A stretch of DNA of 64,000 bases from Gilvibacter sp. SZ-19. Lineage in GTDB: Bacteria; Bacteroidota; Bacteroidia; Flavobacteriales; Flavobacteriaceae. The DNA is taken from NCBI RefSeq assembly GCF_002163875.1, contig NZ_CP019333.1, positions 1,370,864-1,434,863 of the forward strand. The letters are read 5' to 3'. The notes under the pieces are model-generated. The model ran no database searches, was not told the DNA's origin, and saw nothing but the letters and a program-made list of their open reading frames with translations. The position numbers and the translations under genes are program-made. How positions within the stretch are numbered: the first letter of the stretch is position 1; each line of letters starts with the position of its first letter. Below, piece by piece: positions 1 through 64,000 of the stretch.

Positions 1-1
1 A

Positions 2-934
2 AATACAAGTTTGCTAGACCGACTTTCTCCGGAGCGCTCCAGTATTAAAACTTGGTTAAAGGCCCTTGTTTTAGGCTTAGCTTTTGTTAGCTTGGTGTTT
101 GCCTTGGTCAACCCTAAGATCGGAACCGAATTCAAAACGGTTAAACGCGAAGGCGTTGATCTGGTATTTGCCTTGGATGTGTCCAAGAGTATGTTGGCAG
201 AAGATATTGCGCCAAATCGTTTGGAAAAATCCAAACAGCTTATCAGCGAGGTGATCAATTCCCTTTCGGGAGATCGCGTCGGGATCATTGGGTATGCAGG
301 TAGCGCCTTTCCACAACTACCTATTACTACGGATTTTGGCTCGGCCAAGATGTTCTTGCGCAACATGAACACCGACATGGTGTCTTCTCAGGGAACTGCT
401 ATAAATGAGGCGATCAATTTAGCGCAGACCTATTACAACGACGAGGAGCAGATCAATCGCGTATTGTTCATTGTTTCCGATGGAGAAGATCACGAAGGCG
501 AGGCAACGACCATGGCTCGTGAGGCTGCGAAAGCTGGCATTACCATCTATACCATTGGTGTAGGGAAAGACGATGCAGAAGGAGCTTGGATACCTATTAA
601 ACGCGATGGGGTGCTTATTCGCTATAAGCGTGACGAGAGTGGAAACCGCGTTAGAACCAAACTCAACGAGCAAACCTTAAAAGATATCGCCGAAGCCTCT
701 GGCGGAGCCTATTTGAACGGTAATAATACGGCTGCATTGGTAGAAGGCGTGAACGAGATCTTGAACAATTTGGACAAGACCACTTTCGATTCTCAACAAG
801 TGGCAGACTTTAAGGATCAGTTTCAATGGTTCTTAGCGGCAGCAGTGTTTTTCTTGCTGTTGGATATTTTGTTCTTAGAGCGCAAGACCGAGTGGTTGCG
901 CGGTTTGAATTTATTTAACGAGAAGGAGGAATAA
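2..934 (+). CDS. batB: BatB-like VWA-domain membrane protein (5' end outside window)
   Basis: The reading frame is open from base 2, so the start codon lies upstream of the window. A von Willebrand factor A domain follows a membrane segment (ALVLGLAFVSLVFALV). The MIDAS metal-site motif DVSKS is intact, with a downstream SDGEDHEGE acidic loop. A second hydrophobic segment near the C-terminus (FLAAAVFFLLLDILFL) anchors the domain at the inner membrane. Family knowledge: Bat proteins are encoded with a MoxR ATPase and are linked to oxygen and stress tolerance in Bacteroidota. Placed 2 nt before the TPR gene, it is BatB rather than BatA by gene order. Length is about 50 residues short of the usual family size because of the window edge. 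Confidence 0.9.
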   Translation, partial: NTSLLDRLSPERSSIKTWLKALVLGLAFVSLVFALVNPKIGTEFKTVKREGVDLVFALDVSKSMLAEDIAPNRLEKSKQLISEVINSLSGDRVGIIGYAGSAFPQLPITTDFGSAKMFLRNMNTDMVSSQGTAINEAINLAQTYYNDEEQINRVLFIVSDGEDHEGEATTMAREAAKAGITIYTIGVGKDDAEGAWIPIKRDGVLIRYKRDESGNRVRTKLNEQTLKDIAEASGGAYLNGNNTAALVEGVNEILNNLDKTTFDSQQVADFKDQFQWFLAAAVFFLLLDILFLERKTEWLRGLNLFNEKEE

Positions 935-936
935 AG

Positions 937-1746
937 ATGAAGCAGTTAAAATTCATAATGTTGATACTCTGTGTTGGTTTAAGCAGTTCTGTAATGGCTC
1001 AGGAAGATCTTGAGACCCTTGCAAAAACTTCTCAGACCTTTAGAGCAGATGCCGATGTGGCTATCAATAAAGATGAGTTTGTAAGCGGCGAAGCCTTGTA
1101 CAGAAAGTCCATTTCGTTAGAACCGCAGAATACGGCGAGTAAGTACAACTTAGGTAATGCTTACTACAAGAAAGAAAAGAATAATGAGGCCATGCGTCGC
1201 TTTGTTCAAGCAGCAGAAGTTGCCGATACTAAAAGTGAGAAACACAAGGCTTTTCACAATTTGGGTAATACGCTCATGAATGCCAAAATGTATAAAGAGG
1301 CTGTAGAAGCTTACAAAAATGCCTTGCGCAACAACCCTACTGACGACGAGACCCGTTACAATTTAGCCTTAGCCAAAGAAATGTTGGAAAAAGAGCAACA
1401 GAACAACGGCGGCGGAGATAATAACGACGACAAGGACGAGAAGGAGAAAGACAAAGAAGATAAAGAGGGCGAAGAAGGCGAAGAGAAAGACGAGCAGAAT
1501 CAGGAGCAAAACAAGGATCAAGAGCAAAAACCTGAACAAGGTGATGAAGAAGAAAAACAAGGAGATCCGAAAAAACCAGATCAGCCGCAAGAGCAAGAAC
1601 AGCAAAAACCGCAACCCGGACAATTGTCCAAACAACAGATAGAAAGCCTGCTGGAAGCCATGAATAACGAAGAACAGAAAGTTCAGCAGAAAATGAACGT
1701 CAAAGACAAGAAAGGTGCTAAAGTAAAATCGAACAAGGATTGGTAA
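937..1746 (+). CDS. batC: BatC-like TPR protein with acidic low-complexity tail
   Basis: 269 aa. A signal peptide ends near VMAQ (residues 1-22), followed by tetratricopeptide repeats at about residues 35-145 (ALYRKSISLEPQNTASKYNL; KEAVEAYKNALRNNPTDDET). The region of about residues 148-230 is almost entirely Glu, Asp, Lys, Gln and Asn, a highly charged, probably disordered stretch. Start is 2 nt after batB and stop is 1 nt before batD, so the genes are one transcript. In this family the TPRs are thought to scaffold a periplasmic Bat complex with the VWA proteins. The role of the charged tail is not known. Confidence 0.88.
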   Translation: MKQLKFIMLILCVGLSSSVMAQEDLETLAKTSQTFRADADVAINKDEFVSGEALYRKSISLEPQNTASKYNLGNAYYKKEKNNEAMRRFVQAAEVADTKSEKHKAFHNLGNTLMNAKMYKEAVEAYKNALRNNPTDDETRYNLALAKEMLEKEQQNNGGGDNNDDKDEKEKDKEDKEGEEGEEKDEQNQEQNKDQEQKPEQGDEEEKQGDPKKPDQPQEQEQQKPQPGQLSKQQIESLLEAMNNEEQKVQQKMNVKDKKGAKVKSNKDW

Positions 1747-1747
1747 G

Positions 1748-3523
1748 ATGAAGAAGTTAAGATCGATAGTATTGGTGCTAGTTGTGCTCTGCGGTTTCAG
1801 CGGATGGGCACAGGTGCAGTTCAATGCCTCTGCCAGCAAAGAGAAGCTGGGCATTAATGAGCGCGTGCGTATCGACTTTCAGATGAATCAGGACGGCGAT
1901 AACTTCAGTCCACCAGATTTTGACGGTTTCCGTGTGGTTGGTGGTCCGAATCAATCGGTGAGTAATACCTATATCAACGGGAAAAAGACCTATTCCAAGA
2001 CCTTTAGCTATTTTTTATCTCCCATGTCTCGAGGGAACTTTACCATAGGACAAGCCACCGTAGAGATAGACGGAGAGATCTATAAGACCTTGCCACTGAA
2101 GATAGAGGTGACCGCTGCGGTAGACGTTCCTAAAGACGGCAATAATGCCGAATATGTGGCTAGTGAGAACGTGCATTTAGTAGCCGAGGTCTCTAAACGC
2201 GACCCTTATCTCAACGAAGCCATCACGGTGACCTACAAGCTCTATGTTTCTGAGGATGTCAGTGTGACACGAGCTTGGAGAGAGATCGATATCCCTAAGT
2301 ATGCAGATTTCTGGAGTCAGATCAAAGAGAACCGTCAACGCCGCGTATTTGAAGGAAAGTTCAAAGGGCGTAATTACCGTTACGTGATCTTGAAGACGGC
2401 TATCTTGTATCCGCAGAAAACCGGAGAACTCAATATTGAACCTTTGGTGCTGGATGTTCCTGTTGAGGTATTGAGCAATAAACGCGATTTCTTTGGTCGC
2501 CGCTTGACCACCACGGTCAACCAAACTGTAGCCGCCGGAAACTTGACCATAGATGTAAAGCCTTTGCCAGAGCAAGGCAAGCCAGCCAATTTTACAGGAG
2601 CTGTGGGCGATTTTAAATTCAACATCAGTGCATCGCGTAATCAAGTAGATGCAAATGAGTCCTTAGAGATACGCGTGCAAGCAGAAGGCGATGGAAACCT
2701 AAAGCTCTTCAATTTACCAGAATTGACCTTGCCAAGTTCCTTGGAGGTATACGATCCGAAGCGAGAAGACAACGTAAAGACCACCAGTAATGGTATGAGC
2801 GGTTCTATCGCAACGGTTTACACTGTGGTTCCTCAGTTTAAGGGAACCTACCCTGTACAGCCACTTAGATTCTCTTATTTTGACCTGGCGACAGAAACTT
2901 ATAAGACCATTGTTTCTGATGGTACGGTGATCACCGTAGAGAATGGTCCGGTGTCTACAGAGACTGCATCGACAGAGAATACTACAAATTCTGGAGGGAC
3001 TAAAAACATCATACAAACGGGAGATCAGTTCAAATACATCAAACTCAAATCTTCTTTAAAACCAATAGCGTCTTCGCAGTTCTTTAAGTCGCCGCTGTAT
3101 TGGTCGTTAATGGGTGGGCCTTTACTGCTTATTCCGATCTTTGTAGTTGCGGGTAGAAAACGCAAAGAACGCTTAGCAGACGCCGAAGGGCAACGCAAAC
3201 GCAAAGCGGATAGATTGGTTAAGAAATACCTCTCTGAGGCAAAAAAGAACCTGGGGCAACCTGCGCTGTTCTACGAGTCCTTAGAGCGTGCCTTACACAA
3301 TTATCTAAGAGCCAAATTGCGTATTGAAACTACAGAGATGAGCAAGGAGAAAATTGCTCAGATGTTAGATGAAAAAGGAGCTGAAGAAGCTGCGAAAACC
3401 AATTTCATTGGGCTGTTACAGAGCTGTGAATTGGCTCGATACGCATCCGGAATTAGCACCAACGTTGCTGCCGATTATGAAAAGGCCACACAAGTAGTAA
3501 CCCAACTCGACAAACAATTGTAA
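1748..3523 (+). CDS. batD: BatD family oxygen-tolerance protein
   Basis: 591 aa. A signal peptide ends at about GFSGWAQ. A long beta-rich periplasmic region follows, typical of BatD, with repeated Ig-like segments (KLGINERVRIDFQMN; DPYLNEAITVTYKLYVSEDV). A single membrane helix (SLMGGPLLLIPIFVVAG) lies at about residues 450-470, followed by a basic cytoplasmic segment and a helical C-terminal domain (ESLERALHNYLRAKL). The stop codon overlaps the batE start by one base (TAATG), which suggests translational coupling. Homology assignment rests on domain order and operon position; the biochemical function of BatD is not established. Confidence 0.9.
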   Translation: MKKLRSIVLVLVVLCGFSGWAQVQFNASASKEKLGINERVRIDFQMNQDGDNFSPPDFDGFRVVGGPNQSVSNTYINGKKTYSKTFSYFLSPMSRGNFTIGQATVEIDGEIYKTLPLKIEVTAAVDVPKDGNNAEYVASENVHLVAEVSKRDPYLNEAITVTYKLYVSEDVSVTRAWREIDIPKYADFWSQIKENRQRRVFEGKFKGRNYRYVILKTAILYPQKTGELNIEPLVLDVPVEVLSNKRDFFGRRLTTTVNQTVAAGNLTIDVKPLPEQGKPANFTGAVGDFKFNISASRNQVDANESLEIRVQAEGDGNLKLFNLPELTLPSSLEVYDPKREDNVKTTSNGMSGSIATVYTVVPQFKGTYPVQPLRFSYFDLATETYKTIVSDGTVITVENGPVSTETASTENTTNSGGTKNIIQTGDQFKYIKLKSSLKPIASSQFFKSPLYWSLMGGPLLLIPIFVVAGRKRKERLADAEGQRKRKADRLVKKYLSEAKKNLGQPALFYESLERALHNYLRAKLRIETTEMSKEKIAQMLDEKGAEEAAKTNFIGLLQSCELARYASGISTNVAADYEKATQVVTQLDKQL

Positions 3524-4275
3524 TGAAGAAGTTGTTATTGATCTTATTACTGGCTATGACAGCGTCTGTGCAGGCGCAAGATGCAGATGCCTTGTTCGAA
3601 TCTGGGAAAGAACATTATAAAGCAGATGCATTCCAAGAGGCCATAGCCGATTGGAAGGCCATTTTAGATAAAGGCCAGCATTCTAAAGCGGTTTACTTTA
3701 ACCTTGGAAATGCTTATTATAAATTGGGTGAGGTTGCTCCGAGTATCTATTATTACGAGAAAGCCCTTCAATTGGACCCTACAGATAATGAGGTAAAGAA
3801 CAATCTGGTCTTTGCTCAGAATTTGCGCATCGATGTGATAGAGCCTCTCCCGAAAACGGTATTTACTCGGGTTTACGACAACACTATTGGCAGCCTAGAC
3901 AGCAACCTTTGGGCCTGGCTTTCTGTTGGTCTATTGATGGCCGGAGTTTTGAGCTTTCTAGGCTACCATTTCTCTGCCACTACTGTGAGAAAGCGCATCT
4001 TGTTCGTAGGATCTTTGGTGCTGTTTGGCTTGGTGCTTTTTAGTTTTACTGCGGCTTATTTGAGTGCTGCGGATGAGAAAAATGAGCGTTCTGCTATTGT
4101 GTTTTCCGATACTATGGATGTGCGGGAAGCTCCAAAGAACAGCGGAACAGTAGCTTTCCAACTACACGCTGGCACCAAATTAGAGATCATTGATCAAGAC
4201 GGAGATTGGTTGCGTATCAAACTCAGCAATGGTAAAGACGGTTGGGTAAGCGCCAGTGCCTTAAAAGAGCTTTAA
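3523..4275 (+). CDS. batE: BatE-like TPR and SH3-type domain membrane protein
   Basis: 250 aa. Signal peptide (LLLILLLAMTASVQAQ), two TPRs at about residues 25-100 (AVYFNLGNAYYKLGEVAPSI; YYEKALQLDPTDNEVKNNL), two membrane helices at about residues 128-188, and a C-terminal bacterial SH3-like domain (MDVREAPKNSGTVAFQLHAG then DGWVSASALKEL). This order is that of BatE in Bacteroidota. It is the last gene of the operon, and its stop overlaps the convergent cvpA-like stop by 4 nt (4272-4275), so the two transcripts meet tail to tail with no separate terminator visible. Confidence 0.88.
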   Translation: MKKLLLILLLAMTASVQAQDADALFESGKEHYKADAFQEAIADWKAILDKGQHSKAVYFNLGNAYYKLGEVAPSIYYYEKALQLDPTDNEVKNNLVFAQNLRIDVIEPLPKTVFTRVYDNTIGSLDSNLWAWLSVGLLMAGVLSFLGYHFSATTVRKRILFVGSLVLFGLVLFSFTAAYLSAADEKNERSAIVFSDTMDVREAPKNSGTVAFQLHAGTKLEIIDQDGDWLRIKLSNGKDGWVSASALKEL

Positions 4276-4808
4276 TTCTCCTCGTTCAGACGTAGGTCTT
4301 CCTTGGTCTCGTCTATAATTTCTTTAGCGTCTTCGATAAGATCGGGTAGTATGGCAGGAGCTATGGGCTCAATTTGGGCGTAGAGTACAGATTCCTCCTT
4401 GCGCTCCTCAGAAAGAATAAAACCAGACATTCCCCAGTCGTTGAACCACATTAGGGCAACACTGACAATAAAGACCATTTTAAGACCACCAAAAGCAGCG
4501 CCTAAAAGTTTATTTAAGATACCAATAGCAGCAAAATCTGCGATCTTGGTTAGCATTTTACCTGCCATTTGAACCGCTACTACAATCACCAGAAAAGTGA
4601 TGGCAAAAGCCGACAGGTTGATGTATTTCTGTTCCCAGTCGACCGAATTCTCTAACCAGTTTCCTGCATACCCAGAGAAATAGATGGCTCCAAAAACTCC
4701 GGCAACAACTCCTATAAGAGAAGCGACTTCTACAAAAAGGCCCTTTTTCCAGCCACCCCAGGCTGCCAGACCTATAATAACCACTAGGGCTAAATCCAAG
4801 CTATTCAT
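4272..4808 (-). CDS. cvpA: CvpA family membrane protein
   Basis: 178 aa. It opens with MNSLDLALVVIIGLAAWGGW, the typical CvpA N-terminus, and has four predicted membrane helices (about residues 5-25, 28-50, 65-88, 100-122) and a short charged tail rich in Glu and Asp. Family knowledge: CvpA was named for colicin V production in E. coli, and homologues are inner-membrane proteins tied to envelope homeostasis; the molecular activity is unclear. It is transcribed divergently from the next small gene, with about 68 bp between the start codons. Confidence 0.87.
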   Translation of the reverse strand: MNSLDLALVVIIGLAAWGGWKKGLFVEVASLIGVVAGVFGAIYFSGYAGNWLENSVDWEQKYINLSAFAITFLVIVVAVQMAGKMLTKIADFAAIGILNKLLGAAFGGLKMVFIVSVALMWFNDWGMSGFILSEERKEESVLYAQIEPIAPAILPDLIEDAKEIIDETKEDLRLNEEN

Positions 4809-4852
4809 GTTGCTAATTTGCGATAAATATACAAATCAAACGCTGGGAGCCT

Positions 4853-4860
4853 TATCTTTG
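4853..4860 (+). promoter_or_regulatory. Bacteroidota -7 promoter element TAnnTTTG
   Basis: TATCTTTG lies 16 nt before the ATG at 4877, in the expected place for the flavobacterial -7 element. A clear -33 TTG is not obvious. Confidence 0.55.
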
Positions 4861-4876
4861 TTGCTTTAAAAGCCGT

Positions 4877-5233
4877 ATGTCTAGAGATCCACAACTTAAG
4901 GCCCGCTGGGAAGCCGTCACAGAATTGATCAGCAAACGATTTGCCGATGGGGCTCCCTTAGATCTTGATGCGATCATATACCTGATAGGGCTGCAGGAGT
5001 TTGGACAGTTCGATCGTCGCTTTAAAAAGGACGACAAGGTCAATCTGATGCATATTGCCATATGCCGCTTGTTGGAACCTTACGGCTATTACCGTTTCGA
5101 CTATCAAGACGAAGACGGCTGGCCGCATTATGAAGTAGTCACGCCTTTACCCCCTTTAAAGGCCGGGGAGCAATCCGTGCTCATGAAAGAAGCCATAGTA
5201 CAGTACTTTCTAGAAAAAGAAGTCATTGAATAA
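4877..5233 (+). CDS. Conserved small protein, function unknown
   Basis: 118 aa, soluble, no signal peptide or membrane helix. Sequence features are an Asp-rich helical N-terminal half (GAPLDLDAIIYLIGLQEFG) and an aromatic C-terminal part (LLEPYGYYRFDYQDEDGWPH). Looks like a conserved flavobacterial hypothetical found beside pheS; no catalytic motif is recognisable. Head-to-head with the cvpA-like gene and 55 nt upstream of pheS, which has its own -7 element, so it is probably monocistronic. Confidence 0.75.
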   Translation: MSRDPQLKARWEAVTELISKRFADGAPLDLDAIIYLIGLQEFGQFDRRFKKDDKVNLMHIAICRLLEPYGYYRFDYQDEDGWPHYEVVTPLPPLKAGEQSVLMKEAIVQYFLEKEVIE

Positions 5234-5258
5234 GCGAGGCTTATCCACAGGAAAATTT

Positions 5259-5266
5259 TAAATTTG
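5259..5266 (+). promoter_or_regulatory. pheS -7 promoter element
   Basis: TAAATTTG fits TAnnTTTG and lies 22 nt before the pheS ATG. Confidence 0.5.
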
Positions 5267-5288
5267 CCCTCTGCAAAGAAGATTAGTG

Positions 5289-6308
5289 ATGCAAGACGAA
5301 ATCAATAAATACATAGACGAGGTAAAAGGATTTGCTACCGAGACCGCAGAAGAGCTAGAAGCCTTCCGTATTAAATTCTTGGGTAAGAAGGGAATCCTCC
5401 GAGGCTTGTATGCCGATTTAAAGGAGGTTTCTGCAGAGCAGAAGCGCGATCTAGGTCAGGCCATAAATGCCCTGCGCCAAGCCGCCGATGAGAAAATGCA
5501 GGAGCTCAAGAACTCCATGGATTCTCAGGCCACTGTTCAAGGGCAATTTGGTGATTTGAGTCGTCCGGGGAATCCCTTGAACGTAGGGTCAAGACATCCA
5601 ATTTCGATTGTAAAGAACCGTATTATTGAGATCTTTTCTCGAATCGGTTTTAACGTCTCCGAAGGTCCTGAGATCGAAGACGATTGGCACAACTTTACTG
5701 CGTTGAACTTGCCGGAATATCACCCTGCACGAGACATGCAGGATACCTTCTTTATTCAAACAGATCCTGACATCTTGTTACGTACCCACACCTCTTCGGT
5801 ACAGGTGCGTTATATGGAGAACAATCAGCCACCCATCAGAACCATTTCTCCAGGGCGCGTATATAGGAATGAGGCTATTTCTGCACGTTCGCACTGCTTC
5901 TTCCATCAGGTTGAAGGCTTGTATATAGACAAGGACGTGTCTTTTGCAGATCTTAAGCAGACTTTGCAATACTTCACCACGGAGCTCTTTGGAAAGTCTA
6001 AGATACGCTTGCGTCCGTCTTACTTCCCGTTTACAGAACCTTCTGCGGAGGTTGATGTGTATTGGGGCTTGGAAACCGAGACCGATTACCGCATGACCAA
6101 AGGTACCGGTTGGTTGGAGATAATGGGTTGTGGTATGGTAGATCCTAACGTCTTGGAGAATTGTGGGATCGATTCTAAAGAATACTCCGGATTTGCTTTC
6201 GGAATGGGGATAGACCGCATTGCACTCTTGCTGCATCAGATCTCAGACATCCGTATGCTCAGCGAGAACGACATTCGCTTTTTACAACAGTTCAAAGGTT
6301 CTTTATAA
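5289..6308 (+). CDS. pheS: Phenylalanyl-tRNA synthetase alpha subunit
   Basis: 339 aa from ATG 5289; a GTG at 5286 is in frame directly before it and is less likely. Charges tRNA-Phe together with PheT, which is not in this window. The N-terminal coiled-coil arm (residues 1-85) precedes the class II core: motif 2 ([32 protein letters not shown]) and motif 3 ([14 protein letters not shown]). The [10 protein letters not shown] stretch is characteristic of PheS. Full length for the family. The next gene starts 3 nt after the stop and is probably co-transcribed. Confidence 0.97.
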
Positions 6309-6311
6309 GCC

Positions 6312-6707
6312 ATGCGAAAGGATATTGAAATACCTGAGGTGACTCAGGTGTATATTGCCGCTGTGCGCGAATGGGACAAAGAGTTCCTCGCTCAGAATTG
6401 GTTCGTATACCTGATCAATAACTGGGACAAGACGCTGCAGACCACTTTGGTAATGTCTCGCGGGAATGATTCAGACAGAAAAACTTCTACATTAAGACAC
6501 GGACTCAACGATGTTCCACCCGGTAAGGCCGTAAAGATCGAATTGCTACCTGATGAGGTTCTCGGATTTACTAATGAGTATTTGTTGACCTTCTTTGCCG
6601 ACGACAAACTCTACGACAAGACCTTTGTTTTTGAGCCTTACACAGTGAAAGAGGAGGCGGCTTCAACGCTTCCTGTTATGGATTCAGATGGCGTTTTGGC
6701 TAAGTAA
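6312..6707 (+). CDS. Conserved small protein downstream of pheS, function unknown
   Basis: 131 aa, soluble, no signal peptide. The sequence looks like a small beta-rich domain (FVYLINNWDKTLQTTLVMSR; PGKAVKIELLPDEVLGFTNE; YLLTFFADDKLYDKTFVFEP), with a variable tail. I do not recognise a named family; similar hypotheticals follow pheS in flavobacteria. Start is 3 nt after pheS, so it is translated from the same message. Its last 8 nt overlap the 3' end of the convergent gpsA gene. Confidence 0.75.
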   Translation: MRKDIEIPEVTQVYIAAVREWDKEFLAQNWFVYLINNWDKTLQTTLVMSRGNDSDRKTSTLRHGLNDVPPGKAVKIELLPDEVLGFTNEYLLTFFADDKLYDKTFVFEPYTVKEEAASTLPVMDSDGVLAK

Positions 6708-7704
6708 GTTTATCCGCTAATTTATTAAAAACCTTCTTGGGGTCTTTACCTTCGTAAAGTACCGCATAGACCGCATTAATGATAGGCGTTTTTGCCTTTT
6801 TCTTTCCATGGGCCTGGTTGAGCTTATAAGCGCTTTTAGTGGCGTAATATCCTTCTGCAACCATGCTCATTTCCATCATGGCGCTTTTTACAGTATAGCC
6901 TTTCCCAATCATGTTCCCGAACATGCGATTTCTACTAAAAGTCGAATAGCCTGTAACCAATAGATCGCCCAAATAGGCCGAACCGTTGATGTCGCGCTTC
7001 ATCTTGTGCATTTTTTTTACGTAGCGCTTCATTTCCCGTATGGCATTGCTCATCAATACCGATTGGAAGTTGTCTCCATAACCTAAGCCGTGACAAATTC
7101 CAGCCGCCAAAGCATAGATGTTCTTAAGCATTGCTGCATATTCTGTGCCTATGATATCGTCACTGATATTGCATTTGATATAATCACTGCGGAGCTGTTT
7201 GGCCACCCAAGCTGCCTTATCTTGGTCTGCACATGCAATGGTGAGATACGACAATCGCTCTAAGGCCACTTCTTCCGCGTGACATGGGCCAGTGATCACT
7301 CCAATGTTCTCAAAAGGTATTTTGTAATGGGTGTAGAAATGATCGCCTACAATTAAGCTGCTTTCAGGTACGATCCCTTTAATGGCAGAGAATATGATCT
7401 TGTCTTTAAGGGGTTCACTTGCTTTGTCTAGTTCCCCTTGCAAGAATGCGGAAGGGATCACAAAGATCAAGTAATCGCCATAGCGGATCATCTCATCAAT
7501 TTCGTTGCTCAAAACTAGTTTTTCGGTCTCGAACTCTACAGAGCTCAAATAGTTCGGATTGTGCTTCTGTTTTTTAATGTGTTCCAAGGCATAAACAGAG
7601 CGCATATACCAGCCCAGCTCGTCTACATTCTCTAGGAGCATCTTTACTATAGCAGTGGCCATACTACCACCACCAAAGACCGCAATTTTAGGGGATTTCG
7701 CCAT
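6700..7704 (-). CDS. gpsA: NAD(P)-dependent glycerol-3-phosphate dehydrogenase
   Basis: 334 aa when started at ATG 7704 (MAKSPKIAVFGGG); an upstream in-frame ATG at 7734 would add ten residues lacking family resemblance. Reduces dihydroxyacetone phosphate to sn-glycerol 3-phosphate for phospholipid synthesis. The Rossmann motif is GGGSMATAIV, slightly different from the usual GxGxxG. The catalytic lysine lies in AAMLKNIYALAAG, and GPCHAEEVALERLSYL matches the family substrate region. A TATTTTTG -7 element lies at 7722-7729 on the minus strand. Confidence 0.93.
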   Translation of the reverse strand: MAKSPKIAVFGGGSMATAIVKMLLENVDELGWYMRSVYALEHIKKQKHNPNYLSSVEFETEKLVLSNEIDEMIRYGDYLIFVIPSAFLQGELDKASEPLKDKIIFSAIKGIVPESSLIVGDHFYTHYKIPFENIGVITGPCHAEEVALERLSYLTIACADQDKAAWVAKQLRSDYIKCNISDDIIGTEYAAMLKNIYALAAGICHGLGYGDNFQSVLMSNAIREMKRYVKKMHKMKRDINGSAYLGDLLVTGYSTFSRNRMFGNMIGKGYTVKSAMMEMSMVAEGYYATKSAYKLNQAHGKKKAKTPIINAVYAVLYEGKDPKKVFNKLADKLT

Positions 7705-7721
7705 TACTGCAATTTGGTTTT

Positions 7722-7729
7722 CAAAAATA
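7722..7729 (-). promoter_or_regulatory. gpsA -7 promoter element
   Basis: Minus-strand TATTTTTG, matching TAnnTTTG, 17 nt before the chosen gpsA start; this also supports the 7704 start over 7734. Confidence 0.45.
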
Positions 7730-7825
7730 AACAATTAAAAATAGCTTGTAATTAATTGTATATCAAGTAATTGTGAGTTTGGCACGTTGTTTGAATTTCC
7801 TTAACTGAACTTTAATACCAAGGAT

Positions 7826-8758
7826 ATGAAGACATTAAAATCACTTTCAGTACTTGCCTTTTTGGCCCTTATTTTTTCGGCCTGTTCTACGCAGGTTATT
7901 TACGAAGACGATGTTGTCGTGGTGAACGATCCTATTCCGGACCCTGTTCCACTATCTGCGGTATTGAATTCGCACGAACTCTGGTATGTAGACATTAACC
8001 GTACCACAGGAAATGGAGAGATCCCATTCTTGCAAAAGGCCTTTACAGTTTCTTTTTTAAACGGAACACTTTGGGCGAACAACAACCTGGTTGGTATCGG
8101 GAGTCAAGGAAACGGATTCGGACTTGATGTGGGATACTACGATGTACTCGAATACGATTACATTTTAGAGGTGAACCACGACCTGGATGGATTCTATCCA
8201 CTAGAAATTACACCATTGAGCCATAACGAGATCCGTGTTTATTACCGCCCTGCTAATATTAGCTATGTTTTGGTGGGGTATCAGCGAAACACTTTTGATT
8301 ACGATCTGGTATTCTATGACAACATTCATTACTTCTTGCAGGAGTATGTGGCTTGGGAAAATACTATGACCAGTAGCTATGGGGACGCCAATCCGTTTGA
8401 TAAGGAGAACTTTTTACAGTTCTTACCGGCAGGAGGTTTAGATAATTTTAGGAGTTCAAAAGACCCAGTTGGCACGAATATTGATTTTATATTTTGGGAT
8501 TACGAAGGGGTATATAATGTAGCTGATGATGCGAGTGATCCCTACATAAAATATTTAACACTAGATTATGATTATTTGGGCAATGAATACTTTGAACTCC
8601 ACGTTATCAATGACAGCACCATCGAACTTTACCACCCGCAATCGGGTACGTTATACCGATACAAAGGACGGGGGTACATACAATACAAGAGAGCCGAAGT
8701 TAAACGCCAAAGTAAAGCGGACATACAGGCTCAAATAAAAGAGTTAGTTAAGACTTAA
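7826..8758 (+). CDS. Secreted lipoprotein, function unknown
   Basis: 310 aa. A type II signal peptide (MKTLKSLSVLAFLALIFSAC) with the lipobox FSAC at about residues 17-20 predicts a lipid-anchored envelope protein. The mature part is rich in Tyr, Asp and Asn (EYDYILEVNHDLDGFYPLEI), consistent with a beta-rich extracellular domain, and the C-terminus is a basic helix (YKRAEVKRQSKADIQAQIKE). No known domain is recognisable. Stands alone and is followed by a strong terminator. Confidence 0.8.
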   Translation: MKTLKSLSVLAFLALIFSACSTQVIYEDDVVVVNDPIPDPVPLSAVLNSHELWYVDINRTTGNGEIPFLQKAFTVSFLNGTLWANNNLVGIGSQGNGFGLDVGYYDVLEYDYILEVNHDLDGFYPLEITPLSHNEIRVYYRPANISYVLVGYQRNTFDYDLVFYDNIHYFLQEYVAWENTMTSSYGDANPFDKENFLQFLPAGGLDNFRSSKDPVGTNIDFIFWDYEGVYNVADDASDPYIKYLTLDYDYLGNEYFELHVINDSTIELYHPQSGTLYRYKGRGYIQYKRAEVKRQSKADIQAQIKELVKT

Positions 8759-8787
8759 ACAGTTTTTTTGGTTGGTTATTTAGTTGG

Positions 8788-8845
8788 GAATCGCTCCCTA
8801 AAAAGTTAATAGAAGTGTTAATTTTTGGGAGCGGTTCTTTTTTTG
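8788..8845 (+). terminator. Rho-independent terminator after the lipoprotein gene
   Basis: Arms GAATCGCTCCC and GGGAGCGGTTC form an 11-bp stem with one wobble pair and a long AT-rich loop, followed by a T run. Confidence 0.8.
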
Positions 8846-8945
8846 TCAAGTTGCAAAAAGGAATGCTTTCAAGTTCACCCAGAAATCTTACTGCAGTGCT
8901 GATTAGATTTATAAAATCAGACAGCAACTACTTTTAATAGCTTAA

Positions 8946-8986
8946 GAAATAAACTAATTTTAATTGGGGAGGGGATGTAAGTCCCC
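8946..8986 (+). repeat. 41-bp direct repeat, copy 1
   Basis: Same sequence as 9215-9255 with one mismatch. It ends in the small hairpin GGGGA-TGTAAG-TCCCC, giving a REP-like appearance. Confidence 0.8.
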
Positions 8987-9214
8987 TGAGTTAAAAATCA
9001 ATTACCACCGATTCTTATTATCGTACAAAGGCCAATAACTGTATACTTTTCACTTTTTAATCTGTCGCTCATTGCACAAACTTATTAGCGAACCTCAAGA
9101 CCTCTAGTGATAACCATTCAATGAAGTTCAACTCGTCCGTTGTCCCTTCGAGATCTAAATGGGAATGGCTGTTGAATTCATAAAACAAATGATCAACTCC
9201 TTTCATCAGGAACG

Positions 9215-9255
9215 GAAATAAACTAATTTGAATTGGGGAGGGGATGTAAGTCCCC
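9215..9255 (+). repeat. 41-bp direct repeat, copy 2
   Basis: Second copy, in the same orientation, 228 bp after the first. Confidence 0.8.
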
Positions 9256-9300
9256 GGTTGTGCATTCATAAAATACCGACCACAAAAGTGGTAGTGACAA

Positions 9301-9885
9301 TTACTTATAAAAGTTCATCTCGTCAAGATAAACCCAAACATTGTCGGGTAAAAGCGGCCTGATGTTTTTCCCAGCTGCAATGGCCTTGCGAATAAAGGTG
9401 GCAGAGATCTCCATTATGGGCGCATTTACACGCTTAACCTTTGGATGATCTTTCCAAGCGGGATCTACTTCGCCTTCACTAATCCGTGGATAAACATACA
9501 ACTCATGCCGTTTGGCAATAACATCGTGATTCTTCCACTTGGTAAAGCTCTTTAAGTTGTCTTCTCCCATGATAAGGGCGAATCTATGCTTCGGATATTT
9601 CTCTTCTAAATAGGCCAAAGTGTTGACGGTATAATTAGGCTGCGGTAGGCCAAACTCTATATTGCTGGCCTTTAGTTTAGGATAGTCTTCTACAGCTATA
9701 CGAACCATAGCCAATCTATGATGATCTTCTAAAAGGGTTCGTTTCTTTTTGTGTGGATTATGCGGAGTGACCACCAACCAGATCTCGTCCAGATCTGAGT
9801 ATTCTGCCATGTGATTCGCAATGGTCAAATGCCCAATATGAATCGGGTTAAAAGTACCAAAGAATAAACCGACCTTCTTACCCAC
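9301..9885 (-). CDS. nadD: Nicotinate-nucleotide adenylyltransferase
   Basis: 194 aa. Converts nicotinate mononucleotide to deamido-NAD in NAD synthesis. The nucleotidyltransferase signature GTFNPIHIGHLTIANHM (about residues 9-25) holds the HxGH-type motif, and the second signature ISATFIRKAIAAGKNIRPLL is near the C-terminus. Normal length. Starts 6 nt after the gmk stop, as the last gene of a yicC-gmk-nadD operon, an order common in flavobacteria. Confidence 0.95.
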   Translation of the reverse strand: MGKKVGLFFGTFNPIHIGHLTIANHMAEYSDLDEIWLVVTPHNPHKKKRTLLEDHHRLAMVRIAVEDYPKLKASNIEFGLPQPNYTVNTLAYLEEKYPKHRFALIMGEDNLKSFTKWKNHDVIAKRHELYVYPRISEGEVDPAWKDHPKVKRVNAPIMEISATFIRKAIAAGKNIRPLLPDNVWVYLDEMNFYK

Positions 9886-9891
9886 TTCGTC

Positions 9892-10470
9892 CTATGAATT
9901 TACAAAGTCATCCACCAGGTCCTCTGCCTCTTCTAGAGCGTGTTCCAAGGTGTCGTTTAAAATGATATGATCAAACTGAGGCGCAGTTGCCAATTCTACC
10001 GAGGCTTTGGCAATACGCATATCTATTTTGGCCTTGTCTTCGGTCTTGCGTTTTTTAAGTCTGATCTTTAACTCATCTACGCTTGGCGGTTTTACAAAAA
10101 CGGCCAAGGTCTGTTCTGGGAATTTCCGCTTTAAGCGCAGACCGCCGGCAACGTCAATGTCAAAGATCACGTGCTTGCCTTCTGCCCAAAGTCTTTCTAC
10201 CTCTGATTTTAACGTACCGTAAAAATTATCGCGATACACCTCTTCCCATTCCAGAAAGTCACCGTCTTTTATGTGCTGCTTGAATTTTTTAAGGGACAAG
10301 AAGTAATAATCCTTGCCGTCCTTTTCCTCACCACGAGGTTCGCGACTAGTGGCCGAAATGGAAAAGGCGAGATTCAATTTTTCTTGGGCCAAAAGATGAC
10401 GCACTATGGTCGTTTTACCACTTCCGCTAGGGGCAGAGAATACAATTAGCTTTCCTTGCTTGCCGTTCAT
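9892..10470 (-). CDS. gmk: Guanylate kinase
   Basis: 192 aa. Phosphorylates GMP to GDP. P-loop at residues 12-20 (APSGSGKTT), GMP-binding region SATSREPRGEEKDGKDYYFL, and the FDIDVAGGLRLKRKFPE region; all match the family. Its start overlaps the yicC stop by one base (TAATG), so translation is probably coupled. Confidence 0.96.
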   Translation of the reverse strand: MNGKQGKLIVFSAPSGSGKTTIVRHLLAQEKLNLAFSISATSREPRGEEKDGKDYYFLSLKKFKQHIKDGDFLEWEEVYRDNFYGTLKSEVERLWAEGKHVIFDIDVAGGLRLKRKFPEQTLAVFVKPPSVDELKIRLKKRKTEDKAKIDMRIAKASVELATAPQFDHIILNDTLEHALEEAEDLVDDFVNS

Positions 10471-11327
10471 TAGAGTACGTTAAGGCATTGTTCTTTGATC
10501 TTCTCCAGCTCGTCTTTCATGCGCACTACTATCTGTTGCATAGGAGCATAGTTGGATTTAGAACCAATAGTATTTATTTCGCGGCCCATTTCCTGAGAGA
10601 TGAACCCTAGTTTTTTTCCGTTAGACTGTTTCCCATCCATGGTTTGAATAAAGTAGTCCAAATGGCTTTGCAAGCGAACCACCTCTTCGTTGATATCGTA
10701 TTTTTCCAGATAATAGATCAGTTCCTGCTCAAAGCGATTTTGATCTACCTGCTCTTTCAGATCAGATACAGCCTTGGTCAAACGTTCACGAACACTGCCC
10801 ATGCGTTCTGGGTCCATAGCTTTCACAGCTTCTAAATGCTCGCTGATATTTGCCACGCGCTGTTTGAAATCTTTTTCCAGATCGGCTCCTTCACTGCTAC
10901 GGTAATTTTTAATTGCTGCCAAAGCCGTTTCTAAAGCTTCTAGGATAGATGCGTATTCCTTCGGATCGATATCCTCTCGTTCGGTTTTGAGTGCATCTGG
11001 TAAGCGCATAGCCATCTGCAGGTGATCCATAGCATCTCCAGGCACAACAGTATTCAATTGTCTAATGTATTCCTGTACTACAGCGCCGTTGATACTTGTA
11101 GATGTAGCCTCTCCGGTAAGCTCTACAAAGAGGCCCAGATCGATCTTCCCTCTAACCAGGGCTTTAGAGACCTTATTGCGGATCTCCAACTCCTTTTCCC
11201 TGTAATGCGAAGGAATTCGTGCATTCAGGTCTAGGTTCTTACTATTGAGCGATTTAAGCTCAATGGTTATCTTTTTATTTGGGAGATTAACTATGGCCTT
11301 CCCATAACCGGTCATGGAATGTATCAT
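10470..11327 (-). CDS. yicC: YicC/YloC family endoribonuclease
   Basis: 285 aa from ATG 11327 (MIHSMTGYGKA); an in-frame ATG 24 nt upstream is weaker because the conserved family start is SMTGYGKA. The N-terminal YicC domain and the C-terminal domain (GKKLGFISQEMGREINTIGS then KDELEKIKEQCLNVL) are complete. Members of this family have been shown to be endoribonucleases acting on RNA and small RNAs. First gene of the operon with gmk and nadD. Confidence 0.92.
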   Translation of the reverse strand: MIHSMTGYGKAIVNLPNKKITIELKSLNSKNLDLNARIPSHYREKELEIRNKVSKALVRGKIDLGLFVELTGEATSTSINGAVVQEYIRQLNTVVPGDAMDHLQMAMRLPDALKTEREDIDPKEYASILEALETALAAIKNYRSSEGADLEKDFKQRVANISEHLEAVKAMDPERMGSVRERLTKAVSDLKEQVDQNRFEQELIYYLEKYDINEEVVRLQSHLDYFIQTMDGKQSNGKKLGFISQEMGREINTIGSKSNYAPMQQIVVRMKDELEKIKEQCLNVL

Positions 11328-11368
11328 ACTGCGCGGATTAATACTGGGCAAAGGTAAGAAATAGCGAC

Positions 11369-11722
11369 CTACTTGGGGTTGCCGTCCTTATCAAATCGCG
11401 ACTTGAGCTCGCGTTCAGTAAAAAACAAGATCAAAATCAATAAGGTCGAATGCCCCACCAAGGTGATCAGTATATTCAAATGTGGGTAGAACAAATAACA
11501 CAGAAAAGGCAGTGCAAAGCTGTACATGGTGATCTTTATCATCATTAAACTGGAATATCGATTGGCAAAATCCCAGGCAGCTTGACTTTTCATGGAGTTT
11601 GGCGTGCGGTATCCATACAAGGAATTGATCGTTTTCGGCGGATATTTATAAAAGAGCCACGCCAGTAAGATCATCACGCCTAAATAGGCAATGGCAAGGA
11701 ATAATTCTGTGGTATCAGTCAT
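11369..11722 (-). CDS. SdpI family membrane protein
   Basis: 117 aa with three hydrophobic helices (about residues 8-25, 60-80, 82-102). The segment YPPKTINSLYGYRTPNSMKS followed by AWDFANRYS is the SdpI-family signature. In Bacillus, SdpI gives immunity to the SdpC toxin, but most homologues have no known partner, and none is visible here. Its start overlaps the end of the alpha/beta hydrolase gene by 8 nt, so both are co-transcribed. Confidence 0.82.
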   Translation of the reverse strand: MTDTTELFLAIAYLGVMILLAWLFYKYPPKTINSLYGYRTPNSMKSQAAWDFANRYSSLMMIKITMYSFALPFLCYLFYPHLNILITLVGHSTLLILILFFTERELKSRFDKDGNPK

Positions 11723-12671
11723 TTAAAAAATCACAAATCTTTTGTTCGCTATAATATAAGTTATTTGAGGTCACAAAACCTACATGTCCACCGTAATCAG
11801 GGGTCTCTAAATATAGATATTCTGATTTTTTAGCCAAGTTTACAGGAAAACTGTTGGTCTGCTTTAAGAAACTGTCGTTGGTTGCATTGAGCAAGAGACT
11901 TGGGGTCTCCAAGCTTGGTAAAAACTGCCCACAACTGTTTTGAGTGTAATAATCAAGGGCGTCCTTAAATCCATGAGCTGGCGCCGTATATAGATTATCG
12001 AAAGTGTAAAGTGAATCAATTTCACGAATCGTTTTAAAGGAGATCCTATCGGGAAACTGTTTTGCTTTCTGATAGAGTTTTTGCTTCAGGCTTCTTAAAA
12101 AGACGGTGCGATACAACCAGTTTTCTCTTCTGTCTAAGGCTAAGAGTGTGCCGTGCAGATCTAGCGGGGCTGAGACCGCCACAGCTTTATCGACCAATTC
12201 CCAACCAGCTTCTTGGCTACCCAAATATTTAAGTAAGAGGTTTCCACCTAAGGAGAAGCCCACCAAGGCTAGTTTCCCGATCTCGTAGTTTTGATGCAGA
12301 TACGCTATCAGAAATTCTAAGTCTGCTGTACGTCCGGCATTGTAGGTATAGTATTTTCTGTTGGGAGTTCCACTGCAACCGCGATAGTTCAAGGCAATTA
12401 CGTTCCATTGTTCTCTGGCCAAGGCTACAGCCGCCCCTTTCATATAAGATCTTAGCGAGTTTCCCTCTAAACCATGAAGTAATACGGCGTAATTAGGACT
12501 GCCAGGGCTTGAGATCAAATCAATATCTACAAAGTCACCATCGGGGAGTTCTAAACGTTGCCTTTTTTGATACGGATTGCCTACGCGCCTTAATTTGGCA
12601 GAGTAGATCGTCGCTAAGTGGCCGTTCTTTATCCAAGCAGCGGGTTGGTATTTAGGGGTTAATAGCGGCAT
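11715..12671 (-). CDS. YheT-type alpha/beta hydrolase
   Basis: 318 aa from ATG 12671 (MPLLTPKYQPAAWIKNGHLA); the in-frame start 15 nt upstream is less typical. Nucleophile elbow GFSLGGNLLLKYLG, with Ser between Phe and Leu; oxyanion region LLHGLEGNSLRSYMKGAA; catalytic His in YGGHVGFV near the end; a YRGCSGTPN loop. This is the YheT/Abhd1-3 subfamily, whose physiological substrates are uncertain. Followed by the sdpI-like gene in the same transcript. Confidence 0.88.
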   Translation of the reverse strand: MPLLTPKYQPAAWIKNGHLATIYSAKLRRVGNPYQKRQRLELPDGDFVDIDLISSPGSPNYAVLLHGLEGNSLRSYMKGAAVALAREQWNVIALNYRGCSGTPNRKYYTYNAGRTADLEFLIAYLHQNYEIGKLALVGFSLGGNLLLKYLGSQEAGWELVDKAVAVSAPLDLHGTLLALDRRENWLYRTVFLRSLKQKLYQKAKQFPDRISFKTIREIDSLYTFDNLYTAPAHGFKDALDYYTQNSCGQFLPSLETPSLLLNATNDSFLKQTNSFPVNLAKKSEYLYLETPDYGGHVGFVTSNNLYYSEQKICDFLND

Positions 12672-12749
12672 GCTGCAAGTTACCAATGTCCAAGGGAAAT
12701 TGGTGGTTTTATAGCTGCGGAGGTGTTAAATTTTTGTCAAACCTTTTTT

Positions 12750-12765
12750 TGAAACGATTGTTTCA
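12750..12765. promoter_or_regulatory. Palindromic TetR-type operator upstream of the regulator
   Basis: TGAAACGATTGTTTCA: perfect 6-bp half-sites with a 4-bp spacer, directly upstream of the -7 element TATATTTG at 12767-12774. The same palindrome recurs before the SDR gene (13389-13404). The placement predicts autorepression. Confidence 0.75.
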
Positions 12766-12766
12766 A

Positions 12767-12774
12767 TATATTTG
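12767..12774 (+). promoter_or_regulatory. -7 promoter element of the TetR-type gene
   Basis: TATATTTG matches TAnnTTTG, one base after the operator palindrome and 17 nt before the ATG. Confidence 0.6.
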
Positions 12775-12791
12775 TGATCGAATTTCAATCC

Positions 12792-13370
12792 ATGCCAAGA
12801 CCAGAAGTATTTGACAGAGCAGATGTGATCCAAAAGGTGCAAGCCGTCTTTTGGGACAAAGGCTATAATGGCACCTCTATGCAAGATCTGGTAGATGCGA
12901 CAGGTTTGAATCGCAGTAGCATATACAATTCTTTTGGTAGTAAGCACGAACTCTTTATGTTGAGTTTGCAGCAGTATCAAGATCAGAATATGAAGAACAT
13001 AGACAAGATGGTCGTAGATCTATTGTCGCCTATTAACGTGCTCAAGCAACTCTTTAAAGGAGCGGCCCAGGGTGCTTGTGATACGGAAAACAAAGGTTGC
13101 ATGCTGGTCAACTGTGCCACAGAACTAGCCAATCAGGAAAGTTCCGTACAACATTGGTTGGCGGGCAGCAATGCTAAAATGCATGCCAAGTTCAAAGAAC
13201 TCTTAGACGCGGCCAAGGATGCCGGTCAAGTCTCCAAGGAAAGTGACAGTGTGCTGTTAGCGCACTATTTATTAATGAGCTTACAAGGCCTGCGCGTTAA
13301 TGGGATGACCAATCAAGATCCGCAGCTATTAAATCAGTTGGTAGGGCAAATATTCAAGAACATCAATTAA
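12792..13370 (+). CDS. TetR/AcrR family transcriptional regulator
   Basis: 192 aa from ATG 12792 (MPRPEVFDRADVIQKV); an earlier in-frame ATT/ATG reading overlaps the promoter and is rejected. The N-terminal helix-turn-helix is clear (NGTSMQDLVDATGLNRSSIY then NSFGSKHELF). The C-terminal ligand domain contains GCMLVNCATELA, typical of AcrR-like repressors close to the YxaF/LmrA and AefR types. Adjacent palindromes at both its own promoter and the following SDR gene indicate that it controls both genes. The inducer cannot be inferred. Confidence 0.92.
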   Translation: MPRPEVFDRADVIQKVQAVFWDKGYNGTSMQDLVDATGLNRSSIYNSFGSKHELFMLSLQQYQDQNMKNIDKMVVDLLSPINVLKQLFKGAAQGACDTENKGCMLVNCATELANQESSVQHWLAGSNAKMHAKFKELLDAAKDAGQVSKESDSVLLAHYLLMSLQGLRVNGMTNQDPQLLNQLVGQIFKNIN

Positions 13371-13388
13371 AATTTTTTTAATCAATAA

Positions 13389-13404
13389 TGAAACGAACGT
13401 TTCA
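13389..13404. promoter_or_regulatory. Palindromic TetR-type operator upstream of the SDR gene
   Basis: TGAAACGAACGTTTCA: same half-sites as 12750-12765, lying 15 bp before the SDR ATG. Confidence 0.75.
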
Positions 13405-13419
13405 AAATAAATCAAAAGC

Positions 13420-14172
13420 ATGAGTAATCTTAAAGACAAAGTAGCAGTAATCACAGGAGGTAATTCCGGAATAGGACTTGCCACCGTAAAGGAGTTTTTA
13501 AACCAAGGAGCCAAGGTTGTTTTCTCCGGACGCCGTCAGGAGGCCTTAGATCAGGCCAGTGCCGAACTTACAGGAGATTTTAAAGCCGTATTGGCAGATC
13601 AAGCCAACCCACAAGACAGCAAACGGCTCATAGAAGAAGCTGTAAACACTTATGGCAAGATAGATGTCTTGTTCGCTAATGCTGGAGTTGCTCAATTTTT
13701 GCCAGCAGACCAGATCGACGAGGACTTCTTTGACAATCAATTCAACATCAACATCAAAGGGCCAGCCTTTTTAACCAAAGAAGCTATCCCACATCTTAAC
13801 GAAGGCGGTAGCGTGATCTTCAACACCTCTATTGTGAATCAAAAAGGATTCGCAGGAACAGGCGTTTATACGGCCACAAAAGGAGCCCTGCGCTCTTATG
13901 CCCGCGTATTGACCTCAGAATTGGCGCCAAAAGGAATCCGTGTGAACTCCGTTGCTCCGGGCCCAATTGGCACACCTATCTACAACAAAATGGAAGGAAT
14001 GACCGACGAAGAAGTACAGCAAATGGGCGCTGGCTTTGCAGAAAGTGTGCCGCTTAAACGCTTTGGAGAAGCAGAAGAAGTAGCTCGTGTAGTTGCCTTT
14101 TTGGCAAGCCCAGAAGCCTCTTACGTAAACGGGATCGAAGTGGAAGTTGACGGCGGAATGAGTCAGATCTAA
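13420..14172 (+). CDS. Short-chain dehydrogenase/reductase
   Basis: 250 aa classical SDR. Cofactor motif TGGNSGIG (residues 12-19), NAGVA, catalytic Ser in NTSIVNQ and the YxxxK pair in YTATKGA, and the C-terminal YVNGIEVEVDGG typical of these enzymes. An Arg after the second strand (FSGRRQ) suggests preference for NADP(H). The gene follows the TetR-type regulator and carries its operator, so it is likely induced by a compound sensed by that repressor. The substrate is unknown. Confidence 0.92.
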   Translation: MSNLKDKVAVITGGNSGIGLATVKEFLNQGAKVVFSGRRQEALDQASAELTGDFKAVLADQANPQDSKRLIEEAVNTYGKIDVLFANAGVAQFLPADQIDEDFFDNQFNINIKGPAFLTKEAIPHLNEGGSVIFNTSIVNQKGFAGTGVYTATKGALRSYARVLTSELAPKGIRVNSVAPGPIGTPIYNKMEGMTDEEVQQMGAGFAESVPLKRFGEAEEVARVVAFLASPEASYVNGIEVEVDGGMSQI

Positions 14173-14197
14173 ATATAACCGCAACCCAAAACAGAAG

Positions 14198-14222
14198 GCG
14201 CCTCTTAGGAGGCGCTTTTTTA
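14198..14222 (+). terminator. Rho-independent terminator after the SDR gene
   Basis: GCGCCTC-TTAG-GAGGCGC stem followed by seven T. Confidence 0.88.
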
Positions 14223-14256
14223 ATCTTATAAGCTATGCGTGCATAATATAAACAAG

Positions 14257-14264
14257 TATCTTTG
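14257..14264 (+). promoter_or_regulatory. -7 promoter element of the thioesterase gene
   Basis: TATCTTTG matches TAnnTTTG, 16 nt before the ATG. Confidence 0.5.
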
Positions 14265-14280
14265 ACAAAAAATTTTGCCC

Positions 14281-14760
14281 ATGTACCTAAAAGAATTTGA
14301 GATCCGTTGGAGCGATATAGATGCCAACAGACATTTGGCCAACAGTGCTTACGTAAACTTCATGTCACATACCCGAATGAGCTTTTTGATCGATCGCGGA
14401 ATAGATATGAAAGCTATGGCCAAACATCAAATTGGCCCGGTAGTTTTTAACGAGAACATCTTTTACTTCAAAGAGGCTTTTCAAGGGATGAAGATCCGTG
14501 TGAGTTTTGAATTGGGAGGTGTGAGCAAGGATGGGACCTTTTTTAGATTCGTTCATAATTTTTACGATCACAAAGGGCGCAACATGGCGCATTGTGAAAT
14601 GCAAGGAGCGTGGATAAACTTAATGACCCGCAAACTAACGCCACTACCAGAAGACTTGATGGAGCTGCTAGAGGAGTCTCCAAAGACCAAGGACTTCAAA
14701 TGGCTCACCAAAGACGATATGCGAGCCGCAGGCAAACGTCCGGTAGACCTGGACGATTAA
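14281..14760 (+). CDS. Hotdog-fold acyl-CoA thioesterase family protein
   Basis: 159 aa from ATG 14281; a TTG two codons upstream is not needed. The motif RWSDIDANRHLANSAYVNFM is the 4HBT/FadM-type active-site signature (Asp, His and Asn in the first helix). Probably hydrolyses an acyl-CoA or acyl-ACP thioester in the cytoplasm; chain specificity is unknown. Single gene between a terminator and a convergent transporter gene. Confidence 0.88.
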   Translation: MYLKEFEIRWSDIDANRHLANSAYVNFMSHTRMSFLIDRGIDMKAMAKHQIGPVVFNENIFYFKEAFQGMKIRVSFELGGVSKDGTFFRFVHNFYDHKGRNMAHCEMQGAWINLMTRKLTPLPEDLMELLEESPKTKDFKWLTKDDMRAAGKRPVDLDD

Positions 14761-14790
14761 AAGATAAGCGCTCTACCTAAGAGGTATTTT

Positions 14791-15693
14791 TTATTTCTTA
14801 ATTGGATTTTTTCGCTTCCTACTAGATAAATAGACCCCAGTAAAGATCATTACGGCGGCACCAATTCGCAAACTGTTTAAGGTGTCTGCTCCTGCCAATA
14901 CAGCAAATGCCGTGGCGATAACAGGCTGCAGATATATAAAGGCACCTATGGTCGATGGGCTCAGCTCTTTAAGGGCAAACACATTCAGTAAATAGGTCAT
15001 AAAGGTTGTTCCCACCACAACAAAGCTCAGCCCCCAGATCTGATTCCAGTCAAGCCCGGTCCAATCTACGGCAGCAAATTCGTTCCAACCTACAGGCAAA
15101 TTCATAAATACCGCAAAGAGAAAGAACCACTTCATCAAGGTAATGGAGCTGTATTTGGCCACTAGAGGTTTTACCATGATCAGGTACACAGAATAACTCG
15201 CCGCGTTGACAATGAAAAGCAAATTGCCCAAGGGAATATTAGGAGCATTGGGTTGAGTTTTTGCCCCAAACAGGATCAGCATTAAGGCTCCGGCCAAACC
15301 AATTCCAATTCCGGCAGCTTTAATAAAAGTGATGCGCTCTTTTAAAAAGATCGCAGATAAGATCAGCAGTAAAACTGGAGACAAAGTAATGACAACCGAA
15401 CTGTTTATAGGCGTGGACAAACTCAGTCCCTTAAAGAACATCAACATATTGATCACCATTCCAAAAGCAGCACAACCCACAAAACGCGGCCAGTCTTTTT
15501 TGTCTATTTTTTCGTTGGGGAAGAATAAGCTCACCAGCCAAAACAAGGCAGCGGCACCTGTCACACGTAATACGATAAAGCCGTATGCGCCAATAACATC
15601 GGGCATAAGGCCTTTGGCAATGGTGTGATTAATGCCGTAAATGGTACTGGCAGCCGTAGCGGCCAAAAGGGCGAGCCATCTTAAGTTGTTCAT
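14791..15693 (-). CDS. EamA/DMT-family transporter
   Basis: 300 aa with ten predicted membrane helices in two EamA repeats (about residues 8-140 and 155-295), each ending in typical sequences (ERITFIKAAGIGIGLAGALM; IYLQPVIATAFAVLAG then GAAVMIFTGVYLSSR). Drug/metabolite transporter superfamily; the substrate cannot be inferred, though many export amino acids or metabolites. Its start overlaps the stop of the ArsC-like gene by 4 nt, so the two form an operon. Confidence 0.9.
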   Translation of the reverse strand: MNNLRWLALLAATAASTIYGINHTIAKGLMPDVIGAYGFIVLRVTGAAALFWLVSLFFPNEKIDKKDWPRFVGCAAFGMVINMLMFFKGLSLSTPINSSVVITLSPVLLLILSAIFLKERITFIKAAGIGIGLAGALMLILFGAKTQPNAPNIPLGNLLFIVNAASYSVYLIMVKPLVAKYSSITLMKWFFLFAVFMNLPVGWNEFAAVDWTGLDWNQIWGLSFVVVGTTFMTYLLNVFALKELSPSTIGAFIYLQPVIATAFAVLAGADTLNSLRIGAAVMIFTGVYLSSRKRKNPIKK

Positions 15694-16040
15694 GATAGAG
15701 CTTCAGACGCGGCTGCGACAACTTTCTTACTGTTACCCACAAAGATCTGGTTGTCCAATACTAAAACCGGACGTTTTAAAAAGGTGTAATGATCTAAAAT
15801 AAGCTCGCGGTAATCGGCCTCACTCAAGGTTTTTTCGTGTAATCCACGGCCGCGATAAAGTTGAGCGCGTTTGCTAAACAAGGCTTCGTAACTACCGGCC
15901 AACTGTTTCATCTGGTCCAATTGTTCGGGAGTGATTGCTTCTGTTTTTATGTCTTGCAATTTTACATCCGACGGGAGCTTCCACTCCGATAGAATACGTT
16001 GACAAGTATTGCAAGTGCCAAGGTGAAATACAGTGCGCAT
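15690..16040 (-). CDS. ArsC/Spx-like thioredoxin-fold protein
   Basis: 116 aa from ATG 16040 (MRTVFHLGTCNTCQRIL); an upstream in-frame start adds a poorly conserved 15 residues. The CNTC pair near the N-terminus and the C-terminal FLKRPVLVLDNQIFVGNS match the ArsC/YffB/Spx family. Whether it reduces arsenate is unclear: there is no ars operon nearby and the catalytic region is CxxC as in YffB-like or Spx-like members. Co-transcribed with the EamA transporter. Confidence 0.8.
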   Translation of the reverse strand: MRTVFHLGTCNTCQRILSEWKLPSDVKLQDIKTEAITPEQLDQMKQLAGSYEALFSKRAQLYRGRGLHEKTLSEADYRELILDHYTFLKRPVLVLDNQIFVGNSKKVVAAASEALS

Positions 16041-16123
16041 GATGGTATTTTTGGTTGATTCAGCTTCTTTACAAAAATACGGCAATCCACTCCAAATGAA
16101 CTACCTTTAAGAAAAATTTGAAG

Positions 16124-16585
16124 ATGGAATTCAGCATAGATACCACCTATAAAACCCGAACCATTCTGGACGGATTCTTAGCCGATCTCAGTTTAGAGCA
16201 GCTCAACACAGTGCCGCCCAACTTTAGAAATAACATTTTTTGGAACATCAAACACGTGGTGGTTACTCAACAACTCTTGGTTTATAATCTTTCCGGATTG
16301 CCCATGGCCCTTAGTGAACAGGAAGTGACCAATTACAGAAAAGGAAGTCAGGTTACAGCTAATGTTGGCCAAGCAGAAGTGGATCTACTGCGCAAGCAAC
16401 TCTTTAGTTTGCTCGATAAAACCCGAGCCGATTACAACAAAGGACTCTTTAGTCGATACAAAGCGTACACGGTTTCTACGGGAACCACCTTGACCGACGT
16501 GGACGAGGCCATTGAGTTCAACAATTTTCACGAAGGCCTGCATTTGGGCTATGTGATGGCTATAAAGCGGGCACTGGGATATTGA
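16124..16585 (+). CDS. DinB family protein
   Basis: 153 aa from ATG 16124. Four-helix-bundle DinB/YfiT-like fold: conserved NIFWNIKHVVVTQQLLVYNL and the C-terminal HEGLHLGYVMAIKRAL, which supply the three His expected to bind a metal. Members include thiol-dependent transferases (for example bacillithiol S-transferases), but this protein's reaction is not known. The 3' end overlaps the convergent lipoprotein gene by 26 nt. Confidence 0.85.
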   Translation: MEFSIDTTYKTRTILDGFLADLSLEQLNTVPPNFRNNIFWNIKHVVVTQQLLVYNLSGLPMALSEQEVTNYRKGSQVTANVGQAEVDLLRKQLFSLLDKTRADYNKGLFSRYKAYTVSTGTTLTDVDEAIEFNNFHEGLHLGYVMAIKRALGY

Positions 16586-17333
16586 GCCAAGGTCCTATTT
16601 GCTCCCAAGTAAAAGTGAGCGTTGCCGGGCCATCGGCATAGCTGCCTATGCTGTAGGTTGGGTAATAGAAGACCATACCGGTTTCGGTGAATCCGTAGGT
16701 GTCTGGTAAAAAGAAAGTGTCCTCATCGAACAAGAATTGACCACTACTGATGTTTGCGTCCAAGGCAATGCCATTTTGAGTGCGGAAACTGCGTTCTGCA
16801 AAAGTGGTAAACTCTGCTACATCATCAATGAGCTCATCTAAAGTATAGGCCACTCCAGTCTCCGGGTTTAAATTCAAATAGGCTTCGCTACCATAACCGT
16901 GGGCTCCGCCCGTGTAAGTGTAATAAACCGTGCTGAGACTTATAATATCTTCGTTTTGAAAGCTCACCCGATGCTCCAATTCCAATTCATAGGTCAAGGC
17001 GTCTTCTGGAAAGTCTCCGTAGTAATCTTGAAAGCTCTTTACAAAGGCATCTACAGCAGGCTGCACGCCAGCAATTAAACTGTCGCCAGGCATTACGGTA
17101 CTGCTTATTATCTCTCCCAATTGTTTTTCTATCTGCGGATTGATGATAGCCGCTCTAGGGTCTGCAGGATCGGCCTCAACATAAAAAACCGAGATCTCCG
17201 GACATCGGCTTTGTTCACAAAGCGTCAGAGCTCCCGGGTTTACCTCTTTTTGAATAAAATTCAAGCTGCTGGGATCGCTACAAGCGGTTAGCATTAGCAA
17301 GGAAAGCAAAAGAAAATACAGGCGATTATTCAC
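16560..17333 (-). CDS. DUF3298/DUF4163-type lipoprotein
   Basis: 257 aa if started at GTG 17333 (NNRLYFLLLSLLMLTACS); a TTG two codons upstream (17339) is an alternative and no ATG is suitable. Lipobox LTAC at about residue 16. The mature region has the RsiV-like pattern: a DUF4163-like part (YELELEHRVSFQNEDIISLS), TYTGGAHGYGSEAYLNLN, and a C-terminal DUF3298 domain ending YPTYSIGSYADGPATLTFTW. Related domains occur in RsiV, which binds lysozyme, but no sigma factor is adjacent, so an anti-sigma role is not supported. Confidence 0.82.
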   Translation of the reverse strand: MNNRLYFLLLSLLMLTACSDPSSLNFIQKEVNPGALTLCEQSRCPEISVFYVEADPADPRAAIINPQIEKQLGEIISSTVMPGDSLIAGVQPAVDAFVKSFQDYYGDFPEDALTYELELEHRVSFQNEDIISLSTVYYTYTGGAHGYGSEAYLNLNPETGVAYTLDELIDDVAEFTTFAERSFRTQNGIALDANISSGQFLFDEDTFFLPDTYGFTETGMVFYYPTYSIGSYADGPATLTFTWEQIGPWLNIPVPAL

Positions 17334-17417
17334 GGGCAAGTTTTATGTGCTTAAAGGTAGCCACTAATTTAATAATGAGTCCGAGATAACGTATTTTTAT
17401 AAAGTAAAATTTAGGCG

Positions 17418-18560
17418 ATGAAGTTCAATACCAAAACCATACACGGCGGGCAGCACGAGATAGATCCGGCTTACGGCTCGGTCATGCCTCCTATTTATCA
17501 GACCAGCACCTATTCGCAAACTACTCCAGGAGGTCATAAAGGGCATCAATACGCCCGTTCCAGTAATCCTACCCGATCTGCCTTAGAAGCTTCTTTGGCT
17601 GCCTTGGAGGATGGAAATCACGCTTTTGCTTTTGGCTCTGGCTTGGCTGCCATTGATGCAGTGCTCAAATTGCTCAAGGCAGGCGATGAGGTGATCGCTA
17701 CCAATGATCTTTACGGAGGAACCTACCGACTCTTCACCCAGATCTTTGAGAAGTTTGGGGTAAAGTTTCATTTTGTGGGGATGCAGCATGCAGACAAGGT
17801 GGCCTCCTACATCAATGAGAATACAAAATTGATCTGGGTAGAAACTCCTACCAACCCCATGCTCAATATCATAGACATTAAAGGAATTGCCACACTGGCC
17901 AAGGCCAACAAGGTTCTCTTGGGCGTAGACAATACCTTTGCCACACCGTACTTGCAGCAACCATTAGCATTGGGCGCGGATATAGTGATGCATTCTGCTA
18001 CCAAATACCTTGGAGGGCATTCGGATGTTATTATGGGTGCTTTGGTGGTTAAGGATCAAGAGTTGGCAGATAGGTTGTATTTCATAAGAAATTCCAGCGG
18101 TGCTGTTCCTGGGCCGCAAGATTGCTTTCTAGTATTGCGAGGGATTAAGACCTTGCATCTGCGTGTGCAGCGACACTGTGAGAACGGCCGTGCTGTGGCA
18201 GAGTTCTTAAGGAGTCATCCAAAGATAGATAAGGTGTACTGGCCAGGGTTTGAGGATCATCCCAACCACCAGGTTGCTAAAGCCCAGATGAAGGATTTTG
18301 GAGGTATGATGAGTTTCTCCACTGTAGACGATTCCTATCAAGGTGCCGTGAATGTGGTAGAAAAGCTTAAAATCTTTACTCTGGCAGAATCTTTAGGAGG
18401 TGTGGAATCGCTTGCGGGACATCCGGCAAGCATGACGCACGGTTCCATTCCGAAAGCGGAACGCGAAAAAACAGGAATAAAAGATTCCTTGATCCGCCTC
18501 AGTGTGGGGATCGAAGATGCAGAAGATCTAATTGCTGATTTAAAACAGGCCTTGGCTTAA
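17418..18560 (+). CDS. PLP-dependent trans-sulfuration enzyme (cystathionine gamma-synthase or -lyase type)
   Basis: 380 aa, Cys/Met metabolism PLP family. YARSSNPTRSALEASLAALE, the phosphate-binding FGSGLAAIDAVL, and the PLP lysine in HSATKYLGGHSDV (about residue 196) are intact; SLGGVESLAGHPASMTHGSI is the typical C-terminal region. Synthase and lyase activities cannot be separated reliably by sequence alone; homologues next to this position are often annotated cystathionine gamma-synthase. Single gene, convergent with the following outer-membrane protein gene, stops overlapping by 4 nt. Confidence 0.9.
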   Translation: MKFNTKTIHGGQHEIDPAYGSVMPPIYQTSTYSQTTPGGHKGHQYARSSNPTRSALEASLAALEDGNHAFAFGSGLAAIDAVLKLLKAGDEVIATNDLYGGTYRLFTQIFEKFGVKFHFVGMQHADKVASYINENTKLIWVETPTNPMLNIIDIKGIATLAKANKVLLGVDNTFATPYLQQPLALGADIVMHSATKYLGGHSDVIMGALVVKDQELADRLYFIRNSSGAVPGPQDCFLVLRGIKTLHLRVQRHCENGRAVAEFLRSHPKIDKVYWPGFEDHPNHQVAKAQMKDFGGMMSFSTVDDSYQGAVNVVEKLKIFTLAESLGGVESLAGHPASMTHGSIPKAEREKTGIKDSLIRLSVGIEDAEDLIADLKQALA

Positions 18561-19342
18561 TCCAAGTAATAGATATATCCTACCTGAACCCAGTAGATCC
18601 AATCGTTGTACTTATCGGCTAGATAAGTCTCGTCGTTAGGGTTAAGGCCGTCTACCCAGTTAGAGAGGTAGTAGTGCCAACGCGATTCGATAAGAAGGTC
18701 ACTTAAAGGACTCAATTTAAATCGCGTTCCTATTCCCCAAACAATAGACCAAGTGTTGTCTTGTTGGTCGTTTACCCCACCAATAAATGGATCGAAGGTG
18801 TTTTCTGGTGAAAGTCCTATGATCCCTGGCTGCCGCGAAGTCGTGCGTGGGTTAAAACTTACATAGCGGAATCCGACGCCCACATATGGCGCCCAGCGGT
18901 AAGCTCCCGCTACATAGTCTCTAATGCTCAAAGGGAAGTATTCCAATCCGGTTCCGATCTCAAATACTTGTCCGCGGCCTTCCATGTCTCGTAGGTCTTG
19001 TCCTTCGTCCGATGGGCTTTCTGCCTCTTCTCCGAAGTGATTCAACTTGGTGTAATGAAAGTCGATCTCAGAACGAACTTTGAAGTGATCGCTAAAGTAG
19101 GTATCGCGAGCATAACAGTTACAATCCGCTCTATATGCGAAGTTGATATAGTGAACAAGGGCAAAACCGATACCCATGTTTCCTTTGTTTGTTTCGAAAT
19201 TATTACGGAGTCCGTAGTCCGATTGGAAGGCGACCGGACCAGACAGAAGTCCTACCTCGTGCGAAAACCCAAGTTGGCCACGTACGGCAGAACTGCCCGC
19301 TAAAAATAAGACGAAGACCAAGAATGCATATCTGGTTTTCAT
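18557..19342 (-). CDS. Outer-membrane beta-barrel protein, flavobacterial family
   Basis: 261 aa from ATG 19342 (MKTRYAFLVFVLFLAG); the open frame extends 32 codons upstream but without signal-peptide character. Cleavable signal peptide ending at about VRGQ. The mature protein has alternating aromatic strands (WSIVWGIGTRFKLSPLSDLL; IESRWHYYLSNWVDGLNP) and ends IYWVQVGYIYYLD, like a small outer-membrane barrel. It resembles the protein family annotated THC0290_0291 in flavobacteria, recalled from memory. Function unknown; lies divergently upstream of gdhA. Confidence 0.78.
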   Translation of the reverse strand: MKTRYAFLVFVLFLAGSSAVRGQLGFSHEVGLLSGPVAFQSDYGLRNNFETNKGNMGIGFALVHYINFAYRADCNCYARDTYFSDHFKVRSEIDFHYTKLNHFGEEAESPSDEGQDLRDMEGRGQVFEIGTGLEYFPLSIRDYVAGAYRWAPYVGVGFRYVSFNPRTTSRQPGIIGLSPENTFDPFIGGVNDQQDNTWSIVWGIGTRFKLSPLSDLLIESRWHYYLSNWVDGLNPNDETYLADKYNDWIYWVQVGYIYYLD

Positions 19343-19460
19343 GGTATTACGGATTGATTTGAGACTGTAGCAAATATATAAAAATACCCTTAACAAGGAA
19401 ATTAAGCTTTTTTTAAGTGCGAATTTTATGAAAAACAAAGCCTCATTTATAGAGATAGGC

Positions 19461-19468
19461 TATCTTTG
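19461..19468 (+). promoter_or_regulatory. gdhA: gdhA -7 promoter element
   Basis: TATCTTTG fits TAnnTTTG. It sits immediately before the structured leader, so the transcript would start with the first hairpin about 120 nt ahead of the ATG. Confidence 0.55.
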
Positions 19469-19469
19469 C

Positions 19470-19582
19470 CCCGATTTACGCAAACGTTTTCGTAGATCGG
19501 GTTAGGTTCTCCGCTGGGGAACGACGAATCAACCTTAATAAAGCATATTTAGCGACGCTTTAGGAGTAGACCTCCGCAGCGT
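19470..19582 (+). promoter_or_regulatory. Structured 5' leader of gdhA (candidate regulatory RNA)
   Basis: Three hairpins in a row: 19470-19501 (11-bp stem with one wobble, arms CCCGATTTACG and CGTAGATCGGG), 19506-19522 (GTTCTCC-GCT-GGGGAAC, one wobble), and 19555-19582 (ACGCT/AGCGT enclosing GGAG/CTCC). No long reading frame is present. The structure is seen directly; a regulatory role is inference. Confidence 0.5.
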
Positions 19583-19597
19583 TAAATCAAACTAAAA

Positions 19598-20941
19598 ATG
19601 AAACAAAGCATTAAAGACTTTATCGATGCGGTTGCTGCAGACAATCCGAACGAACCGGAATTCATGCAAGCCGTAACTGAGGTAGCAGAAACTGTGATCC
19701 CATTCATCGAGTCCAACGAAAAGTATCAGAACGCCAAGCTTTTAGAGCGTATGGTAGAGCCTGAGCGTACCATTATGTTCCGCGTGCCGTGGACAGACGA
19801 CGCCGGCAACATTCAGGTAAACAAAGGGTATCGTATTGAATTCAACTCGGCCATTGGTCCATACAAAGGCGGATTGCGTTTTCACCCTTCTGTGAACTTG
19901 AGCATACTGAAATTCTTAGGATTCGAGCAAGTGTTTAAAAACAGCTTGACCACTTTGCCTATGGGCGGTGGTAAGGGAGGATCCAACTTCAACCCTAAAG
20001 GAAAGTCAGATGCAGAAGTAATGCGCTTCTGTCAGAGCTTTATGACCGAATTGGCACGCCACATCGGACCAGATAAGGACGTACCTGCTGGAGATATCGG
20101 TGTAGGTGGTCGTGAGATCGGCTATATGTTTGGGCAGTACAAGCGTCTGCGCAACGAGTTTACCGGAGTTTTGACCGGTAAAGGTTTGGCTTATGGTGGA
20201 TCTCTGATCCGTCCGGAAGCTACCGGTTACGGAAACGTATACTTTGCACAAAACATGTTGGGAACCCGCGGAGAGAGCTTTAAAGGCAAGACCGTATTGA
20301 TCTCTGGTTCTGGAAATGTAGCGCAATTTGCCTGTGAAAAAGCGACCGAATTGGGCGGAAACGTAGTGACTATGAGCGACTCTGGCGGATTCATTCACGA
20401 CCCAGACGGGATAGATAAAGACAAATTGGCCTTTATCATGGACCTAAAGAACAACAAGCGCGGGCGTATCAAAGAATACGTGAATCAATATCCATCGGCT
20501 ACTTTCCACGAAGGAGAGCGCCCTTGGAGCATTGCGGGCGATATTGCCTTACCATGTGCTACTCAGAACGAACTTAACGGCGAAGAAGCCAAGATGCTAG
20601 TGGAAAATGGCGTATTCTGTGTTGGAGAAGGGGCGAACATGCCTTGTACTCCAGAAGCGATCGAAGTATTCCACGATAAGAAGATCCTTTTCTCTCCAGG
20701 AAAGGCCTCTAACGCTGGTGGTGTAGCTACGTCGGGTCTGGAGATGTCTCAGAACTCTTTGCGTATCAGTTGGAGCGCAGAAGAGGTAGATGAGCGCTTG
20801 CACAAGATCATGAACGACATCCACGATGCCTGTGTGAAGTACGGTAAAGACGGTGACGGTTACGTAGATTACGTAAAAGGCGCCAATATTGCCGGCTTTG
20901 TAAAGGTAGCAGATGCGATGCTTGCACAAGGAGTGGTATAA
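19598..20941 (+). CDS. gdhA: NADP-type glutamate dehydrogenase
   Basis: 447 aa, hexameric type I size. Interconverts 2-oxoglutarate plus ammonium and glutamate. Catalytic lysine region PMGGGKGGSNFNPKG, substrate lysine in GYRIEFNSAIGPYKGGLRFH, PAGDIGVGGREIGYMFGQY, and the nucleotide motif SGSGNVAQFACEKATELGG. The length and SGSGNVA motif fit the NADP-dependent biosynthetic enzyme. It has a long structured leader and its own terminator, so it is monocistronic. Confidence 0.97.
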   Translation: MKQSIKDFIDAVAADNPNEPEFMQAVTEVAETVIPFIESNEKYQNAKLLERMVEPERTIMFRVPWTDDAGNIQVNKGYRIEFNSAIGPYKGGLRFHPSVNLSILKFLGFEQVFKNSLTTLPMGGGKGGSNFNPKGKSDAEVMRFCQSFMTELARHIGPDKDVPAGDIGVGGREIGYMFGQYKRLRNEFTGVLTGKGLAYGGSLIRPEATGYGNVYFAQNMLGTRGESFKGKTVLISGSGNVAQFACEKATELGGNVVTMSDSGGFIHDPDGIDKDKLAFIMDLKNNKRGRIKEYVNQYPSATFHEGERPWSIAGDIALPCATQNELNGEEAKMLVENGVFCVGEGANMPCTPEAIEVFHDKKILFSPGKASNAGGVATSGLEMSQNSLRISWSAEEVDERLHKIMNDIHDACVKYGKDGDGYVDYVKGANIAGFVKVADAMLAQGVV

Positions 20942-20964
20942 ATAGCACTTTTAAGAGATATTAA

Positions 20965-20998
20965 AGCCGTCGAAGCAGCAGTTTCGGCGGCTTTTTTT
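20965..20998 (+). terminator. Rho-independent terminator after gdhA
   Basis: AGCCGTCGAA and TTCGGCGGCT pair (one wobble) and are followed by a T run. Confidence 0.85.
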
Positions 20999-21154
20999 GT
21001 AGATGACAATAAGAAGAGAACTGCCTTGGGGCTGTCCCTGATTAAGCGAAAATTAGAGTTATAGAAATTATTTTTTGGCAATTAGAGATAACGCCAAGAC
21101 AGTTCTAGCAATAAAAACTATTTTAGCGTGTTATTTAGAAGAAAAGCTTCCTGC

Positions 21155-23422
21155 ATGCGATCTGCACTATTCTTTGTTTTCTTGCTGATGGGTCTCTGGT
21201 CGACTGCTCAAAATTTTGAGGACAGTTGGGTCGGGTACTTTTCCTATAACGCGACCATGGATATTGCCGAAGGTCCTGATGAGCTGGTAGTGGCGGCAGA
21301 GAATGCCTATTATGAGTTCGACCTCACTACTCGCGAGTTTGAAACCACTTCTTCTATTCAGGGGCTATCTGGCGAGGCTATTTCTGCCATTTATTACAGC
21401 CAGGCCAATGACTTGACCATAATCGGTTATGAGAACGGCCTTATCGAGGTGGTCTTAGACGATGGAGAGGTTATTTCTGTGGTGGATATTCTGGACAAGC
21501 CTACCATCCCTCCGGATGAAAAAAAGATCAACCATTTTTATGAATTCGAAGACATACTGTACATCAGTACAGACTTTGGTCTTTCAGAATACGATCTCAG
21601 TGCGCTAGAGTTTGGAGACACCTTTTTTATAGGAACCGGTGGCACCAGACTTAGGATCATCCAGGCTACCGTAGTAGATGGTTTTATCTATGCTTTGTCG
21701 CCTTTAGAAGGCTTAAAAAGGGCAGATCAATCCAGTCCAGACCTAATAGACTTCAACCTCTGGGAAACTGTCATTACTGCCCAACGCGGGGTGGTAAACT
21801 TTGCCGGAACGCTCTACTTGTCTCGATTCGCAGGGCAGATCTCCCGACAGAATGAAGGTGGCGGATTCACCCTTTTAGAGACTTTGGACGAGGGTATCGT
21901 AGATTTTCATGCCACAGAGGAGTACCTTATTGCTACTACACTTACACAAGTACACGTTTACAATACCGATTTTGAAAAAGTTGCCTTTGTAACCAGTTTA
22001 CCGGGTTTTGACTACCGCCTTAATGTTGCAACGGCCAAAAACAACAACATTTACATGGGAACCCGAGAGTTCGGACTTTTAGAAGTTCCTTTTGGCAGCA
22101 ATACACCCACACAGATCTTACCAGACGGACCTTTGCGCAATCGTGTATTTGCGATAGATGCGGCGCCCAATCAACTCTATGCCACCTTTGGCGATGTTAC
22201 GGTTTCTTTTAACCCTTTCCCTTTGAGTCGCTTTGGAATGAGCCGTTTGTTTAACGAAACTTGGCGTAACTACAGCTATGACGAGATCTTTCAGGCCAAT
22301 GATATAGTCAACGTGACCATAAACCCGGCCGATACTTCTCAGGTTTATTTCAGCTCGTTCAATTCGGGTCTTATGGAACTTAGAGAAGGCGTGCCTACTA
22401 TTCTGTTAGACGATAGCAACAGTCCGTTAGAGACCATATCCACAGAAATTACAGACATCCGAATATACGGAGCCGACTTTGATCGGGAAGGGAATTTGTG
22501 GTTCGTGCAATCTTTGGTAGACGATGGTTTAAAACGATTAACACCTGGCGGAGGAATCGCTTCTACGGATGTGACCTCAGTGATCCCAGATGGAGATCTG
22601 GCCCTTACCGAACTCAAAGTGAGTCGTGAAGGTTTTGTTTACTTCGGAACTGCGCAGAATGGGGTCATAGCGCATAATCCGCAATCCGGAGAATTCAGAA
22701 AGATAGCAGAAGGTATTGGCAGTGGAAACCTGCCTTTTAACGATGTCCGCGCTTTAGAATTCGACAACAATAACCGCCTTTGGATAGGAACTACCCAAGG
22801 CTTGCGTGTCTTTTTCAATGTTGGAGGTGTTTTTGAAGAGGGCAGTAATATAGATACCAACCAGATCATCATCTTAGAGAACGGCGTGCCGCAAGAATTG
22901 CTTTTTGAACAGCCCATTACCGATATAGAGGTAGACGGCTCCAACAACAAATGGGTGGCCACAGCAACCTCTGGGGTCTTTTATTTTTCGGCCAACGGCC
23001 AGGAGACCTTACAACGTTTTACCAAAGACAATTCGCCGCTGCCGTCTAACAATGTGCAAGACATTGCCATTGACGGCCTGAGTGGGCGGGTCTATTTTGC
23101 AACCACCAACGGATTGGTCGCCTTTAATGGACGCGCTACAGATCCACGAGACGATTTACAAGGACTTTACGCTTTTCCTAACCCGGTACGCCCAGAATAC
23201 AACGGTCCGGTAACCATAGATGGCCTTACAGAAGGTGCCAACGTAAAGATCACCGATCTGCTTGGCAATTTAGTCTTTGAAGAGACCTCAGAAGGAGGTA
23301 GTGTGCAATGGGACACCACGGCCTTTGGTAAGTATCGGGTAAAATCCGGAGTATACTTCATTATGGCCACAACAGAAGATGCCTTGGAGACCAAGATCTC
23401 TAAAATCATGATTGTTCGCTAA
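21155..23422 (+). CDS. porZ: PorZ-like type IX secretion protein with beta-propellers and C-terminal sorting domain
   Basis: 755 aa from ATG 21155 (MRSALFFVFLLMGLWSTAQ); a GTG nine codons upstream (21128) is also possible. A signal peptide is followed by two propeller-like repeat regions (about residues 25-300 and 330-650, with repeated motifs such as NNRLWIGTTQGLRVF) and a C-terminal T9SS type A sorting domain (LYAFPNPVRPEYNGPV … SGVYFIMATTEDALETKISK). In Porphyromonas, PorZ sits at the surface and helps attach A-LPS to secreted cargo. The ORF order porZ-recO is conserved in flavobacteria; it abuts recO with a one-base overlap. Confidence 0.85.
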   Translation: MRSALFFVFLLMGLWSTAQNFEDSWVGYFSYNATMDIAEGPDELVVAAENAYYEFDLTTREFETTSSIQGLSGEAISAIYYSQANDLTIIGYENGLIEVVLDDGEVISVVDILDKPTIPPDEKKINHFYEFEDILYISTDFGLSEYDLSALEFGDTFFIGTGGTRLRIIQATVVDGFIYALSPLEGLKRADQSSPDLIDFNLWETVITAQRGVVNFAGTLYLSRFAGQISRQNEGGGFTLLETLDEGIVDFHATEEYLIATTLTQVHVYNTDFEKVAFVTSLPGFDYRLNVATAKNNNIYMGTREFGLLEVPFGSNTPTQILPDGPLRNRVFAIDAAPNQLYATFGDVTVSFNPFPLSRFGMSRLFNETWRNYSYDEIFQANDIVNVTINPADTSQVYFSSFNSGLMELREGVPTILLDDSNSPLETISTEITDIRIYGADFDREGNLWFVQSLVDDGLKRLTPGGGIASTDVTSVIPDGDLALTELKVSREGFVYFGTAQNGVIAHNPQSGEFRKIAEGIGSGNLPFNDVRALEFDNNNRLWIGTTQGLRVFFNVGGVFEEGSNIDTNQIIILENGVPQELLFEQPITDIEVDGSNNKWVATATSGVFYFSANGQETLQRFTKDNSPLPSNNVQDIAIDGLSGRVYFATTNGLVAFNGRATDPRDDLQGLYAFPNPVRPEYNGPVTIDGLTEGANVKITDLLGNLVFEETSEGGSVQWDTTAFGKYRVKSGVYFIMATTEDALETKISKIMIVR

Positions 23423-24138
23423 TGCATGTCACTACGCCTGCACTGGTCATTTCATCCTTAAAATACGGCGAGGCCGACCTGATTGTTAAATGCTACACCC
23501 GGCAAGCTGGCTTAAAGTCTTATTTGTTGCGCGGTATTTTAAAAAGCAAGAAGGGCAAGCTTAAAAAAGCACTCTTTTTGCCGCTGAGTTTGATAGAAAT
23601 TGAGGCCAATCACAAGGACAATCGCAACTTGGAATACATTAAAGAGGCGCGGCTGCTGGTGCCTTATCAGGAATTGCATACAGATATAGTGAAACAGTCA
23701 TTGGTGATGTTCTTGGCAGAGATGCTGCAGCACTCTATACAAGAAGAAGAGCCCAACAGCCCGCTGTTCGACTATTTGGCGGAATCCTTTGTTTGGTTAG
23801 ATGAGGCCCGCAGTTTTGCAAATTTTCATATTGTTTTTTTGTTGCAGTTGAGTCGTTATTTAGGCTTTTATCCGGACGATCAACAGATAGAACTACCTTG
23901 TTTTCATTTACTTGAAGGCAGATTCACCGAAGCGGTCATTGACCCGATGTGCAATTGCGAGGAGGTAGTTGGACATTTCAAGCAGTTTTTCGGTATAGAT
24001 TTTGATGCATCTACAAGCGTCAAAGTGCCAAAATCAGGCCGATTGGCGGTGCTTAATTTGCTTTTGAGGTATTATCAGCTACATTTGCAAAATTATAAAG
24101 CACCCCAGTCTTTGACGGTGTTGAATCAACTGTTTTAG
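23422..24138 (+). CDS. recO: DNA repair protein RecO
   Basis: 238 aa. N-terminal OB-fold (TPALVISSLKYGEADLIVKC; YTRQAGLKSYLLRGI) followed by a helical domain ending in a C-terminal segment. Works with RecF and RecR to load RecA on gapped DNA. The four-cysteine zinc motif of many RecO proteins is only partly present (CFHLLEGRF then MCNCEE). Starts on the last base of porZ (TAATG), so it is translated from the same message. Confidence 0.92.
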   Translation: MHVTTPALVISSLKYGEADLIVKCYTRQAGLKSYLLRGILKSKKGKLKKALFLPLSLIEIEANHKDNRNLEYIKEARLLVPYQELHTDIVKQSLVMFLAEMLQHSIQEEEPNSPLFDYLAESFVWLDEARSFANFHIVFLLQLSRYLGFYPDDQQIELPCFHLLEGRFTEAVIDPMCNCEEVVGHFKQFFGIDFDASTSVKVPKSGRLAVLNLLLRYYQLHLQNYKAPQSLTVLNQLF

Positions 24139-24142
24139 TTTC

Positions 24143-26548
24143 ATGCGAAATACCCTGTTTGCGCTCTTATTTTTGGGGGGATTAACGCTGTGCAACGCCC
24201 AGACAATACAGGTGGTAAGCGATGCTGACCAACAACCTATTTCTGGGGTCGCCATCTATACCTTCAGCAAAGATTTTGCGACCATCACAGACTTGGACGG
24301 CAAGGCCAATCTGGATGCGTTTCCGCAGAACGAGCCCATCATTTTTCAGCATATTTCGCACAAGACACGTCAGCTTAGAAAGTCGCGTATCATACAGGAG
24401 AACAACCGCGTAGTACTTACCCAAGACTCCGACCAGTTGGAGGAAGTGGTTCTCTCGGTGACCAAATTCGTTCAAGACAAAAAAGATATAGCTCAAAAGG
24501 TGCTTACCGTCTCGCAGCGAGACGTGAGTAAGTTCAATCCGCAGACAGCCGCAGACCTTTTAGAGAACAGTGGCCAAGTATATGTGCAAAAAAGTCAACT
24601 GGGTGGCGGAAGCCCCATGATCCGTGGTTTTTCTACCAATAGGGTTTTAATTGCTGTGGATGGGATCCGTTTTAACAATGCCATTTTCCGCGCCGGAAAC
24701 GTGCAAAACGTGATCTCTATAGATCCGTTTACGGTAGAGCGCACCGAGGTTATCTTAGGCCCGGGTTCTGTGGTCTATGGCTCGGACGCCGTGGGAGGCG
24801 TGATGAACTTCTTTACCCAAAGACCAGGTTTCTCTTTTGTAGATGGGATGTCGCTCTCTGGAAACGCCTTTACGCGTTATTCCTCGGCCAATAACGAAAA
24901 GACCGGCCATATCGATTTCAATATCGGCATGAAAGAATGGGCTTTTCTCACTTCGGTAACCTTTAGCGATTTTGACGATCTACGCATGGGCTCTCGAGGC
25001 CCAGAAGATTATTTGCGCCCTGATTTTGTGGAGCGTATTAGCGGTGAAGATGTGATCCGCAGCAATGACGACCCTGAACTGCAAGTAGGCACTGCTTATA
25101 GCCAATTCAATTTGATGCAAAAGGTGCGCTACAACCCGAGCGCACGCTGGGATTTCGACTTGGGCTTGTTCTATACCTCTACCGGTGATGTGCCGCGCTA
25201 TGACAGACTCATCCGCAAAAGAGCAGGACAATTGCGCTCTGCTGAGTGGTTTTATGGCCCCCAAGAATGGTTTGCCACCAAATTGCAAGTGCAGCACAAG
25301 GCAGAAAACGGCATTTTTGACGAGGCGAAATGGATCGGGAGCTTTCAGCAGTTCAAGGAAAGTCGTAACGATCGCGACTTTGGGTCGGATATTCTCTTTG
25401 AGAACGCTGAACGCGTGGCTGCGATTAACACCAACTTGAACTTTAACAAGCAAATAGGATCGGCCAGTTTGTTCTACGGAGCCGAATACGTATTCAATAA
25501 AGTGTTCTCCAGCGGATCCCAACGCAATATAGTTGATGGCTCTACAGTTGCCGATGCTTCGCGTTATCCGGACGGATCGACCTGGCAGTCTATTGCCGCT
25601 TATTCTTCTTTACAGTGGAAGTTGAACCCGCAGCTTAATTTTCAAGGCGGATTGCGATACAGCCATGTGCTTTTGGACGCCACCTTTGACGATACCTTCT
25701 TTGATTTTCCTTTTGACAAGGCCGAGATAAATACCGGAGCCTTTACCGGTTCTGCTGGTTTGGCTTGGAACCCCAACCCAACTATTGGCTGGAAGCTCAA
25801 TTTCTCCACAGCTTTTAGAGCGCCTAATATAGACGATGTAGGCAAGATCTTTGACTCTGAACCAGGTTCTGTGGTAGTGCCCAACCCAGACTTGAAACCC
25901 GAATACGCCTACAGCGGAGAATTGGGAGTTACCTTGAACTTTGAAAATGTGGTTCAATTAGACGCCACGACCTTTTACACCCACCTGGACGATGCTTTGG
26001 TACGCCGAGACTTTAGTTTAGACGGACAGACGGTTATTGATTATCAAGGTGAGCCAAGCAATGTGCAGGCCATTCAAAATGCGGGAGAGGCACGGGTTTA
26101 TGGTTTTGAAGCTGGGTTGAACATTAACTTCACAGACTACCTCCGCCTCAGATCACAATACAGCATTACCGACGGTTATACCGAAGAAGACGAAGGCTCT
26201 CAGGCGCCGATACGCCATGCGGCTCCGCCCTTTGGAAATACCCGTTTGACCTATCGCGGCAAGAAACTTACTCTAGACGCCTTTGTGGAATACAACGGCC
26301 AGTTCGACTTTACAGATCTGGCACCAAGTCAGCAGAACAATGCATTTCTATACGCTTTGGATGAAAACGGCAACCCTTTTGCTCCAGATTGGATGACCTT
26401 GAACTTGGGTGCCCAATATCAGCTCAGTGAGTCCTTATTATTCACCGCCAACTTAGAGAACCTTACCGACGAGCGTTACCGCCCGTATTCTTCTGGAATT
26501 GCTGCTCCCGGGAGGAATTTGGTTATGGCGGTTAAGTATTCTTTTTAG
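24143..26548 (+). CDS. TonB-dependent outer-membrane receptor
   Basis: 801 aa. Signal peptide (FALLFLGGLTLCNAQ), a carboxypeptidase-regulatory-like domain (VVSDADQQPISGVAIYTF), plug domain with PMIRGFSTNRVLIAVDGIRF, and a 22-strand-type barrel ending in NLVMAVKYSF with the terminal Phe expected for outer-membrane insertion. The DERYRPYSSG segment near the end is typical of siderophore/vitamin-type receptors, but the ligand is not predictable. Four nt after recO; whether it shares the promoter is uncertain. The HSGYG-type region and plug are intact, so it should be functional. Confidence 0.9.
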   Translation: MRNTLFALLFLGGLTLCNAQTIQVVSDADQQPISGVAIYTFSKDFATITDLDGKANLDAFPQNEPIIFQHISHKTRQLRKSRIIQENNRVVLTQDSDQLEEVVLSVTKFVQDKKDIAQKVLTVSQRDVSKFNPQTAADLLENSGQVYVQKSQLGGGSPMIRGFSTNRVLIAVDGIRFNNAIFRAGNVQNVISIDPFTVERTEVILGPGSVVYGSDAVGGVMNFFTQRPGFSFVDGMSLSGNAFTRYSSANNEKTGHIDFNIGMKEWAFLTSVTFSDFDDLRMGSRGPEDYLRPDFVERISGEDVIRSNDDPELQVGTAYSQFNLMQKVRYNPSARWDFDLGLFYTSTGDVPRYDRLIRKRAGQLRSAEWFYGPQEWFATKLQVQHKAENGIFDEAKWIGSFQQFKESRNDRDFGSDILFENAERVAAINTNLNFNKQIGSASLFYGAEYVFNKVFSSGSQRNIVDGSTVADASRYPDGSTWQSIAAYSSLQWKLNPQLNFQGGLRYSHVLLDATFDDTFFDFPFDKAEINTGAFTGSAGLAWNPNPTIGWKLNFSTAFRAPNIDDVGKIFDSEPGSVVVPNPDLKPEYAYSGELGVTLNFENVVQLDATTFYTHLDDALVRRDFSLDGQTVIDYQGEPSNVQAIQNAGEARVYGFEAGLNINFTDYLRLRSQYSITDGYTEEDEGSQAPIRHAAPPFGNTRLTYRGKKLTLDAFVEYNGQFDFTDLAPSQQNNAFLYALDENGNPFAPDWMTLNLGAQYQLSESLLFTANLENLTDERYRPYSSGIAAPGRNLVMAVKYSF

Positions 26549-26659
26549 GTTTTCTTTTTTTTTGGCTTATTCTTTTGTCTTAAAATCCTGTGTTTTTCAA
26601 GGACAGGTCCTTGTACCTTTTCTTCACACTTTTTTCCATCGATGAAACTAATGAAGGAG

Positions 26660-26678
26660 CAATGTCCAGTGGACATTG
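26660..26678. repeat. GTCC-NNN-GGAC palindrome, copy 1
   Basis: CAATGTCC-AGT-GGACATTG. Relatives with matched base changes lie at 29418, 29532, 30637 and 53897. Confidence 0.75.
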
Positions 26679-26729
26679 TGAGTGAAGTACCGCAAAAAAG
26701 TCTTTTGACTTAACCTATTTTCCTCTCAG

Positions 26730-26769
26730 ATACTTTTTTCATCGATAAAAAAGTATCCAAAAAATCTAG
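26730..26769 (+). repeat. Modular repeat header 1 (palindrome, A run, CTAG)
   Basis: ATACTTTTTTC and its complement pair around ATCGAT, then CCAAAAAATCTAG. The sequence after CTAG differs from the MITE: it begins GCGACACAAAC and is closed by GTTTGAGAGTCGC ending at 26915, a short imperfect inverted repeat. Confidence 0.75.
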
Positions 26770-26934
26770 CGACACAAACTCCCTTTTGCAAAACTACGCC
26801 ACCCGCCCCCATAGATGCATTGGAGGCTCCTGGTCTTAACAGCCCAGATCGGCACAATGCATCTTCTTGCCAGCTGCTGCTGGCTTGTTTTGCTAAAAGC
26901 TCGTTTGAGAGTCGCGTTATTAGGTAATTAATTT

Positions 26935-27049
26935 GTTATCGATGCGGTGGGACGGTTTGAATTGTGAAAAACGTGGCTCTTTGAGTAAGCATCGTTTTAC
27001 CCGAGCAGGCGGCGGGGTTTATGGCCTGTTTTGTTATCGAGGTGGGACC
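26935..27049 (+). repeat. Direct repeat, about 118 bp, copy A
   Basis: Runs from GTTATCGATGCGGTGGGAC to a second GTTATCGAGGTGGGAC; clearly related to 29757-29874. Ends a few bases before the next gene, so that gene may use a repeat-borne leader. Confidence 0.7.
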
Positions 27050-27056
27050 AACTTAA

Positions 27057-27722
27057 ATGCTGTCTAATTATTACTTATATTCAAGTCATCGATTAATACC
27101 TCTGCATTTGCAATTCTTTTACAAAGGCTCAAAGAAGCATAATAACACCATAGATTTCTTTAGTGGATGTGCAGTGTTTATTGGTTTTGCGGCCTTCATT
27201 TTTTTTCTCACCCTTTTAGATGATCTGGAAGATCTGGCCGATCACGCCTTTGAGATCATTATGTTTGTCATTATAGCCGTGGTGACCATTGCAGCCGTCT
27301 TCACTAAAAAGGCCAAGCTACATAGCAGCAGATTGGAGATCAAGGATAATTCTTTAAGGGTAAAGAAGGATTTAATGGTTCTTATGTCCAAGGTGCAATT
27401 AGACGTGTATAAGCAAAACGCTACTTTTATACGCTATCACCTTTACGATATGGAGGGTAAGATCGCCATCTTTTCGGCCTTTGAGGATGATCTATTGCGA
27501 TACTTTGAAGCAAATTATTCTGAGCGTACTCAGGTGTTCCAAGTGCAAAAGACTAGTGGTCGTGAATCTGTCTCTTACGTTTATGCTGGCCCAAGGCTGC
27601 TGTCATACAATTTATCTACCGGCAAATACGCCATTTCTGATAATGAGCAATTGACCCTAAGCAAGGTTCCGGAGTTTTATAGTTACGACGGCAAATACAA
27701 GGCTGGCCAAAAATTTCAGTAA
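27057..27722 (+). CDS. Membrane protein of unknown function
   Basis: 221 aa. Two membrane helices at about residues 35-55 and 67-85 (GCAVFIGFAAFIFFLTLL; HAFEIIMFVIIAVVTIAAVF), then a soluble, charged, beta-rich domain of about 130 residues on one side of the membrane. No family recognised. The N-terminal 30 residues look poorly conserved and no ribosome site is visible, so the true start could be downstream. The upstream repeat ends at 27049, eight bases before the ATG. Confidence 0.65.
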   Translation: MLSNYYLYSSHRLIPLHLQFFYKGSKKHNNTIDFFSGCAVFIGFAAFIFFLTLLDDLEDLADHAFEIIMFVIIAVVTIAAVFTKKAKLHSSRLEIKDNSLRVKKDLMVLMSKVQLDVYKQNATFIRYHLYDMEGKIAIFSAFEDDLLRYFEANYSERTQVFQVQKTSGRESVSYVYAGPRLLSYNLSTGKYAISDNEQLTLSKVPEFYSYDGKYKAGQKFQ

Positions 27723-27813
27723 CATAATAGGACTCCGTTCGTCTGAATTAAACATCCGAGGCAACCTTAAAGGCAAAAATCACGTCTTATAGCTGGATGC
27801 AAATAGAACCATC

Positions 27814-29313
27814 ATGAAACAGATCTTCTCTTTTTTACTTGCAGCAGCGGCAATGCTCTGCGCAGCAATTGTAAATGCACAAAGTTATCAGGCCAAAGTA
27901 GTGGACGCCAAAACGGGTGAGCCCGTACCGTTTGCTACAGTGCAGACCGGTAAGCACAGCGGTACCATTACCAACGACGAGGGTGTTTTTACACTTTCTG
28001 AGGCGCAAGTGGCCAAGCTGCAAGACAGTATTTATATAAGCTCTATGGGTTATGAGAAGATGGGCTTGTGGGTAGATGCCAGCGCTCCGCAGGAAATTCA
28101 ACTGCCGCAAAAGACCAATGAACTGCGCCAGGTATTGATCTCTGCAGAAAGCTTAGATGCCGAGCAGATCTTGGAACGCGTAAAGGCCAATATGGCCGAG
28201 AATTATAAAACGCCACTCAGCAAATACAAGTTCTTTTTTAGACAAAGTGATTACACCAATATGGAAGAGCTGCGCTTTACGGTGAAGGAGAGCTCTATTC
28301 CGGAGCTCAACCAAGAACTGATGGACCAAATAACGCGAGCTGCCTCACAGAATGAGTGGTATTACCGCGAGACTCTTGGAGATTTTTACGGCAATTACAA
28401 CGGCTTTAAAGTCTCGGTTGACAAGGCTGCGGAGCTATATGACAAGAACAAGGATGTGTCGCTGGATGGATTGTCTGATAAGCTAGAACGTATCTTCCAA
28501 GAGAACGTAAAGCGCGATTCGTATTTAAAGATCAAATCGGGGATCTTTGGTACCAAGGTACAATTGGATTCGGCCAAGAATGCCGAAAGTACCGAACCTG
28601 AGCCCATCGTTTCTGTGGAGACCGAAAACACCCAAAAACCCGATCACACCGCGCAGGTTACTGCTCGTTTGGATGAACTTTACACCCAACTGTTTTTCAA
28701 TGAAGACACCGAGTTGGACTTTTTAGAGAAGTCTAACCGCTACCGTTGGGAGTTAGACAGCTATACTTTTATCAATGGAGAACCGGTCTGGATCTTGCAT
28801 TTTACACCGCGTGGTAAAAAGGATTTTGAGGGCACGCTCTATGTGAATGTAGACGACTACGCCATTATGCGATTGGACTTTGCCAATGTGCGTCCCACCA
28901 ACCGTTTTGGACTTTTAGGCATAAAATGGCGCCGCAATGTGCTGCGTGGTAAGATGCTCTTTACTGCGGACGAAAGCGGACATTACCGCCCACAATACTT
29001 GGAACTGGAAGATGGCGAATACACCTCTGTGGACCGCCCCCTTAAGGTGATAGAAAAGAACAAGAACGTAAAAGGCCGCCGCAAGCAAAATGAGCTTTCT
29101 ATGGATATGCTAGTGGCTGTAAACAGCTTGACGAAGTATGAGTTTGTTGTTTTTGATGCGGAGTCTATAGATGAAGGTACTTACGCTAACGCTAAGCCGA
29201 GTTCTGGGGTTAAACCAGAGTATATGAGTGCTTATGATTCGGAGTTTTGGAGTGGTTATGATATACTTGAGCCGAATCAAGCTATTCAGAGTTTTAAGGT
29301 TCTTGAAGAATAG
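27814..29313 (+). CDS. Carboxypeptidase-regulatory-like domain envelope protein
   Basis: 499 aa. Signal peptide (FSFLLAAAAMLCAAIVNAQ), then a CarboxypepD_reg-like domain (AKVVDAKTGEPVPFATVQTG … YISSMGYEKMGLWVDA, residues 25-95). The rest is a DUF5686-like/outer-membrane-associated region with many Tyr, Phe and Asp residues (RWELDSYTFINGEPVWILHF; GTLYVNVDDYAIMRLDFANV). There is no barrel or TonB box. Probably located in the periplasm or at the outer membrane; function unknown. Confidence 0.8.
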   Translation: MKQIFSFLLAAAAMLCAAIVNAQSYQAKVVDAKTGEPVPFATVQTGKHSGTITNDEGVFTLSEAQVAKLQDSIYISSMGYEKMGLWVDASAPQEIQLPQKTNELRQVLISAESLDAEQILERVKANMAENYKTPLSKYKFFFRQSDYTNMEELRFTVKESSIPELNQELMDQITRAASQNEWYYRETLGDFYGNYNGFKVSVDKAAELYDKNKDVSLDGLSDKLERIFQENVKRDSYLKIKSGIFGTKVQLDSAKNAESTEPEPIVSVETENTQKPDHTAQVTARLDELYTQLFFNEDTELDFLEKSNRYRWELDSYTFINGEPVWILHFTPRGKKDFEGTLYVNVDDYAIMRLDFANVRPTNRFGLLGIKWRRNVLRGKMLFTADESGHYRPQYLELEDGEYTSVDRPLKVIEKNKNVKGRRKQNELSMDMLVAVNSLTKYEFVVFDAESIDEGTYANAKPSSGVKPEYMSAYDSEFWSGYDILEPNQAIQSFKVLEE

Positions 29314-29417
29314 TCTTTAATCTTCACAATTCGTCTTTTAACCTTATTATTTTTTTCTTTATGATACTTTTCCCATCGCGGAAAATTATTGAAATGAAGT
29401 TTTGCCTTAGCAAAACC

Positions 29418-29436
29418 AAACGTCCTGTGGACGTTT
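29418..29436. repeat. GTCC-NNN-GGAC palindrome, copy 2
   Basis: AAACGTCC-TGT-GGACGTTT; C replaces T and G replaces A relative to copy 1, keeping pairing. Confidence 0.75.
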
Positions 29437-29531
29437 GATGGAGATACCCGCGAAGCGGCAGTCCTTAATCTTCAAAAATCATCTTCTTTCCTTTATTTGT
29501 TACTTTTTTCATTGCCAAATTACTGAAGGAG

Positions 29532-29550
29532 CAATGTCCAGTGGATATTG
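29532..29550. repeat. GTCC-NNN-GGAC palindrome, copy 3
   Basis: CAATGTCC-AGT-GGATATTG; one change (GGAC to GGAT) makes a G-T wobble; the following AGTGAAGTACCGC is shared with copy 1. Confidence 0.75.
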
Positions 29551-29602
29551 TGAGTGAAGTACCGCAAAAAAGTCTTTTGACTAAACTCCTTTTTATTTTC
29601 AG

Positions 29603-29642
29603 ATACTTTTTCCATTGATGAAAAAGTATCCAAAAAATCTAG
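29603..29642 (+). repeat. Modular repeat header 2
   Basis: ATACTTTTTC-CATTGAT-GAAAAAGTAT, then CCAAAAAATCTAG, followed directly by the MITE-like cargo at 29642. Confidence 0.8.
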
Positions 29643-29775
29643 TCCCACCGGAATCGATTTTTTACTACAGTTATTTACCTCATTGTTAATTAGGCAGGAA
29701 ACCACAAAACACGCCTAAATTCTTCCGCAATCTCAGAATTCTTAACGGCGCGTTTTGTTATCGATGCGGTGGGAC
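29642..29775 (+). mobile_element. 134-bp MITE-like element, copy 1
   Basis: Terminal inverted repeats: left GTCCCACCGGAATCGAT, right end ATCGATGCGGTGGGAC. No coding capacity. Nearly identical to 30847-30980 and to the inverted copy at 53674-53807, all exactly 134 bp. No transposase with matching ends is in the window. Confidence 0.75.
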
Positions 29776-29874
29776 GGGTTGAGTTTGTGAAAAATGCAGC
29801 TCTTTTAACAAACCTCGTTTTACCCGGGCAGGCGACGGGTTTTATGGCGTGTTTTGTTATCGATGCGGTGGGAC
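29757..29874 (+). repeat. Direct repeat, about 118 bp, copy B
   Basis: Overlaps the right end of MITE copy 1 and repeats that end 98 bp further on; matches 26935-27049. Confidence 0.7.
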
Positions 29875-29913
29875 GGTTTGACAAATGTGCTCGACAGTTA
29901 CTGATTAAAAACA

Positions 29914-29948
29914 TAAAAAAACCGAAGCTTTTGGGCTTCGGTTTTTTA
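29914..29948 (-). terminator. Terminator of the DUF2383-type gene (bidirectional)
   Basis: AACCGAAGC and GCTTCGGTT pair, flanked by A and T runs on both sides; it works for the minus-strand gene that ends 23 bp away. Confidence 0.85.
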
Positions 29949-29971
29949 GTTGGAATATATAGGCAAATGGC

Positions 29972-30463
29972 CTAGAATGAATTGACGACTTCTTCGGTTG
30001 CTTTTAAATCTTTTACGGTGTCTAAACTCCTGCGAATTTGCAGCATTTGGTTCATGAGCACATTGCGGAGTTCTGGGTTGAAACTTTCGTCTACCAAGAT
30101 CTCGTTATAGGTGTCTAAACTGGCTTTTTCCCCGCGGATGCATTCTTCTAGAATGGCCTCGTCTGTTGAAGTGCTTAACCAGGCTCGGGTGTCCATCCAG
30201 CCGCGGTGTAGGGCTGCTTTGGTAGATCCGCTTTCTATCGGGGTTTCGTTTAGGTTGCGTATCTCTTGATCTAGCTCTGTGGCAAATACGGCGCGGTTAG
30301 CTGCGCGTTTCATAAAGAATTCCTCGTAATTGGGATCTTTGGCTAGCTCCATGGCCTTTTTGTATCCGGCCTCGGCGTCGTAGGTGCGTTCTAGTAAGTC
30401 TTGTAAGTTACTTACCGTGCGTTCGTGAATTTTTTCTTTGGCTCTTTCTAAAGTCGTCTTCAT
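29972..30463 (-). CDS. PA2169/DUF2383-type four-helix-bundle protein
   Basis: 163 aa, soluble, mostly helical, ferritin-like. The pattern ALHRGWMDTRAWLSTSTDEA … ECIRGEKASLDTYNEILV matches the PA2169-type DUF2383 family, with Glu and His residues that could form a metal site (EKASLDTYNEIL). Often stress induced; reaction unknown. Monocistronic with its own terminator. It is the last core-type gene before the defence island. Confidence 0.82.
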   Translation of the reverse strand: MKTTLERAKEKIHERTVSNLQDLLERTYDAEAGYKKAMELAKDPNYEEFFMKRAANRAVFATELDQEIRNLNETPIESGSTKAALHRGWMDTRAWLSTSTDEAILEECIRGEKASLDTYNEILVDESFNPELRNVLMNQMLQIRRSLDTVKDLKATEEVVNSF

Positions 30464-30636
30464 AATTCTTTTCTTTTTAGATTAATATTCAATTCATCTA
30501 TAGTATACTAGCCAGAAGACGTAATCCCAAGGAATTACGGGGGTTTAGCAAAGGTTTAACGGATTGGGGTGGGTTTGTTAAGGGGTTTTAAGAAATTATT
30601 GGAGAAAGAGCTTTCCGCTGACGCGGGTACCAAACT

Positions 30637-30657
30637 TAAACGTCCACTGGACGTTTA
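30637..30657. repeat. GTCC-NNN-GGAC palindrome, copy 4
   Basis: TAAACGTCC-ACT-GGACGTTTA. Confidence 0.75.
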
Positions 30658-30714
30658 GTTTTTTTCAAAAACATCGTTTGGTAAGGTTATCGAGTGCCGA
30701 CACGAAGTGGCGGT

Positions 30715-30767
30715 GTATCGAGATGACATCTTTGAAAATAGTGCTTGCCGCTTCGCGGGTGCTTCGC
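30715..30767 (+). repeat. 53-bp inverted repeat flanking the island, left arm
   Basis: Begins GTATCGAGAT and ends GCGGGTGCTTCGC. The reverse complement, with a few mismatches, is at 50790-50842, just beyond the last island gene. Confidence 0.75.
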
Positions 30768-30807
30768 TCAAAATGTCTTCAAGACATTTTTCACTCACCA
30801 ATTTCAG

Positions 30808-30847
30808 ATACTTTTTCCATTGATGAAAAAGTATCCAAAAAATCTAG
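30808..30847 (+). repeat. Modular repeat header 3
   Basis: Same palindrome and CCAAAAAATCTAG tail as header 2, followed by MITE-like copy 2. Confidence 0.8.
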
Positions 30848-30980
30848 TCCCACCGGAATCGATTTTTTACTACAGTTGTTTATTGCATTGTTAATTAGGC
30901 AGGAAACCACAAAACCCGCCTAAATTCTTCCGCAATCTCAGAATTTTTAACGGCGTGTTTTGTTATCGATGCGGTGGGAC
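30847..30980 (+). mobile_element. 134-bp MITE-like element, copy 2
   Basis: Same ends and length as copy 1, with only scattered substitutions. Lies against the 3' end of mcrC, at the junction of core and island DNA. Confidence 0.75.
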
Positions 30981-30987
30981 GGTTTTT

Positions 30988-32247
30988 TTATTGCAGCTCA
31001 ATCATTTTGAAAATTCTATCTCCAATTTTCGAGTCGAGCTTATTGTTTGAATCGAAAATGTTTAAAAAACCTAAAGCGCATTCATTCAATTCTTCATCAT
31101 TTTCATGAGAGTACCCTTTCCAATAAATGCCTTTGTGAACTACCCTATCTTCATTGTCTGGATACAGAAGCATACTCTTAGGACAATCCCAATACATATT
31201 GTAGACATACATTTGGCGCAGGTCGTCTAAAGAGGGTTTAGAAAAAGACGGAACCTTCCATTTGGTATCAATGATATAAACGACTTTATTTTCCTGTTTA
31301 ATCACAATATCAGGTCTAACTCTCCGAGAGTTCCAAAAGGCCTGGGATTCTTGACCATGAACACTGTAATTAGTTTCTTTTACCGCCTTTTTCAATTTTC
31401 CAAGAACGTAGCTCTCCCAAAGCGAATTCATATTAAACAGAAGCGCTAACATGTTTTCGTTTCCTTTAGTGATGTTTGGAGCAAAGTTTAATATGATTAA
31501 GCGAGCAATTTCTAATGCAGTTTGATATTGCTTCGTCTTTCTGTTTAGAGGAATGCGATTAAAGGTTTGTTGATCGACCTTAATTTTTGAGGTTTCTGGA
31601 AATTCTAATTCAACAATCTTGCTCGGACTGTATAGATAGGTTCCCTTAGAGAGTCTTATAACAATATCGAGTGCTTTACGTAGCACTTGATGAATTAGAT
31701 GATCCCTTTCATAGGTTTGATGCTCCGTATAAAAACGCTCTTTATGAACCAGATTTTTCGAAATGTGTTTAGCGAATACAAGCTTTCCTTTAAGAACAGA
31801 CAAGTTGTTTTGTTCCCGGTAATATTGTCTTATTAACCCTCGATGGATTAAAACTTGCAATTCATTTAAATACCACTCAAAATAGATGTCAAGGAGGTGG
31901 ATACTTTGCTTGTTTACTTGAGCGTTCCCAACCTGTTTAACCTTAATGTTTTTTGTAGCCTTAAGCATTTCAATTAAGGCCTTTTGCCAATCTTCTTTAT
32001 TTTGACTAGAGCGGTCAATTTTAGGCAGGATTTCGATAGTAAGACCATCAATTTGAACAACGCCTACGTAGTTTTGAGATATCACATTTCTATGACCGAC
32101 TTTAAAGTATTGATTGTTGTGAAACTCGTTCCATTTCACAAGGGCGTCAAAATGCCTTTGCTTAAATGTGCACTGGCTAGGAGAATACTTTTTACCGACA
32201 ACTAATTTATCGTATTCAAATACCTGTATCCGCTTATCGCTAGGCAT
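30988..32247 (-). CDS. mcrC: McrC-type nuclease subunit of a McrBC restriction system
   Basis: 419 aa. An N-terminal McrC domain (about residues 1-120, with YVGVVQIDGLTIEILPKID) is followed by a PD-(D/E)xK nuclease core: RRVRPDIVIKQ then VVYIIDTKWKVP, giving Asp and the D-x-K pair at about residues 312-332. It cuts DNA when driven by the McrB GTPase, usually at modified cytosine. Its start overlaps the mcrB stop by 8 nt, so the subunits are coupled. AT-rich like the rest of the island. Confidence 0.92.
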   Translation of the reverse strand: MPSDKRIQVFEYDKLVVGKKYSPSQCTFKQRHFDALVKWNEFHNNQYFKVGHRNVISQNYVGVVQIDGLTIEILPKIDRSSQNKEDWQKALIEMLKATKNIKVKQVGNAQVNKQSIHLLDIYFEWYLNELQVLIHRGLIRQYYREQNNLSVLKGKLVFAKHISKNLVHKERFYTEHQTYERDHLIHQVLRKALDIVIRLSKGTYLYSPSKIVELEFPETSKIKVDQQTFNRIPLNRKTKQYQTALEIARLIILNFAPNITKGNENMLALLFNMNSLWESYVLGKLKKAVKETNYSVHGQESQAFWNSRRVRPDIVIKQENKVVYIIDTKWKVPSFSKPSLDDLRQMYVYNMYWDCPKSMLLYPDNEDRVVHKGIYWKGYSHENDEELNECALGFLNIFDSNNKLDSKIGDRIFKMIELQ

Positions 32248-34879
32248 TGTTAATGATTGATCTAATTTTTTTAATGTCGATTTCTTCCAAAGGGATTAAA
32301 CTGTGCTTTTTATCCAATGAATATTCTACTTCGGCATCAAATTTTGCGAATAATTCTTCTCCATTTTGGTCATTTGTTTCTATAAACTGCTCGCCCAGTA
32401 TCAATCCAATTTTTGTATAGTCGCCAAAGAAGTATTCTTGAAGTAGTGGAATAATATTATCTTTAAAAACTTCGATCAATTTCTCCTTGGGATCATCTGA
32501 TTCTTTGACTTTATAAAAATAGGAGTGACCAATGGTATGATCACGATCGTATAGAGCCTCAACGCGCGCATTGATTACATCAAGTAGTTCCGATAAGTTG
32601 ATGCTTTCAACTTCAAAATCTCCGAGCTTTATTGGATTGGGCATCATTTCTTTAAAGGAGAATCTGCGTCGCAGCGCAGTGTCAAGAGCCTCCACAGAAC
32701 GGTCTGCGGTGTTCATGGTGCCATATATGTCTAGGTTTTGGGGGACTCCAAATTCATCTTTGGAATAGGGCAGCGTGGTTGTGAGTTCATTCTTAGCTCC
32801 TTTGCGCTTATCTGACTCTATCAAAGTAATTAACTCGCCAAATATGGCAGAAACGTTCCCTCGATTAATTTCATCAATGAAAATTGCATATCTATTGTCC
32901 GGATCCTTTTCAGCTTTGAGGCATATATTCTTGAATATCCCATCTTTTATTTGGTAGCCTAAGTCAGCTCCTTGTTCTTCGTCTGTTTCTGGTAAGAGCG
33001 GCTTTATTCCTTCTATAAAATCTTCATAGGAGAATGATTGATGAAAAGTGACGAATTCATAATGCTTTACTATGTTATCGGGATTTGGATTATAATTTTC
33101 TACTGAATCTTTTAATTCATATAATTCTGGTACTAAATCCTCTACACGTTCTTCTAGAATTTCCCAATGAGAGTCTTCAGTCTTATTAAAGATTAACGGC
33201 GGTCTTCTATTAGAAACATTAACAAATTCGCATTCGTCAATGGTATGGCTTTGTAATTGTCCCCAAATCGTTGCCCGCACGGTTTTGGAGTTTGATAGCT
33301 CTACTTTTTTCTGAATCCATTCATGTTCAAAGATCTCAGAAACCTTTGCACTTTCTTTATCCAATAATGCTATAGCGATAACCTGCCACCACGAACAACT
33401 GCTTACTACTGATTCGAAATGTTGTTCAGCGCTTATGGATGTTTCTTCTGAGATGTATTTTTCAAATAAGTTGTCTTTTAGGTAATAGGTTTTGCCTGTT
33501 CCTGGAGGGCCGTATAAAATTTGATTTAATGGAATAGATGGGGCACTCATGGGCTTTGTCTTTAAAAATTTCGCTCTGAATTCTTTGTCAAAAACTGCTT
33601 TTTCAAACTCTGTGTTGTTATGATTTCTAAAACCTGATTTTGAGGTTCGCCTTAGCTCTTCTTCAATTGCACCAAAGGTGAAGGGTTTAATTTCATCTAG
33701 TGCGGAATGTTCGTTAAAAGTAGTGTAGAAATGTCTTACAGGGCCATCGAAAGGAATGTAAGAATCATCAAGTTTTGAGTTTGAAATTATCCAATAGTCG
33801 TTCTGGTTCTGAGGCTTTAACCTCCAGATAAAACGTTGACCGATATTTAGATTAAGATATTTTGACCCACACGTAAATACAAGTCTTTCGTCCCCAATTT
33901 GCAGATTAAATTGTTGAACTATTTCATCTAAAAACTCAAAGTAGAAGAGTATTTCTTCTTCATTGAAAAACGAAAGAGCTTTTTCAAAATCAAAAGGTTT
34001 TTCATCCTCTCCCAATTTTTCATTTAAGAATCGCACATAATTTTTCTTTCCCATGATTGCCTTGGGAATACCATTGCTGTGATGATTATCATAATCTATA
34101 AAATCAGGATACTTATTACGTTCTTTTTTGCTAAATGTGAATTGTACTTCTCTTATAAATTCATCAACTTTTTGAGGATTTACTTCAAAAAAACTCTGAT
34201 TTGGGAAATAAGCTTCGATTTCATTCAATCTTTGTACGACAGATGCAATTGAGTTGCCTAGATAATAACTGTAAGATTCCGGCGCGTTCTCCAGCAACCA
34301 TTGGGCGAATTCTTCTTTTAGGTTTATGGCATTTACTGGGTTATCATCAAGATCGTTATTGGATTTATTACTATAGGCCAGAACATTCTTAATTATGTTG
34401 TCAAACTTCTCATTAGAGATCAATAAATTTTCAATTTTAGAATTTCTACAAACAGCTTTAATTTTTGGAAAGTACGTATCCAAAAACTGAAATAACTGTT
34501 CCGGGTTATTTTTGGTTATTATTCCACCACTTACAATAAATTTCTCATTATTCTCAGTCTCTTCACCTTCTTTGAAAACTGTTCTTAGTTCCTTGTAAAA
34601 ATCCAGTAGTAATTGGTCTTTTTCTCCTTTATGCACAATTTCAAAATTGAAACGCAAGCCGTCGCTATTAGGGAAAAAAGCAAGTCCAGCGCTTCGAGTC
34701 ATGTTAATTCCACCACTGCGATCAATTATACCAACAAATGCGTAATGCTCATTTCCTTGGAAGTAAAAACCTTTCTCAAATTTTTCACCACGATTTCTTT
34801 GCCTACATATAAAGTTGAATTCCGGTTGTTGCTGGCGATATTCTAAAAGAATGGAGAGAATGTCTTGGTGAAAAGTCAT
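32240..34879 (-). CDS. mcrB: McrB-type AAA+ NTPase with an extended N-terminal region
   Basis: 879 aa, larger than E. coli McrB. The N-terminal half (about residues 1-430) should recognise DNA but carries no domain I can name; it opens with a segment resembling MrcB-type N-terminal modules (FEKGFYFQGNEHYAFVGIID). The AAA+ core has Walker A LYGPPGTGKTYYL (about residue 455), then FIDEINRGNVSAIFGELITL (about 670) and GTMNTADRSVEALDTALRRR (about 725). In the family the N-terminus determines target specificity, so the modification or signal recognised here cannot be stated. No copy of the shared island operator lies upstream. Confidence 0.9.
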   Translation of the reverse strand: MTFHQDILSILLEYRQQQPEFNFICRQRNRGEKFEKGFYFQGNEHYAFVGIIDRSGGINMTRSAGLAFFPNSDGLRFNFEIVHKGEKDQLLLDFYKELRTVFKEGEETENNEKFIVSGGIITKNNPEQLFQFLDTYFPKIKAVCRNSKIENLLISNEKFDNIIKNVLAYSNKSNNDLDDNPVNAINLKEEFAQWLLENAPESYSYYLGNSIASVVQRLNEIEAYFPNQSFFEVNPQKVDEFIREVQFTFSKKERNKYPDFIDYDNHHSNGIPKAIMGKKNYVRFLNEKLGEDEKPFDFEKALSFFNEEEILFYFEFLDEIVQQFNLQIGDERLVFTCGSKYLNLNIGQRFIWRLKPQNQNDYWIISNSKLDDSYIPFDGPVRHFYTTFNEHSALDEIKPFTFGAIEEELRRTSKSGFRNHNNTEFEKAVFDKEFRAKFLKTKPMSAPSIPLNQILYGPPGTGKTYYLKDNLFEKYISEETSISAEQHFESVVSSCSWWQVIAIALLDKESAKVSEIFEHEWIQKKVELSNSKTVRATIWGQLQSHTIDECEFVNVSNRRPPLIFNKTEDSHWEILEERVEDLVPELYELKDSVENYNPNPDNIVKHYEFVTFHQSFSYEDFIEGIKPLLPETDEEQGADLGYQIKDGIFKNICLKAEKDPDNRYAIFIDEINRGNVSAIFGELITLIESDKRKGAKNELTTTLPYSKDEFGVPQNLDIYGTMNTADRSVEALDTALRRRFSFKEMMPNPIKLGDFEVESINLSELLDVINARVEALYDRDHTIGHSYFYKVKESDDPKEKLIEVFKDNIIPLLQEYFFGDYTKIGLILGEQFIETNDQNGEELFAKFDAEVEYSLDKKHSLIPLEEIDIKKIRSIINNA

Positions 34880-35202
34880 TAGAATATTTTGAAGTATTTT
34901 ATTAAAGGAATCAAATGATTTTTAGTTCTTGAGCGATTTCTTGGGTAGAATTTGCCTTAACCTATCTTTTGGTATTCTCAGCCTCACGAATACTCGTCGG
35001 CGAACCGTCTGGCAGGAATATGTTTATGGTTTGAATTTCATTCTAGTTTTCGATTGAGATATAATTGTGGCAATAGTACTTATAAACTTGATTTGTGTGG
35101 AGATTTAAAGTTAAACAATCTTTAGATTCATTTAATCAGGAAATTTCAAGACCTTATAATCAATATCATTCTAATAAAAAATCAACAAATAATATCTCTG
35201 AT
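34880..35202. other. AT-rich spacer between mcrB and the helicase gene
   Basis: No gene, tRNA or clear repeat seen. It probably contains the mcrBC promoter, but no convincing TAnnTTTG is visible on the minus strand near 34890-34960. Confidence 0.5.
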
Positions 35203-36552
35203 TTAGTAGAGAATTATATCTTTTTTCGCCCTTGTAATTGCGGTGTATTGATAGCGCAGGGTCGGCATGTAGAATGAGTTAAGCAGAACTTTATTCCATT
35301 CACCTCCTTGGGCCTTATTACAAGTTATTGAATGCCCGTAAGTAGCCCGTATTGCCCCGACATATCTATCATCCGAAGGATTTCCAGATTCTCTAAAAAT
35401 TTTATTTTTTTTGAAGCGTTCGTGTCTTAATTTGCCCTCTTGTTCTCTTGTAATTCCTTTTGGATCTATGACCGAATCAATTAATAAATAATCATCCAAT
35501 TCTTCTTCATTGTCTTCTAAATCCTTATAGATTAGGGTAACCGGGACGAATTTTAAACCAGCTACGAACTCGGTGCTACTCAAGTCTATAGATTTAATAA
35601 TTACATGATCTCCACTGTATAAGTTAACTCCATTTCTTTTCCAAGTTTGGGTAAGAATTAGCAAATCTTCTTTTTCGAGCACATTAGCCTTATCTCCATA
35701 TATCTTTTTGCGTACAACTCTGTTAAAAGCCATATTCATCTTATGTGTTGCTCCAATTGAAACAACATTATCAAATCCATGTTCATTAAAGTTTTGTATA
35801 TAAGAATCACAAGCATTCCAAAAGGACTCTCTGCCTACATTACTTAGATTGAAATGCTGTTTGCCTTCTTCAATGGCACGTCTTAGTCCGGTGGCATTTT
35901 TTAAAATATAACTACCATCTTCCTGTCTTTTAACCTCATCTAAATGGTGGGCTGATCCTGTAAGTTTAAAGTTAGATTCAATAAAATTTTGTGAAAGCGC
36001 TTTTGAATCTGATTCATTAATAGGGGGCAACTGATTGCGGTCGCCAAGAAATATTACTTTGTTTTCCTTGTTTCCTGTTTTAATAAACTTGATAAGGTCA
36101 TTCAGGAGCGAATCATTACTGGAAAATAAGCTGTTCTCTGACCTGGTTTTCACCGAATTTATCATTGATGCCTCATCGATGAGGAAAATTGTAAGATCCT
36201 CGACCTGATTTGGTTTTAAAACAAAACGCACTTCTCCAGTTTCGTTATTCACTGAAGTATTGTAGATCATAGAATGGATCGTACTGTTTACAGTTTTGCA
36301 CTTGCGCCCCAGAATTCTAGCGGCTCGCCCCGTTGGCGCTGCTATTTTATAGAATAACCCCTTCGAATTCAGGTAGCCAATTAAGGCTGTTGTAATCGAG
36401 GTTTTGCCTGTTCCCGCAGCCCCTGTAAGGATTAAGAAATCATCAGAATTGTCTGATGAAACAAAATCGGACATCGCGAGTAGTACATCTTTTTGGCCTC
36501 TTGTTGGGGTGTCAAATTGTAAGTAATCCAGAATTGTAACGCCTTGTCTCAT
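35203..36552 (-). CDS. RecD-like superfamily 1B DNA helicase
   Basis: 449 aa. AAA_30-type core with Walker A LTGAAGTGKTSITTALIGYL (about residues 42-61), APTGRAARILG, Walker B IFLIDEASMIN, a Gln-containing FLGDRNQLPPI motif, and the UvrD_C_2-type C-terminus ATYGHSITCNKAQGGEWNKV … YTAITRAKK. Predicted 5'-3' helicase, acting alone rather than in RecBCD. The gene has its own promoter with the shared island operator (36590-36612, -7 element at 36575-36582), so it belongs to the coordinated set and not simply to the retron transcript. Confidence 0.88.
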   Translation of the reverse strand: MRQGVTILDYLQFDTPTRGQKDVLLAMSDFVSSDNSDDFLILTGAAGTGKTSITTALIGYLNSKGLFYKIAAPTGRAARILGRKCKTVNSTIHSMIYNTSVNNETGEVRFVLKPNQVEDLTIFLIDEASMINSVKTRSENSLFSSNDSLLNDLIKFIKTGNKENKVIFLGDRNQLPPINESDSKALSQNFIESNFKLTGSAHHLDEVKRQEDGSYILKNATGLRRAIEEGKQHFNLSNVGRESFWNACDSYIQNFNEHGFDNVVSIGATHKMNMAFNRVVRKKIYGDKANVLEKEDLLILTQTWKRNGVNLYSGDHVIIKSIDLSSTEFVAGLKFVPVTLIYKDLEDNEEELDDYLLIDSVIDPKGITREQEGKLRHERFKKNKIFRESGNPSDDRYVGAIRATYGHSITCNKAQGGEWNKVLLNSFYMPTLRYQYTAITRAKKDIILY

Positions 36553-36574
36553 AGCTATTTTTTTTAGTTATGAG

Positions 36575-36612
36575 CAAACCTAGGACTAATGTGTGCAGTG
36601 TACTTGCATACA
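36575..36612 (-). promoter_or_regulatory. Island operator site 1 and -7 element (helicase promoter)
   Basis: Operator 36590-36612: read on the minus strand, TGTATGCA and TGCACACA with seven bases between. Seven bases later comes TAGGTTTG (36575-36582), a perfect TAnnTTTG. Start codon 22 bp downstream. Confidence 0.8.
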
Positions 36613-36617
36613 TAAAG

Positions 36618-37325
36618 TTAAAATTCACCTTCGACGGTATTAGATAGTTTGGTTAAGTCGGAGAGTATAGAGTCGTAAGTGGCAAACTTCAGGAATTTTT
36701 GAAGGTTATTTCGTTCTTCCATAGGACTTTTAGCTAGAATTGAGCATCGATGTACCCCCTCATTCCTGACTTTACGCAAATTGTCAATTGTATGACCAGT
36801 ATAATTTCCTTTAATATTAAAAAATGTTTTATTGAATGAATAAATCTTAGTCGCTATAGGAATATCTCCGATGTTAGTTATGGAATTATTACCGCGAAAT
36901 CTAGTACCTTCAATTGATTCAAGATGATCAATCAGATCATCAACTACAGGAAACAAATCATAGTAATAAAAGTTAATAAGGTTTTCGACTTGATAAAATG
37001 CAAAAACTAAGTAATCAAAAAAGCGTGTAAATTCTTTCTTTTCTTGCATATCCAGTCTAACTCCTTCCATTCTTAAATTATCTAATTCTAGTCTGGCTCT
37101 TAGTGTCTTATGAGGAATATATGAATAATCTATGCTTAATTCCGGGGATAAACTGAGGTAGTATTTTATTTTTTCGGTATTGGTAAAAACTTGCTCATCA
37201 TATAAGTTTGTTCTAGTGCCCGAAAACTTAAACTCCAAACTTTTTCTAAACCATAAATTGTTGTTGTCCTTGCAGATTTCGTCTATTAAGACTAGTAGTT
37301 TTTCTAAGCTCTCTTTCTTATACAT
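36618..37325 (-). CDS. HEPN-motif protein, likely retron effector
   Basis: 235 aa, all-helical in appearance, no membrane segment. The stretch LRKVRNEGVHRCSI contains R187-N188-E189-G190-V191-H192, the Rx4H (with Asn after Arg) motif of HEPN ribonucleases; preceding helices (FFDYLVFAFYQVENLINFYY) fit the fold. HEPN proteins commonly act as RNA-cutting toxins in phage defence. Its start overlaps the RT stop by 8 nt, so both are translated from one message; this tight link suggests it is the toxin held in check by the RT/msDNA complex. The RNase activity is inferred, not shown. Confidence 0.75.
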   Translation of the reverse strand: MYKKESLEKLLVLIDEICKDNNNLWFRKSLEFKFSGTRTNLYDEQVFTNTEKIKYYLSLSPELSIDYSYIPHKTLRARLELDNLRMEGVRLDMQEKKEFTRFFDYLVFAFYQVENLINFYYYDLFPVVDDLIDHLESIEGTRFRGNNSITNIGDIPIATKIYSFNKTFFNIKGNYTGHTIDNLRKVRNEGVHRCSILAKSPMEERNNLQKFLKFATYDSILSDLTKLSNTVEGEF

Positions 37326-38622
37326 CTTTATTTCTTTGTTCAGGAGACATTATTTCGATGTAAACTGGATCATACTCCTTCATCGCTTCGTCTAAACCAT
37401 CTGAGAAAATCGTATCCAGAATTATTGACTCGTAGTTATCATCGGACAGATTGATGGTTATAGCAGAATCTGGATTTAGTAATTCTCTAAATCTACTTCG
37501 GAGTTTTACATATGTTGGGTCATATTCTCCCTTAACCATTTTTAAATATAGTAACTTGCCCTCCAACACCATTATCAAATTGGGTGAGTCATTCTTTATA
37601 TGCCCTTTATCTTTGCGATATTTTACTCGAAATAACTCCGTGGCTTTATCATAACCATATCTTTCCCAGAAGTAAATCCAATGACGAATTTCTTTTATAT
37701 ATCGTTTAGGCACATTTACTTTCTCGTTTACCGTTAGGCCGGTTACCTCTTGTCTATATCCTCTTTTCTGCAAACGAACCTTGCTTTCTTTAACGTGGAA
37801 CTTTTGACCTACTATTATGCGCCTTACTTCACGGTCAAAGCTGGAATTGGCCGTGTAAATCGTTTCTGTGTCTCCCGAATCAAGACGATACACATTATGA
37901 TTGCTACTAAAGGTTATATCATCGGCATACCTCGTGTAATTAAGACCAAATCGCTTGGCAACGCCTGTGAGTCTCTTGTCTAAACGGTCGCATATGATAT
38001 TGGTTAACACTGGTGATGTTGAAGCTCCTTGCGGGAGTACGTTTAAGTTTACAGATTCCCATTTATCATCAATAAGCCTTTGAACTTCCATATTTGTACA
38101 ACAAATTGCTTTTATCATATTGGCAATTTTTTTACGTTCTACAGAGGTGCCTAAATTAAAGGGTTCAATTAGTAATCTTGCCCATACTCTATTTGCATCA
38201 ATGCTTGGGAAGAAATCTTTTAAGTCAATATTATAGACATAGTTTTTGCCGATATGTTTCCGAGCATTATTTACAATTGATCGATTCTGAATAAATCCAG
38301 TAGCATTATCATGAGGCTGGTGAATTGCACTCAAAATAATTGATACAGCCTTTTGAAACTCTTTTAAACCCTCAGATGGGGCATGAATTGTGCGTGTCCC
38401 ACCACTCTTTTTCTCAATTGAAAAAGAGAAGTACTTCTTTTCCATCTTAACATTTGGGTTTAAATTTATGTAGTAGTTCAGTTGCTGTTCTGAAAAAGCA
38501 ATAGTCTTCTCTTTATATATCAGTTCTTTTACTTTATTAAGTAGAAATAGAAAATCCTTTTTGCTAGACATATTCGCAAAAAGATCTCGGATATATTCGG
38601 TCTGATAAGTATTTAATTTCAT
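37318..38622 (-). CDS. Retron reverse transcriptase
   Basis: 434 aa. RT motifs in order: GTRTIHAPS (residues 75-83), GFIQNRSIVNNARKH with the retron-type NAxxH (NARKH, 119-123), NIDLKDFFPSI with the first catalytic Asp (133), PQGASTSPVLTNII (198-210), RYADDITFS with catalytic YADD (232-235), and the Y-region VTG motif (EVTGLTVN, 292-299) followed by NVPKRYIKEIR. NAxxH together with VTG distinguishes retron RTs from group II intron, DGR and Abi RTs. About 100 extra C-terminal residues follow the thumb. The msr-msd locus lies just upstream. Confidence 0.92.
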   Translation of the reverse strand: MKLNTYQTEYIRDLFANMSSKKDFLFLLNKVKELIYKEKTIAFSEQQLNYYINLNPNVKMEKKYFSFSIEKKSGGTRTIHAPSEGLKEFQKAVSIILSAIHQPHDNATGFIQNRSIVNNARKHIGKNYVYNIDLKDFFPSIDANRVWARLLIEPFNLGTSVERKKIANMIKAICCTNMEVQRLIDDKWESVNLNVLPQGASTSPVLTNIICDRLDKRLTGVAKRFGLNYTRYADDITFSSNHNVYRLDSGDTETIYTANSSFDREVRRIIVGQKFHVKESKVRLQKRGYRQEVTGLTVNEKVNVPKRYIKEIRHWIYFWERYGYDKATELFRVKYRKDKGHIKNDSPNLIMVLEGKLLYLKMVKGEYDPTYVKLRSRFRELLNPDSAITINLSDDNYESIILDTIFSDGLDEAMKEYDPVYIEIMSPEQRNKDV

Positions 38623-38633
38623 CTTAAAAGAAT

Positions 38634-38876
38634 GACAAACTGAAGTATATACTCTTTATCTATGGCTCCATATGCTAAAAATAGCCTTGCCATGACTTAC
38701 CATGATAATAAAAATCATAGCAATAAAAAGTGAGGGTTGTTTTTGTGGTTTCTTAAAAGAAATCAGTCAAAATAACTCCTCTAACATTCAGTTGTAGCAT
38801 GGCTACAACATTCTGCCGAATACAGCAGAATACCTGCCCGAAGGCAGGCGGGTCAATACAGTGACTTCAGTTTGTC
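38634..38876 (-). ncRNA. Retron msr-msd RNA locus
   Basis: About 243 nt on the minus strand, between the RT start and the preceding gene. It is closed by a perfect 13-nt inverted repeat: a1 GACAAACTGAAGT (38864-38876) and a2 ACTTCAGTTTGTC (38634-38646), a2 ending 12 nt before the RT ATG. Inside, the 5' half has three small hairpins (CCTGCC-TTCG-GGCAGG; ATTCTGC … GCAGAAT with a TATTCGG-type loop; GTTGTAGC-CAT-GCTACAAC), as in an msr. The 3' half has a long msd-like stem: 38716-38731 pairs with 38651-38664 (ACTTTTTAT/ATAAAGAGT with one wobble, then CTATG/CATAG). The exact branch G was not identified; no clear canonical AGC follows a1. Confidence 0.8.
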
Positions 38877-38959
38877 AAATTGTAACTTTCCAATAATCAG
38901 GGTAACTCGTGAATTGGAGATTCATAAAAATAGCAATAATAAATCATGTTATCCTAAGA
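38877..38959 (-). promoter_or_regulatory. Region upstream of the retron, candidate promoter
   Basis: 83 bp between the retron RNA and the stop of the unknown 157-aa-frame gene. A minus-strand TATTTTTA (38925-38932; 7 of 8 match to TAnnTTTG) might start transcription, but read-through from the upstream genes is also possible. No shared island operator here. Confidence 0.35.
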
Positions 38960-39364
38960 TCATTTCTGCTGATCGACATATTCAAAAAGAGCGGCCAGTT
39001 CGTGAATATTCAACTTCATTTCCCTTCCCTTATATGATTCGTGGACAATTCCTGAAGGTTCCAATATGACTGTATCAAAATAATTCGAATCTCTCATATC
39101 ATCTATTATTGAATCTTCTACCAGGCTATGCCATACTTTTACCTTCCATTCATTGTCAAATGGAATCATAGTATCCAAACCTATAACTTGTTTGACAGGT
39201 ATGAAGTTCAATTTATCAAATATTGGAATAGTCCTACCTCCTACAAAAGTGACTTCATAGTTATACTTTACCAGAAGAGTTATGGCCTCTTCAATTTTAT
39301 TATCCAAGGGAACAAGACCTTTACTTCGTTCTCGCTCCTTTAGTTTTTCGAGTAATTTATTCAT
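38960..39364 (-). CDS. Protein of unknown function, partner of the gene upstream
   Basis: 134 aa from ATG 39364 (MNKLLEKLKERERSKGLVPL), 13 nt after the stop of the upstream gene; an earlier start would overlap that gene by 55 nt. Soluble. The N-terminal helix is basic and the remainder is alpha/beta (YEVTFVGGRTIPIFDKLNFI; IHELAALFEYV at the end). No family recognised. Transcribed with the 129-aa gene from an island-operator promoter, so probably part of the defence set. Confidence 0.65.
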   Translation of the reverse strand: MNKLLEKLKERERSKGLVPLDNKIEEAITLLVKYNYEVTFVGGRTIPIFDKLNFIPVKQVIGLDTMIPFDNEWKVKVWHSLVEDSIIDDMRDSNYFDTVILEPSGIVHESYKGREMKLNIHELAALFEYVDQQK

Positions 39365-39377
39365 AACGTATTTTGTT

Positions 39378-39767
39378 CTAATTGAGAGAAATATTTTGTT
39401 CTCCATACCAATTGCAATGGTAAATATCAACAATTTCCTGACCTTCTATTTCAAAAAATAAAGCGAAGTGATTACCTGACTTATTGCCGATGAATTTGCA
39501 AACAGGTTGCAAACAATTGCAACCGTGGCAAGTATCAAGATCCATCAATAACTCTGTATCACCTAATTCTCTAAAATGCTCAAATCGCTCAGCAAGCTTA
39601 TTTACAAAAGCTTTTTTGCCGATATCTTCATAATCCACTCCAGGCTTTAGATAGATGTTAAGAAATTCAGTACTCATCATCATAATGGAACACCAAATGG
39701 TGTTAATGTAGTCTAAATTGTATCTGTTTTCAAGATCGCTGATTGAAAGTAGTGAGCTGCGTTTCAT
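39378..39767 (-). CDS. Cys-rich protein of unknown function
   Basis: 129 aa, soluble. The C-terminal half has a possible zinc site, LDTCHGCNCLQPVCKFIG (Cys spacing CxxCxC … C), followed by NHFALFFEIEGQEIVDIYHC. The N-terminal part is helical. I recognise no named family. Its promoter carries the shared operator (39794-39816) with -7 element at 39779-39786, so it is coregulated with the ATPase and type I systems, and it lies divergently beside the WYL regulator gene. A two-gene defence or toxin-antitoxin module is possible but unproven. Confidence 0.65.
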   Translation of the reverse strand: MKRSSLLSISDLENRYNLDYINTIWCSIMMMSTEFLNIYLKPGVDYEDIGKKAFVNKLAERFEHFRELGDTELLMDLDTCHGCNCLQPVCKFIGNKSGNHFALFFEIEGQEIVDIYHCNWYGEQNISLN

Positions 39768-39778
39768 AATTTTTTATG

Positions 39779-39816
39779 CAAGAATACCGCCTATGTGTGC
39801 AATAGACTTGCATACA
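39779..39816 (-). promoter_or_regulatory. Island operator site 2 and -7 element (unknown two-gene module)
   Basis: Operator 39794-39816, on the minus strand TGTATGCA and TGCACACA seven bases apart. The -7 element TATTCTTG (39779-39786) is 7 bases further, matching TAnnTTTG except one base. Confidence 0.75.
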
Positions 39817-39939
39817 TTATGATATGATCTTGAACAGAGTAAAATTATAGGTGAAGCCCTTTTAATTTAATATCTTTATACTTCCCCACTCTCTTTCTCA
39901 ATACGCAGAAGGAGGTGGGTTTATTTTTAATCAGATTTT

Positions 39940-40956
39940 ATGCCCTATTCTAAAAATCAAATAATTCGCTATCAAACATTGGATAGGTGTTTTCGTAGCA
40001 GGGTAAATCGATATTTTATAGATGACCTTGTAGAAGCCTGTCAGGTTGCTATCGAAGAATTTTCAGGAAATGCTGAGGCTATACAAAAGAGGCAAATCTA
40101 TAATGATATTGCCTTTATGAAAAGTGACAATGGGTATGCTGCTCCGATCATAAAGGACAAAATAGGAAGAAGCGTATATTACTATTATGAAGATCCTAAT
40201 TTCTCTATCAACAACCAACCATTAACCGAAGATGAAGCTTTAGAGCTAAAAGAAACACTTCTTACTTTAAACCGATTCAAGGGATTGCCTCAATTCGAGT
40301 GGATTGAGAGTATGACCACAAGGCTAGAGGCTTCATTTCAATTCGGAATAGATGCTAACCAAGTCATCGAATTTGATCAAAATGAATTTTTAAAAGGAAA
40401 AGAATTCATTAATGCTTTGTATCACGCAATAATCAATAAAACTCCATTAGAAATACATTACCAAAGTTTCAAAGAAAATGAACGGCAGATAATAGAATTG
40501 CATCCTTATTATCTAAAGCAATTCAATAATCGTTGGTTTGTATTTGGGCAGAATCCAAAATTCAAAGACATAACTAATTTAGCTTTAGACAGAATAGAAG
40601 ATATAGCACAATTAACAATTGATTTCATTGAAACAGATATAAACTTCAAAGAGTATTTTGAAGATTTTATTGGTGTTACGCGTTTTAATGAGCTAAGCCC
40701 ATGTAAGGTTGTCTTAAGAATTGAGCGGGACTTATGGCCATATATAGAAACCAAACCATTGCATGGATCTCAGAGAGTGTTGAATAGAACAATTGAGTTC
40801 ATAGATGTTGCATTACAGTTAATCCCAAATTATGAATTGGAAGCCGTAATTCTGCAGCACGGAGAAAGAATTGAGGTATTAGAACCTCTCGATTTTAGAA
40901 ATAAAATCACCGGTAGATTAAAGAAACTAATAGACAAATATAACCGTGCAGAATAA
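39940..40956 (+). CDS. WYL-domain transcriptional regulator
   Basis: 338 aa. An N-terminal DNA-binding region (YSKNQIIRYQTLDRCFRSRV … QKRQIYNDIAFMKS) resembles the winged helix of BrxR/CapW-type regulators, followed by a WYL domain (TPLEIHYQSFKENERQIIEL then HPYYLKQFNNRWFVFGQN) and a C-terminal extension. Family knowledge: such proteins bind inverted repeats and control phage-defence islands (BREX, CBASS), often relieved by a nucleic-acid-derived or damage signal. It is the best candidate for the protein that reads the shared 23-bp palindrome; its 3' end overlaps operator site 3. Its own promoter has no copy of that palindrome, only TATCTTTA about 65 bp upstream. Confidence 0.88.
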   Translation: MPYSKNQIIRYQTLDRCFRSRVNRYFIDDLVEACQVAIEEFSGNAEAIQKRQIYNDIAFMKSDNGYAAPIIKDKIGRSVYYYYEDPNFSINNQPLTEDEALELKETLLTLNRFKGLPQFEWIESMTTRLEASFQFGIDANQVIEFDQNEFLKGKEFINALYHAIINKTPLEIHYQSFKENERQIIELHPYYLKQFNNRWFVFGQNPKFKDITNLALDRIEDIAQLTIDFIETDINFKEYFEDFIGVTRFNELSPCKVVLRIERDLWPYIETKPLHGSQRVLNRTIEFIDVALQLIPNYELEAVILQHGERIEVLEPLDFRNKITGRLKKLIDKYNRAE

Positions 40957-40980
40957 ATGCACACATCAAATATAGATTTG
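40943..40980 (+). promoter_or_regulatory. Island operator site 3 and -7 element (ATPase promoter)
   Basis: Operator 40943-40965: degenerate left half ACCGTGCA, spacer seven bases, right half TGCACACA. TAGATTTG (40973-40980) starts exactly seven bases later. The -7 element ends 4 bp before the ATG, so the transcript is predicted to be leaderless or almost so. The left part lies in the end of the WYL gene. Confidence 0.78.
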
Positions 40981-40984
40981 CAAA

Positions 40985-42670
40985 ATGAACCAGGATCATT
41001 CAAAAGGTATTGCCTTTAAAAATTTTAGAAGGTTTCCGGAGTTTTCAATGCTTGAGTTTGGTGAGATCACTTATATGGTTGGTCGCAATAATTCAGGTAA
41101 ATCGACTATGGTAAAGGCGCTCCTTCTTGTTTTAGATTATCTAAAGAATCAACTATCTGACACATTCTCATTTGATAATCAAGCGCTCGAAGATGCCAAT
41201 ATAGTAACCTTTGGAAGGGCGAAGTGCAATTTTATTGATGAACCTGAGATTGTTTTCAATTTAAAATTAGGAGATTACAATATTACCTTAAACATTTCCG
41301 GAAATGATGATCAGACTAGAGCTAATGTCAATGTTCTGATTATTACAGATGACTGGAATGGTTATGAACTGGTGATTAACTATGATACGCAACGAACGCG
41401 TATAATAAAAAAACTTCCTAGACGAGATCAAATACTTGATACGCAGCAAGAATTAACAAAATTAGTAGCCGAAATTCAAAAATTGGAAGGGGCACTCAAA
41501 AATATCACTAAGAAAGGATCGAAAGAAGCTTTACAAATCAGTGACCAACTAAATAAATTAAGGGATAGACGAAATAGACTAGCACATAATGAAGAAATCC
41601 GCGAAGCCGAAGATGATCTCGAATACAGCCTTGAGTATCCAATAAATTATCAGGATGAGAACTTCGATGAAGACCTTCATGATGAATTTTTTGATCAAAC
41701 AGACGTGTACAATACGGAAGAGCATTTAGACGAGCTTTCCGCCCTAGATGAAGCGGAGGAAAACTCAGTTCCACGTTCAGAGGATAACGAACTTAAGGAA
41801 ATAGTGAGTGTTTTGCTTTACTACAACAACATTGCATATAAACAAGCGATAGAACTACGAGATAAATTCGCTGATGAATATGAATTCAATCAAGACATTG
41901 TTGAATTGGACAACAATAAGGAAGACTTAAAAGATTGGATTGATGAAATAGTGTCGACAATAGAGAGAGAGTCGTTTTATTACTTAGGTGCAAACCCTTC
42001 AAAACAGTCCGCACTGTTTCAGTTAAGAGACAAAAACAATGCCTTGGCACAAGCCATTCATGAGTTTAAACAACTTGATATTGGAGAGAGCACTGAAGAG
42101 GGCATGTTTGTAAAAAAATGGATGCGCGAGTTTGAGGTTGGACACAGTTATATTATTGACTTTTACGCAGGAGAGGCATATCAATTCCACGTTATTGGAG
42201 AGAATAAAACAGTCAACCACCTCTCTGACAAAGGTATGGGATCTTTACAGGCCATGCTACTTATCTTAAGAGTAGCAAGTCTAATTCGTATAAGTAAAAA
42301 GAGTGATAATACAATTACACTATTAATTGAAGAACCTGAGCTTAATCTGCACCCCGCACTTCAATCTAAACTCACCAATTTCTTTCATGAAGTTAATCGA
42401 GAATACGGTTTCAAGTTCATTATTGAGACTCACTCGGAGTATATGATAAGAAAAGCTCAGCTCTATTCAATAGAAGAAGATTACGCGAAAAACCTAGAGG
42501 TTAACCCTAATCCTTTCAAAATATTCTATTTCCATAAAGAAGAGGGACATTATGAGATGGAGTTTACCGAACAAGGAAAATTTAAAAAAGACTTTGGGCC
42601 AGGGTTCTACAATGAGGCATCTAATATTTCAATTGAAATAATCAAAAATATCCGAAAAATTAAAAGCTAA
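40985..42670 (+). CDS. AAA15/OLD-like ATPase
   Basis: 561 aa. Walker A GRNNSGKST at residues 33-41; a long charged coiled-coil insert (about 160-320, rich in Glu and Asp) instead of a compact ABC fold; ABC-like region SDKGMGSLQAMLLILRVASL (about 420), Walker B LLIEEPELNLHP (about 445-456), and FIIETHSEYMIRKAQL. Similar ATPases occur in OLD, Gabija, PARIS and retron-type defence. There is no TOPRIM region within the protein, so the effector is likely its partner gene, which overlaps by one base (TAATG). Operator site 3 drives the pair. Confidence 0.88.
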   Translation: MNQDHSKGIAFKNFRRFPEFSMLEFGEITYMVGRNNSGKSTMVKALLLVLDYLKNQLSDTFSFDNQALEDANIVTFGRAKCNFIDEPEIVFNLKLGDYNITLNISGNDDQTRANVNVLIITDDWNGYELVINYDTQRTRIIKKLPRRDQILDTQQELTKLVAEIQKLEGALKNITKKGSKEALQISDQLNKLRDRRNRLAHNEEIREAEDDLEYSLEYPINYQDENFDEDLHDEFFDQTDVYNTEEHLDELSALDEAEENSVPRSEDNELKEIVSVLLYYNNIAYKQAIELRDKFADEYEFNQDIVELDNNKEDLKDWIDEIVSTIERESFYYLGANPSKQSALFQLRDKNNALAQAIHEFKQLDIGESTEEGMFVKKWMREFEVGHSYIIDFYAGEAYQFHVIGENKTVNHLSDKGMGSLQAMLLILRVASLIRISKKSDNTITLLIEEPELNLHPALQSKLTNFFHEVNREYGFKFIIETHSEYMIRKAQLYSIEEDYAKNLEVNPNPFKIFYFHKEEGHYEMEFTEQGKFKKDFGPGFYNEASNISIEIIKNIRKIKS

Positions 42671-43683
42671 TGACAACAATTTATAGCGAACAGCAATTGT
42701 TGGATGAAATTGCCATATTCCCTGAAGACTATCCGCAGTGGAATAAGATTCTCAAGAGTGGTTTAAACATATGTATCAACATAAGTGATGATGACTTAGA
42801 TGAAAAGCTTATAAACCCCGAAGATCCCATTTTTTTAGCTCATCAAGCTTCTGCGAGTATGCCATTACCCGTTGCCTTGGAGAGTTTTATTGCAGACATA
42901 AAAGCAGATCTCACTAGAACATTAGAAAAACCAAGATCAATCTTTTTATTAGATATAGATGAAGCCGTAGCCCTTAACGCGAGACAAGATTTGGGTATGG
43001 CAATATATTCTGTCAACAACCTACCTGAAAAAATTCTTGATTTTTCTTATTCGGTAGATCTAGATAAAAATCAAAATATTCAAAACAACTGGAAAGGCAT
43101 CATCACTTTTGAGAAAGCTTTATCAAATAGCTTGATAGTTACGGATAACTTCTATTTCTCTAATGAAGACGATGGGATTAACCGTGGGTTTAGTAACCTA
43201 TTCAATTTTTTAGATGCTTATCTTCCTGATAGTTTGGCGGTGGAATATCAAATAGCTGTTTTTGCAAATGACTATAATAAACCGGAAGAGTGGTGGATAA
43301 AAGCGTATGGTCAATTACTGGCGAAAATTAGGGGCTTACGCCCATACGATATACATTTAGAGTTGATTCTTGCTCAAACCATCCATCGTAGAAGATTGAT
43401 AAGCAACTACGTCATTGGAAAAATGGACCATGGTTATGATCTTTTCCATGCTAGGAAAGTGGACGTTGTGAATTTAGACAATGAATTCGAACATTATGAG
43501 GTTTTTTCTAACCTCGATAATCTTGGCACCAAATATTTTCAAGCTGCGTCTAACACACTTGGTAAATTGGAAACTAAGTGCGCTACTTTATCAGCTTTTG
43601 TGAAGGCTAATGGAAATACTGCAGAAAGAATGTTATTTGGATGCAATAAGGACAAAACCATAAAAAACCGCCTATTAAATTAA
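42670..43683 (+). CDS. Uncharacterised partner of the ATPase, possible PLD-like fold
   Basis: 337 aa, coupled to the ATPase gene by a TAATG overlap. I do not recognise a Pfam family with certainty. Segments such as NSLIVTDNFYFSN … IHRRRLISNYVIGKMDHGYD resemble the MIT C-terminal, phospholipase-D-like fold (I-H-x-R-x-I-x-N … G-x-D-x-F), but the HKD catalytic motif is absent. No membrane segment or HNH, TOPRIM or DUF4435 signature seen. The context suggests an effector or sensor of a two-component defence module with the ATPase. The structural assignment is tentative. Confidence 0.7.
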   Translation: MTTIYSEQQLLDEIAIFPEDYPQWNKILKSGLNICINISDDDLDEKLINPEDPIFLAHQASASMPLPVALESFIADIKADLTRTLEKPRSIFLLDIDEAVALNARQDLGMAIYSVNNLPEKILDFSYSVDLDKNQNIQNNWKGIITFEKALSNSLIVTDNFYFSNEDDGINRGFSNLFNFLDAYLPDSLAVEYQIAVFANDYNKPEEWWIKAYGQLLAKIRGLRPYDIHLELILAQTIHRRRLISNYVIGKMDHGYDLFHARKVDVVNLDNEFEHYEVFSNLDNLGTKYFQAASNTLGKLETKCATLSAFVKANGNTAERMLFGCNKDKTIKNRLLN

Positions 43684-43721
43684 TGTGTGCACAAAAAATG
43701 CACACATGCGATATATATTTG
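43684..43721 (+). promoter_or_regulatory. Island operator site 4 and -7 element (hsdM promoter)
   Basis: Operator 43684-43706: TGTGTGCA, seven bases, TGCACACA, a perfect palindrome. TATATTTG (43714-43721) begins seven bases later. hsdM starts 39 bp downstream. Confidence 0.82.
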
Positions 43722-43760
43722 CAAAGTCAAAGAGAAAAACAGACAACATTTAAATCATAA

Positions 43761-45539
43761 ATGAGTAATAATAACAAAGTAGAAGTAGGGTTTATTTGGC
43801 AGATTACAGACGATGTGCTACGCGATGCCTTTAAGAAAAATGAGATCGGGGATGTGGTCCTCCCTTTTGTAGTGCTGCGACGACTAGATTGTATTTTAGA
43901 ACCCGTTAACCAAAAAGTGAGAGATGCTTATGCCAATTTTAAAGACAAAGTTGACGGGGATAAGCTGGTTCCTATTTTACGCAAAGCTTCTGGAGGACTC
44001 AAATTCTACAATACCTCGAAACACACCCTGCATTCGCTAAAGGATGAACCGCAATACATTCAAATTAACTTCAACAATTATTTAAACGGATTCAACCCAG
44101 AGGTACAAGACATACTAGAGAGCTTCCAGTTTGATAAAATTGTAGCGCGCCTTACCAAAAATAAGTTGCTTTATGAGATGATCGATGCGATCTGTAAGAT
44201 AGATCTGCACACAGAGGCTATAGATAATCATGGAATGGGTTATGTTTTTGAAGAACTAATCCGTATCTCCAACGAGCAGTCCAATGAGACAGCGGGAGAG
44301 CATTTTACCCCAAGGGACGTCATTGAGATCATGAACAACTTCATGTTTGTTAATGAGAAAGATAAGCTCTCCAAGCCAGGAATTATTAGAACCATATTCG
44401 ATCCTGCCTGTGGTACCGGGGGTATGGTAAATTTGGGTAAAAAGTTTATCCTTGAACAGGTCTGTTCAGGGAGTGAAAATAAGCCTACCATTGTTACTTA
44501 TGGTCAAGAAATTAATGAGCAGTCTTATGCTATTGCTAAGTCAGAGGCCTTAATTACCGGCGAAGATGCCAATAATATTAAACATGGTAATTCTTTTAGT
44601 GAAGATCGCTTTCAAGGCAAGACCTTTCACTATATGATGGCCAATCCGCCTTACGGGGTTACCTGGAAGAAAGACCGAAAATTCATTGAGAATGAAGCCT
44701 TAAACCCTGCAGGGCGCTTTTATGCAGGAACTCCCAGAGTAAGCGATGGCCAGCTACTGTTTTTGCAGCACATGATCTCTAAGATGGAGCGCGAAGGTTC
44801 ACGAATTGGCGTGGTAACCAATGGTTCACCCCTGTTTACAGGAAATGCAGGATCTGGCGAAAGTGATATCCGCAGATGGATCATTGAAAATGACTGGCTG
44901 GAGTGTATAGTGGCTTTACCAAAAGATCTTTTCTACAACACTGGTATTAATACCTACATCTGGTTTTTAACCAATGACAAGGCTCCGCACCGTAAAGGGA
45001 AAGTACAGCTCATAAACGGCGATGCGCAAGAGACCATTGTAGTTACCGGAAAGGAAGAGACCAAGCACCTATTTTGCCAACCCAATAAGAAAAGTTTAGG
45101 TAATAAACGAAACGAAATTACAGCCGATCACATTGAGCAGTTATTAGCGCTCTACCAAAACTTTGAGGAAAATGAGCACTCCAAGATTTTTGATAACGAG
45201 TACTTTGGCTACTATCAGTTAACGGTTGAAAAGCCTAAAGTAGATGAAAACGGGAAAATTGTTTTGGATAGCAAAGGAAATCCAAAACCTGACAGCAAGA
45301 AACGCGATACTGAAAGTGTACCGCTGTCTGAAGACGTGGAAACCTATTTTGAGACAGAAGTTAAACCACACGTACCGAACGCTTGGATAGACTATGACAA
45401 AACCCGTATAGGATACGAAATTAACTTTACTAAGTATTTCTATAACTATACACCTTTGCGCGCGGCGAGCACTATTAAAACAGAAATTGAATCTCTTGAG
45501 CAAAATATTGCCGATCTATTAAAAGACTTAATTAGCTAA
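43761..45539 (+). CDS. hsdM: Type I restriction-modification DNA methyltransferase HsdM
   Basis: 592 aa. N-terminal HsdM helical domain (about 1-150), SAM-binding FDPACGTGGM (about residue 213), catalytic NPPYG (about 293). N6-adenine methyltransferase that protects and directs the restriction complex with HsdS. A C-terminal extension follows the core. Its stop overlaps hsdS (TAATG). Driven by operator site 4. Confidence 0.96.
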   Translation: MSNNNKVEVGFIWQITDDVLRDAFKKNEIGDVVLPFVVLRRLDCILEPVNQKVRDAYANFKDKVDGDKLVPILRKASGGLKFYNTSKHTLHSLKDEPQYIQINFNNYLNGFNPEVQDILESFQFDKIVARLTKNKLLYEMIDAICKIDLHTEAIDNHGMGYVFEELIRISNEQSNETAGEHFTPRDVIEIMNNFMFVNEKDKLSKPGIIRTIFDPACGTGGMVNLGKKFILEQVCSGSENKPTIVTYGQEINEQSYAIAKSEALITGEDANNIKHGNSFSEDRFQGKTFHYMMANPPYGVTWKKDRKFIENEALNPAGRFYAGTPRVSDGQLLFLQHMISKMEREGSRIGVVTNGSPLFTGNAGSGESDIRRWIIENDWLECIVALPKDLFYNTGINTYIWFLTNDKAPHRKGKVQLINGDAQETIVVTGKEETKHLFCQPNKKSLGNKRNEITADHIEQLLALYQNFEENEHSKIFDNEYFGYYQLTVEKPKVDENGKIVLDSKGNPKPDSKKRDTESVPLSEDVETYFETEVKPHVPNAWIDYDKTRIGYEINFTKYFYNYTPLRAASTIKTEIESLEQNIADLLKDLIS

Positions 45540-46933
45540 TGCAGAAAGCTTACGAGAAATATAAGGAGAGTGGTGTAGAATGGATCGGAAATGTTCCAAA
45601 TCATTGGGAACCCATTAGATTGAAGTTTTTGGGAGCTTTATATAGTGGTCTAAGTGGTAAAAAGGGCGACGATTTTAGAAAAGAAGATTCTGAATTTAAT
45701 CACAATTACATCCCATTTACTAACATCGCCAATAATTTTGAAATTGATTTGGAGAAACTAGATTCAGTTGAGATTTTTCCAGATGAAAATCAAAATCAAG
45801 TTGAAAAGAACGACCTGTTTTTTTTAATGAGTTCTGAAAATTATGATGATATAGGGAAAACAGCTATTCTATTAGATGATACAGAGAACACCTATTTAAA
45901 CAGTTTTTGTAAAGGTTTCAGGTTATTTGATAACAAGGACTTAGATGCCAAGTTTTTGAATTACCTATTGAGCGGTGATGTTTACAGAAAGATTTTATCA
46001 ATAGAAGCAAAAGGATTTACAAGAATTAATTTGCAGATGGGTAAAATCCAGAACCTGCCTGTAGTGATTCCAGCTTCTAAAATGGAACAATCCAAAATAG
46101 CAGCCTTTCTGGACTATCATACTACATTGATCGACTCTCTTATTGACAAAAAAGAAAAGCTCATTGAAAAACTTCAAGAGCAACGGCAGGCTATTATTAA
46201 CGAAGCTGTGACTAAGGGATTGAATCCTGGAGCTGAACTGAAAGATAGTCGCATTGATTGGCTTGGAAATATACCGAAGCACTGGAAGTTTATTAAGATT
46301 TCTTCTGTGGCAAAACAGAACCAATATTCAATTACTGGAGGTCCTTTTGGCTCAGATCTAAAGAATGAAGAATTCACTCCCGAAGGTGTTAGAATTATAC
46401 AACTTCAAAATATTGGTGTTGGCGAATTTAGAGATCATTATAAAATTTATACAAGTGAAGAAAAAGCGGATGAACTATTCTCATGTAATATTTTTCCAGG
46501 TGATTTGATTATTGCAAAAATGGCTGATCCTGTTGCTAGAGCTTGTATAATGCCAGACTTCGATAGAAGATACATTATGGCTTCAGATGGAATAAGATTT
46601 GAAGTTAATGATGAAAAAGTCTCTTCAAAATTTTTAGAATATGCCATTAATTCCAAATATTTCAATTTTCAGGCAGAATTAAAAAGCACAGGGACAACAA
46701 GGTTAAGAATTGGTTTAACAGAGTTTAAAAAATTAAAACTCTTGCTACCCCCAAGAGCCGAACAAGACATCATACTCGAATTTCTTGAAGGAAAAGACTC
46801 TTCAATTAAGAAGTCGATAGATAGCATAAATATTTCAATCCAAAAACTCAAAGAGTATCGTCAGTCACTAATTAGTGAGGCGGTAACCGGTAAAATAGAC
46901 GTAAGAGACTGGCAAAAACCTAACGATAGTTGA
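45539..46933 (+). CDS. hsdS: Type I specificity subunit HsdS
   Basis: 464 aa with two target-recognition domains: first begins GVEWIGNVPNHWEPIRLKFL, second DWLGNIPKHWKFIKISSVA, each followed by a helical conserved region (KLIEKLQEQRQAIINEAVTK; LKEYRQSLISEAVTGKI). This is the standard two-TRD design for a bipartite target. The recognition sequence cannot be read from the protein. Follows hsdM with a one-base overlap. Confidence 0.94.
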   Translation: MQKAYEKYKESGVEWIGNVPNHWEPIRLKFLGALYSGLSGKKGDDFRKEDSEFNHNYIPFTNIANNFEIDLEKLDSVEIFPDENQNQVEKNDLFFLMSSENYDDIGKTAILLDDTENTYLNSFCKGFRLFDNKDLDAKFLNYLLSGDVYRKILSIEAKGFTRINLQMGKIQNLPVVIPASKMEQSKIAAFLDYHTTLIDSLIDKKEKLIEKLQEQRQAIINEAVTKGLNPGAELKDSRIDWLGNIPKHWKFIKISSVAKQNQYSITGGPFGSDLKNEEFTPEGVRIIQLQNIGVGEFRDHYKIYTSEEKADELFSCNIFPGDLIIAKMADPVARACIMPDFDRRYIMASDGIRFEVNDEKVSSKFLEYAINSKYFNFQAELKSTGTTRLRIGLTEFKKLKLLLPPRAEQDIILEFLEGKDSSIKKSIDSINISIQKLKEYRQSLISEAVTGKIDVRDWQKPNDS

Positions 46934-46935
46934 TC

Positions 46936-47130
46936 ATGGAATTGTATGATTTTGATACTGTTTTAAGTTTTGGCCAACACAAAGGTGAAACGGTTGCAGA
47001 GGCCATGCAGAACAACCCTACTTATATAGCGTGGTGCTATGATAATATTGTTGATTTCTTTATCACTGACGGGGCCTGGGCAGCGCTTAGCCTTCATAAA
47101 GAATTAGAAGATGCTTTAGGGAGTATTTGA
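46936..47130 (+). CDS. Small protein with ExoX-C-like motif, possibly truncated by an in-frame TGA
   Basis: 64 aa from ATG 46936 to TGA at 47128-47130. Sequence VLSFGQHKGETVAEAM … NNPTYIAWCYDN resembles the small ExoX C-terminal-type domain (FGKYKGxxxxE … YxxWC). The same frame stays open for 45 more codons after the TGA (47131-47268), encoding a Lys/Glu-rich helix that reads like real protein (NKKFHETKRNRFKSEMLKRY). Either a nonsense mutation shortens a longer protein, or the tail is coincidental. Lies between hsdS and hsdR. Confidence 0.6.
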   Translation: MELYDFDTVLSFGQHKGETVAEAMQNNPTYIAWCYDNIVDFFITDGAWAALSLHKELEDALGSI

Positions 47131-47274
47131 ATTGACTCCAATGAAGTTCATAAGGCAATTAAAAAGAATAAGAAGTTTCATGAAACAAAGCGCAATAGGT
47201 TCAAAAGCGAAATGTTGAAACGCTATGAGAATGAAATTGAGGAGCGTTTAAAGGGCACGAGAAAATTGTAGCAC

Positions 47275-50268
47275 ATGGCAGGAGGAACAAAAGAAATACA
47301 TTTCGAAGATCACATTGTTAAATACCTCACCGCAAAGACGGAAGAGGGAGGCGTTAATGAATACCATCAAGTTTCGAATGAGAAATATGATAGAGATAAC
47401 GCTATAGTTCCTAGAGAAATATTGAGCTTTATTGTGGAATCACAAGGAGACCAATATTCTTATTTAAAAGAACAATTAGGAGATGCAATCGATAACAAAC
47501 TTTTGGAGCGAGTTGTTAAAAGCTTAAAGACCAATAAGACACTTGACACGCTGCGGAAAGGTATAAAAATAAACGGATTGAAGTTTGAATTGGCCTATTT
47601 TAAGCCTTCCAATAATAAAACTCCAGAACATGAAGTATGGTATAAGCAAAACCGATTATCTATTATCAGACAGCTGGCATACTCAACCAAGAATAGCAAT
47701 GAAATTGACCTGGCTTTTTTTATAAATGGAATACCTGTTGCTACGGCTGAACTGAAAAATGCTCTAACAAACCAAAATCATCACAATGCCATAAAACAAT
47801 ACATTCAAGACAGGGATCCTAAAGGGGAACCACTTTTAGAGTTTCGAAGATGTCTTGTGCATTTCGCGGTAGGCACTGAAAAAGTGTTTATGACCACCCA
47901 GCTTAAAGGGAAATCGACTTTCTTTTTACCATTTAATAAAGGATTAAGAAATAGTAATCCTGATGGTTTTGATACTGCCTATCTATGGCAAGAAATTTTG
48001 CGCAAGGACTCCATTATGGATCTTGTTCAAAACTATATTAATCTGCAGGAAGATACCGAGAAGTATTATGACCCAAGAACTAAAAAGTTGTTGGAGAAAA
48101 AGTCTACAAAGTTATTATTTCCTCGCTACCATCAGTTAAAGGCCGTAAGACGATTATTGGAACAGTTGAAGATAGATGGTGCGGGTAAAAACTATCTAAT
48201 CCAACATTCTGCGGGTTCTGGTAAGTCCAATTCCATAACCTGGTTAGCCTACCGCTTAGCAAATTTCTATCGGCATTATACAGATGAAAAGGCACTATAT
48301 GATTCTATAATTGTGGTGACCGATCGTCGAGTTTTAAATAAACAAATACAAGAGAATATTAGACAGATAGATAATATTCCTGGTATGGTGGCATATCTAG
48401 ATGAAAAGACATCTGCCCAAGATTTAAAGCGTGAGATAGAACATGGTACAAGGATCATTATAACAACAATTCAAAAGTTTCCAATTATATCGGATGTAGT
48501 AACGCAATCAAAAGAGCGTAATTATGCGATTATAATTGATGAGGCTCATAGTTCTCAATCAGGAGAGGTTGCAAGACATATGAGAAAAGCTCTTAGCTTA
48601 GAAGAAGCTGCAGAGAAGGATGTTCCGGCAAAAGACTTAGATGAAGTTATAGCCGATGAAATTGCTAAAAAAGGACAACAACCCAATATTTCTCAATTTG
48701 CATTTACAGCAACACCTAAGTCAAAAACCATAGAGTTGTTTGGTACACTTGTTAATGGAAAAAAGGAACCCTTTGATAAGTATACGATGGAGCAGGCAAT
48801 TAAGGAAGGCTTTATCTTGGACGTTCTTGAAAATTATATGTCGTTTAAGAGATACTACAAACTGATTAAACGCTCTGAAATTGAAGACAAGGAATACGAA
48901 AAGAAAAAGACCGTTCGAATCTTAGGCAACTATGTCGATTTACAAGATCACGCAATAGAAAAGAAATCGCGAATCATGTTGGAGCATTTCGCGGCTGACA
49001 CTCAAAACAAAATTCAGGGTAAAGCTAGAGCTATGCTTGTTACTAAATCGCGTTTGCATGCTGTTCGCTATAAACGGAAGTTTGACGATATCATGCGCGA
49101 AATGAAGCTGCCCTATGAAGCCTTAGTTGCTTTCTCTGGCACAGTCAAAGACTCGGAAACAGGTGAAGATTATACTGAGAGTAGTATGAATAATTTAGGT
49201 GGGAGAATTAGTATAACAGATGCCTTAAAACTACCTAAATACAGAATTTTAATTGTTGCCAACAAGTATCAAACAGGTTTTGACGAACCACTGATGCACA
49301 CCATGTTTGTTGATAAAAAGCTAGGACAAACTAGCACAGTACAAACACTGTCAAGGCTTAATAGAACCACCAAAGGAAAAGACTCAACAATGGTCTTGGA
49401 TTTTGTGAATGATCCAGAGGATATTCAAGCAGACTTTCAACATTATTATGGAAAAAACTACATTTTGGAAGAAAACTTGACAGATCCGAATGCGATTTAC
49501 GATAGTTTGAATGAAGTGGAAAGATTTAATCTATTTTATGAGAGTGAGGTTGAAAGCTTTGCTGGGATCTTTTTCTCTCCAAAAGAAGATTTTGAACAAC
49601 TTCAGCCCATTTTGAAAACAGTTGCAAATAGATATAAGGATCAACTTAATAAAGAAGATCAGGATAACTTTAAAAAAGCTTCTAAATCATTTATAAAGCT
49701 TTACAGATTTTTAAGCCATGTAATCAGTTTTACAGATGTAGATTTGGAGAAGAATTATGTTTTTCTTACCGCATTACTCAAAAAATTACCATTTGACAAA
49801 CCAGATCTCCCAGTGGACGTCATTAACGATGTAAAACTACATAGTTATAAAATTCAGCATAAGTATACTACAAAATTAAAACTGGAATCTGCTGATGGTG
49901 AAGACGAAGGTTTAAAACCTGGAGGCAAAGGACCAAACCAAGAAGATGAATTGGATTTTCTTACCAAAATCATTAAAGTTCTGAATGATACTTACGGATT
50001 AGAACTTACGGATGAAGACAAGGTAGAATTTAGCAAAATGAAAGAGAACATTTATGCCAATCAAAAGCTAATGGCATTCTTTAATCAAGCTAATTCTAAA
50101 GACAATATAAAAGAGAAATTTAACGAAGAAATAGATAGTGAACTACTTAATTTCATCGATAAAAAATTGGAATTTTATAATAAAATGACCGAGGATAAAG
50201 TGAATTCAATGTTTAAGACCATTTGGTTTAATGAATTGTATGATTCTCGTGTTAGAGGTCTAGAATAA
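47275..50268 (+). CDS. hsdR: Type I restriction endonuclease subunit HsdR
   Basis: 997 aa. N-terminal nuclease: EIDLAFFINGIPVATAELKN (Asp … ExK at about residue 157). Helicase motor: Walker A HSAGSGKSNSITW (about 310), IIIDEAHSSQ (about 420), ANKYQTGFDEPLMHTMFVDK and TVQTLSRLNR in the second RecA-like half, and a helical C-terminal domain (QEDELDFLTKIIKVL). Translocates DNA with HsdM2S and cuts at a distance. Complete, with no frameshift. Confidence 0.95.
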   Translation: MAGGTKEIHFEDHIVKYLTAKTEEGGVNEYHQVSNEKYDRDNAIVPREILSFIVESQGDQYSYLKEQLGDAIDNKLLERVVKSLKTNKTLDTLRKGIKINGLKFELAYFKPSNNKTPEHEVWYKQNRLSIIRQLAYSTKNSNEIDLAFFINGIPVATAELKNALTNQNHHNAIKQYIQDRDPKGEPLLEFRRCLVHFAVGTEKVFMTTQLKGKSTFFLPFNKGLRNSNPDGFDTAYLWQEILRKDSIMDLVQNYINLQEDTEKYYDPRTKKLLEKKSTKLLFPRYHQLKAVRRLLEQLKIDGAGKNYLIQHSAGSGKSNSITWLAYRLANFYRHYTDEKALYDSIIVVTDRRVLNKQIQENIRQIDNIPGMVAYLDEKTSAQDLKREIEHGTRIIITTIQKFPIISDVVTQSKERNYAIIIDEAHSSQSGEVARHMRKALSLEEAAEKDVPAKDLDEVIADEIAKKGQQPNISQFAFTATPKSKTIELFGTLVNGKKEPFDKYTMEQAIKEGFILDVLENYMSFKRYYKLIKRSEIEDKEYEKKKTVRILGNYVDLQDHAIEKKSRIMLEHFAADTQNKIQGKARAMLVTKSRLHAVRYKRKFDDIMREMKLPYEALVAFSGTVKDSETGEDYTESSMNNLGGRISITDALKLPKYRILIVANKYQTGFDEPLMHTMFVDKKLGQTSTVQTLSRLNRTTKGKDSTMVLDFVNDPEDIQADFQHYYGKNYILEENLTDPNAIYDSLNEVERFNLFYESEVESFAGIFFSPKEDFEQLQPILKTVANRYKDQLNKEDQDNFKKASKSFIKLYRFLSHVISFTDVDLEKNYVFLTALLKKLPFDKPDLPVDVINDVKLHSYKIQHKYTTKLKLESADGEDEGLKPGGKGPNQEDELDFLTKIIKVLNDTYGLELTDEDKVEFSKMKENIYANQKLMAFFNQANSKDNIKEKFNEEIDSELLNFIDKKLEFYNKMTEDKVNSMFKTIWFNELYDSRVRGLE

Positions 50269-50280
50269 TAATTAGACAAT

Positions 50281-50721
50281 TTACTGTTGAGTTTCTTCTG
50301 GCAAATCTACTGGATAGATTAAAACTTTAAGAGCATACTGGATGATAGTTAAAACGTAAGTGGCTCTTTTTGCCATTTCTTTTTCAGATGATCCAAATGA
50401 GTCAAGACTCTTAGGGTACAGGTTAACAATATCCCATTGTTTGGAATGTACGACTCTACAATCTAACAGAGCAATTTGTTGCTCATCCAATTCTGCTTCA
50501 GACCTTACTAAGTTGGTTTTAAACAAATTGATTTTAATTCGCTCAGCATAGACACTTATTCTTGGACCATCTCCAGGGGTTCTAATCGTTACATTTCTGT
50601 TATGAGAACCTGAACCTGGATTCTGGTATATACCAGTGTTTTCAATAATCTTTTCGGCATAATATCCCACAAAATCTCGAAAATCACTGTATTCGTCGCC
50701 GTGCGTAGAAATTATTTTCAT
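50281..50721 (-). CDS. Protein of unknown function at the right edge of the island
   Basis: 146 aa, soluble, no signal peptide, no family recognised. An aromatic N-terminal region (STHGDEYSDFRDFVGYYAEK) and a short central beta part (NVTIRTPGDGPRISVYAERI) are visible; the C-terminus is helical. Convergent with hsdR, 12 bp from its stop. Last island gene, 68 bp from the right arm of the 53-bp inverted repeat. No island operator in its short upstream region. Confidence 0.6.
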   Translation of the reverse strand: MKIISTHGDEYSDFRDFVGYYAEKIIENTGIYQNPGSGSHNRNVTIRTPGDGPRISVYAERIKINLFKTNLVRSEAELDEQQIALLDCRVVHSKQWDIVNLYPKSLDSFGSSEKEMAKRATYVLTIIQYALKVLIYPVDLPEETQQ

Positions 50722-50789
50722 AACAAAAATATCTCAGGTTTTAAAGTAATTAGTTTCTGAAAGATAAGAAACATTTGGTGGGCTTTTAA

Positions 50790-50842
50790 GCGAAGCACCC
50801 GCGAAGCGGCAAGCACTATTCTCAAAGCTGTTATCTCGATAC
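50790..50842 (-). repeat. 53-bp inverted repeat flanking the island, right arm
   Basis: Reverse complement of 30715-30767 with a few mismatches, on the far side of the last island gene. Confidence 0.75.
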
Positions 50843-50875
50843 AATTTCCACTACGTGAAAATCATTCGATAACCG

Positions 50876-51517
50876 TTAAATCTCAATCTCCTCAAAAGAA
50901 GAAATAACCCGATCCGCAAGCCCATAATCTTGCCCTGTAGAATGCTCAGATTTAAACGCATAACAATAAATGCCCGCAGCTTTGGCGGCTTTGATACCGT
51001 TGGTGGCGTCTTCTATAACAAAGCAATCTTCTGGGGCTTCGCCGGCAATTTGGGCGGCTTTTTGAAAGATCTCCGGATGCGGTTTGGATTTAGGTAGATC
51101 GGCGCCCGATATCTTTCCCACAAAATACTGGTCTAACTCAAAACGGTCAAACACCCTTTTGATGTTCTCCATAGAAGCCGATGAAGCCACTACCAATTTT
51201 AAACCAGCGCTGTGAAAGCGGATCATAGCATCTCTTACGCCGTCTATGAGTTGCAAATTGGGGCTGTTGTCAAACAGCTCGTAAAAGTATTTGCGCTTTA
51301 GGCGCGTCAACTCTTGGGGCGATTCTTGGGTATTGAAATCCGCAGCCAGCTGATCACTTATCTCTTTGGTAGAGCGACCTGTAAAACTCTCGTAAAGCTC
51401 CTCTGAAACGTCTATACCTACCTCGGCAAACATTTTAAAATAGGCTTCGTGATGTAAGGGCTCAGAATCAATGATCACCCCATCCATGTCAAAGAGTACA
51501 GCTTTAGCATTTTTCAT
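50876..51517 (-). CDS. HAD-family phosphatase, beta-phosphoglucomutase-like
   Basis: 213 aa. HAD motif I DMDGVIIDSEPLHHEAY, motif II VVASSASMEN, the motif III lysine and motif IV in LPKSKPHPEIF … FVIEDATNGIKAAKAAG, with a helical cap between. This pattern is shared by beta-phosphoglucomutases and small sugar-phosphate phosphatases; the substrate cannot be fixed. Core-type gene marking the return from the island. Confidence 0.9.
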   Translation of the reverse strand: MKNAKAVLFDMDGVIIDSEPLHHEAYFKMFAEVGIDVSEELYESFTGRSTKEISDQLAADFNTQESPQELTRLKRKYFYELFDNSPNLQLIDGVRDAMIRFHSAGLKLVVASSASMENIKRVFDRFELDQYFVGKISGADLPKSKPHPEIFQKAAQIAGEAPEDCFVIEDATNGIKAAKAAGIYCYAFKSEHSTGQDYGLADRVISSFEEIEI

Positions 51518-51600
51518 TTTGTAAAATTAACCTTTTATATTTTTTGTGCCACTCGACAAACTCTGTTTAATCATCGCGGCGAGTGCCGCAAACCTTTTCT

Positions 51601-51644
51601 AACACTTTTTTCCATCGATGAAAAAAGTGTTCAAAAAAATCTAG
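51601..51644 (+). repeat. Modular repeat header 4
   Basis: AACACTTTTTTCCATCGATG pairs with the following complementary A-rich arm ending AAGTGTT (to 51631), then a run of A and CTAG. Same plan as headers 1-3 with compensatory changes in the stem. Confidence 0.75.
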
Positions 51645-51769
51645 TCGCGATGGAGTTGCATTCGTTGCCTAAGCAACGAACCCTTCGGTTTTTCTGAGTC
51701 GCGCGTCGCTCTGCGACTCTTTGCGCGATCTCGCACCGAACAAACCTCAGTTGCAACAGGTATCGCGAC
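51644..51769 (+). mobile_element. 126-bp repeat cargo with its own terminal inverted repeats
   Basis: GTCGCGAT at the left and ATCGCGAC at the right (8-bp perfect TIR), extended by GGAGTTGC and GCAACAGG-type near-matches. Different sequence from the 134-bp MITE but in the same position after CTAG. Confidence 0.55.
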
Positions 51770-51883
51770 AATAACAGAATATCAAAGGGATAGTCCTTTA
51801 AAAAAGATAATAAAAACTTGATTTTAAACATTTTAACCCTCCATTAACAGAGAAATCCAACAAAAAATCTTATTCTATAGGTT

Positions 51884-52258
51884 ATGATACAGATAGACAA
51901 GAAAAACAACACGGAATTATTAGAACAATCCGTACAGCATTTACAGCAAAAAGGATTCGAGAACATTAAAGCCGATCTAGACGGCTATGAAACCCCAAAG
52001 AGTTATCGCCGCAAGGGCTCCGATCTGGTGATAACCCCAGACATTACGGCCCAGAGAGACGGCCGCAAACATTTTTTTGAGGTCAGTGTAAAAAGTGAGA
52101 AGCCTACCTTACTTAAAACCAAATGGCGCTTTTTAGACGTAATGACCAATCTAAAAGATCACCGATTTAAGATCATAACTGCCCGAGGGCATTACAGTTT
52201 TACCCGTCAGATGTTAGACGAGCTCAACCTGGAGAAAAAACTGATAAAATTAAATTAG
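51884..52258 (+). CDS. Conserved hypothetical, possible nuclease-like fold
   Basis: 124 aa, soluble. The central part GSDLVITPDITA … KHFFEVSVKSEKPTLLK gives Asp, Asp and an E-x-x-x-K spacing that resembles the PD-(D/E)xK fold core, but it could also be coincidental. Conserved-looking flavobacterial protein. Monocistronic with its own terminator; function unknown. Confidence 0.7.
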   Translation: MIQIDKKNNTELLEQSVQHLQQKGFENIKADLDGYETPKSYRRKGSDLVITPDITAQRDGRKHFFEVSVKSEKPTLLKTKWRFLDVMTNLKDHRFKIITARGHYSFTRQMLDELNLEKKLIKLN

Positions 52259-52272
52259 TTAGCTAACTACCA

Positions 52273-52298
52273 ACCAGCCAAATGGCTGGTTTTTTATT
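52273..52298 (+). terminator. Rho-independent terminator between convergent genes
   Basis: AACCAGCC-AAAT-GGCTGGTT followed by a T-rich run; it overlaps the end of the next minus-strand gene. Confidence 0.85.
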
Positions 52299-52866
52299 TG
52301 TTCAGAATCTCACTAATTTGTTTTGTTATGTCCGTACTTTCGGGCAACATACGGTCAAAAATTGCTTTTAAACAGCTGTAATAGAGTGTTTCATCGTCTA
52401 CTTTTTCTTGGGCATTCTTCATGTACTCTGCCGCGCAATTATTAGCTAATAACTTTAATTGAATTTCACGATTTGGCACAAAAAGGAAACCGATGAATTC
52501 ATCGTCTGCACTCATTAAAAAGGCCACATCACAATCTTTAGTTTTAGCAATAGTCGTAATGAGCTCATTCAAACGATATGTTTTATAGAAGAGTTCTTGT
52601 TTTTTTAGCGCGATAAGATTATTGGTATAGTTCTCAAGATCTCTTGTTCTTTCTTTTCCCGACAAGGCTGTATTTAAGCTGTCAATATAGCTATCGAGTT
52701 GCAGCTGCAATTCGGCCTTATTAGGTTGAACTATTTTTTCAAGTAATGGATAATTAACTCTTGCGGCTTTTACGTTGTACTGAGCCAAGCTCGTATGGCT
52801 TATCATTGCTAAAAAAAGAAGCGTTACAAATAGCCTAGCTTGGAAATTGAATTGGAGATTACCCAT
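52294..52866 (-). CDS. OmpH/Skp-like periplasmic protein 2
   Basis: 190 aa. N-terminal hydrophobic signal (LFVTLLFLAMISHTSLAQ), then a helical region with the OmpH-like pattern ARVNYPLLEKIVQPNKAELQ … DCDVAFLMSADDEFIGFLFV, ending in ESTDITKQISEIL. It parallels the upstream neighbour region by region, so the two are paralogues. Skp-type chaperones guide outer-membrane proteins through the periplasm. Three bases after the upstream gene. Confidence 0.72.
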   Translation of the reverse strand: MGNLQFNFQARLFVTLLFLAMISHTSLAQYNVKAARVNYPLLEKIVQPNKAELQLQLDSYIDSLNTALSGKERTRDLENYTNNLIALKKQELFYKTYRLNELITTIAKTKDCDVAFLMSADDEFIGFLFVPNREIQLKLLANNCAAEYMKNAQEKVDDETLYYSCLKAIFDRMLPESTDITKQISEILNK

Positions 52867-52869
52867 GCC

Positions 52870-53505
52870 TTACTTTTTTAATTCTTGTATTACTAATTCT
52901 GTGATGTCTACACTATTCTGCATAAGTGGGCTGAGAATTTCCCTAGAACACATGTTTAGTTTTTCATTGTAGTCTGCCTGATTCGAAAAACCTTTTTTTC
53001 TGGCGCAGTCAACAATACTATTCTGAAAATTGCTGTTAGTTTCAACATCTTTATATTCCACAGATTCAACCCCATTGGGTCCGAAGAGGAAAATCAGGTC
53101 ATATCCATTCTTCGCAATGATTTGCCTTATTTCTTCCGATAGATCAAGGAACGGTTTATAGACTTTCGATGCATTTTCAGACACAGCCTGACTGTAATAG
53201 TCTGATATCCTTTGCAGTTTTTCTTGAGCTTCTGTAAATTTTAATTGAGTAGCTTCATCGCCAGCATTATACTCCTGTTGATTCTTGAAGATACTTGCTT
53301 CTTGTTCTATTTTCTTGATATCGTACTGTCTTTCTAAGGCTTGCAACAGGCTGTCTTGAAACTGTTTCTGTCGCGCTTCAAGCTCCGTACTACTATAAGG
53401 GATTAAGGCTTTTATCTGTGTATAATCAGCTCTGGCAGCTTTTTGCTGCGCAGTTGTGGGGATTGCCATAAATAATAGCAAACTTAGGAGGATCAGGTTT
53501 TTCAT
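52870..53505 (-). CDS. OmpH/Skp-like periplasmic protein 1
   Basis: 211 aa. Signal peptide (ILLSLLLFMAIPTTAQ) followed by ARADYTQIKALIPYSSTELE, a long coiled-coil (residues about 35-120), and NGYDLIFLFGPNGVESVEY … NSVDITELVIQELKK. This is the pattern of OmpH family proteins of Bacteroidota. Two copies in tandem, both on the minus strand, form one transcript. Direct chaperone activity is inferred from the family. Confidence 0.75.
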   Translation of the reverse strand: MKNLILLSLLLFMAIPTTAQQKAARADYTQIKALIPYSSTELEARQKQFQDSLLQALERQYDIKKIEQEASIFKNQQEYNAGDEATQLKFTEAQEKLQRISDYYSQAVSENASKVYKPFLDLSEEIRQIIAKNGYDLIFLFGPNGVESVEYKDVETNSNFQNSIVDCARKKGFSNQADYNEKLNMCSREILSPLMQNSVDITELVIQELKK

Positions 53506-53673
53506 GCTAAGTGGATTTGTGCCTTAAGATAAAGAAATACAAACAATTGAACTGATTTGCTTTTATTACGGTCATCGAGTGATTAAACCCCATGAGACTC
53601 TTAAGCGATCTTTTAGAAAAACAAGCCACCAGCGTTGATATTGCTATGCTTAATCCAGACGAAACTAAAGAAT

Positions 53674-53807
53674 GTCCCACCGCATCGATAACAAAACACG
53701 CCGTTAAGAATTCTGAGATTGCGGAAGAATTTAGGCGGGTTTTGTGGTTTCTAGCTTAATTAACGATGCAGCAAGAATCCATAGTAAAAAATCGATTCCG
53801 GTGGGAC
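53674..53807 (-). mobile_element. 134-bp MITE-like element, copy 3 (inverted)
   Basis: Begins GTCCCACCGCATCGAT and ends ATCGATTCCGGTGGGAC; the reverse complement of copies 1 and 2, also 134 bp, with more substitutions inside. Confidence 0.75.
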
Positions 53808-53847
53808 TAGACCTTTTGGTCACTTTTGCGGCAATGGGAAAAGTGAC
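53807..53847 (-). repeat. Modular repeat header 5 (inverted)
   Basis: CTAGACC beside the MITE, then GTCACTTTT … AAAAGTGAC, a palindrome at 53819-53847 with compensatory changes from the ATACTTTTT form of headers 1-3. Confidence 0.7.
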
Positions 53848-53896
53848 ATAAAGAAATAAATCATTGTCAATAGATTTTTTGGAGGTACTTCAGTCA

Positions 53897-53915
53897 TAAT
53901 GTCCACTGGACATTA
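53897..53915. repeat. GTCC-NNN-GGAC palindrome, copy 5
   Basis: TAATGTCC-ACT-GGACATTA; preceded by GGTACTTCAGTCA, the inverse of the sequence that follows copy 1. Confidence 0.75.
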
Positions 53916-54121
53916 ATCCTTCAGTAATCATCAGTGGAAAAAAAAGTATCAGAATAAAAAGAGTAAAAAGGTCCAAGGACTAGTCCTTGAATCAAGCTCA
54001 AACATCATAAAATCATCCCTTCTTCTCTAGCAAAAAACCTCAATGCCTTATAAACCCTGAATGCAAAGGAAATTTGACCAAAATTCCTTAATTTCGCTCC
54101 CTTATTAGAAAAGACCCATAA

Positions 54122-57100
54122 ATGAGCGCGAAATTTGCTGAATATAAAGGACTTGACCTTCCCAAAGTTGCGGAAGAAGTACTTGATTTTTGGAAGCAAA
54201 ACCAGGTGTTTGAACAGAGTGTGACCAGCCGTGAGAGCGGAGAACCGTTTGTGTTCTTTGAAGGCCCACCATCGGCCAACGGATTGCCTGGAATTCACCA
54301 CGTTATGGCCCGCGCCATTAAAGATATCTTTTGCCGCTACAAAACCCAAAAAGGCTACCAAGTTAAGCGTAAAGCCGGATGGGATACTCACGGACTGCCT
54401 ATTGAATTGGGCGTGGAGAAAGAACTCGGCATCACCAAAGAAGACATTGGTAAAAAGATCACGGTAGAAGAGTACAACGCAGCCTGTAAAAAGGCCGTGA
54501 TGCGCTATACCGACATTTGGAACAACCTTACCGAGCGCATTGGGTATTGGGTAGATATGGACGATCCGTATGTGACCTACGAGCCCAAGTACATGGAAAC
54601 TGTTTGGTGGCTCTTAAAGAACATCTACAAGCAAGACCTGCTGTATAAAGGCTATACCATTCAGCCGTATTCGCCTAAGGCTGGAACAGGTCTGAGTTCC
54701 CACGAGCTGAACCAGCCAGGAACTTACCAAGACGTTACCGATACCACGGTTGTGGCACAGTTTAAGGCCATAACCGAAACCTTGCCAGCTAAGTTGCAAC
54801 AGTATACAGACCTGCATTTCTTAGCTTGGACCACTACCCCTTGGACCTTACCGTCTAACACCGCTTTGACCGTTGGGCCTAAGATCGAGTATTCGGTAGT
54901 GAAGACTTACAACCAATACACCTTTGCTCCTGTTACTGTGGTTTTGGCCACTGCCTTGATCGGGAAGCAATTCAGCGGTAAGTTTGAGAAGGCGGAGGAC
55001 GCAGCTGCACTCACGGCTTATGAACCTGGAGCGAAAAAGGTGCCTTATTTAGTGGTTGATACCATTTTAGGGGCAGATTTGGTGGAGAGCCGTTACGAGC
55101 AATTACTTACCTACGCCCTCCCAAATGACAATCCGGAGAACGCATTCCGCGTGATCGCTGGAGATTTTGTTACCACAGAAGACGGAACAGGTATAGTACA
55201 CACCGCACCGACCTTTGGTGCAGACGATGCCAAGGTGGCCAAAGAGGCCACGCCAGAAGTGCCGCCTATGTTGGTCAAAGATGAAAACGACAACTTGGTA
55301 CCACTTGTTGACCTGCAGGGGCGTTTCCGTCCGGAATTGGGCGAGTTGGGTGGCAAGTATGTTAAGAACGAATATTATACCGATGGAGATGCGCCAGACA
55401 AAAGCGTAGACGTGGAGCTGGCTATTATCCTCAAGACCGACAATAAAGCCTTTAAGGTGGAGAAGTATGTGCACAGTTATCCAAACTGCTGGCGTACGGA
55501 CAAACCTATCTTATACTATCCTCTAGACAGCTGGTTCATTAAAGCGACTGCCTTTAAAGACCGCATGTTCGAACTCAACCAAGAGATCAACTGGAAGCCT
55601 AAGGCGACTGGTGAAGGCCGTTTCGGAAACTGGCTATCTAACGCCAACGACTGGAACCTTTCTCGTTCGCGTTTCTGGGGAATCCCATTGCCTATCTGGC
55701 GCAGTGATGACGGTAAAGAAGAACGCATCATTGGTTCTGTGGCGGAACTTAAAGAAGCTATGGCAGAAGCCGTTAGTGCTGGTTTTATGGAAGCCGATCT
55801 GTTTGCCGACTTTGTGGTGGGCGATATGAGCGAGGAGAACTACGCTAAAGTAGACCTACATAAAAATATTGTAGACCAGATCACCTTGGTGAGCTCATCG
55901 GGCAAGCCGATGAAGCGCGAGAGTGACCTCATTGACGTTTGGTTCGATTCTGGTTCCATGCCTTATGCCCAGTGGCATTATCCTTTTGAGAACAAGGAGA
56001 TGGTAGAGAACACCTGGCGCAAGGCAGACTTTATTGCAGAAGGAGTGGATCAGACCCGTGGTTGGTTCTACACCTTGCACGCCATTGCCACCATGACCTT
56101 TGACGACGTGGCTTATAAGAACGTAGTGTCGAATGGCTTGGTTTTAGACAAGAACGGTCAGAAGATGTCCAAACGTTTGGGCAATGCCACCGATCCTTTT
56201 GAAACCCTAGATAAATACGGACCGGATGCCACCCGTTGGTATATGATCCAGAATGCCAACCCTTGGGACAACCTCAAGTTTGACATTGATGGTATTGGTG
56301 AGGTGCGCAACAAATACTTCGGAACGCTTTATAATACCTACAGCTTCTTTAGTTTGTACGCTAACTTGGACGGCTTTAACTACAGTGAGCCAGATGTTCC
56401 AGTAGCAGACAGACCAGAGATCGACCGTTGGATCCTATCAGAACTCAATACCCTTATCAAAGTAGTGGATGAGGCCTATGCCGATTACGAGCCTACCAAG
56501 GCTGCCCGAGCCATCTCGAACTTTGTGCAAGAGAACTTGAGTAACTGGTATGTGCGTTTGTGCCGTCGCCGTTTCTGGAAAGGTAGCTACGGCCCAGACA
56601 AGATCTCTGCATATCAGACCCTATGTACTTGTTTGCATCGTGTGGCGCAACTCAGTGCTCCGATAGCTCCATTCTATATGGATCGATTGTATCAAGATCT
56701 CAATGCTGTTTGTGGCTTGGAATCGGCAACGTCGGTTCACTTAAGCGATTTCCCAAAGGCCAACGAAGCCTTGATCGATTCCGCTTTAGAACACCGCATG
56801 CAGAAGGCGCAAACAATATCTTCCTTGGTACTCTCGTTACGCAAGAAAGAGCAGATCAAAGTGCGTCAGCCATTGCAGCGTATAATGATCCCTGTTTTAG
56901 ATGCTGCGGATAAGGCCGAGATTGAGCTTATTGCAGACTTGGTAAAATCCGAAGTAAACGTAAAAGAAATAGAACTGCTAGACGATGCCAGTGGCATTTT
57001 GGTGAAGCAGATCAAACCGAATTTCAAGGTCCTCGGGCCAAAATTCGGAAAAGACATGAAAGCCGTTGCAGCGGCGGTTTCACAGTTCACTCAAGAAGAC

Positions 57101-57523
57101 ATTCAAACCATTGAGCAGAAAGGTGAAATAGCAGTTGTAATTAATGAAAAAAATATTATTTTAGGCCTGCCTGACGTGGAGATTAGCTCGCAGGATATAG
57201 AAGGATGGTTAGTGGCCAATAATGGTCCCCTCACAGTTGCCTTAGATGTTAACATCACTCCGGAGCTCAAGAGCGAAGGCATTGCCAGAGAATTGGTGAA
57301 CCGCATTCAAAACGTACGCAAGGATTCGGGCTTTGAAGTCACAGACAAGGTGTCTGTAACTATTCAAAAGGCCCCAGAACTGGAAGCTGCGGTAGCCGCA
57401 AATCTGGATTATATTAAAACGGAAACTTTAACCGCGAGTCTCGAGTTTTCTGACGACCTAAAAGAAGGCACGGAAGTTGCATTTGACGATATAGAAACCC
57501 GACTGGCGATAAAAAAATATTAG
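54122..57523 (+). CDS. ileS: Isoleucyl-tRNA synthetase
   Basis: 1133 aa, as expected for the longer Bacteroidota/eukaryote-like IleS. Class I signatures: GPPSANGLPGIHHVMAR (HIGH equivalent GIHH, about residues 49-64) and KMSKR in NGQKMSKRLGN (about 682). The editing domain (TWTTPWTLPSNTALTV … GTGIVHTAPTFGADD) and the anticodon-binding domain are present. The C-terminal extension typical of this IleS type is also complete. Followed 4 nt later by the DksA/TraR-like gene. Confidence 0.97.
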   Translation: MSAKFAEYKGLDLPKVAEEVLDFWKQNQVFEQSVTSRESGEPFVFFEGPPSANGLPGIHHVMARAIKDIFCRYKTQKGYQVKRKAGWDTHGLPIELGVEKELGITKEDIGKKITVEEYNAACKKAVMRYTDIWNNLTERIGYWVDMDDPYVTYEPKYMETVWWLLKNIYKQDLLYKGYTIQPYSPKAGTGLSSHELNQPGTYQDVTDTTVVAQFKAITETLPAKLQQYTDLHFLAWTTTPWTLPSNTALTVGPKIEYSVVKTYNQYTFAPVTVVLATALIGKQFSGKFEKAEDAAALTAYEPGAKKVPYLVVDTILGADLVESRYEQLLTYALPNDNPENAFRVIAGDFVTTEDGTGIVHTAPTFGADDAKVAKEATPEVPPMLVKDENDNLVPLVDLQGRFRPELGELGGKYVKNEYYTDGDAPDKSVDVELAIILKTDNKAFKVEKYVHSYPNCWRTDKPILYYPLDSWFIKATAFKDRMFELNQEINWKPKATGEGRFGNWLSNANDWNLSRSRFWGIPLPIWRSDDGKEERIIGSVAELKEAMAEAVSAGFMEADLFADFVVGDMSEENYAKVDLHKNIVDQITLVSSSGKPMKRESDLIDVWFDSGSMPYAQWHYPFENKEMVENTWRKADFIAEGVDQTRGWFYTLHAIATMTFDDVAYKNVVSNGLVLDKNGQKMSKRLGNATDPFETLDKYGPDATRWYMIQNANPWDNLKFDIDGIGEVRNKYFGTLYNTYSFFSLYANLDGFNYSEPDVPVADRPEIDRWILSELNTLIKVVDEAYADYEPTKAARAISNFVQENLSNWYVRLCRRRFWKGSYGPDKISAYQTLCTCLHRVAQLSAPIAPFYMDRLYQDLNAVCGLESATSVHLSDFPKANEALIDSALEHRMQKAQTISSLVLSLRKKEQIKVRQPLQRIMIPVLDAADKAEIELIADLVKSEVNVKEIELLDDASGILVKQIKPNFKVLGPKFGKDMKAVAAAVSQFTQEDIQTIEQKGEIAVVINEKNIILGLPDVEISSQDIEGWLVANNGPLTVALDVNITPELKSEGIARELVNRIQNVRKDSGFEVTDKVSVTIQKAPELEAAVAANLDYIKTETLTASLEFSDDLKEGTEVAFDDIETRLAIKKY

Positions 57524-57527
57524 GATT

Positions 57528-57911
57528 ATGGCGCAAGAAGTTAAAAACCGATACAGCGATAAGGAGCTCGAAGAATTCCGTCAGATCATCATGGAGAAGA
57601 TGGATAAGGCCAAGCAGCAACTCGAGCTTATTGAAAGCGCTTACAAAAACGATTCAAATAACGGAACAGACGATACCTCTCCTACCTTCAAAGCTTTTGA
57701 CGAAGGCTCCGAAGTAATGTCTAAAGAGGCGAATTCGCAATTGGCTATTCGACAAGAGAAGTTCATTCGCGATCTAAAGAACGCCTTGATCCGTATAGAA
57801 AATAAGACCTATGGCATTTGCCGTGTAACCGGGAAACTCATCAATCCGGAACGCCTTAAATTGGTGCCGCATGCTACCTTGAGCATCGAAGCCAAAAACA
57901 TGCAGAAATAA
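57528..57911 (+). CDS. DksA/TraR-like protein with degenerate zinc finger
   Basis: 127 aa. Coiled-coil helices (ELEEFRQIIMEKMDKAKQQL … IRDLKNALIRIENKTYGICR) followed by TYGICRVTGKLINPERLKLV, the C-terminal finger region of the DksA family. Only one Cys remains where a C4 zinc finger would have CxxC pairs (CRVTGK then HATLSI), so zinc binding by the usual mode is unlikely. The family binds RNA polymerase. Common beside ileS in flavobacteria and four bases after it, so co-transcribed. Confidence 0.88.
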   Translation: MAQEVKNRYSDKELEEFRQIIMEKMDKAKQQLELIESAYKNDSNNGTDDTSPTFKAFDEGSEVMSKEANSQLAIRQEKFIRDLKNALIRIENKTYGICRVTGKLINPERLKLVPHATLSIEAKNMQK

Positions 57912-57916
57912 TACAG

Positions 57917-57940
57917 ACGCCCCGCTTTGGGGCGTTTTTC
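57917..57940 (+). terminator. Terminator after the DksA/TraR-like gene
   Basis: ACGCCCC-GCTTT-GGGGCGT followed by T residues; ends 3 nt before the ATG of the next gene at 57943. Confidence 0.85.
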
Positions 57941-57942
57941 TT

Positions 57943-58569
57943 ATGCGTTATTTCTCCATCATTTTGCTGTGGCTAAGCTTTAGCCCTTGGGCCTTGGCAC
58001 AAATAGAGACCATTAAGGATATAGATGCCTCTACGCTGCAGGTTTTGCAGGTAGATGTGGATAATATTTCTAGACTCACTGTTAGAACATCCCAAACCAA
58101 TCGCTTTAAGGCCTTTATGAACACAGAAGGCGAATTTGCTGCAGAATTGGTATTGAATCTCATAGAAGCGGGCGGAACCTGGAATATCAATATTGGCTTT
58201 GCTCCAGGCTTTACGCCAACAGATGATAAATTGGGTGCGCACAAGGTCATTGCGGCAGAACTCATCTTGGAGATCCCAAAAGGAAAATATTTGAACGTTT
58301 CCGGACGTTGTTTAAGTGTGGCTTTAGACGGTGAGTTCGCAGCAGTGGAATTGCGTTTAGACGGCGGAAATATCAATGCTAAGAACTTTTTGGCCTCGGG
58401 GGTGCTGGCCACTTCAGATGGAAATATAAACGTAAAAGGCCTTAGCGGACTCTACGCAGAAACGGTGGGTGATCCCGACAAAATAGACAACCGATTACCC
58501 CAAAGTGGAACCCATAAAATAAGCGTTGTTGCCCCGCGAGGAAACATCCGTCTCAAAGCCAAAAATTAG
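57943..58569 (+). CDS. DUF4097-like beta-helical secreted protein
   Basis: 208 aa. Signal peptide (YFSIILLWLSFSPWALAQ) and repeated beta segments (LTVRTSQTNRFKAFMNTEGE; LNVSGRCLSVALDGEFAAVE; RLDGGNINAKNFLASGVL) resembling the putative adhesin fold (DUF4097). Its start lies 3 nt after a strong terminator, so translation initiation would need the terminator read through or a promoter in the hairpin; no TAnnTTTG is evident. Function unknown. Confidence 0.75.
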   Translation: MRYFSIILLWLSFSPWALAQIETIKDIDASTLQVLQVDVDNISRLTVRTSQTNRFKAFMNTEGEFAAELVLNLIEAGGTWNINIGFAPGFTPTDDKLGAHKVIAAELILEIPKGKYLNVSGRCLSVALDGEFAAVELRLDGGNINAKNFLASGVLATSDGNINVKGLSGLYAETVGDPDKIDNRLPQSGTHKISVVAPRGNIRLKAKN

Positions 58570-58571
58570 TG

Positions 58572-58579
58572 TATTTTTG
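58572..58579 (+). promoter_or_regulatory. lspA -7 promoter element
   Basis: TATTTTTG, matching TAnnTTTG, 18 nt before the lspA ATG; partly overlaps the end of the preceding gene. Confidence 0.5.
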
Positions 58580-58597
58580 TAGCCTTAAAACCTTCTA

Positions 58598-59233
58598 ATG
58601 TCTTTAAAGAAAGCAGGTATTATCATCTTTATCGTTTTGCTGATCGATCAGGTCAGTAAGGTGTATATCAAAACCCATTATCAATTACACGGCGGTTTCA
58701 GTGTCTTCGGACAAGAATGGTTCCGCATCTATTTTATAGAGAACGAAGGCATGGCTTGGGGCGCAAAGATCCCAGGGCAATACGGCAAGCTTTTCTTGAC
58801 CTTGTTTCGTTTGGTAGCCATAGTTGGTATAGGTTATTGGTTGTGGGATTCGGTAAAGAAGCAGACCTCACGTATACTCACCACGGCAGTCTCCTTCATT
58901 TTTGCCGGCGCTTTCGGAAACATTATCGATTCGGTTTTCTACGGGATGATCTTTAACGATTCCTTAGGCCAAGTAGCCACATTTATGCCAGAAGAAGGCG
59001 GTTATGCGCCCATCTTCTACGGAAAGGTAGTTGATATGTTGTACTTCCCCTTATGGTCTGGTGATCTGCCAGAATGGATCCCATTTTGGGGTGGAGAACG
59101 GTTCACCTTCTTTGAACCCGTTTTCAACATTGCCGATGCTTCTATTACCTGCGGAGTTCTGATGCTCTTGGTATTCCACAAGAAGGCCTTCCCTAAAAAG
59201 CCAGACACGGTAGCTTCGCTAAGCGACGATTAG
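58598..59233 (+). CDS. lspA: Lipoprotein signal peptidase II
   Basis: 211 aa, four membrane helices. Start MSLKKAGIIIFIVLLIDQVS; NEGMAWG; catalytic aspartates in GNIIDSVFYG and FNIADASITCG. Removes lipoprotein signal peptides at the inner membrane, relevant to the lipoproteins in this window. A longer loop lies between helices 3 and 4, as in other flavobacterial LspA. Overlaps the convergent cyclo-ligase gene by 4 nt. Confidence 0.96.
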   Translation: MSLKKAGIIIFIVLLIDQVSKVYIKTHYQLHGGFSVFGQEWFRIYFIENEGMAWGAKIPGQYGKLFLTLFRLVAIVGIGYWLWDSVKKQTSRILTTAVSFIFAGAFGNIIDSVFYGMIFNDSLGQVATFMPEEGGYAPIFYGKVVDMLYFPLWSGDLPEWIPFWGGERFTFFEPVFNIADASITCGVLMLLVFHKKAFPKKPDTVASLSDD

Positions 59234-59790
59234 AACTTATAAGTGTGCTCCGGGCTAATACAATAGTCCAGCGGGATATCGGTATCGCTATGCGGGATCT
59301 CATCTTCCGCAGCAAAGAAAGACAGGCCAATCTTTATTACTTCGGATTTACACTGCGCTAAAAAACGGTCGTAAAAGCCTTTGCCATAACCCAAGCGGTT
59401 TCCCTGCTTGTCGTAGGCCAAAAGCGGTACAAAGACCACATCGAGTTTATTGGTAGGAATTTCTATTCCATCTTCTGGTTCCGGAATACCCCAAGGGTTC
59501 ACTTTAATTCGGGTGTGATCTTCCAATAAGATATGCGTCAAGCTCGCATCTTCGAACTTACTTTTAGAGACCACCACACTTTTATCCTTGCCCTGCAAGA
59601 TGTGCAAAAGATATTCGGTATTGACTTCTAACTGGCGGCTAATAGGGAGAAAGATATGGTAATAGCGCGCCTCCCAAATTGGAAGCTGCAAGGCAGCATT
59701 GGCAATAGCCAAACTGGCATCTTCCAGCTCCTTTTCAGATAGGCCTTGGCGCTTTGATTTGTATGCTTTTCGCAGGGCTGTCTTGGTCAT
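59230..59790 (-). CDS. 5-formyltetrahydrofolate cyclo-ligase
   Basis: 186 aa. Converts 5-formyl-THF to 5,10-methenyl-THF using ATP. KTALRKAYKSKRQGLSEKEL at the N-terminus, YGKGFYDRFL and LVPLLAYDKQGNRLGYGKG-like C-terminal motifs (here VFVPLLAYDKQGNRLGYGKG). Start overlaps the end of the AstE-like gene by 4 nt, so the three minus-strand genes here form one operon. Confidence 0.93.
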   Translation of the reverse strand: MTKTALRKAYKSKRQGLSEKELEDASLAIANAALQLPIWEARYYHIFLPISRQLEVNTEYLLHILQGKDKSVVVSKSKFEDASLTHILLEDHTRIKVNPWGIPEPEDGIEIPTNKLDVVFVPLLAYDKQGNRLGYGKGFYDRFLAQCKSEVIKIGLSFFAAEDEIPHSDTDIPLDYCISPEHTYKF

Positions 59791-60758
59791 AAGTTGGCCG
59801 TAGAGATATGAAACAGCGCATCGCCTTGGTAAACTATAGGCGCCTCGTTCACATTGATCACATAACCAGCAGCATTAGAACGGATCCAATAATGCACCTT
59901 GCCATAAGGGTCTGTAATATGTCCCAGCACATGGCCTACAGGCACACTTTCTCCTGCCTTAACTGCCGGTTTGAACATACCTGACGTAGACGCTCTAAGC
60001 CAGCGACTCTGTGTAATTACTACTGATTTTTTCTTTGGAGAACTCACCTTGAACTTAGAGCGCAACATGCCCAATTCGTTCAACACTCTCTTCGCTCCGT
60101 TTACTCCAGTATTGCTAACAATATTGTCAATGCTGTTGGACTTTCCGCCCTCAAAGAGCAAGGCAGTAATATCGTTTTTCTCACAATAGCTGCGGAACGA
60201 TTTCTTTATATTCTTGGAGTGTAGAATAAAGGGCGCGTTAAATACCTCTGCCAGTTTGTTCTGGGTTTTGTCTGCTCCGGTTATGCGGATGTGCGGTACA
60301 TTGAATCTGCTGCTACCTCCGGTGTGAAAATCCATACAGTAGTCTATGCTAGGCATGATCTGATGAGTGAGCTGGTAGGCAAACTGCGACGCCAAGGACC
60401 CAGATCGGCTCCCCGGAAAAACACGGTTCAGATCACGACCATCTGGAAACTCTCGCGACTTCTGAATAAATCCAAAGATGTTTACAATTGGGATACAGAC
60501 CACCGTGCCTGCCTTTGGTTTGTTGATCCCTTTGGCGATAAGCTGGCGCACGATCTCAATACCATTGACCTCATCACCGTGTATGCCTGCAGTGAAAAGC
60601 ACGGTAGGGCCGTCTACCTTGGCCCGCTCAATGATTATAGGCACATCTATCTTGGTCTGCGTATGCAGGGTTGCGGTACTTAGGTTGATCTCCATGGAAG
60701 CTCCGGGAGCGATCTCCTCGCCACAGATCTCCAGGTGTTTTGCTTGGTTTTTGGCCAT
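59787..60758 (-). CDS. Succinylglutamate desuccinylase/aspartoacylase family protein
   Basis: 323 aa zinc carboxypeptidase-like hydrolase. AGIHGDEVNGIEIVRQL supplies the H-x-x-E zinc ligands, DFHTGGSS the third, and RDLNRVFPG is typical of the M14 family. The C-terminal domain has a biotinyl-lipoyl-like beta region. Adjacent to and overlapping by one base with the RimK-like ligase, a pair that recurs in bacteria; here it may trim or add Glu on a shared target, but the substrate is not known. Confidence 0.88.
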   Translation of the reverse strand: MAKNQAKHLEICGEEIAPGASMEINLSTATLHTQTKIDVPIIIERAKVDGPTVLFTAGIHGDEVNGIEIVRQLIAKGINKPKAGTVVCIPIVNIFGFIQKSREFPDGRDLNRVFPGSRSGSLASQFAYQLTHQIMPSIDYCMDFHTGGSSRFNVPHIRITGADKTQNKLAEVFNAPFILHSKNIKKSFRSYCEKNDITALLFEGGKSNSIDNIVSNTGVNGAKRVLNELGMLRSKFKVSSPKKKSVVITQSRWLRASTSGMFKPAVKAGESVPVGHVLGHITDPYGKVHYWIRSNAAGYVINVNEAPIVYQGDALFHISTANL

Positions 60759-61630
60759 TAGCGTTTGTTTCTTTCTATATAGCTGATAAAATGTCGAGCC
60801 ACATCTATGCCCGTGGTGTTTTCTATGCCTTCTAGGCCCGGCGTGGAATTGATCTCCAAGACCAAAGGCCCTTTTTGAGAAGGTAGAATGTCCACCCCAC
60901 AGGCTCCAAGACCAAGTGTCTTGGCTGCGCGTATGGCTAGCGCTTCTTGTTTGTAATCGAGTTTAACCGGAATTGCAGAGGCTCCCCGATGCAGGTTCGA
61001 CCTAAAATCGCCGTCCTTGCTCTGGCGTTTCATAGCGGCGACCACATTGCCTCCAACCACGATAGCTCGTAAATCGGTGCCTTTAGACTCCCCAATAAAC
61101 TCTTGCAGCACATAACGCGCTCCCAGGCTATTTAGTGTCTCTATGGTAGAAAGTGCGCTTTGGCGGCTTTCTGCCAAGATCACACCTTGGCCGTGTGTAC
61201 CTTTGAGCAATTTTATGATAACCGGAAACGATTTCCATCCTTCTAAGAGCTTCTCCGGATCGCGGTTATTGCCTAAAATGGTCATAGGAGTTGGCACTCG
61301 GGCACGAGACAGTAGCTGAAAACAAGTCCATTTATCCCGTGAAGTGATTATAGATTCACTGCTCACAGTAGTAAAGACACCCTGAGCTTCGAAATGCCGG
61401 ACCACAGAAGATCCGAAGTAAGTATTGCTTGCACCAATACGCGGAATAATGGCGTGTAGGTCGTCTATCTCATCGCCCAGATAATGCACCTTAGGTTCGC
61501 CATCTTCTATGCTGAGCACACAGTGCGTTGGGTCTATGATCTCCACATCGTGGTTGCGCAGTTCGCCCGCCTTAAACAGGCTTTGGGTCGAGTATAATTG
61601 CGCGCCGCGCGATAGAATAGCGATGTTCAT
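60758..61630 (-). CDS. RimK-like ATP-grasp ligase
   Basis: 290 aa from ATG 61630 (MNIAILSRGAQLYSTQSLFK); an in-frame ATG four codons earlier is less likely. ATP-grasp core: VIIKLLKGTHGQGVILAESR, DLRAIVVGG, and CGVDILPSQKGPLVLEINST. RimK adds glutamates to ribosomal protein S6 in E. coli; other members make oligoglutamate on cofactors, and the target cannot be set from sequence. Partner of the AstE-like gene. Confidence 0.9.
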   Translation of the reverse strand: MNIAILSRGAQLYSTQSLFKAGELRNHDVEIIDPTHCVLSIEDGEPKVHYLGDEIDDLHAIIPRIGASNTYFGSSVVRHFEAQGVFTTVSSESIITSRDKWTCFQLLSRARVPTPMTILGNNRDPEKLLEGWKSFPVIIKLLKGTHGQGVILAESRQSALSTIETLNSLGARYVLQEFIGESKGTDLRAIVVGGNVVAAMKRQSKDGDFRSNLHRGASAIPVKLDYKQEALAIRAAKTLGLGACGVDILPSQKGPLVLEINSTPGLEGIENTTGIDVARHFISYIERNKR

Positions 61631-61689
61631 GAGCCGCTTCAAATGATTTGCTATTGCAAAATAGCAAAAAATCAGCCGCTTAAGGGTAT

Positions 61690-63921
61690 TTAGAATCTAT
61701 AGGTGATCTGCCCTCGGATAAAACGCGGTGTTCCCGGGGTAAAATGGATCTCCTCCACCGCAACTGCTTCGTTCTGCAAACGACTGTTGGTGGCAAACTG
61801 GGTTTCCTCCCACTCGGTGTCAAAAATATTCTCTACAGAGATGCCAAAGCGCCAATTGCCAAGGCTGTAACCAATATTGGCATCGGTGATAAAATATCCT
61901 GCAGCAACTATGGAGTTATCTTCGTTAGCCGGACGGTCGTCAATAAAGCGATAACGCAATCCGGCGCTAATACCATGGGCAAGGTCAACGGTGGCAGACC
62001 CCATGGCTGTCCATGATGGGGCCAAAGGAATGTAATCTTCTCCAGCGGCAGCTTCTAAACTTCGGGCGTAGGCATAGTTGAGGTCTTGTTGCAGATACAG
62101 CCATGGTGTAGGCTGATACCGCAATCCGAGGTCAAAGCCCAGGCGACGGGTCTCCCCGCTGGGTTCTACTATGGCTTCATCGCCTACATAGACAAATTCT
62201 TGCTCTAGGTATAAACTCCAAAGTGCAAAATTCACAAAGAGCTTGTCGTTGGGTTTAAAGTTTAGTCCTAGGTCTGCTCCAAAGGCTTTTGGCAAACTAC
62301 TGTCTACAGCTCCTGGAGTTACAGAAACTCGCGTATCGTTAGAGTGGAATCCCAGGCCATTCTTTAAGTACAACTGAACCGTACTGCTCGGCTCATAGAA
62401 GAGATTGAACTTAGGGCTCAATCTCAGCGAACTCGCCGTAGGATTAGAGAAGTTGGAGGCGAGCCTGTCTGTATAGTCAAACTGAAAACCATCCAGGCGC
62501 AGCCCTGGGTTCAAGCGCCATTTCCCTAATTTTAAATTGGCAGCGGCAAATAGGAATCCGTGGGTTTGGTCAACATCTCCAAAGGCCAATTGCTCCAAGG
62601 TCTCTTTGCGATTTTTTGTGCGAGCAAGCTCCAAATCGTCTACATTGTCGTAGCGCAATCCGGCCCCAAACTGATACTTTATAGTCTTATCCCCTAAGTT
62701 GAATTTATGGTCAAGAGTGGTCTGAAAACCCATCAGTTCACGATTCTCAAACTGCCTGATCTGATCTCCATCTACAGGATTCTCCAAAAAGAAGGTAAAG
62801 TTCGAAAAGAGTTCAAAGTCGTAGCGGGAATAGTAAAGGGTAGAATTTATCTTACTGCCATTATTGAGGCGCTTAAAGTGATTGACTACCAAATTAGATC
62901 TCGAGGTATTGCCGCCTTCTGTGTCGTCTATGGCTCCAAAGCGATCTATCTGGCCAGAACGCACTGCTCGCCAAGGGATCTGCCCAGATGCTGTCCACTT
63001 ACTGGCAAAATGCGAAGCGCTGAATTCCAACTTCTCGTCTTGTGCCAATTGTGTGCTGAACTTAGTAAATAAGTTTACGCGATTAAAGTTCTGCGGACTT
63101 ATAAAAGGGCCATCAAAGGCATTGAATGATCCGGCAGCGTAAGCTTTGGTCTTTGGGCCATCTAAAAGCTTGAACATGCCAACAGTTCTAAAGCTGGCAA
63201 AATCACCATAGCTTACACTTAGGCTGTTTTGTTCTAATTGGTCCTTGGTTTTAAAGGCTACATAACCAGCGGTGGTAAAATCGCCTTGAGCTGCTTGGTA
63301 TGGGCCTTTGCCAAAATCAATGGTCGCAAGCGTTTCGGGGATCACAAAGTGTAAGTCGCTATAGCCTTGGCCATGCGCATGTGATACCTTATTTACTGGC
63401 AGGCCATCCACACTCAAATTAATATCTGTTCCGTGGTCTATATCGAACCCGCGCAAAAAGATCTGTTCTGCTTTTCCGCCACCGGCATGTTGTCCGATAA
63501 AGAGTCCGGGTACCCTTTGCAGTAGTTGCTGAGAGGAAAGCACCGGATTCAATTTTAGATCCACATCACTTATTTGTACATCTAAACCTACGGCCGGACT
63601 GATCACCACTTGAGACAGCGAAAGTCTCGCTTCTTGAAGGGCCCAGTTGTTTTGTTCTTGGGTTAAAAAATCCGCAGCAATAAAGACTAAAGACTCAAAG
63701 CCAATATGAGAGAACTGGATCTCATCGGTAGCTTGAACACCTTCTAGCATAAAAAATCCGTTGGCATCGCTATGGGTGTGTTCTACCTTGGATTTGTTTA
63801 TCACCACCACGTCTTGTAAGGCTAGGCCAGAGGCATCCGTAATGTGACCTTGCAGGTTTTGTGACAATAGGTTTGTTGAACTCAATAGTATTAATAGAAT
63901 CTGAAAAATAGGACGCAACAT
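61690..63921 (-). CDS. TonB-dependent outer-membrane receptor with SHAHGQG motif
   Basis: 743 aa. Signal peptide (FQILLILLSSTNLLSQ), carboxypeptidase-regulatory-like domain (GHITDASGLALQDVVVINKS), plug domain (PVLSSQQLLQRVPGLFIGQH; AEQIFLRGFDIDHGTDINLS), and a barrel ending FIRGQITYRF. The plug contains VDGLPVNKVSHAHGQGYSDL, a His-rich stretch seen in a distinct receptor group that might contact metal or a metal complex. Ligand unknown. Upstream of the RimK-like gene on the same strand. Confidence 0.88.
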   Translation of the reverse strand: MLRPIFQILLILLSSTNLLSQNLQGHITDASGLALQDVVVINKSKVEHTHSDANGFFMLEGVQATDEIQFSHIGFESLVFIAADFLTQEQNNWALQEARLSLSQVVISPAVGLDVQISDVDLKLNPVLSSQQLLQRVPGLFIGQHAGGGKAEQIFLRGFDIDHGTDINLSVDGLPVNKVSHAHGQGYSDLHFVIPETLATIDFGKGPYQAAQGDFTTAGYVAFKTKDQLEQNSLSVSYGDFASFRTVGMFKLLDGPKTKAYAAGSFNAFDGPFISPQNFNRVNLFTKFSTQLAQDEKLEFSASHFASKWTASGQIPWRAVRSGQIDRFGAIDDTEGGNTSRSNLVVNHFKRLNNGSKINSTLYYSRYDFELFSNFTFFLENPVDGDQIRQFENRELMGFQTTLDHKFNLGDKTIKYQFGAGLRYDNVDDLELARTKNRKETLEQLAFGDVDQTHGFLFAAANLKLGKWRLNPGLRLDGFQFDYTDRLASNFSNPTASSLRLSPKFNLFYEPSSTVQLYLKNGLGFHSNDTRVSVTPGAVDSSLPKAFGADLGLNFKPNDKLFVNFALWSLYLEQEFVYVGDEAIVEPSGETRRLGFDLGLRYQPTPWLYLQQDLNYAYARSLEAAAGEDYIPLAPSWTAMGSATVDLAHGISAGLRYRFIDDRPANEDNSIVAAGYFITDANIGYSLGNWRFGISVENIFDTEWEETQFATNSRLQNEAVAVEEIHFTPGTPRFIRGQITYRF

Positions 63922-64000
63922 TGTTTTTGTTTTGGCTGTTTGTCATACTTACGCAAGTGATAGCTGTCTGGATTTCTGCGGATGCAGATTTATGAATAAT
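63922..64000 (-). other. Upstream region of the last TonB receptor gene
   Basis: 79 bp to the window edge, no gene. The promoter is probably here; no clear TAnnTTTG was identified. Confidence 0.35.

Follow-up and report, generated by a model that had tools for sequence, protein, structure and literature searches.

The window, a 64,000-nucleotide stretch of DNA from Gilvibacter sp. SZ-19, very probably carries a complete retron on its minus strand. The system would consist of an msr-msd RNA, a reverse transcriptase (RT), and a HEPN RNase effector that is sequestered by its partners and released on phage attack. Judged from its sequence, the locus is a bona fide retron with its RNA, its RT, and a probable HEPN toxin, and it falls outside the definitions of retron types IX, XI, XII, I-C, and XIII. 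It apparently represents an undescribed retron variant.

A closed msr-msd RNA locus precedes the RT gene

The retron noncoding RNA (msr-msd) extends from a1 to a2 over 245 nt (38633–38877, minus strand), an assignment based on its folding z-score, on a held-out covariance model, and on covariation. The a1 arm, TGACAAACTGAAGT (38864–38877, minus strand), forms the 5′ end of the msr, and the a2 arm, ACTTCAGTTTGTCA (38633–38646, minus strand), forms the 3′ end of the msd and stops 10 nt upstream of the start codon of the RT gene. These arms constitute a perfect inverted repeat and covary in relatives. A perfect repeat of 13 nt had been noted in the preliminary description of this DNA; the repeat is confirmed, and each arm is in fact one base longer, such that 14 of 14 positions are complementary. 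When the 400 nt that precede the RT gene were dinucleotide-shuffled 300 times, the longest exact inverted repeat had a mean length of 7.8 nt and a maximum of 13 nt. Folding of the RNA, a check proposed in the same description, yielded −90.7 kcal/mol for the 245-nt minus-strand molecule, compared with −52.3 ± 4.1 kcal/mol for shuffled sequences (z = −9.5).

The three consecutive hairpins that had been described within this interval are real, with core pair probabilities of at least 0.9 and with covariation among relatives. Hairpin 1 of the msr, GCCUGCC UUCG GGCAGGU, comprises RNA nucleotides 29 through 46 (38832–38849, minus strand) and is also evident in the predicted fold. Hairpin 2, AUUCUGCUGUAUUCGGCAGAAU, comprises nucleotides 47 through 68 (38810–38831, minus strand), and its loop region, CUGUAUUCGG, is also present in other relatives (e.g., L042 and L047). 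Hairpin 3, GUUGUAGC CAU GCUACAAC, comprises nucleotides 69 through 87 (38791–38809, minus strand).

A long bulged stem that had been proposed to pair 38651–38664 with 38716–38731 did not hold up as the main fold. Fourteen standard pairs can be drawn for it, but forcing them costs 6.3 kcal/mol, and the pair probabilities are approximately 0.4 for the outer nine pairs and approximately 0 for the inner five. In relatives, the matched strands of this stem pair no better than swapped strands. Elsewhere in the msd, a box resembling CCCTCACTT (window positions 38728–38740, minus strand) is conserved in seven relatives, including L032, L035, L036, L037, L060, and L063. A search of Rfam with the RNA returned no matching family, and single-sequence scans of viral contigs found nothing.

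The RNA architecture covaries among related loci

Comparison with orthologous loci had been set beforehand as the refuting test for the proposed RNA, and the RNA withstood this test. For the a1/a2 comparison, which included 28 loci, the anchors UUGA (5′) and CAUAnAnAAAGA (3′) were chosen without reference to pairing, and every UUGA occurrence in each locus was taken into the test. The mean pairing score was 29.4 for arms from the same locus versus 17.0 for arms from different loci, and none of 10,000 permutations was as good. The a1/a2 arms thus covary in the 28 loci, and the stem together with the hairpins does so in the six closest. In these six RNAs, to which RNAalifold was also applied, 98.1% of the cells of the a1/a2 stem and three hairpins are paired, and this value falls to 28 to 55% when the pairing partners are slid. 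Changes on both sides of a pair occur in 14 of the 37 pairs, compared with 6.3 in shuffles, wherein no value as high was seen in 500 trials.

A covariance model of five relatives, from which the window was left out, matches the window msr at 38877–38770 with a score of 82.1 bits (E = 4.6e-17), and a search of the whole 3.1-Mb genome with this model gave no match besides the window msr. When the model was applied to the other loci, matches down to an E value of 0.6 adjoined the start side of the RT gene, just upstream of it. The a1/a2 covariation and the match to the held-out model support the reading of this interval as a retron RNA, as the preliminary description had put forward.

A covarying helix places the predicted priming site

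In known retrons, the priming G adjoins the internal end of the a1 stem, and the priming contexts of validated examples are TAGC, CAGA, CAGC, GAGC, and ACGC (PMC6868368). It had been stated correctly that AGC is missing just after a1 in the window. In relatives, the sequence next to the a1 arm on its 3′ side is WWUUGA, and the WWUU segment pairs with an AAWW segment located just 5′ of a2; observed partners are UAUU with AAUA, UUUU with AAAA, and AAUU with AAUU. The corresponding 4-bp a1-proximal helix of the window is formed by UAUU (38855–38858, minus strand) as its 5′ strand and AGUA (38650–38653, minus strand) as its 3′ strand, and the two consensus strands covary. Pair 3 of this helix is standard in 59 of 67 loci versus 34.9 ± 3.8 expected (0 of 5000 shuffles as good); 21 of the 67 loci have A-U at this pair and 36 have U-A. 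Pair 4 is standard in 52 of 67 versus 42.1 ± 2.5 expected (1 of 5000 as good). These counts are mechanical, and some apparent mispairs in AAWW seem to have arisen because the automatic anchor was placed out of register (AAAGAAAGAATA, AAAGAAAAGA).

The lack of AGC appears to be explained, because the covarying WWUU:AAWW helix ends just 5′ of the UUGA G in about 67 relatives. We predict that the G of this UUGA, at position 38854 (minus strand), is the priming (branch) nucleotide because it sits where the rule derived from known retrons (PMC6868368) puts the priming G. The prediction draws on the position of this G and on its conservation, which is partly by construction given that the search anchor included UUGA; the pairing tests are free of this circularity. 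Two features expected of a retron are present in the window, namely, an msr-msd closed by a1/a2 upstream of the RT and a conserved G where the a1 stem ends on its inner side, the latter without the usual AGC context.

If priming occurs at G38854, copying should begin near G38654. Just upstream of a2 resides a putative 3′ template-start box, CAUAGAUAAAGAGUA (38650–38664, minus strand), whose consensus, CAUAnAnAAAGAAWA, is conserved across the clade. An UGAAUGUU-n6-GUUA box (38773–38790, minus strand), which in most relatives comes after the final hairpin of the msr, is the probable msr/msd boundary. The priming site and the boundary box predict a reverse-transcribed strand (msDNA) of approximately 120 nt that corresponds to 38654–38775 on the plus strand, with approximate ends. 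When considered as DNA, the predicted cDNA has no folding advantage over shuffled sequences; in contrast, many msDNAs have strong structure.

The RT belongs to a Bacteroidota clade

The RT gene (37318–38622, minus strand) encodes a protein of 434 aa that matches RVT_1 (8e-21) and whose leading PADLOC matches are retron RT models, with scores of 345 bits for type XI, 317 for XII, 291 for I-C, and 258 for XIII; RT_IX, at 152 bits, ranks much lower. The DRT2 model of NCBIfam matches with a value of 3e-7 only. Retron-specific RT motifs are NAxxH in region X and VTG in region Y (PMC6868368); both are carried by the window RT (N119-A120-x-x-H123 and residues 293–295, respectively) along with YADD, and all three are kept in close relatives. 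The type XI model covers the RT by only the first 327 of its 506 positions, and the fused protease of type XI is therefore absent.

Relatives were gathered by a phylum-wide genome search, from 84,980 species genomes, and from viral contigs. More than 80 related RT loci were found, nearly all of them in Bacteroidota. In the RT tree, the loci whose downstream genes encode HEPN or HisKin-conflict proteins (see below) form a branch of their own (77 rows; SH-aLRT 96) that sits beside a group with fused RTs (e.g., L007, L008, and L014), and the RT_XIII-like L009 and L011 are located elsewhere. By tree position and model scores, the clade adjoins types I-C, XI, and XII, and no typed PADLOC system fits the window RT at full length. 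Among the fused RTs, L007:937–2535 (minus strand) is a retron-type RT joined to an Mrr_cat restriction nuclease domain.

The RT is absent from all three same-genus genomes searched, and the retron locus is therefore patchy in its distribution. Systems of the clade are also mobile, because members sit on a predicted viral contig from IMG/VR (L112, with RT and HEPN genes) and on Chryseobacterium balustinum plasmid NZ_CP033935.1 (L139), where the clade RT and a hypothetical protein are followed by a response regulator gene. A single Pontibacter arcticus contig carries the same RT with a large downstream gene (869 aa) twice, at a distance of approximately 74 kb (L040 and L050).

In the window, the retron lies within a defense island (30988–50268). 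Its flank on one side holds an McrBC pair (30988–34879) and a PIF1/RecD-like helicase gene (35203–36552), and that on the other side holds genes for a WYL regulator (39940), an AAA_15 ATPase (40985), an unknown 337-aa protein (42670), and the type I restriction proteins HsdM/HsdS/HsdR (43761–50268). The WYL-type regulators at window positions 39940–40956 and at L005:83–1087 are alike, and each is near the retron and divergent from the RT gene; they are possibly a shared regulator of such islands.

A predicted HEPN RNase is encoded downstream of the RT

The gene that follows the RT gene, with an overlap of 8 nt, encodes a 235-aa protein (36618–37325, minus strand) that we predict to be an HEPN RNase on the basis of its motif, its structural model, and its structural matches. 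No family match to this protein was found in Pfam, PADLOC, or NCBIfam. The genes downstream of the clade RTs belong mainly to two families, one of which includes the window protein and is present at 55 loci (a number that counts the window’s own locus twice, as L001 and L002), and the other of which is present at 16 loci. The HEPN family is thus encoded 3′ of approximately 54 clade RTs, in most cases with an overlap or within a few bases of the RT gene. Moreover, L014:1–2211 (minus strand), which lies toward types XI/XII in the tree, encodes a 737-aa RT with an HEPN-like C terminus (..TLRNIPSHGDYN..), for which hhalign gives a probability of 95.8% and an E value of 7.5e-9. This fusion provides independent support for the RT–HEPN partnership, and the fusion and the approximately 54 RT–HEPN pairs link the effector gene to the RT, as is expected for a retron.

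The HEPN motif R-x4-6-H is present in the window protein as R187-N188-E-G-V-H192 (R187-x4-H192). R187 and H192 are invariant in 47 of 47 aligned effectors and an N adjoins the R in 44 of the 47; the family motif is R-N-x2-3-H, and one subfamily carries R-x3-H. An AlphaFold2 model built with 38 sequences has a pLDDT of 87.3. When this model was compared with solved structures by VIA-align, the top seven matches were HEPN toxins (6m6u, 7bxo, 5yep, 8xdj, 8xeh, 6m6w, and 8yuf) with Z values of 9.0 to 9.6 over residues ~70 to 235, although the tool warns that chance can give values of 8 to 9.6 for helical models. Csm6, sacsin HEPN, and LsoA appear lower in the same list. An HEPN helical-bundle fold is indicated by VIA-align but not by Foldseek alone, which gave no significant match of the effector model in the PDB (best E 0.76), and the fold, the motif, and the conservation must therefore be weighed jointly. 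When the effector profile was searched against PDB sequences, designed proteins alone were returned (E >0.6), and searches of plasmids and phages gave no match to the effector.

The family present at 16 loci (L037, L042, L044, L052, L054, L056, L060, L063, L072, L081, L082, L087, L093, L095, L101, and L102) gave matches to PF22561, “HisKin-conflict,” for those members that were tested. At L004, L041, L046, L048, and L098, the HisKin-conflict protein is fused to the RT, and a further gene for ~200 to 240 aa is present. Many HisKin-conflict loci have an RNA with a1, UUGA, and hairpins like that of the window.

Comparison with known systems

The type IX retron-Kva2 is composed of HEPN, winged-helix, and RT proteins and an ncRNA, and its HEPN RNase is sequestered until phage sensing frees it, whereupon tRNA is degraded (PMC13405049). 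The probable toxic effector of the window’s retron is likewise a predicted HEPN RNase, and sequestration followed by tRNA cleavage is a natural model for this system as well. However, the window RT falls outside the IX group (152 bits for RT_IX versus 345 for XI), no winged-helix gene was found beside it, and the neighboring proteins match no winged-helix family. The effector also comes after the RT in gene order, is larger (~27 kDa versus 19 kDa for Kva2 HEPN), and has a clear R-N-x2-3-H motif that is absent from the Kva2 protein.

Types XI (RT-protease), XII (RT-TIR), and I-C (RT-Toprim) of PADLOC-DB supply the nearest RT models and form the sister group in the RT tree. Their effectors are fused to the C terminus of the RT, whereas the window has a separate HEPN gene and an RT that carries no such domain and matches by its core alone. 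A type XIII assignment is disfavored by the score of 258 bits against RT_XIII, compared with approximately 600 for L009 and L011, which are typical members of that type, and by the separate branch in the tree.

The solved folds closest to effector residues 70 to 235 are HepT (HEPN) toxins of MNT-HEPN/MntA-HepT systems (rmsd 3.4–3.9; Z 9.0–9.6, values subject to the caution given above). Unlike these toxins, the window effector has an additional conserved N-terminal helical part (residues 1–65; LxxLLxxIxxLxxxxNxWF) and a retron partner, and no MNT antitoxin gene is found among its neighbors. The window RNA resembles the validated msr RNAs of Eco1, Eco2, Mxa1, and others (PMC6868368) in that the a1/a2 stem ends beside the (here predicted) priming G and small hairpins follow this G upstream of the RT. 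It differs in its priming context, which is UUGA rather than TAGC, CAGA, CAGC, GAGC, or ACGC.

Proposed mechanism and alternative explanations

The components of our model that have sequence support are the structure and conservation of the RNA, the retron identity of the RT, its linkage to the effector, and the HEPN motif and fold. We infer the priming G, the cDNA ends, the sequestration of the effector, the RNase target, and the trigger. Encoded in the order msr-msd, RT, and HEPN effector on the minus strand, the parts would make up a complete retron. The transcript would fold via a1/a2, and the 4-bp UAUU:AGUA segment would extend this helix to G38854 of UUGA. The RT would recognize the msr hairpins and prime on the 2′-OH of G38854, with copying beginning near 38654 in the CAUAnAnAAAG template box and halting near the UGAAUGUU-n6-GUUA box. 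The product would be an msDNA of ~120 nt with the predicted start CTTTATCTATGG. The RT–msDNA complex may then keep the downstream HEPN RNase inactive until a phage perturbs either part of the complex, and the freed RNase would cut RNA, probably tRNA, such that growth of the infected cell stops. This mechanism has precedent because the type IX HEPN retron degrades tRNA (PMC13405049).

An unlikely alternative is that the retron is real but the HEPN-like gene does not encode its toxin, serving instead as a partner or structural protein or acting independently. The effector’s lack of a family match in Pfam, PADLOC, or NCBIfam is consistent with this possibility, as is the use of an unrelated protein (HisKin-conflict) by the same RT clade at other loci. 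Effector swapping is normal for retrons, however, and the ~54 conserved RT–HEPN pairs, usually overlapping or abutting, the invariant, catalytic-looking R and H, and the RT–HEPN fusion of L014 all argue for a toxin.

Still less probable, in our estimation, is a DRT-like (UG/Abi) system wherein the upstream RNA serves as a template or scaffold and no 2′-5′ linked msDNA is made. DRT systems such as DRT2 and DRT9 also use structured RNAs, and the absence of the canonical AGC/TAGC priming sequence would fit such a system; yet the a1/a2 closing stem ends at a conserved G, and the RT carries NAxxH and VTG and matches retron RT models far better than it does Drt2 (3e-7). We assign almost no weight to the idea that the inverted repeat and hairpins are chance or regulatory structures, such as a terminator or attenuator leader. 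Their location just upstream of an operon is what a regulatory leader would have, but a conserved, covarying RNA architecture recurs at dozens of loci and the 14-nt repeat is not reproduced in shuffles, such that this explanation is already refuted at the sequence level.

Classification and significance

We lean toward viewing the window’s retron as a member of an unnamed retron type. This type would be defined by a large Bacteroidota RT clade, by UUGA priming via a WWUU:AAWW helix, and by an effector slot that is occupied at some loci by a canonical-motif HEPN RNase and at others by a HisKin-conflict ATPase, the latter either separate from or fused to the RT. Searches of the accessible literature on Bacteroidota retron types turned up no description of the clade, and the trees or supplements of Mestre et al. 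2020 may include it.

The findings add to retrons a widespread and apparently untyped branch in Bacteroidota, a phylum with few tested retrons, and comparative evidence predicts that this branch uses a different priming-site sequence. A retron armed with a predicted HEPN RNase that bears the textbook catalytic motif invites comparison with type IX. Furthermore, the exchange of HEPN and HisKin proteins on one RT/RNA chassis makes it testable how the RNA–DNA complex restrains unrelated toxins, and the new msr-msd/RT pairs would be useful for DNA production in cells.

What the first reader, a model, noticed from the sequence alone, without database searches (positions are those of the whole stretch)
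38960..39816. Unknown two-gene module under the island operator
A 129-aa protein with a Cys cluster (CHGCNC … C) and a 134-aa alpha/beta protein form an operon beside the WYL gene, controlled by the shared operator. Neither resembles anything I know. Co-regulation with restriction and ATPase genes suggests a defence role.
Basis: partly seen in the sequence, partly recalled or inferred. Interest (0 to 1): 0.6.

Follow-up and report, generated by a model that had tools for sequence, protein, structure and literature searches.

The report
Co-regulated small gene in defence island
A small, undescribed cysteine-bearing protein sits back to back with a repressor gene in a bacterial anti-virus island and shares that repressor's likely DNA switch with the restriction and helicase genes; this makes it a plausible but untested partner of the island's control system, while the second gene of the pair is an orphan.

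Summary
Both ORFs look coding, lie 13 nt apart and match nothing convincing in Pfam, NCBIfam, PADLOC, PHROGs or the PDB by sequence. The operator is real: TGTRTGCA-N7-TGCAYACA has exactly three sites in the 3.1-Mb genome, all in this island (before the helicase operon, the 129-aa gene and hsdM). The 'two-gene module' is not a unit: the 134-aa protein has no convincing relative. The 129-aa protein (P0001) belongs to a flavobacterial family with invariant C80, C83 and C118; its model resembles the NTF2/SnoaL fold at moderate confidence. All four close relatives (three at 50-56% identity, one broken copy) stand divergent from a WYL gene with an operator-like palindrome between, beside type I RM or BREX genes; none has the 134-aa gene. 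P0001-bearing WYL genes are scattered on the WYL tree. Five of 12 loci with distant relatives also lie near Druantia, BREX, Zorya, type I RM or Tmn genes. Best reading: P0001 is a stand-alone gene of WYL-controlled islands, probably a metal- or ligand-binding accessory of the switch rather than half of a toxin pair. Its biochemical role is inferred, not shown.

The parts
39378..39767 (-). P0001, 129 aa, Cys-cluster protein with predicted NTF2/SnoaL-like fold; the gene divergent from WYL
38960..39364 (-). P0002, 134 aa orphan; coding by codon usage; model unreliable
39794..39816 (.). operator TGTGTGCA-N7-TGCATACA in front of P0001; just downstream of a weak -35/-10-like match (39843-39816)
36590..36612 (.). 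second operator copy, before the helicase-McrBC operon
43684..43706 (.). third operator copy, before hsdM
40943..40965 (.). weaker operator-like site overlapping the WYL stop codon, before the AAA gene; same place in 15 of 25 WYL loci of this clade
39940..40956 (+). WYL-WCX regulator (BrxR/CapW-like), presumed repressor of the sites above
40985..42670 (+). AAA_15/OLD-like ATPase (AriA-like by PADLOC)
42670..43683 (+). 337-aa partner of the ATPase, unclassified
43761..50268 (+). type I restriction-modification genes (M, S, 66-aa ExoX-C-like ORF, R); named by eye and by the matching order in L003, whose M gene was scanned
38633..38877 (-). retron-like ncRNA closed by a 14-bp terminal inverted repeat
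37318..38622 (-). retron-type reverse transcriptase
36618..37325 (-). 235-aa gene after the RT, possible retron partner, unclassified
35203..36552 (-). 449-aa PIF1/RecD-like helicase (PADLOC PDC-M16A candidate)
30988..34879 (-). McrB-like AAA protein and McrC

Best explanation
P0001 is a stand-alone accessory gene of WYL-controlled defence islands in Flavobacteriaceae. Supported by sequence: it lies divergent from the WYL gene, and its promoter region carries the palindrome that also precedes the helicase-McrBC operon and hsdM, so one WYL dimer species would hold all of them off and release them together. Inferred: the protein is a small soluble NTF2/SnoaL-like cone whose Cys80/Cys83/(Cys85)/Cys118 cluster with Asp114 binds a metal ion at the mouth of the fold, and it acts on the switch itself or on a signal common to several defence systems (for example by binding or buffering the WYL ligand), because it keeps its place beside WYL while the neighbouring defence genes change. 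P0002 is a rider of this one genome, read from the same promoter, possibly with the retron behind it.
For: Three exact operator sites in 3.1 Mb, all here. Four of 4 close P0001 relatives are divergent from WYL with GCA-N7-TGC palindromes about 124-132 nt before the WYL start, against 0.058 expected per 255 nt. In the sister WYL loci without P0001 (L101, L108, L113) that upstream site is missing while the stop-codon site is kept. Cargo differs: AAA + type I RM with Dnd-like genes on the other side (L003), type I methyltransferases (L002), BREX (L004, L025). P0001-bearing WYL genes are scattered on the WYL tree (5 rows, 5 changes, 500 of 500 shuffles as low). Window and L003 share the order P0001-WYL-AAA-hsdM (AAA about 61% identical, P0001 51%), yet their WYL proteins are only 33% identical. 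C80, C83, C118, D114, K51, F54 and F62 are invariant in 14 aligned members. Fold: Foldseek best E 7.6e-3 with the leading rows nearly all NTF2/SnoaL/cystatin-like, VIA Z 8.7.
Against: Distant family members are not WYL-linked and 7 of 12 such loci show no defence neighbour that I recognised, so the family's basic activity need not concern WYL or phages. All 40 further WYL loci that I fetched lack P0001, so WYL does not need it. The structural model has mean pLDDT 60 and pTM 0.59 from 3 sequences, and VIA's own note says that Z near 8 can be a common arrangement. No metal site was tested. In L033, L036 and L040 the third Cys (C85) is missing. No expression data exist here.
Confidence: 0.42

Rival explanations
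1. P0001 is itself a small anti-phage effector (a one-gene defence system), repressed by WYL because it is costly; it does not act on the regulator.
For: Same operator as restriction and helicase genes. Nine of 16 family loci outside the window have PADLOC defence genes within about 4 kb. In 19 random control loci, matches at E <= 1e-20 were confined, in the 25 of 30 families shown, to GajA/AriA/Old/mad3-type ATPases and one helicase, each family matched by 1 or 2 of 128 proteins.
Against: No known toxin or nuclease family match. Seven of 12 distant-relative loci are in ordinary surroundings by eye. The control comparison is small: 5 of 12 non-WYL loci against a few of 19.
Confidence: 0.28
2. 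P0001 is a general cytosolic NTF2-like protein (ligand-binding or enzymatic) that was captured by a WYL-controlled promoter; its link to defence is only positional.
For: The family is broader than the WYL-linked branch: 20 of 397 family genomes match at E <= 0.01, the window's own included, many in thiamine, carotenoid or other housekeeping surroundings by eye.
Against: Four of 4 close relatives keep WYL and the palindrome although their WYL genes belong to a clade different from the window's; a mere passenger would be expected to drift away.
Confidence: 0.2
3. P0001 and P0002 form a two-gene toxin-antitoxin or effector-inhibitor pair.
For: Two small genes 13 nt apart on one strand under one operator; both look coding.
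Against: None of the four close P0001 relatives is followed by a P0002-like gene. In L003 the next divergent operon has its own operator-like site at -599, so there P0001 seems to stand alone. P0002 has no convincing relative in 397 or 395 genomes.
Confidence: 0.06

Closest known systems
BrxR-controlled defence islands (pEFER, Acinetobacter BREX; PMC9122601, PMC9122589)
   Same: WYL-WCX regulator beside defence genes; imperfect inverted repeats upstream; a second site (R-BOX2) before the next operon; repression of island promoters (passages read).
   Different: Here there are three exact operator copies plus a stop-codon site, more transcription units, and an extra divergent NTF2-like gene. 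The passages seen describe no such partner; 'divergent' has 0 occurrences in PMC9122601.
CapW-CBASS (PMC9122588)
   Same: WYL dimer on a palindrome of about 20 bp overlapping the promoter -10 (passages read). The 39794 site lies next to a -10-like match.
   Different: No CBASS genes recognised here; several operons and a divergent small gene.
CapK-CapS (PMC13373217)
   Same: A small partner gene that changes the state of a defence repressor, the kind of role proposed here for P0001 (abstract and outline read).
   Different: CapK/CapS are kinase and STAS-like proteins; P0001 is NTF2-like by model and its repressor is WYL. The analogy is functional and untested.
NTF2-like superfamily (SnoaL/KSI; e.g. 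9iq3, 4kvh)
   Same: Predicted helices followed by four antiparallel strands; about 100 residues aligned.
   Different: About 10% identity; the CxxCxC...C cluster is not something I know from described members (recall, not searched).

Membership tests
NTF2-like superfamily (P0001) | cone-shaped alpha+beta fold | tested here: inconclusive
   Model pLDDT 60, pTM 0.59. Foldseek leading rows nearly all NTF2/SnoaL-like but best E 7.6e-3; VIA Z 8.7 at 3.7 A over 100 residues. Favours membership, not proof.
NTF2-like superfamily (P0001) | sequence match to a curated NTF2/SnoaL profile | tested here: not met
   0 Pfam families for P0001 at E <= 1. Of 14 members, 2 give a weak Tim44 hit, best E 0.059. 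The superfamily shares no common sequence motif (PMC3924330, abstract start in the listing), so this does not exclude it.
WYL-WCX (BrxR/CapW-like) regulator | WYL and WCX domains | tested here: met
   PF13280 3.1e-12 and PF25583 9.1e-6
WYL-WCX (BrxR/CapW-like) regulator | N-terminal winged helix that binds an inverted repeat | not testable with these tools
   No HTH profile hit; the inverted repeats are present, binding unmeasured.
WYL-WCX (BrxR/CapW-like) regulator | defence genes adjacent | tested here: met
   McrBC, helicase, RT and AAA genes by profile, type I RM by eye, in the window
Toxin-antitoxin pair (P0001/P0002) | the two genes occur together in relatives | tested here: not met
   P0002 absent from L002, L003, L004, L025
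Toxin-antitoxin pair (P0001/P0002) | one product toxic, the other neutralising | not testable with these tools
   needs expression tests
Retron (neighbour, 36618-38877) | retron-type reverse transcriptase | tested here: met
   PADLOC retron RT models to 2.5e-103 and NCBIfam retron models, the latter below their cut-offs
Retron (neighbour, 36618-38877) | structured ncRNA with terminal inverted repeats before the RT | tested here: met
   z -7.1 against 100 dinucleotide shuffles; 14-bp terminal repeat. No Rfam match at E <= 1.

The most novel reading that the evidence does not exclude
WYL plus the NTF2-like Cys protein is a portable two-gene switch for defence islands. The Cys protein would sense or carry a metal, redox or small-molecule cue of infection and set the WYL repressor's state, and because its own promoter carries the operator it would form a feedback loop. 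The switch has been joined to RM, Dnd-like and BREX cargo with at least two separate WYL clades.
Probability: 0.2. Interest if true: 0.72.

Novelty: new variant of a known kind. Interest (0 to 1): 0.5.

Why it matters
How WYL repressors of defence islands are switched is open. A gene that keeps its place beside WYL and shares its operator, while the defence cargo changes, is a concrete and small candidate for the missing part. The exact three-site regulon also makes this island easy to test with reporters.

Tried and rejected
Viral contigs with P0001, P0002, A2, A3, A4: no relative. Plasmids and phages with both proteins by tblastn, and phages with the DNA: nothing.

P0002 as a dehydroquinase-like fold: weak AroQ hits (E 0.016; the G713 match, read as AroQ by eye) with a local motif only. 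The model is too poor to search (pLDDT 46) and I did not search it.

The first genome-wide operator scan used the wrong spacing (N8) and found nothing; repeated with N7. The HEPN idea for the 235-aa gene was a label of mine in a script only; no family hit.

Rows dropped: of 21 matches, L021-L023 were never fetched wider, and L037-L039 were fetched but not used because the blastp gave no hit at 1e-2. L035 and L036 (long fusions) and L004 (broken copy) were left out of alignment A1. L006 equals L003, and L005 lies inside L025; each is counted once. Of the 20 control loci, L139 was left out to stay under the residue cap. The neighbour scans were of chosen proteins; two searches were the even-handed ones, and they list families, not loci. 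Genus searches around G155 (1 genome) and G093 (3 genomes) added two distant matches in one more genome (G773) that I did not follow.

Literature: (NTF2-like + anti-phage + defense island) returned 0 papers; searches gave no paper on this gene in the listings seen. In PMC12839542 NTF2 has 0 occurrences.

Full report
Setting. The window lies in a 3.1-Mb single-contig genome. A genome of the same family group with a close P0001 relative (G368) has it on a contig of the same length as a record named Flavobacteriaceae bacterium S0862 (L003), so the window is taken to be from that family. Around the finding stand McrB-like and McrC genes, a PIF1/RecD-like helicase, a 235-aa gene, a retron-type RT, the two ORFs in question, a divergent WYL-WCX gene, an AAA_15 ATPase with a 337-aa partner, and type I RM genes.

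Observation. Both ORFs exist as stated and look coding. Pfam, NCBIfam, PADLOC and PHROGs give nothing usable for either, and the PDB by sequence gives only weak hits.

The operator. TGTRTGCA-N7-TGCAYACA, with up to 2 mismatches allowed, occurs at exactly three places in the genome, all exact, and all in this island: window 36590-36612 (before the helicase-McrBC genes), 39794-39816 (before P0001) and 43684-43706 (before hsdM). The reversed control pattern has none. The arrangement recurs elsewhere. L003 has like sites before its P0001 relative, before its next divergent operon (-599, with Dnd-like genes), at its WYL stop codon and before its hsdM position. L077 has one that begins 64 nt before a helicase 59% identical to the window's. 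L076 has one just after its 339-aa gene that follows the ATPase. A weaker site sits over the WYL stop codon in 15 of 25 loci of this WYL clade, against 1 of 20 loci of the other clade and 0.027 expected per stretch. I call the two clades defence and housekeeping from their neighbours; that is my label.

P0001 relatives. One scan of genome contigs gave 3 loci, and 397 family genomes gave 20 with a match at E <= 0.01, own genome included. Four close relatives (L002, L003, L025, and L004, whose copy is broken across frames) are all divergent from a WYL gene. Downstream of those WYL genes stand type I methyltransferases (L002), AAA + type I RM (L003), and BREX genes (L004, L025). All four, and the window, have GCA-N7-TGC palindromes about 124-147 nt before the WYL start. 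Three sister WYL loci without P0001 lack that site but keep the stop-codon site. None of the 40 further WYL loci that I fetched, out of the list, has a P0001 relative.

The P0001-WYL pairing does not follow one WYL lineage. On a 45-row WYL tree the five P0001-bearing rows need five changes, as many as in shuffles. The window's WYL groups with L076 and L077 (65-66% identity, no P0001). L003's WYL is 33% identical to the window's although the adjacent ATPases are about 61% identical. Either P0001 was gained and lost often, or WYL genes were exchanged next to it. Loss in the sisters cannot be told from gain with these data.

Wider family. Twelve further loci (L026-L036, L040) carry distant relatives (18-31% identity for the ten that are in the alignment). 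None holds a WYL gene related to the window's by blastp. Five have defence genes near: DruE and DpdE-like (L026), BrxA-BrxB-BrxC directly downstream (L029), ZorA/B/E (L036), type I M and S (L033), Tmn (L040). Seven have none that I recognised. Nineteen random loci of 12 kb gave matches at E <= 1e-20 in only a few of 128 proteins, so the family leans towards defence surroundings; the numbers are small and no test of significance is claimed.

What the protein is. In 14 aligned members C80, C83, C118, D114, K51, F54 and F62 are invariant. C85 is present in most, not all. The model (3 sequences, pLDDT 60, pTM 0.59) has helices, then four strands. C80-C85 are in the loop between the first two strands and C118 at the end of the last, which could place them together; I did not measure distances. 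Foldseek's leading PDB matches are nearly all NTF2/SnoaL/KSI-like (best E 7.6e-3), and VIA gives Z up to 8.7. I take an NTF2-like fold as likely and a metal site as plausible.

P0002. No convincing relative in 397 family or 395 phylum genomes; the few weak hits are unrelated reading frames or an AroQ-like enzyme by eye. Its model is unreliable. It is not part of a conserved pair.

Retron behind it. 38633-38877 (-) is a strongly folding RNA (the 338-nt gap has z -7.1) closed by a 14-bp terminal repeat just before the RT. RTs 44% identical to the window's occur in L089 and L090, again divergent from WYL with an operator-like site about 130-150 nt before WYL; their putative ncRNA stretches fold less strongly (z -3.3 and -4.0 against mononucleotide shuffles) and showed no such repeat. 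In the window P0001 and P0002 lie between the operator and the retron, and no minus-strand terminator was predicted between, so the retron may be read from the P0001 promoter. That is an inference.

Mechanism. Supported by sequence: shared operator, divergent pairing with WYL, changing cargo. By analogy with BrxR and CapW (passages read), WYL is expected to repress and to be released by a ligand. Inferred: P0001 is co-produced on release and acts as a metal- or ligand-binding accessory of the switch (0.42), or as a one-gene effector (0.28), or is a captured general protein (0.2). A TA pair with P0002 is unlikely (0.06).

Noticed in passing
window 40943-40965; L002, L003, L004, L025, L077-L080, L082, L087, L088, L101, L108, L113: An operator-like palindrome overlaps or adjoins the WYL stop codon in 15 of 25 loci (window included), just before the next gene, so the repressor's own gene end seems to serve as the operator of the cargo operon.
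   Followed up: partly
window 36618-38877 (-); L089, L090: Retron with a 434-aa RT, a 14-bp-closed ncRNA and an unclassified 235-aa partner; related RTs (44%) in two other WYL-divergent loci where an operator-like site lies directly before the putative ncRNA.
   Followed up: partly
window 35203-36552 (-); L077: PIF1/RecD-like 449-aa helicase (PADLOC candidate PDC-M16A) with an operator before it here and in L077 (59% identical).
   Followed up: partly
window 40985-43683 (+); L003, L076: AriA-like ATPase plus unclassified 337-aa protein between WYL and type I RM; the same order of ATPase and following gene in L003 and L076.
   Followed up: no
window 46930-47130 (+); L003:83-439: Small ORF like the C-terminal part of exodeoxyribonuclease X (E 1.9e-5) between hsdS and hsdR; a similar 118-aa ORF lies next to hsdS in L003.
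   Followed up: no
L033:9252-10543 and L036:7518-8812: Both distant P0001-family loci share what look like the same 133/134-aa and 199-aa neighbour genes, near type I RM and Zorya genes respectively.
   Followed up: no
L004:7925-8228: The P0001 relative in this Winogradskyella MAG is broken across frames while the divergent WYL gene and the palindrome are kept.
   Followed up: no
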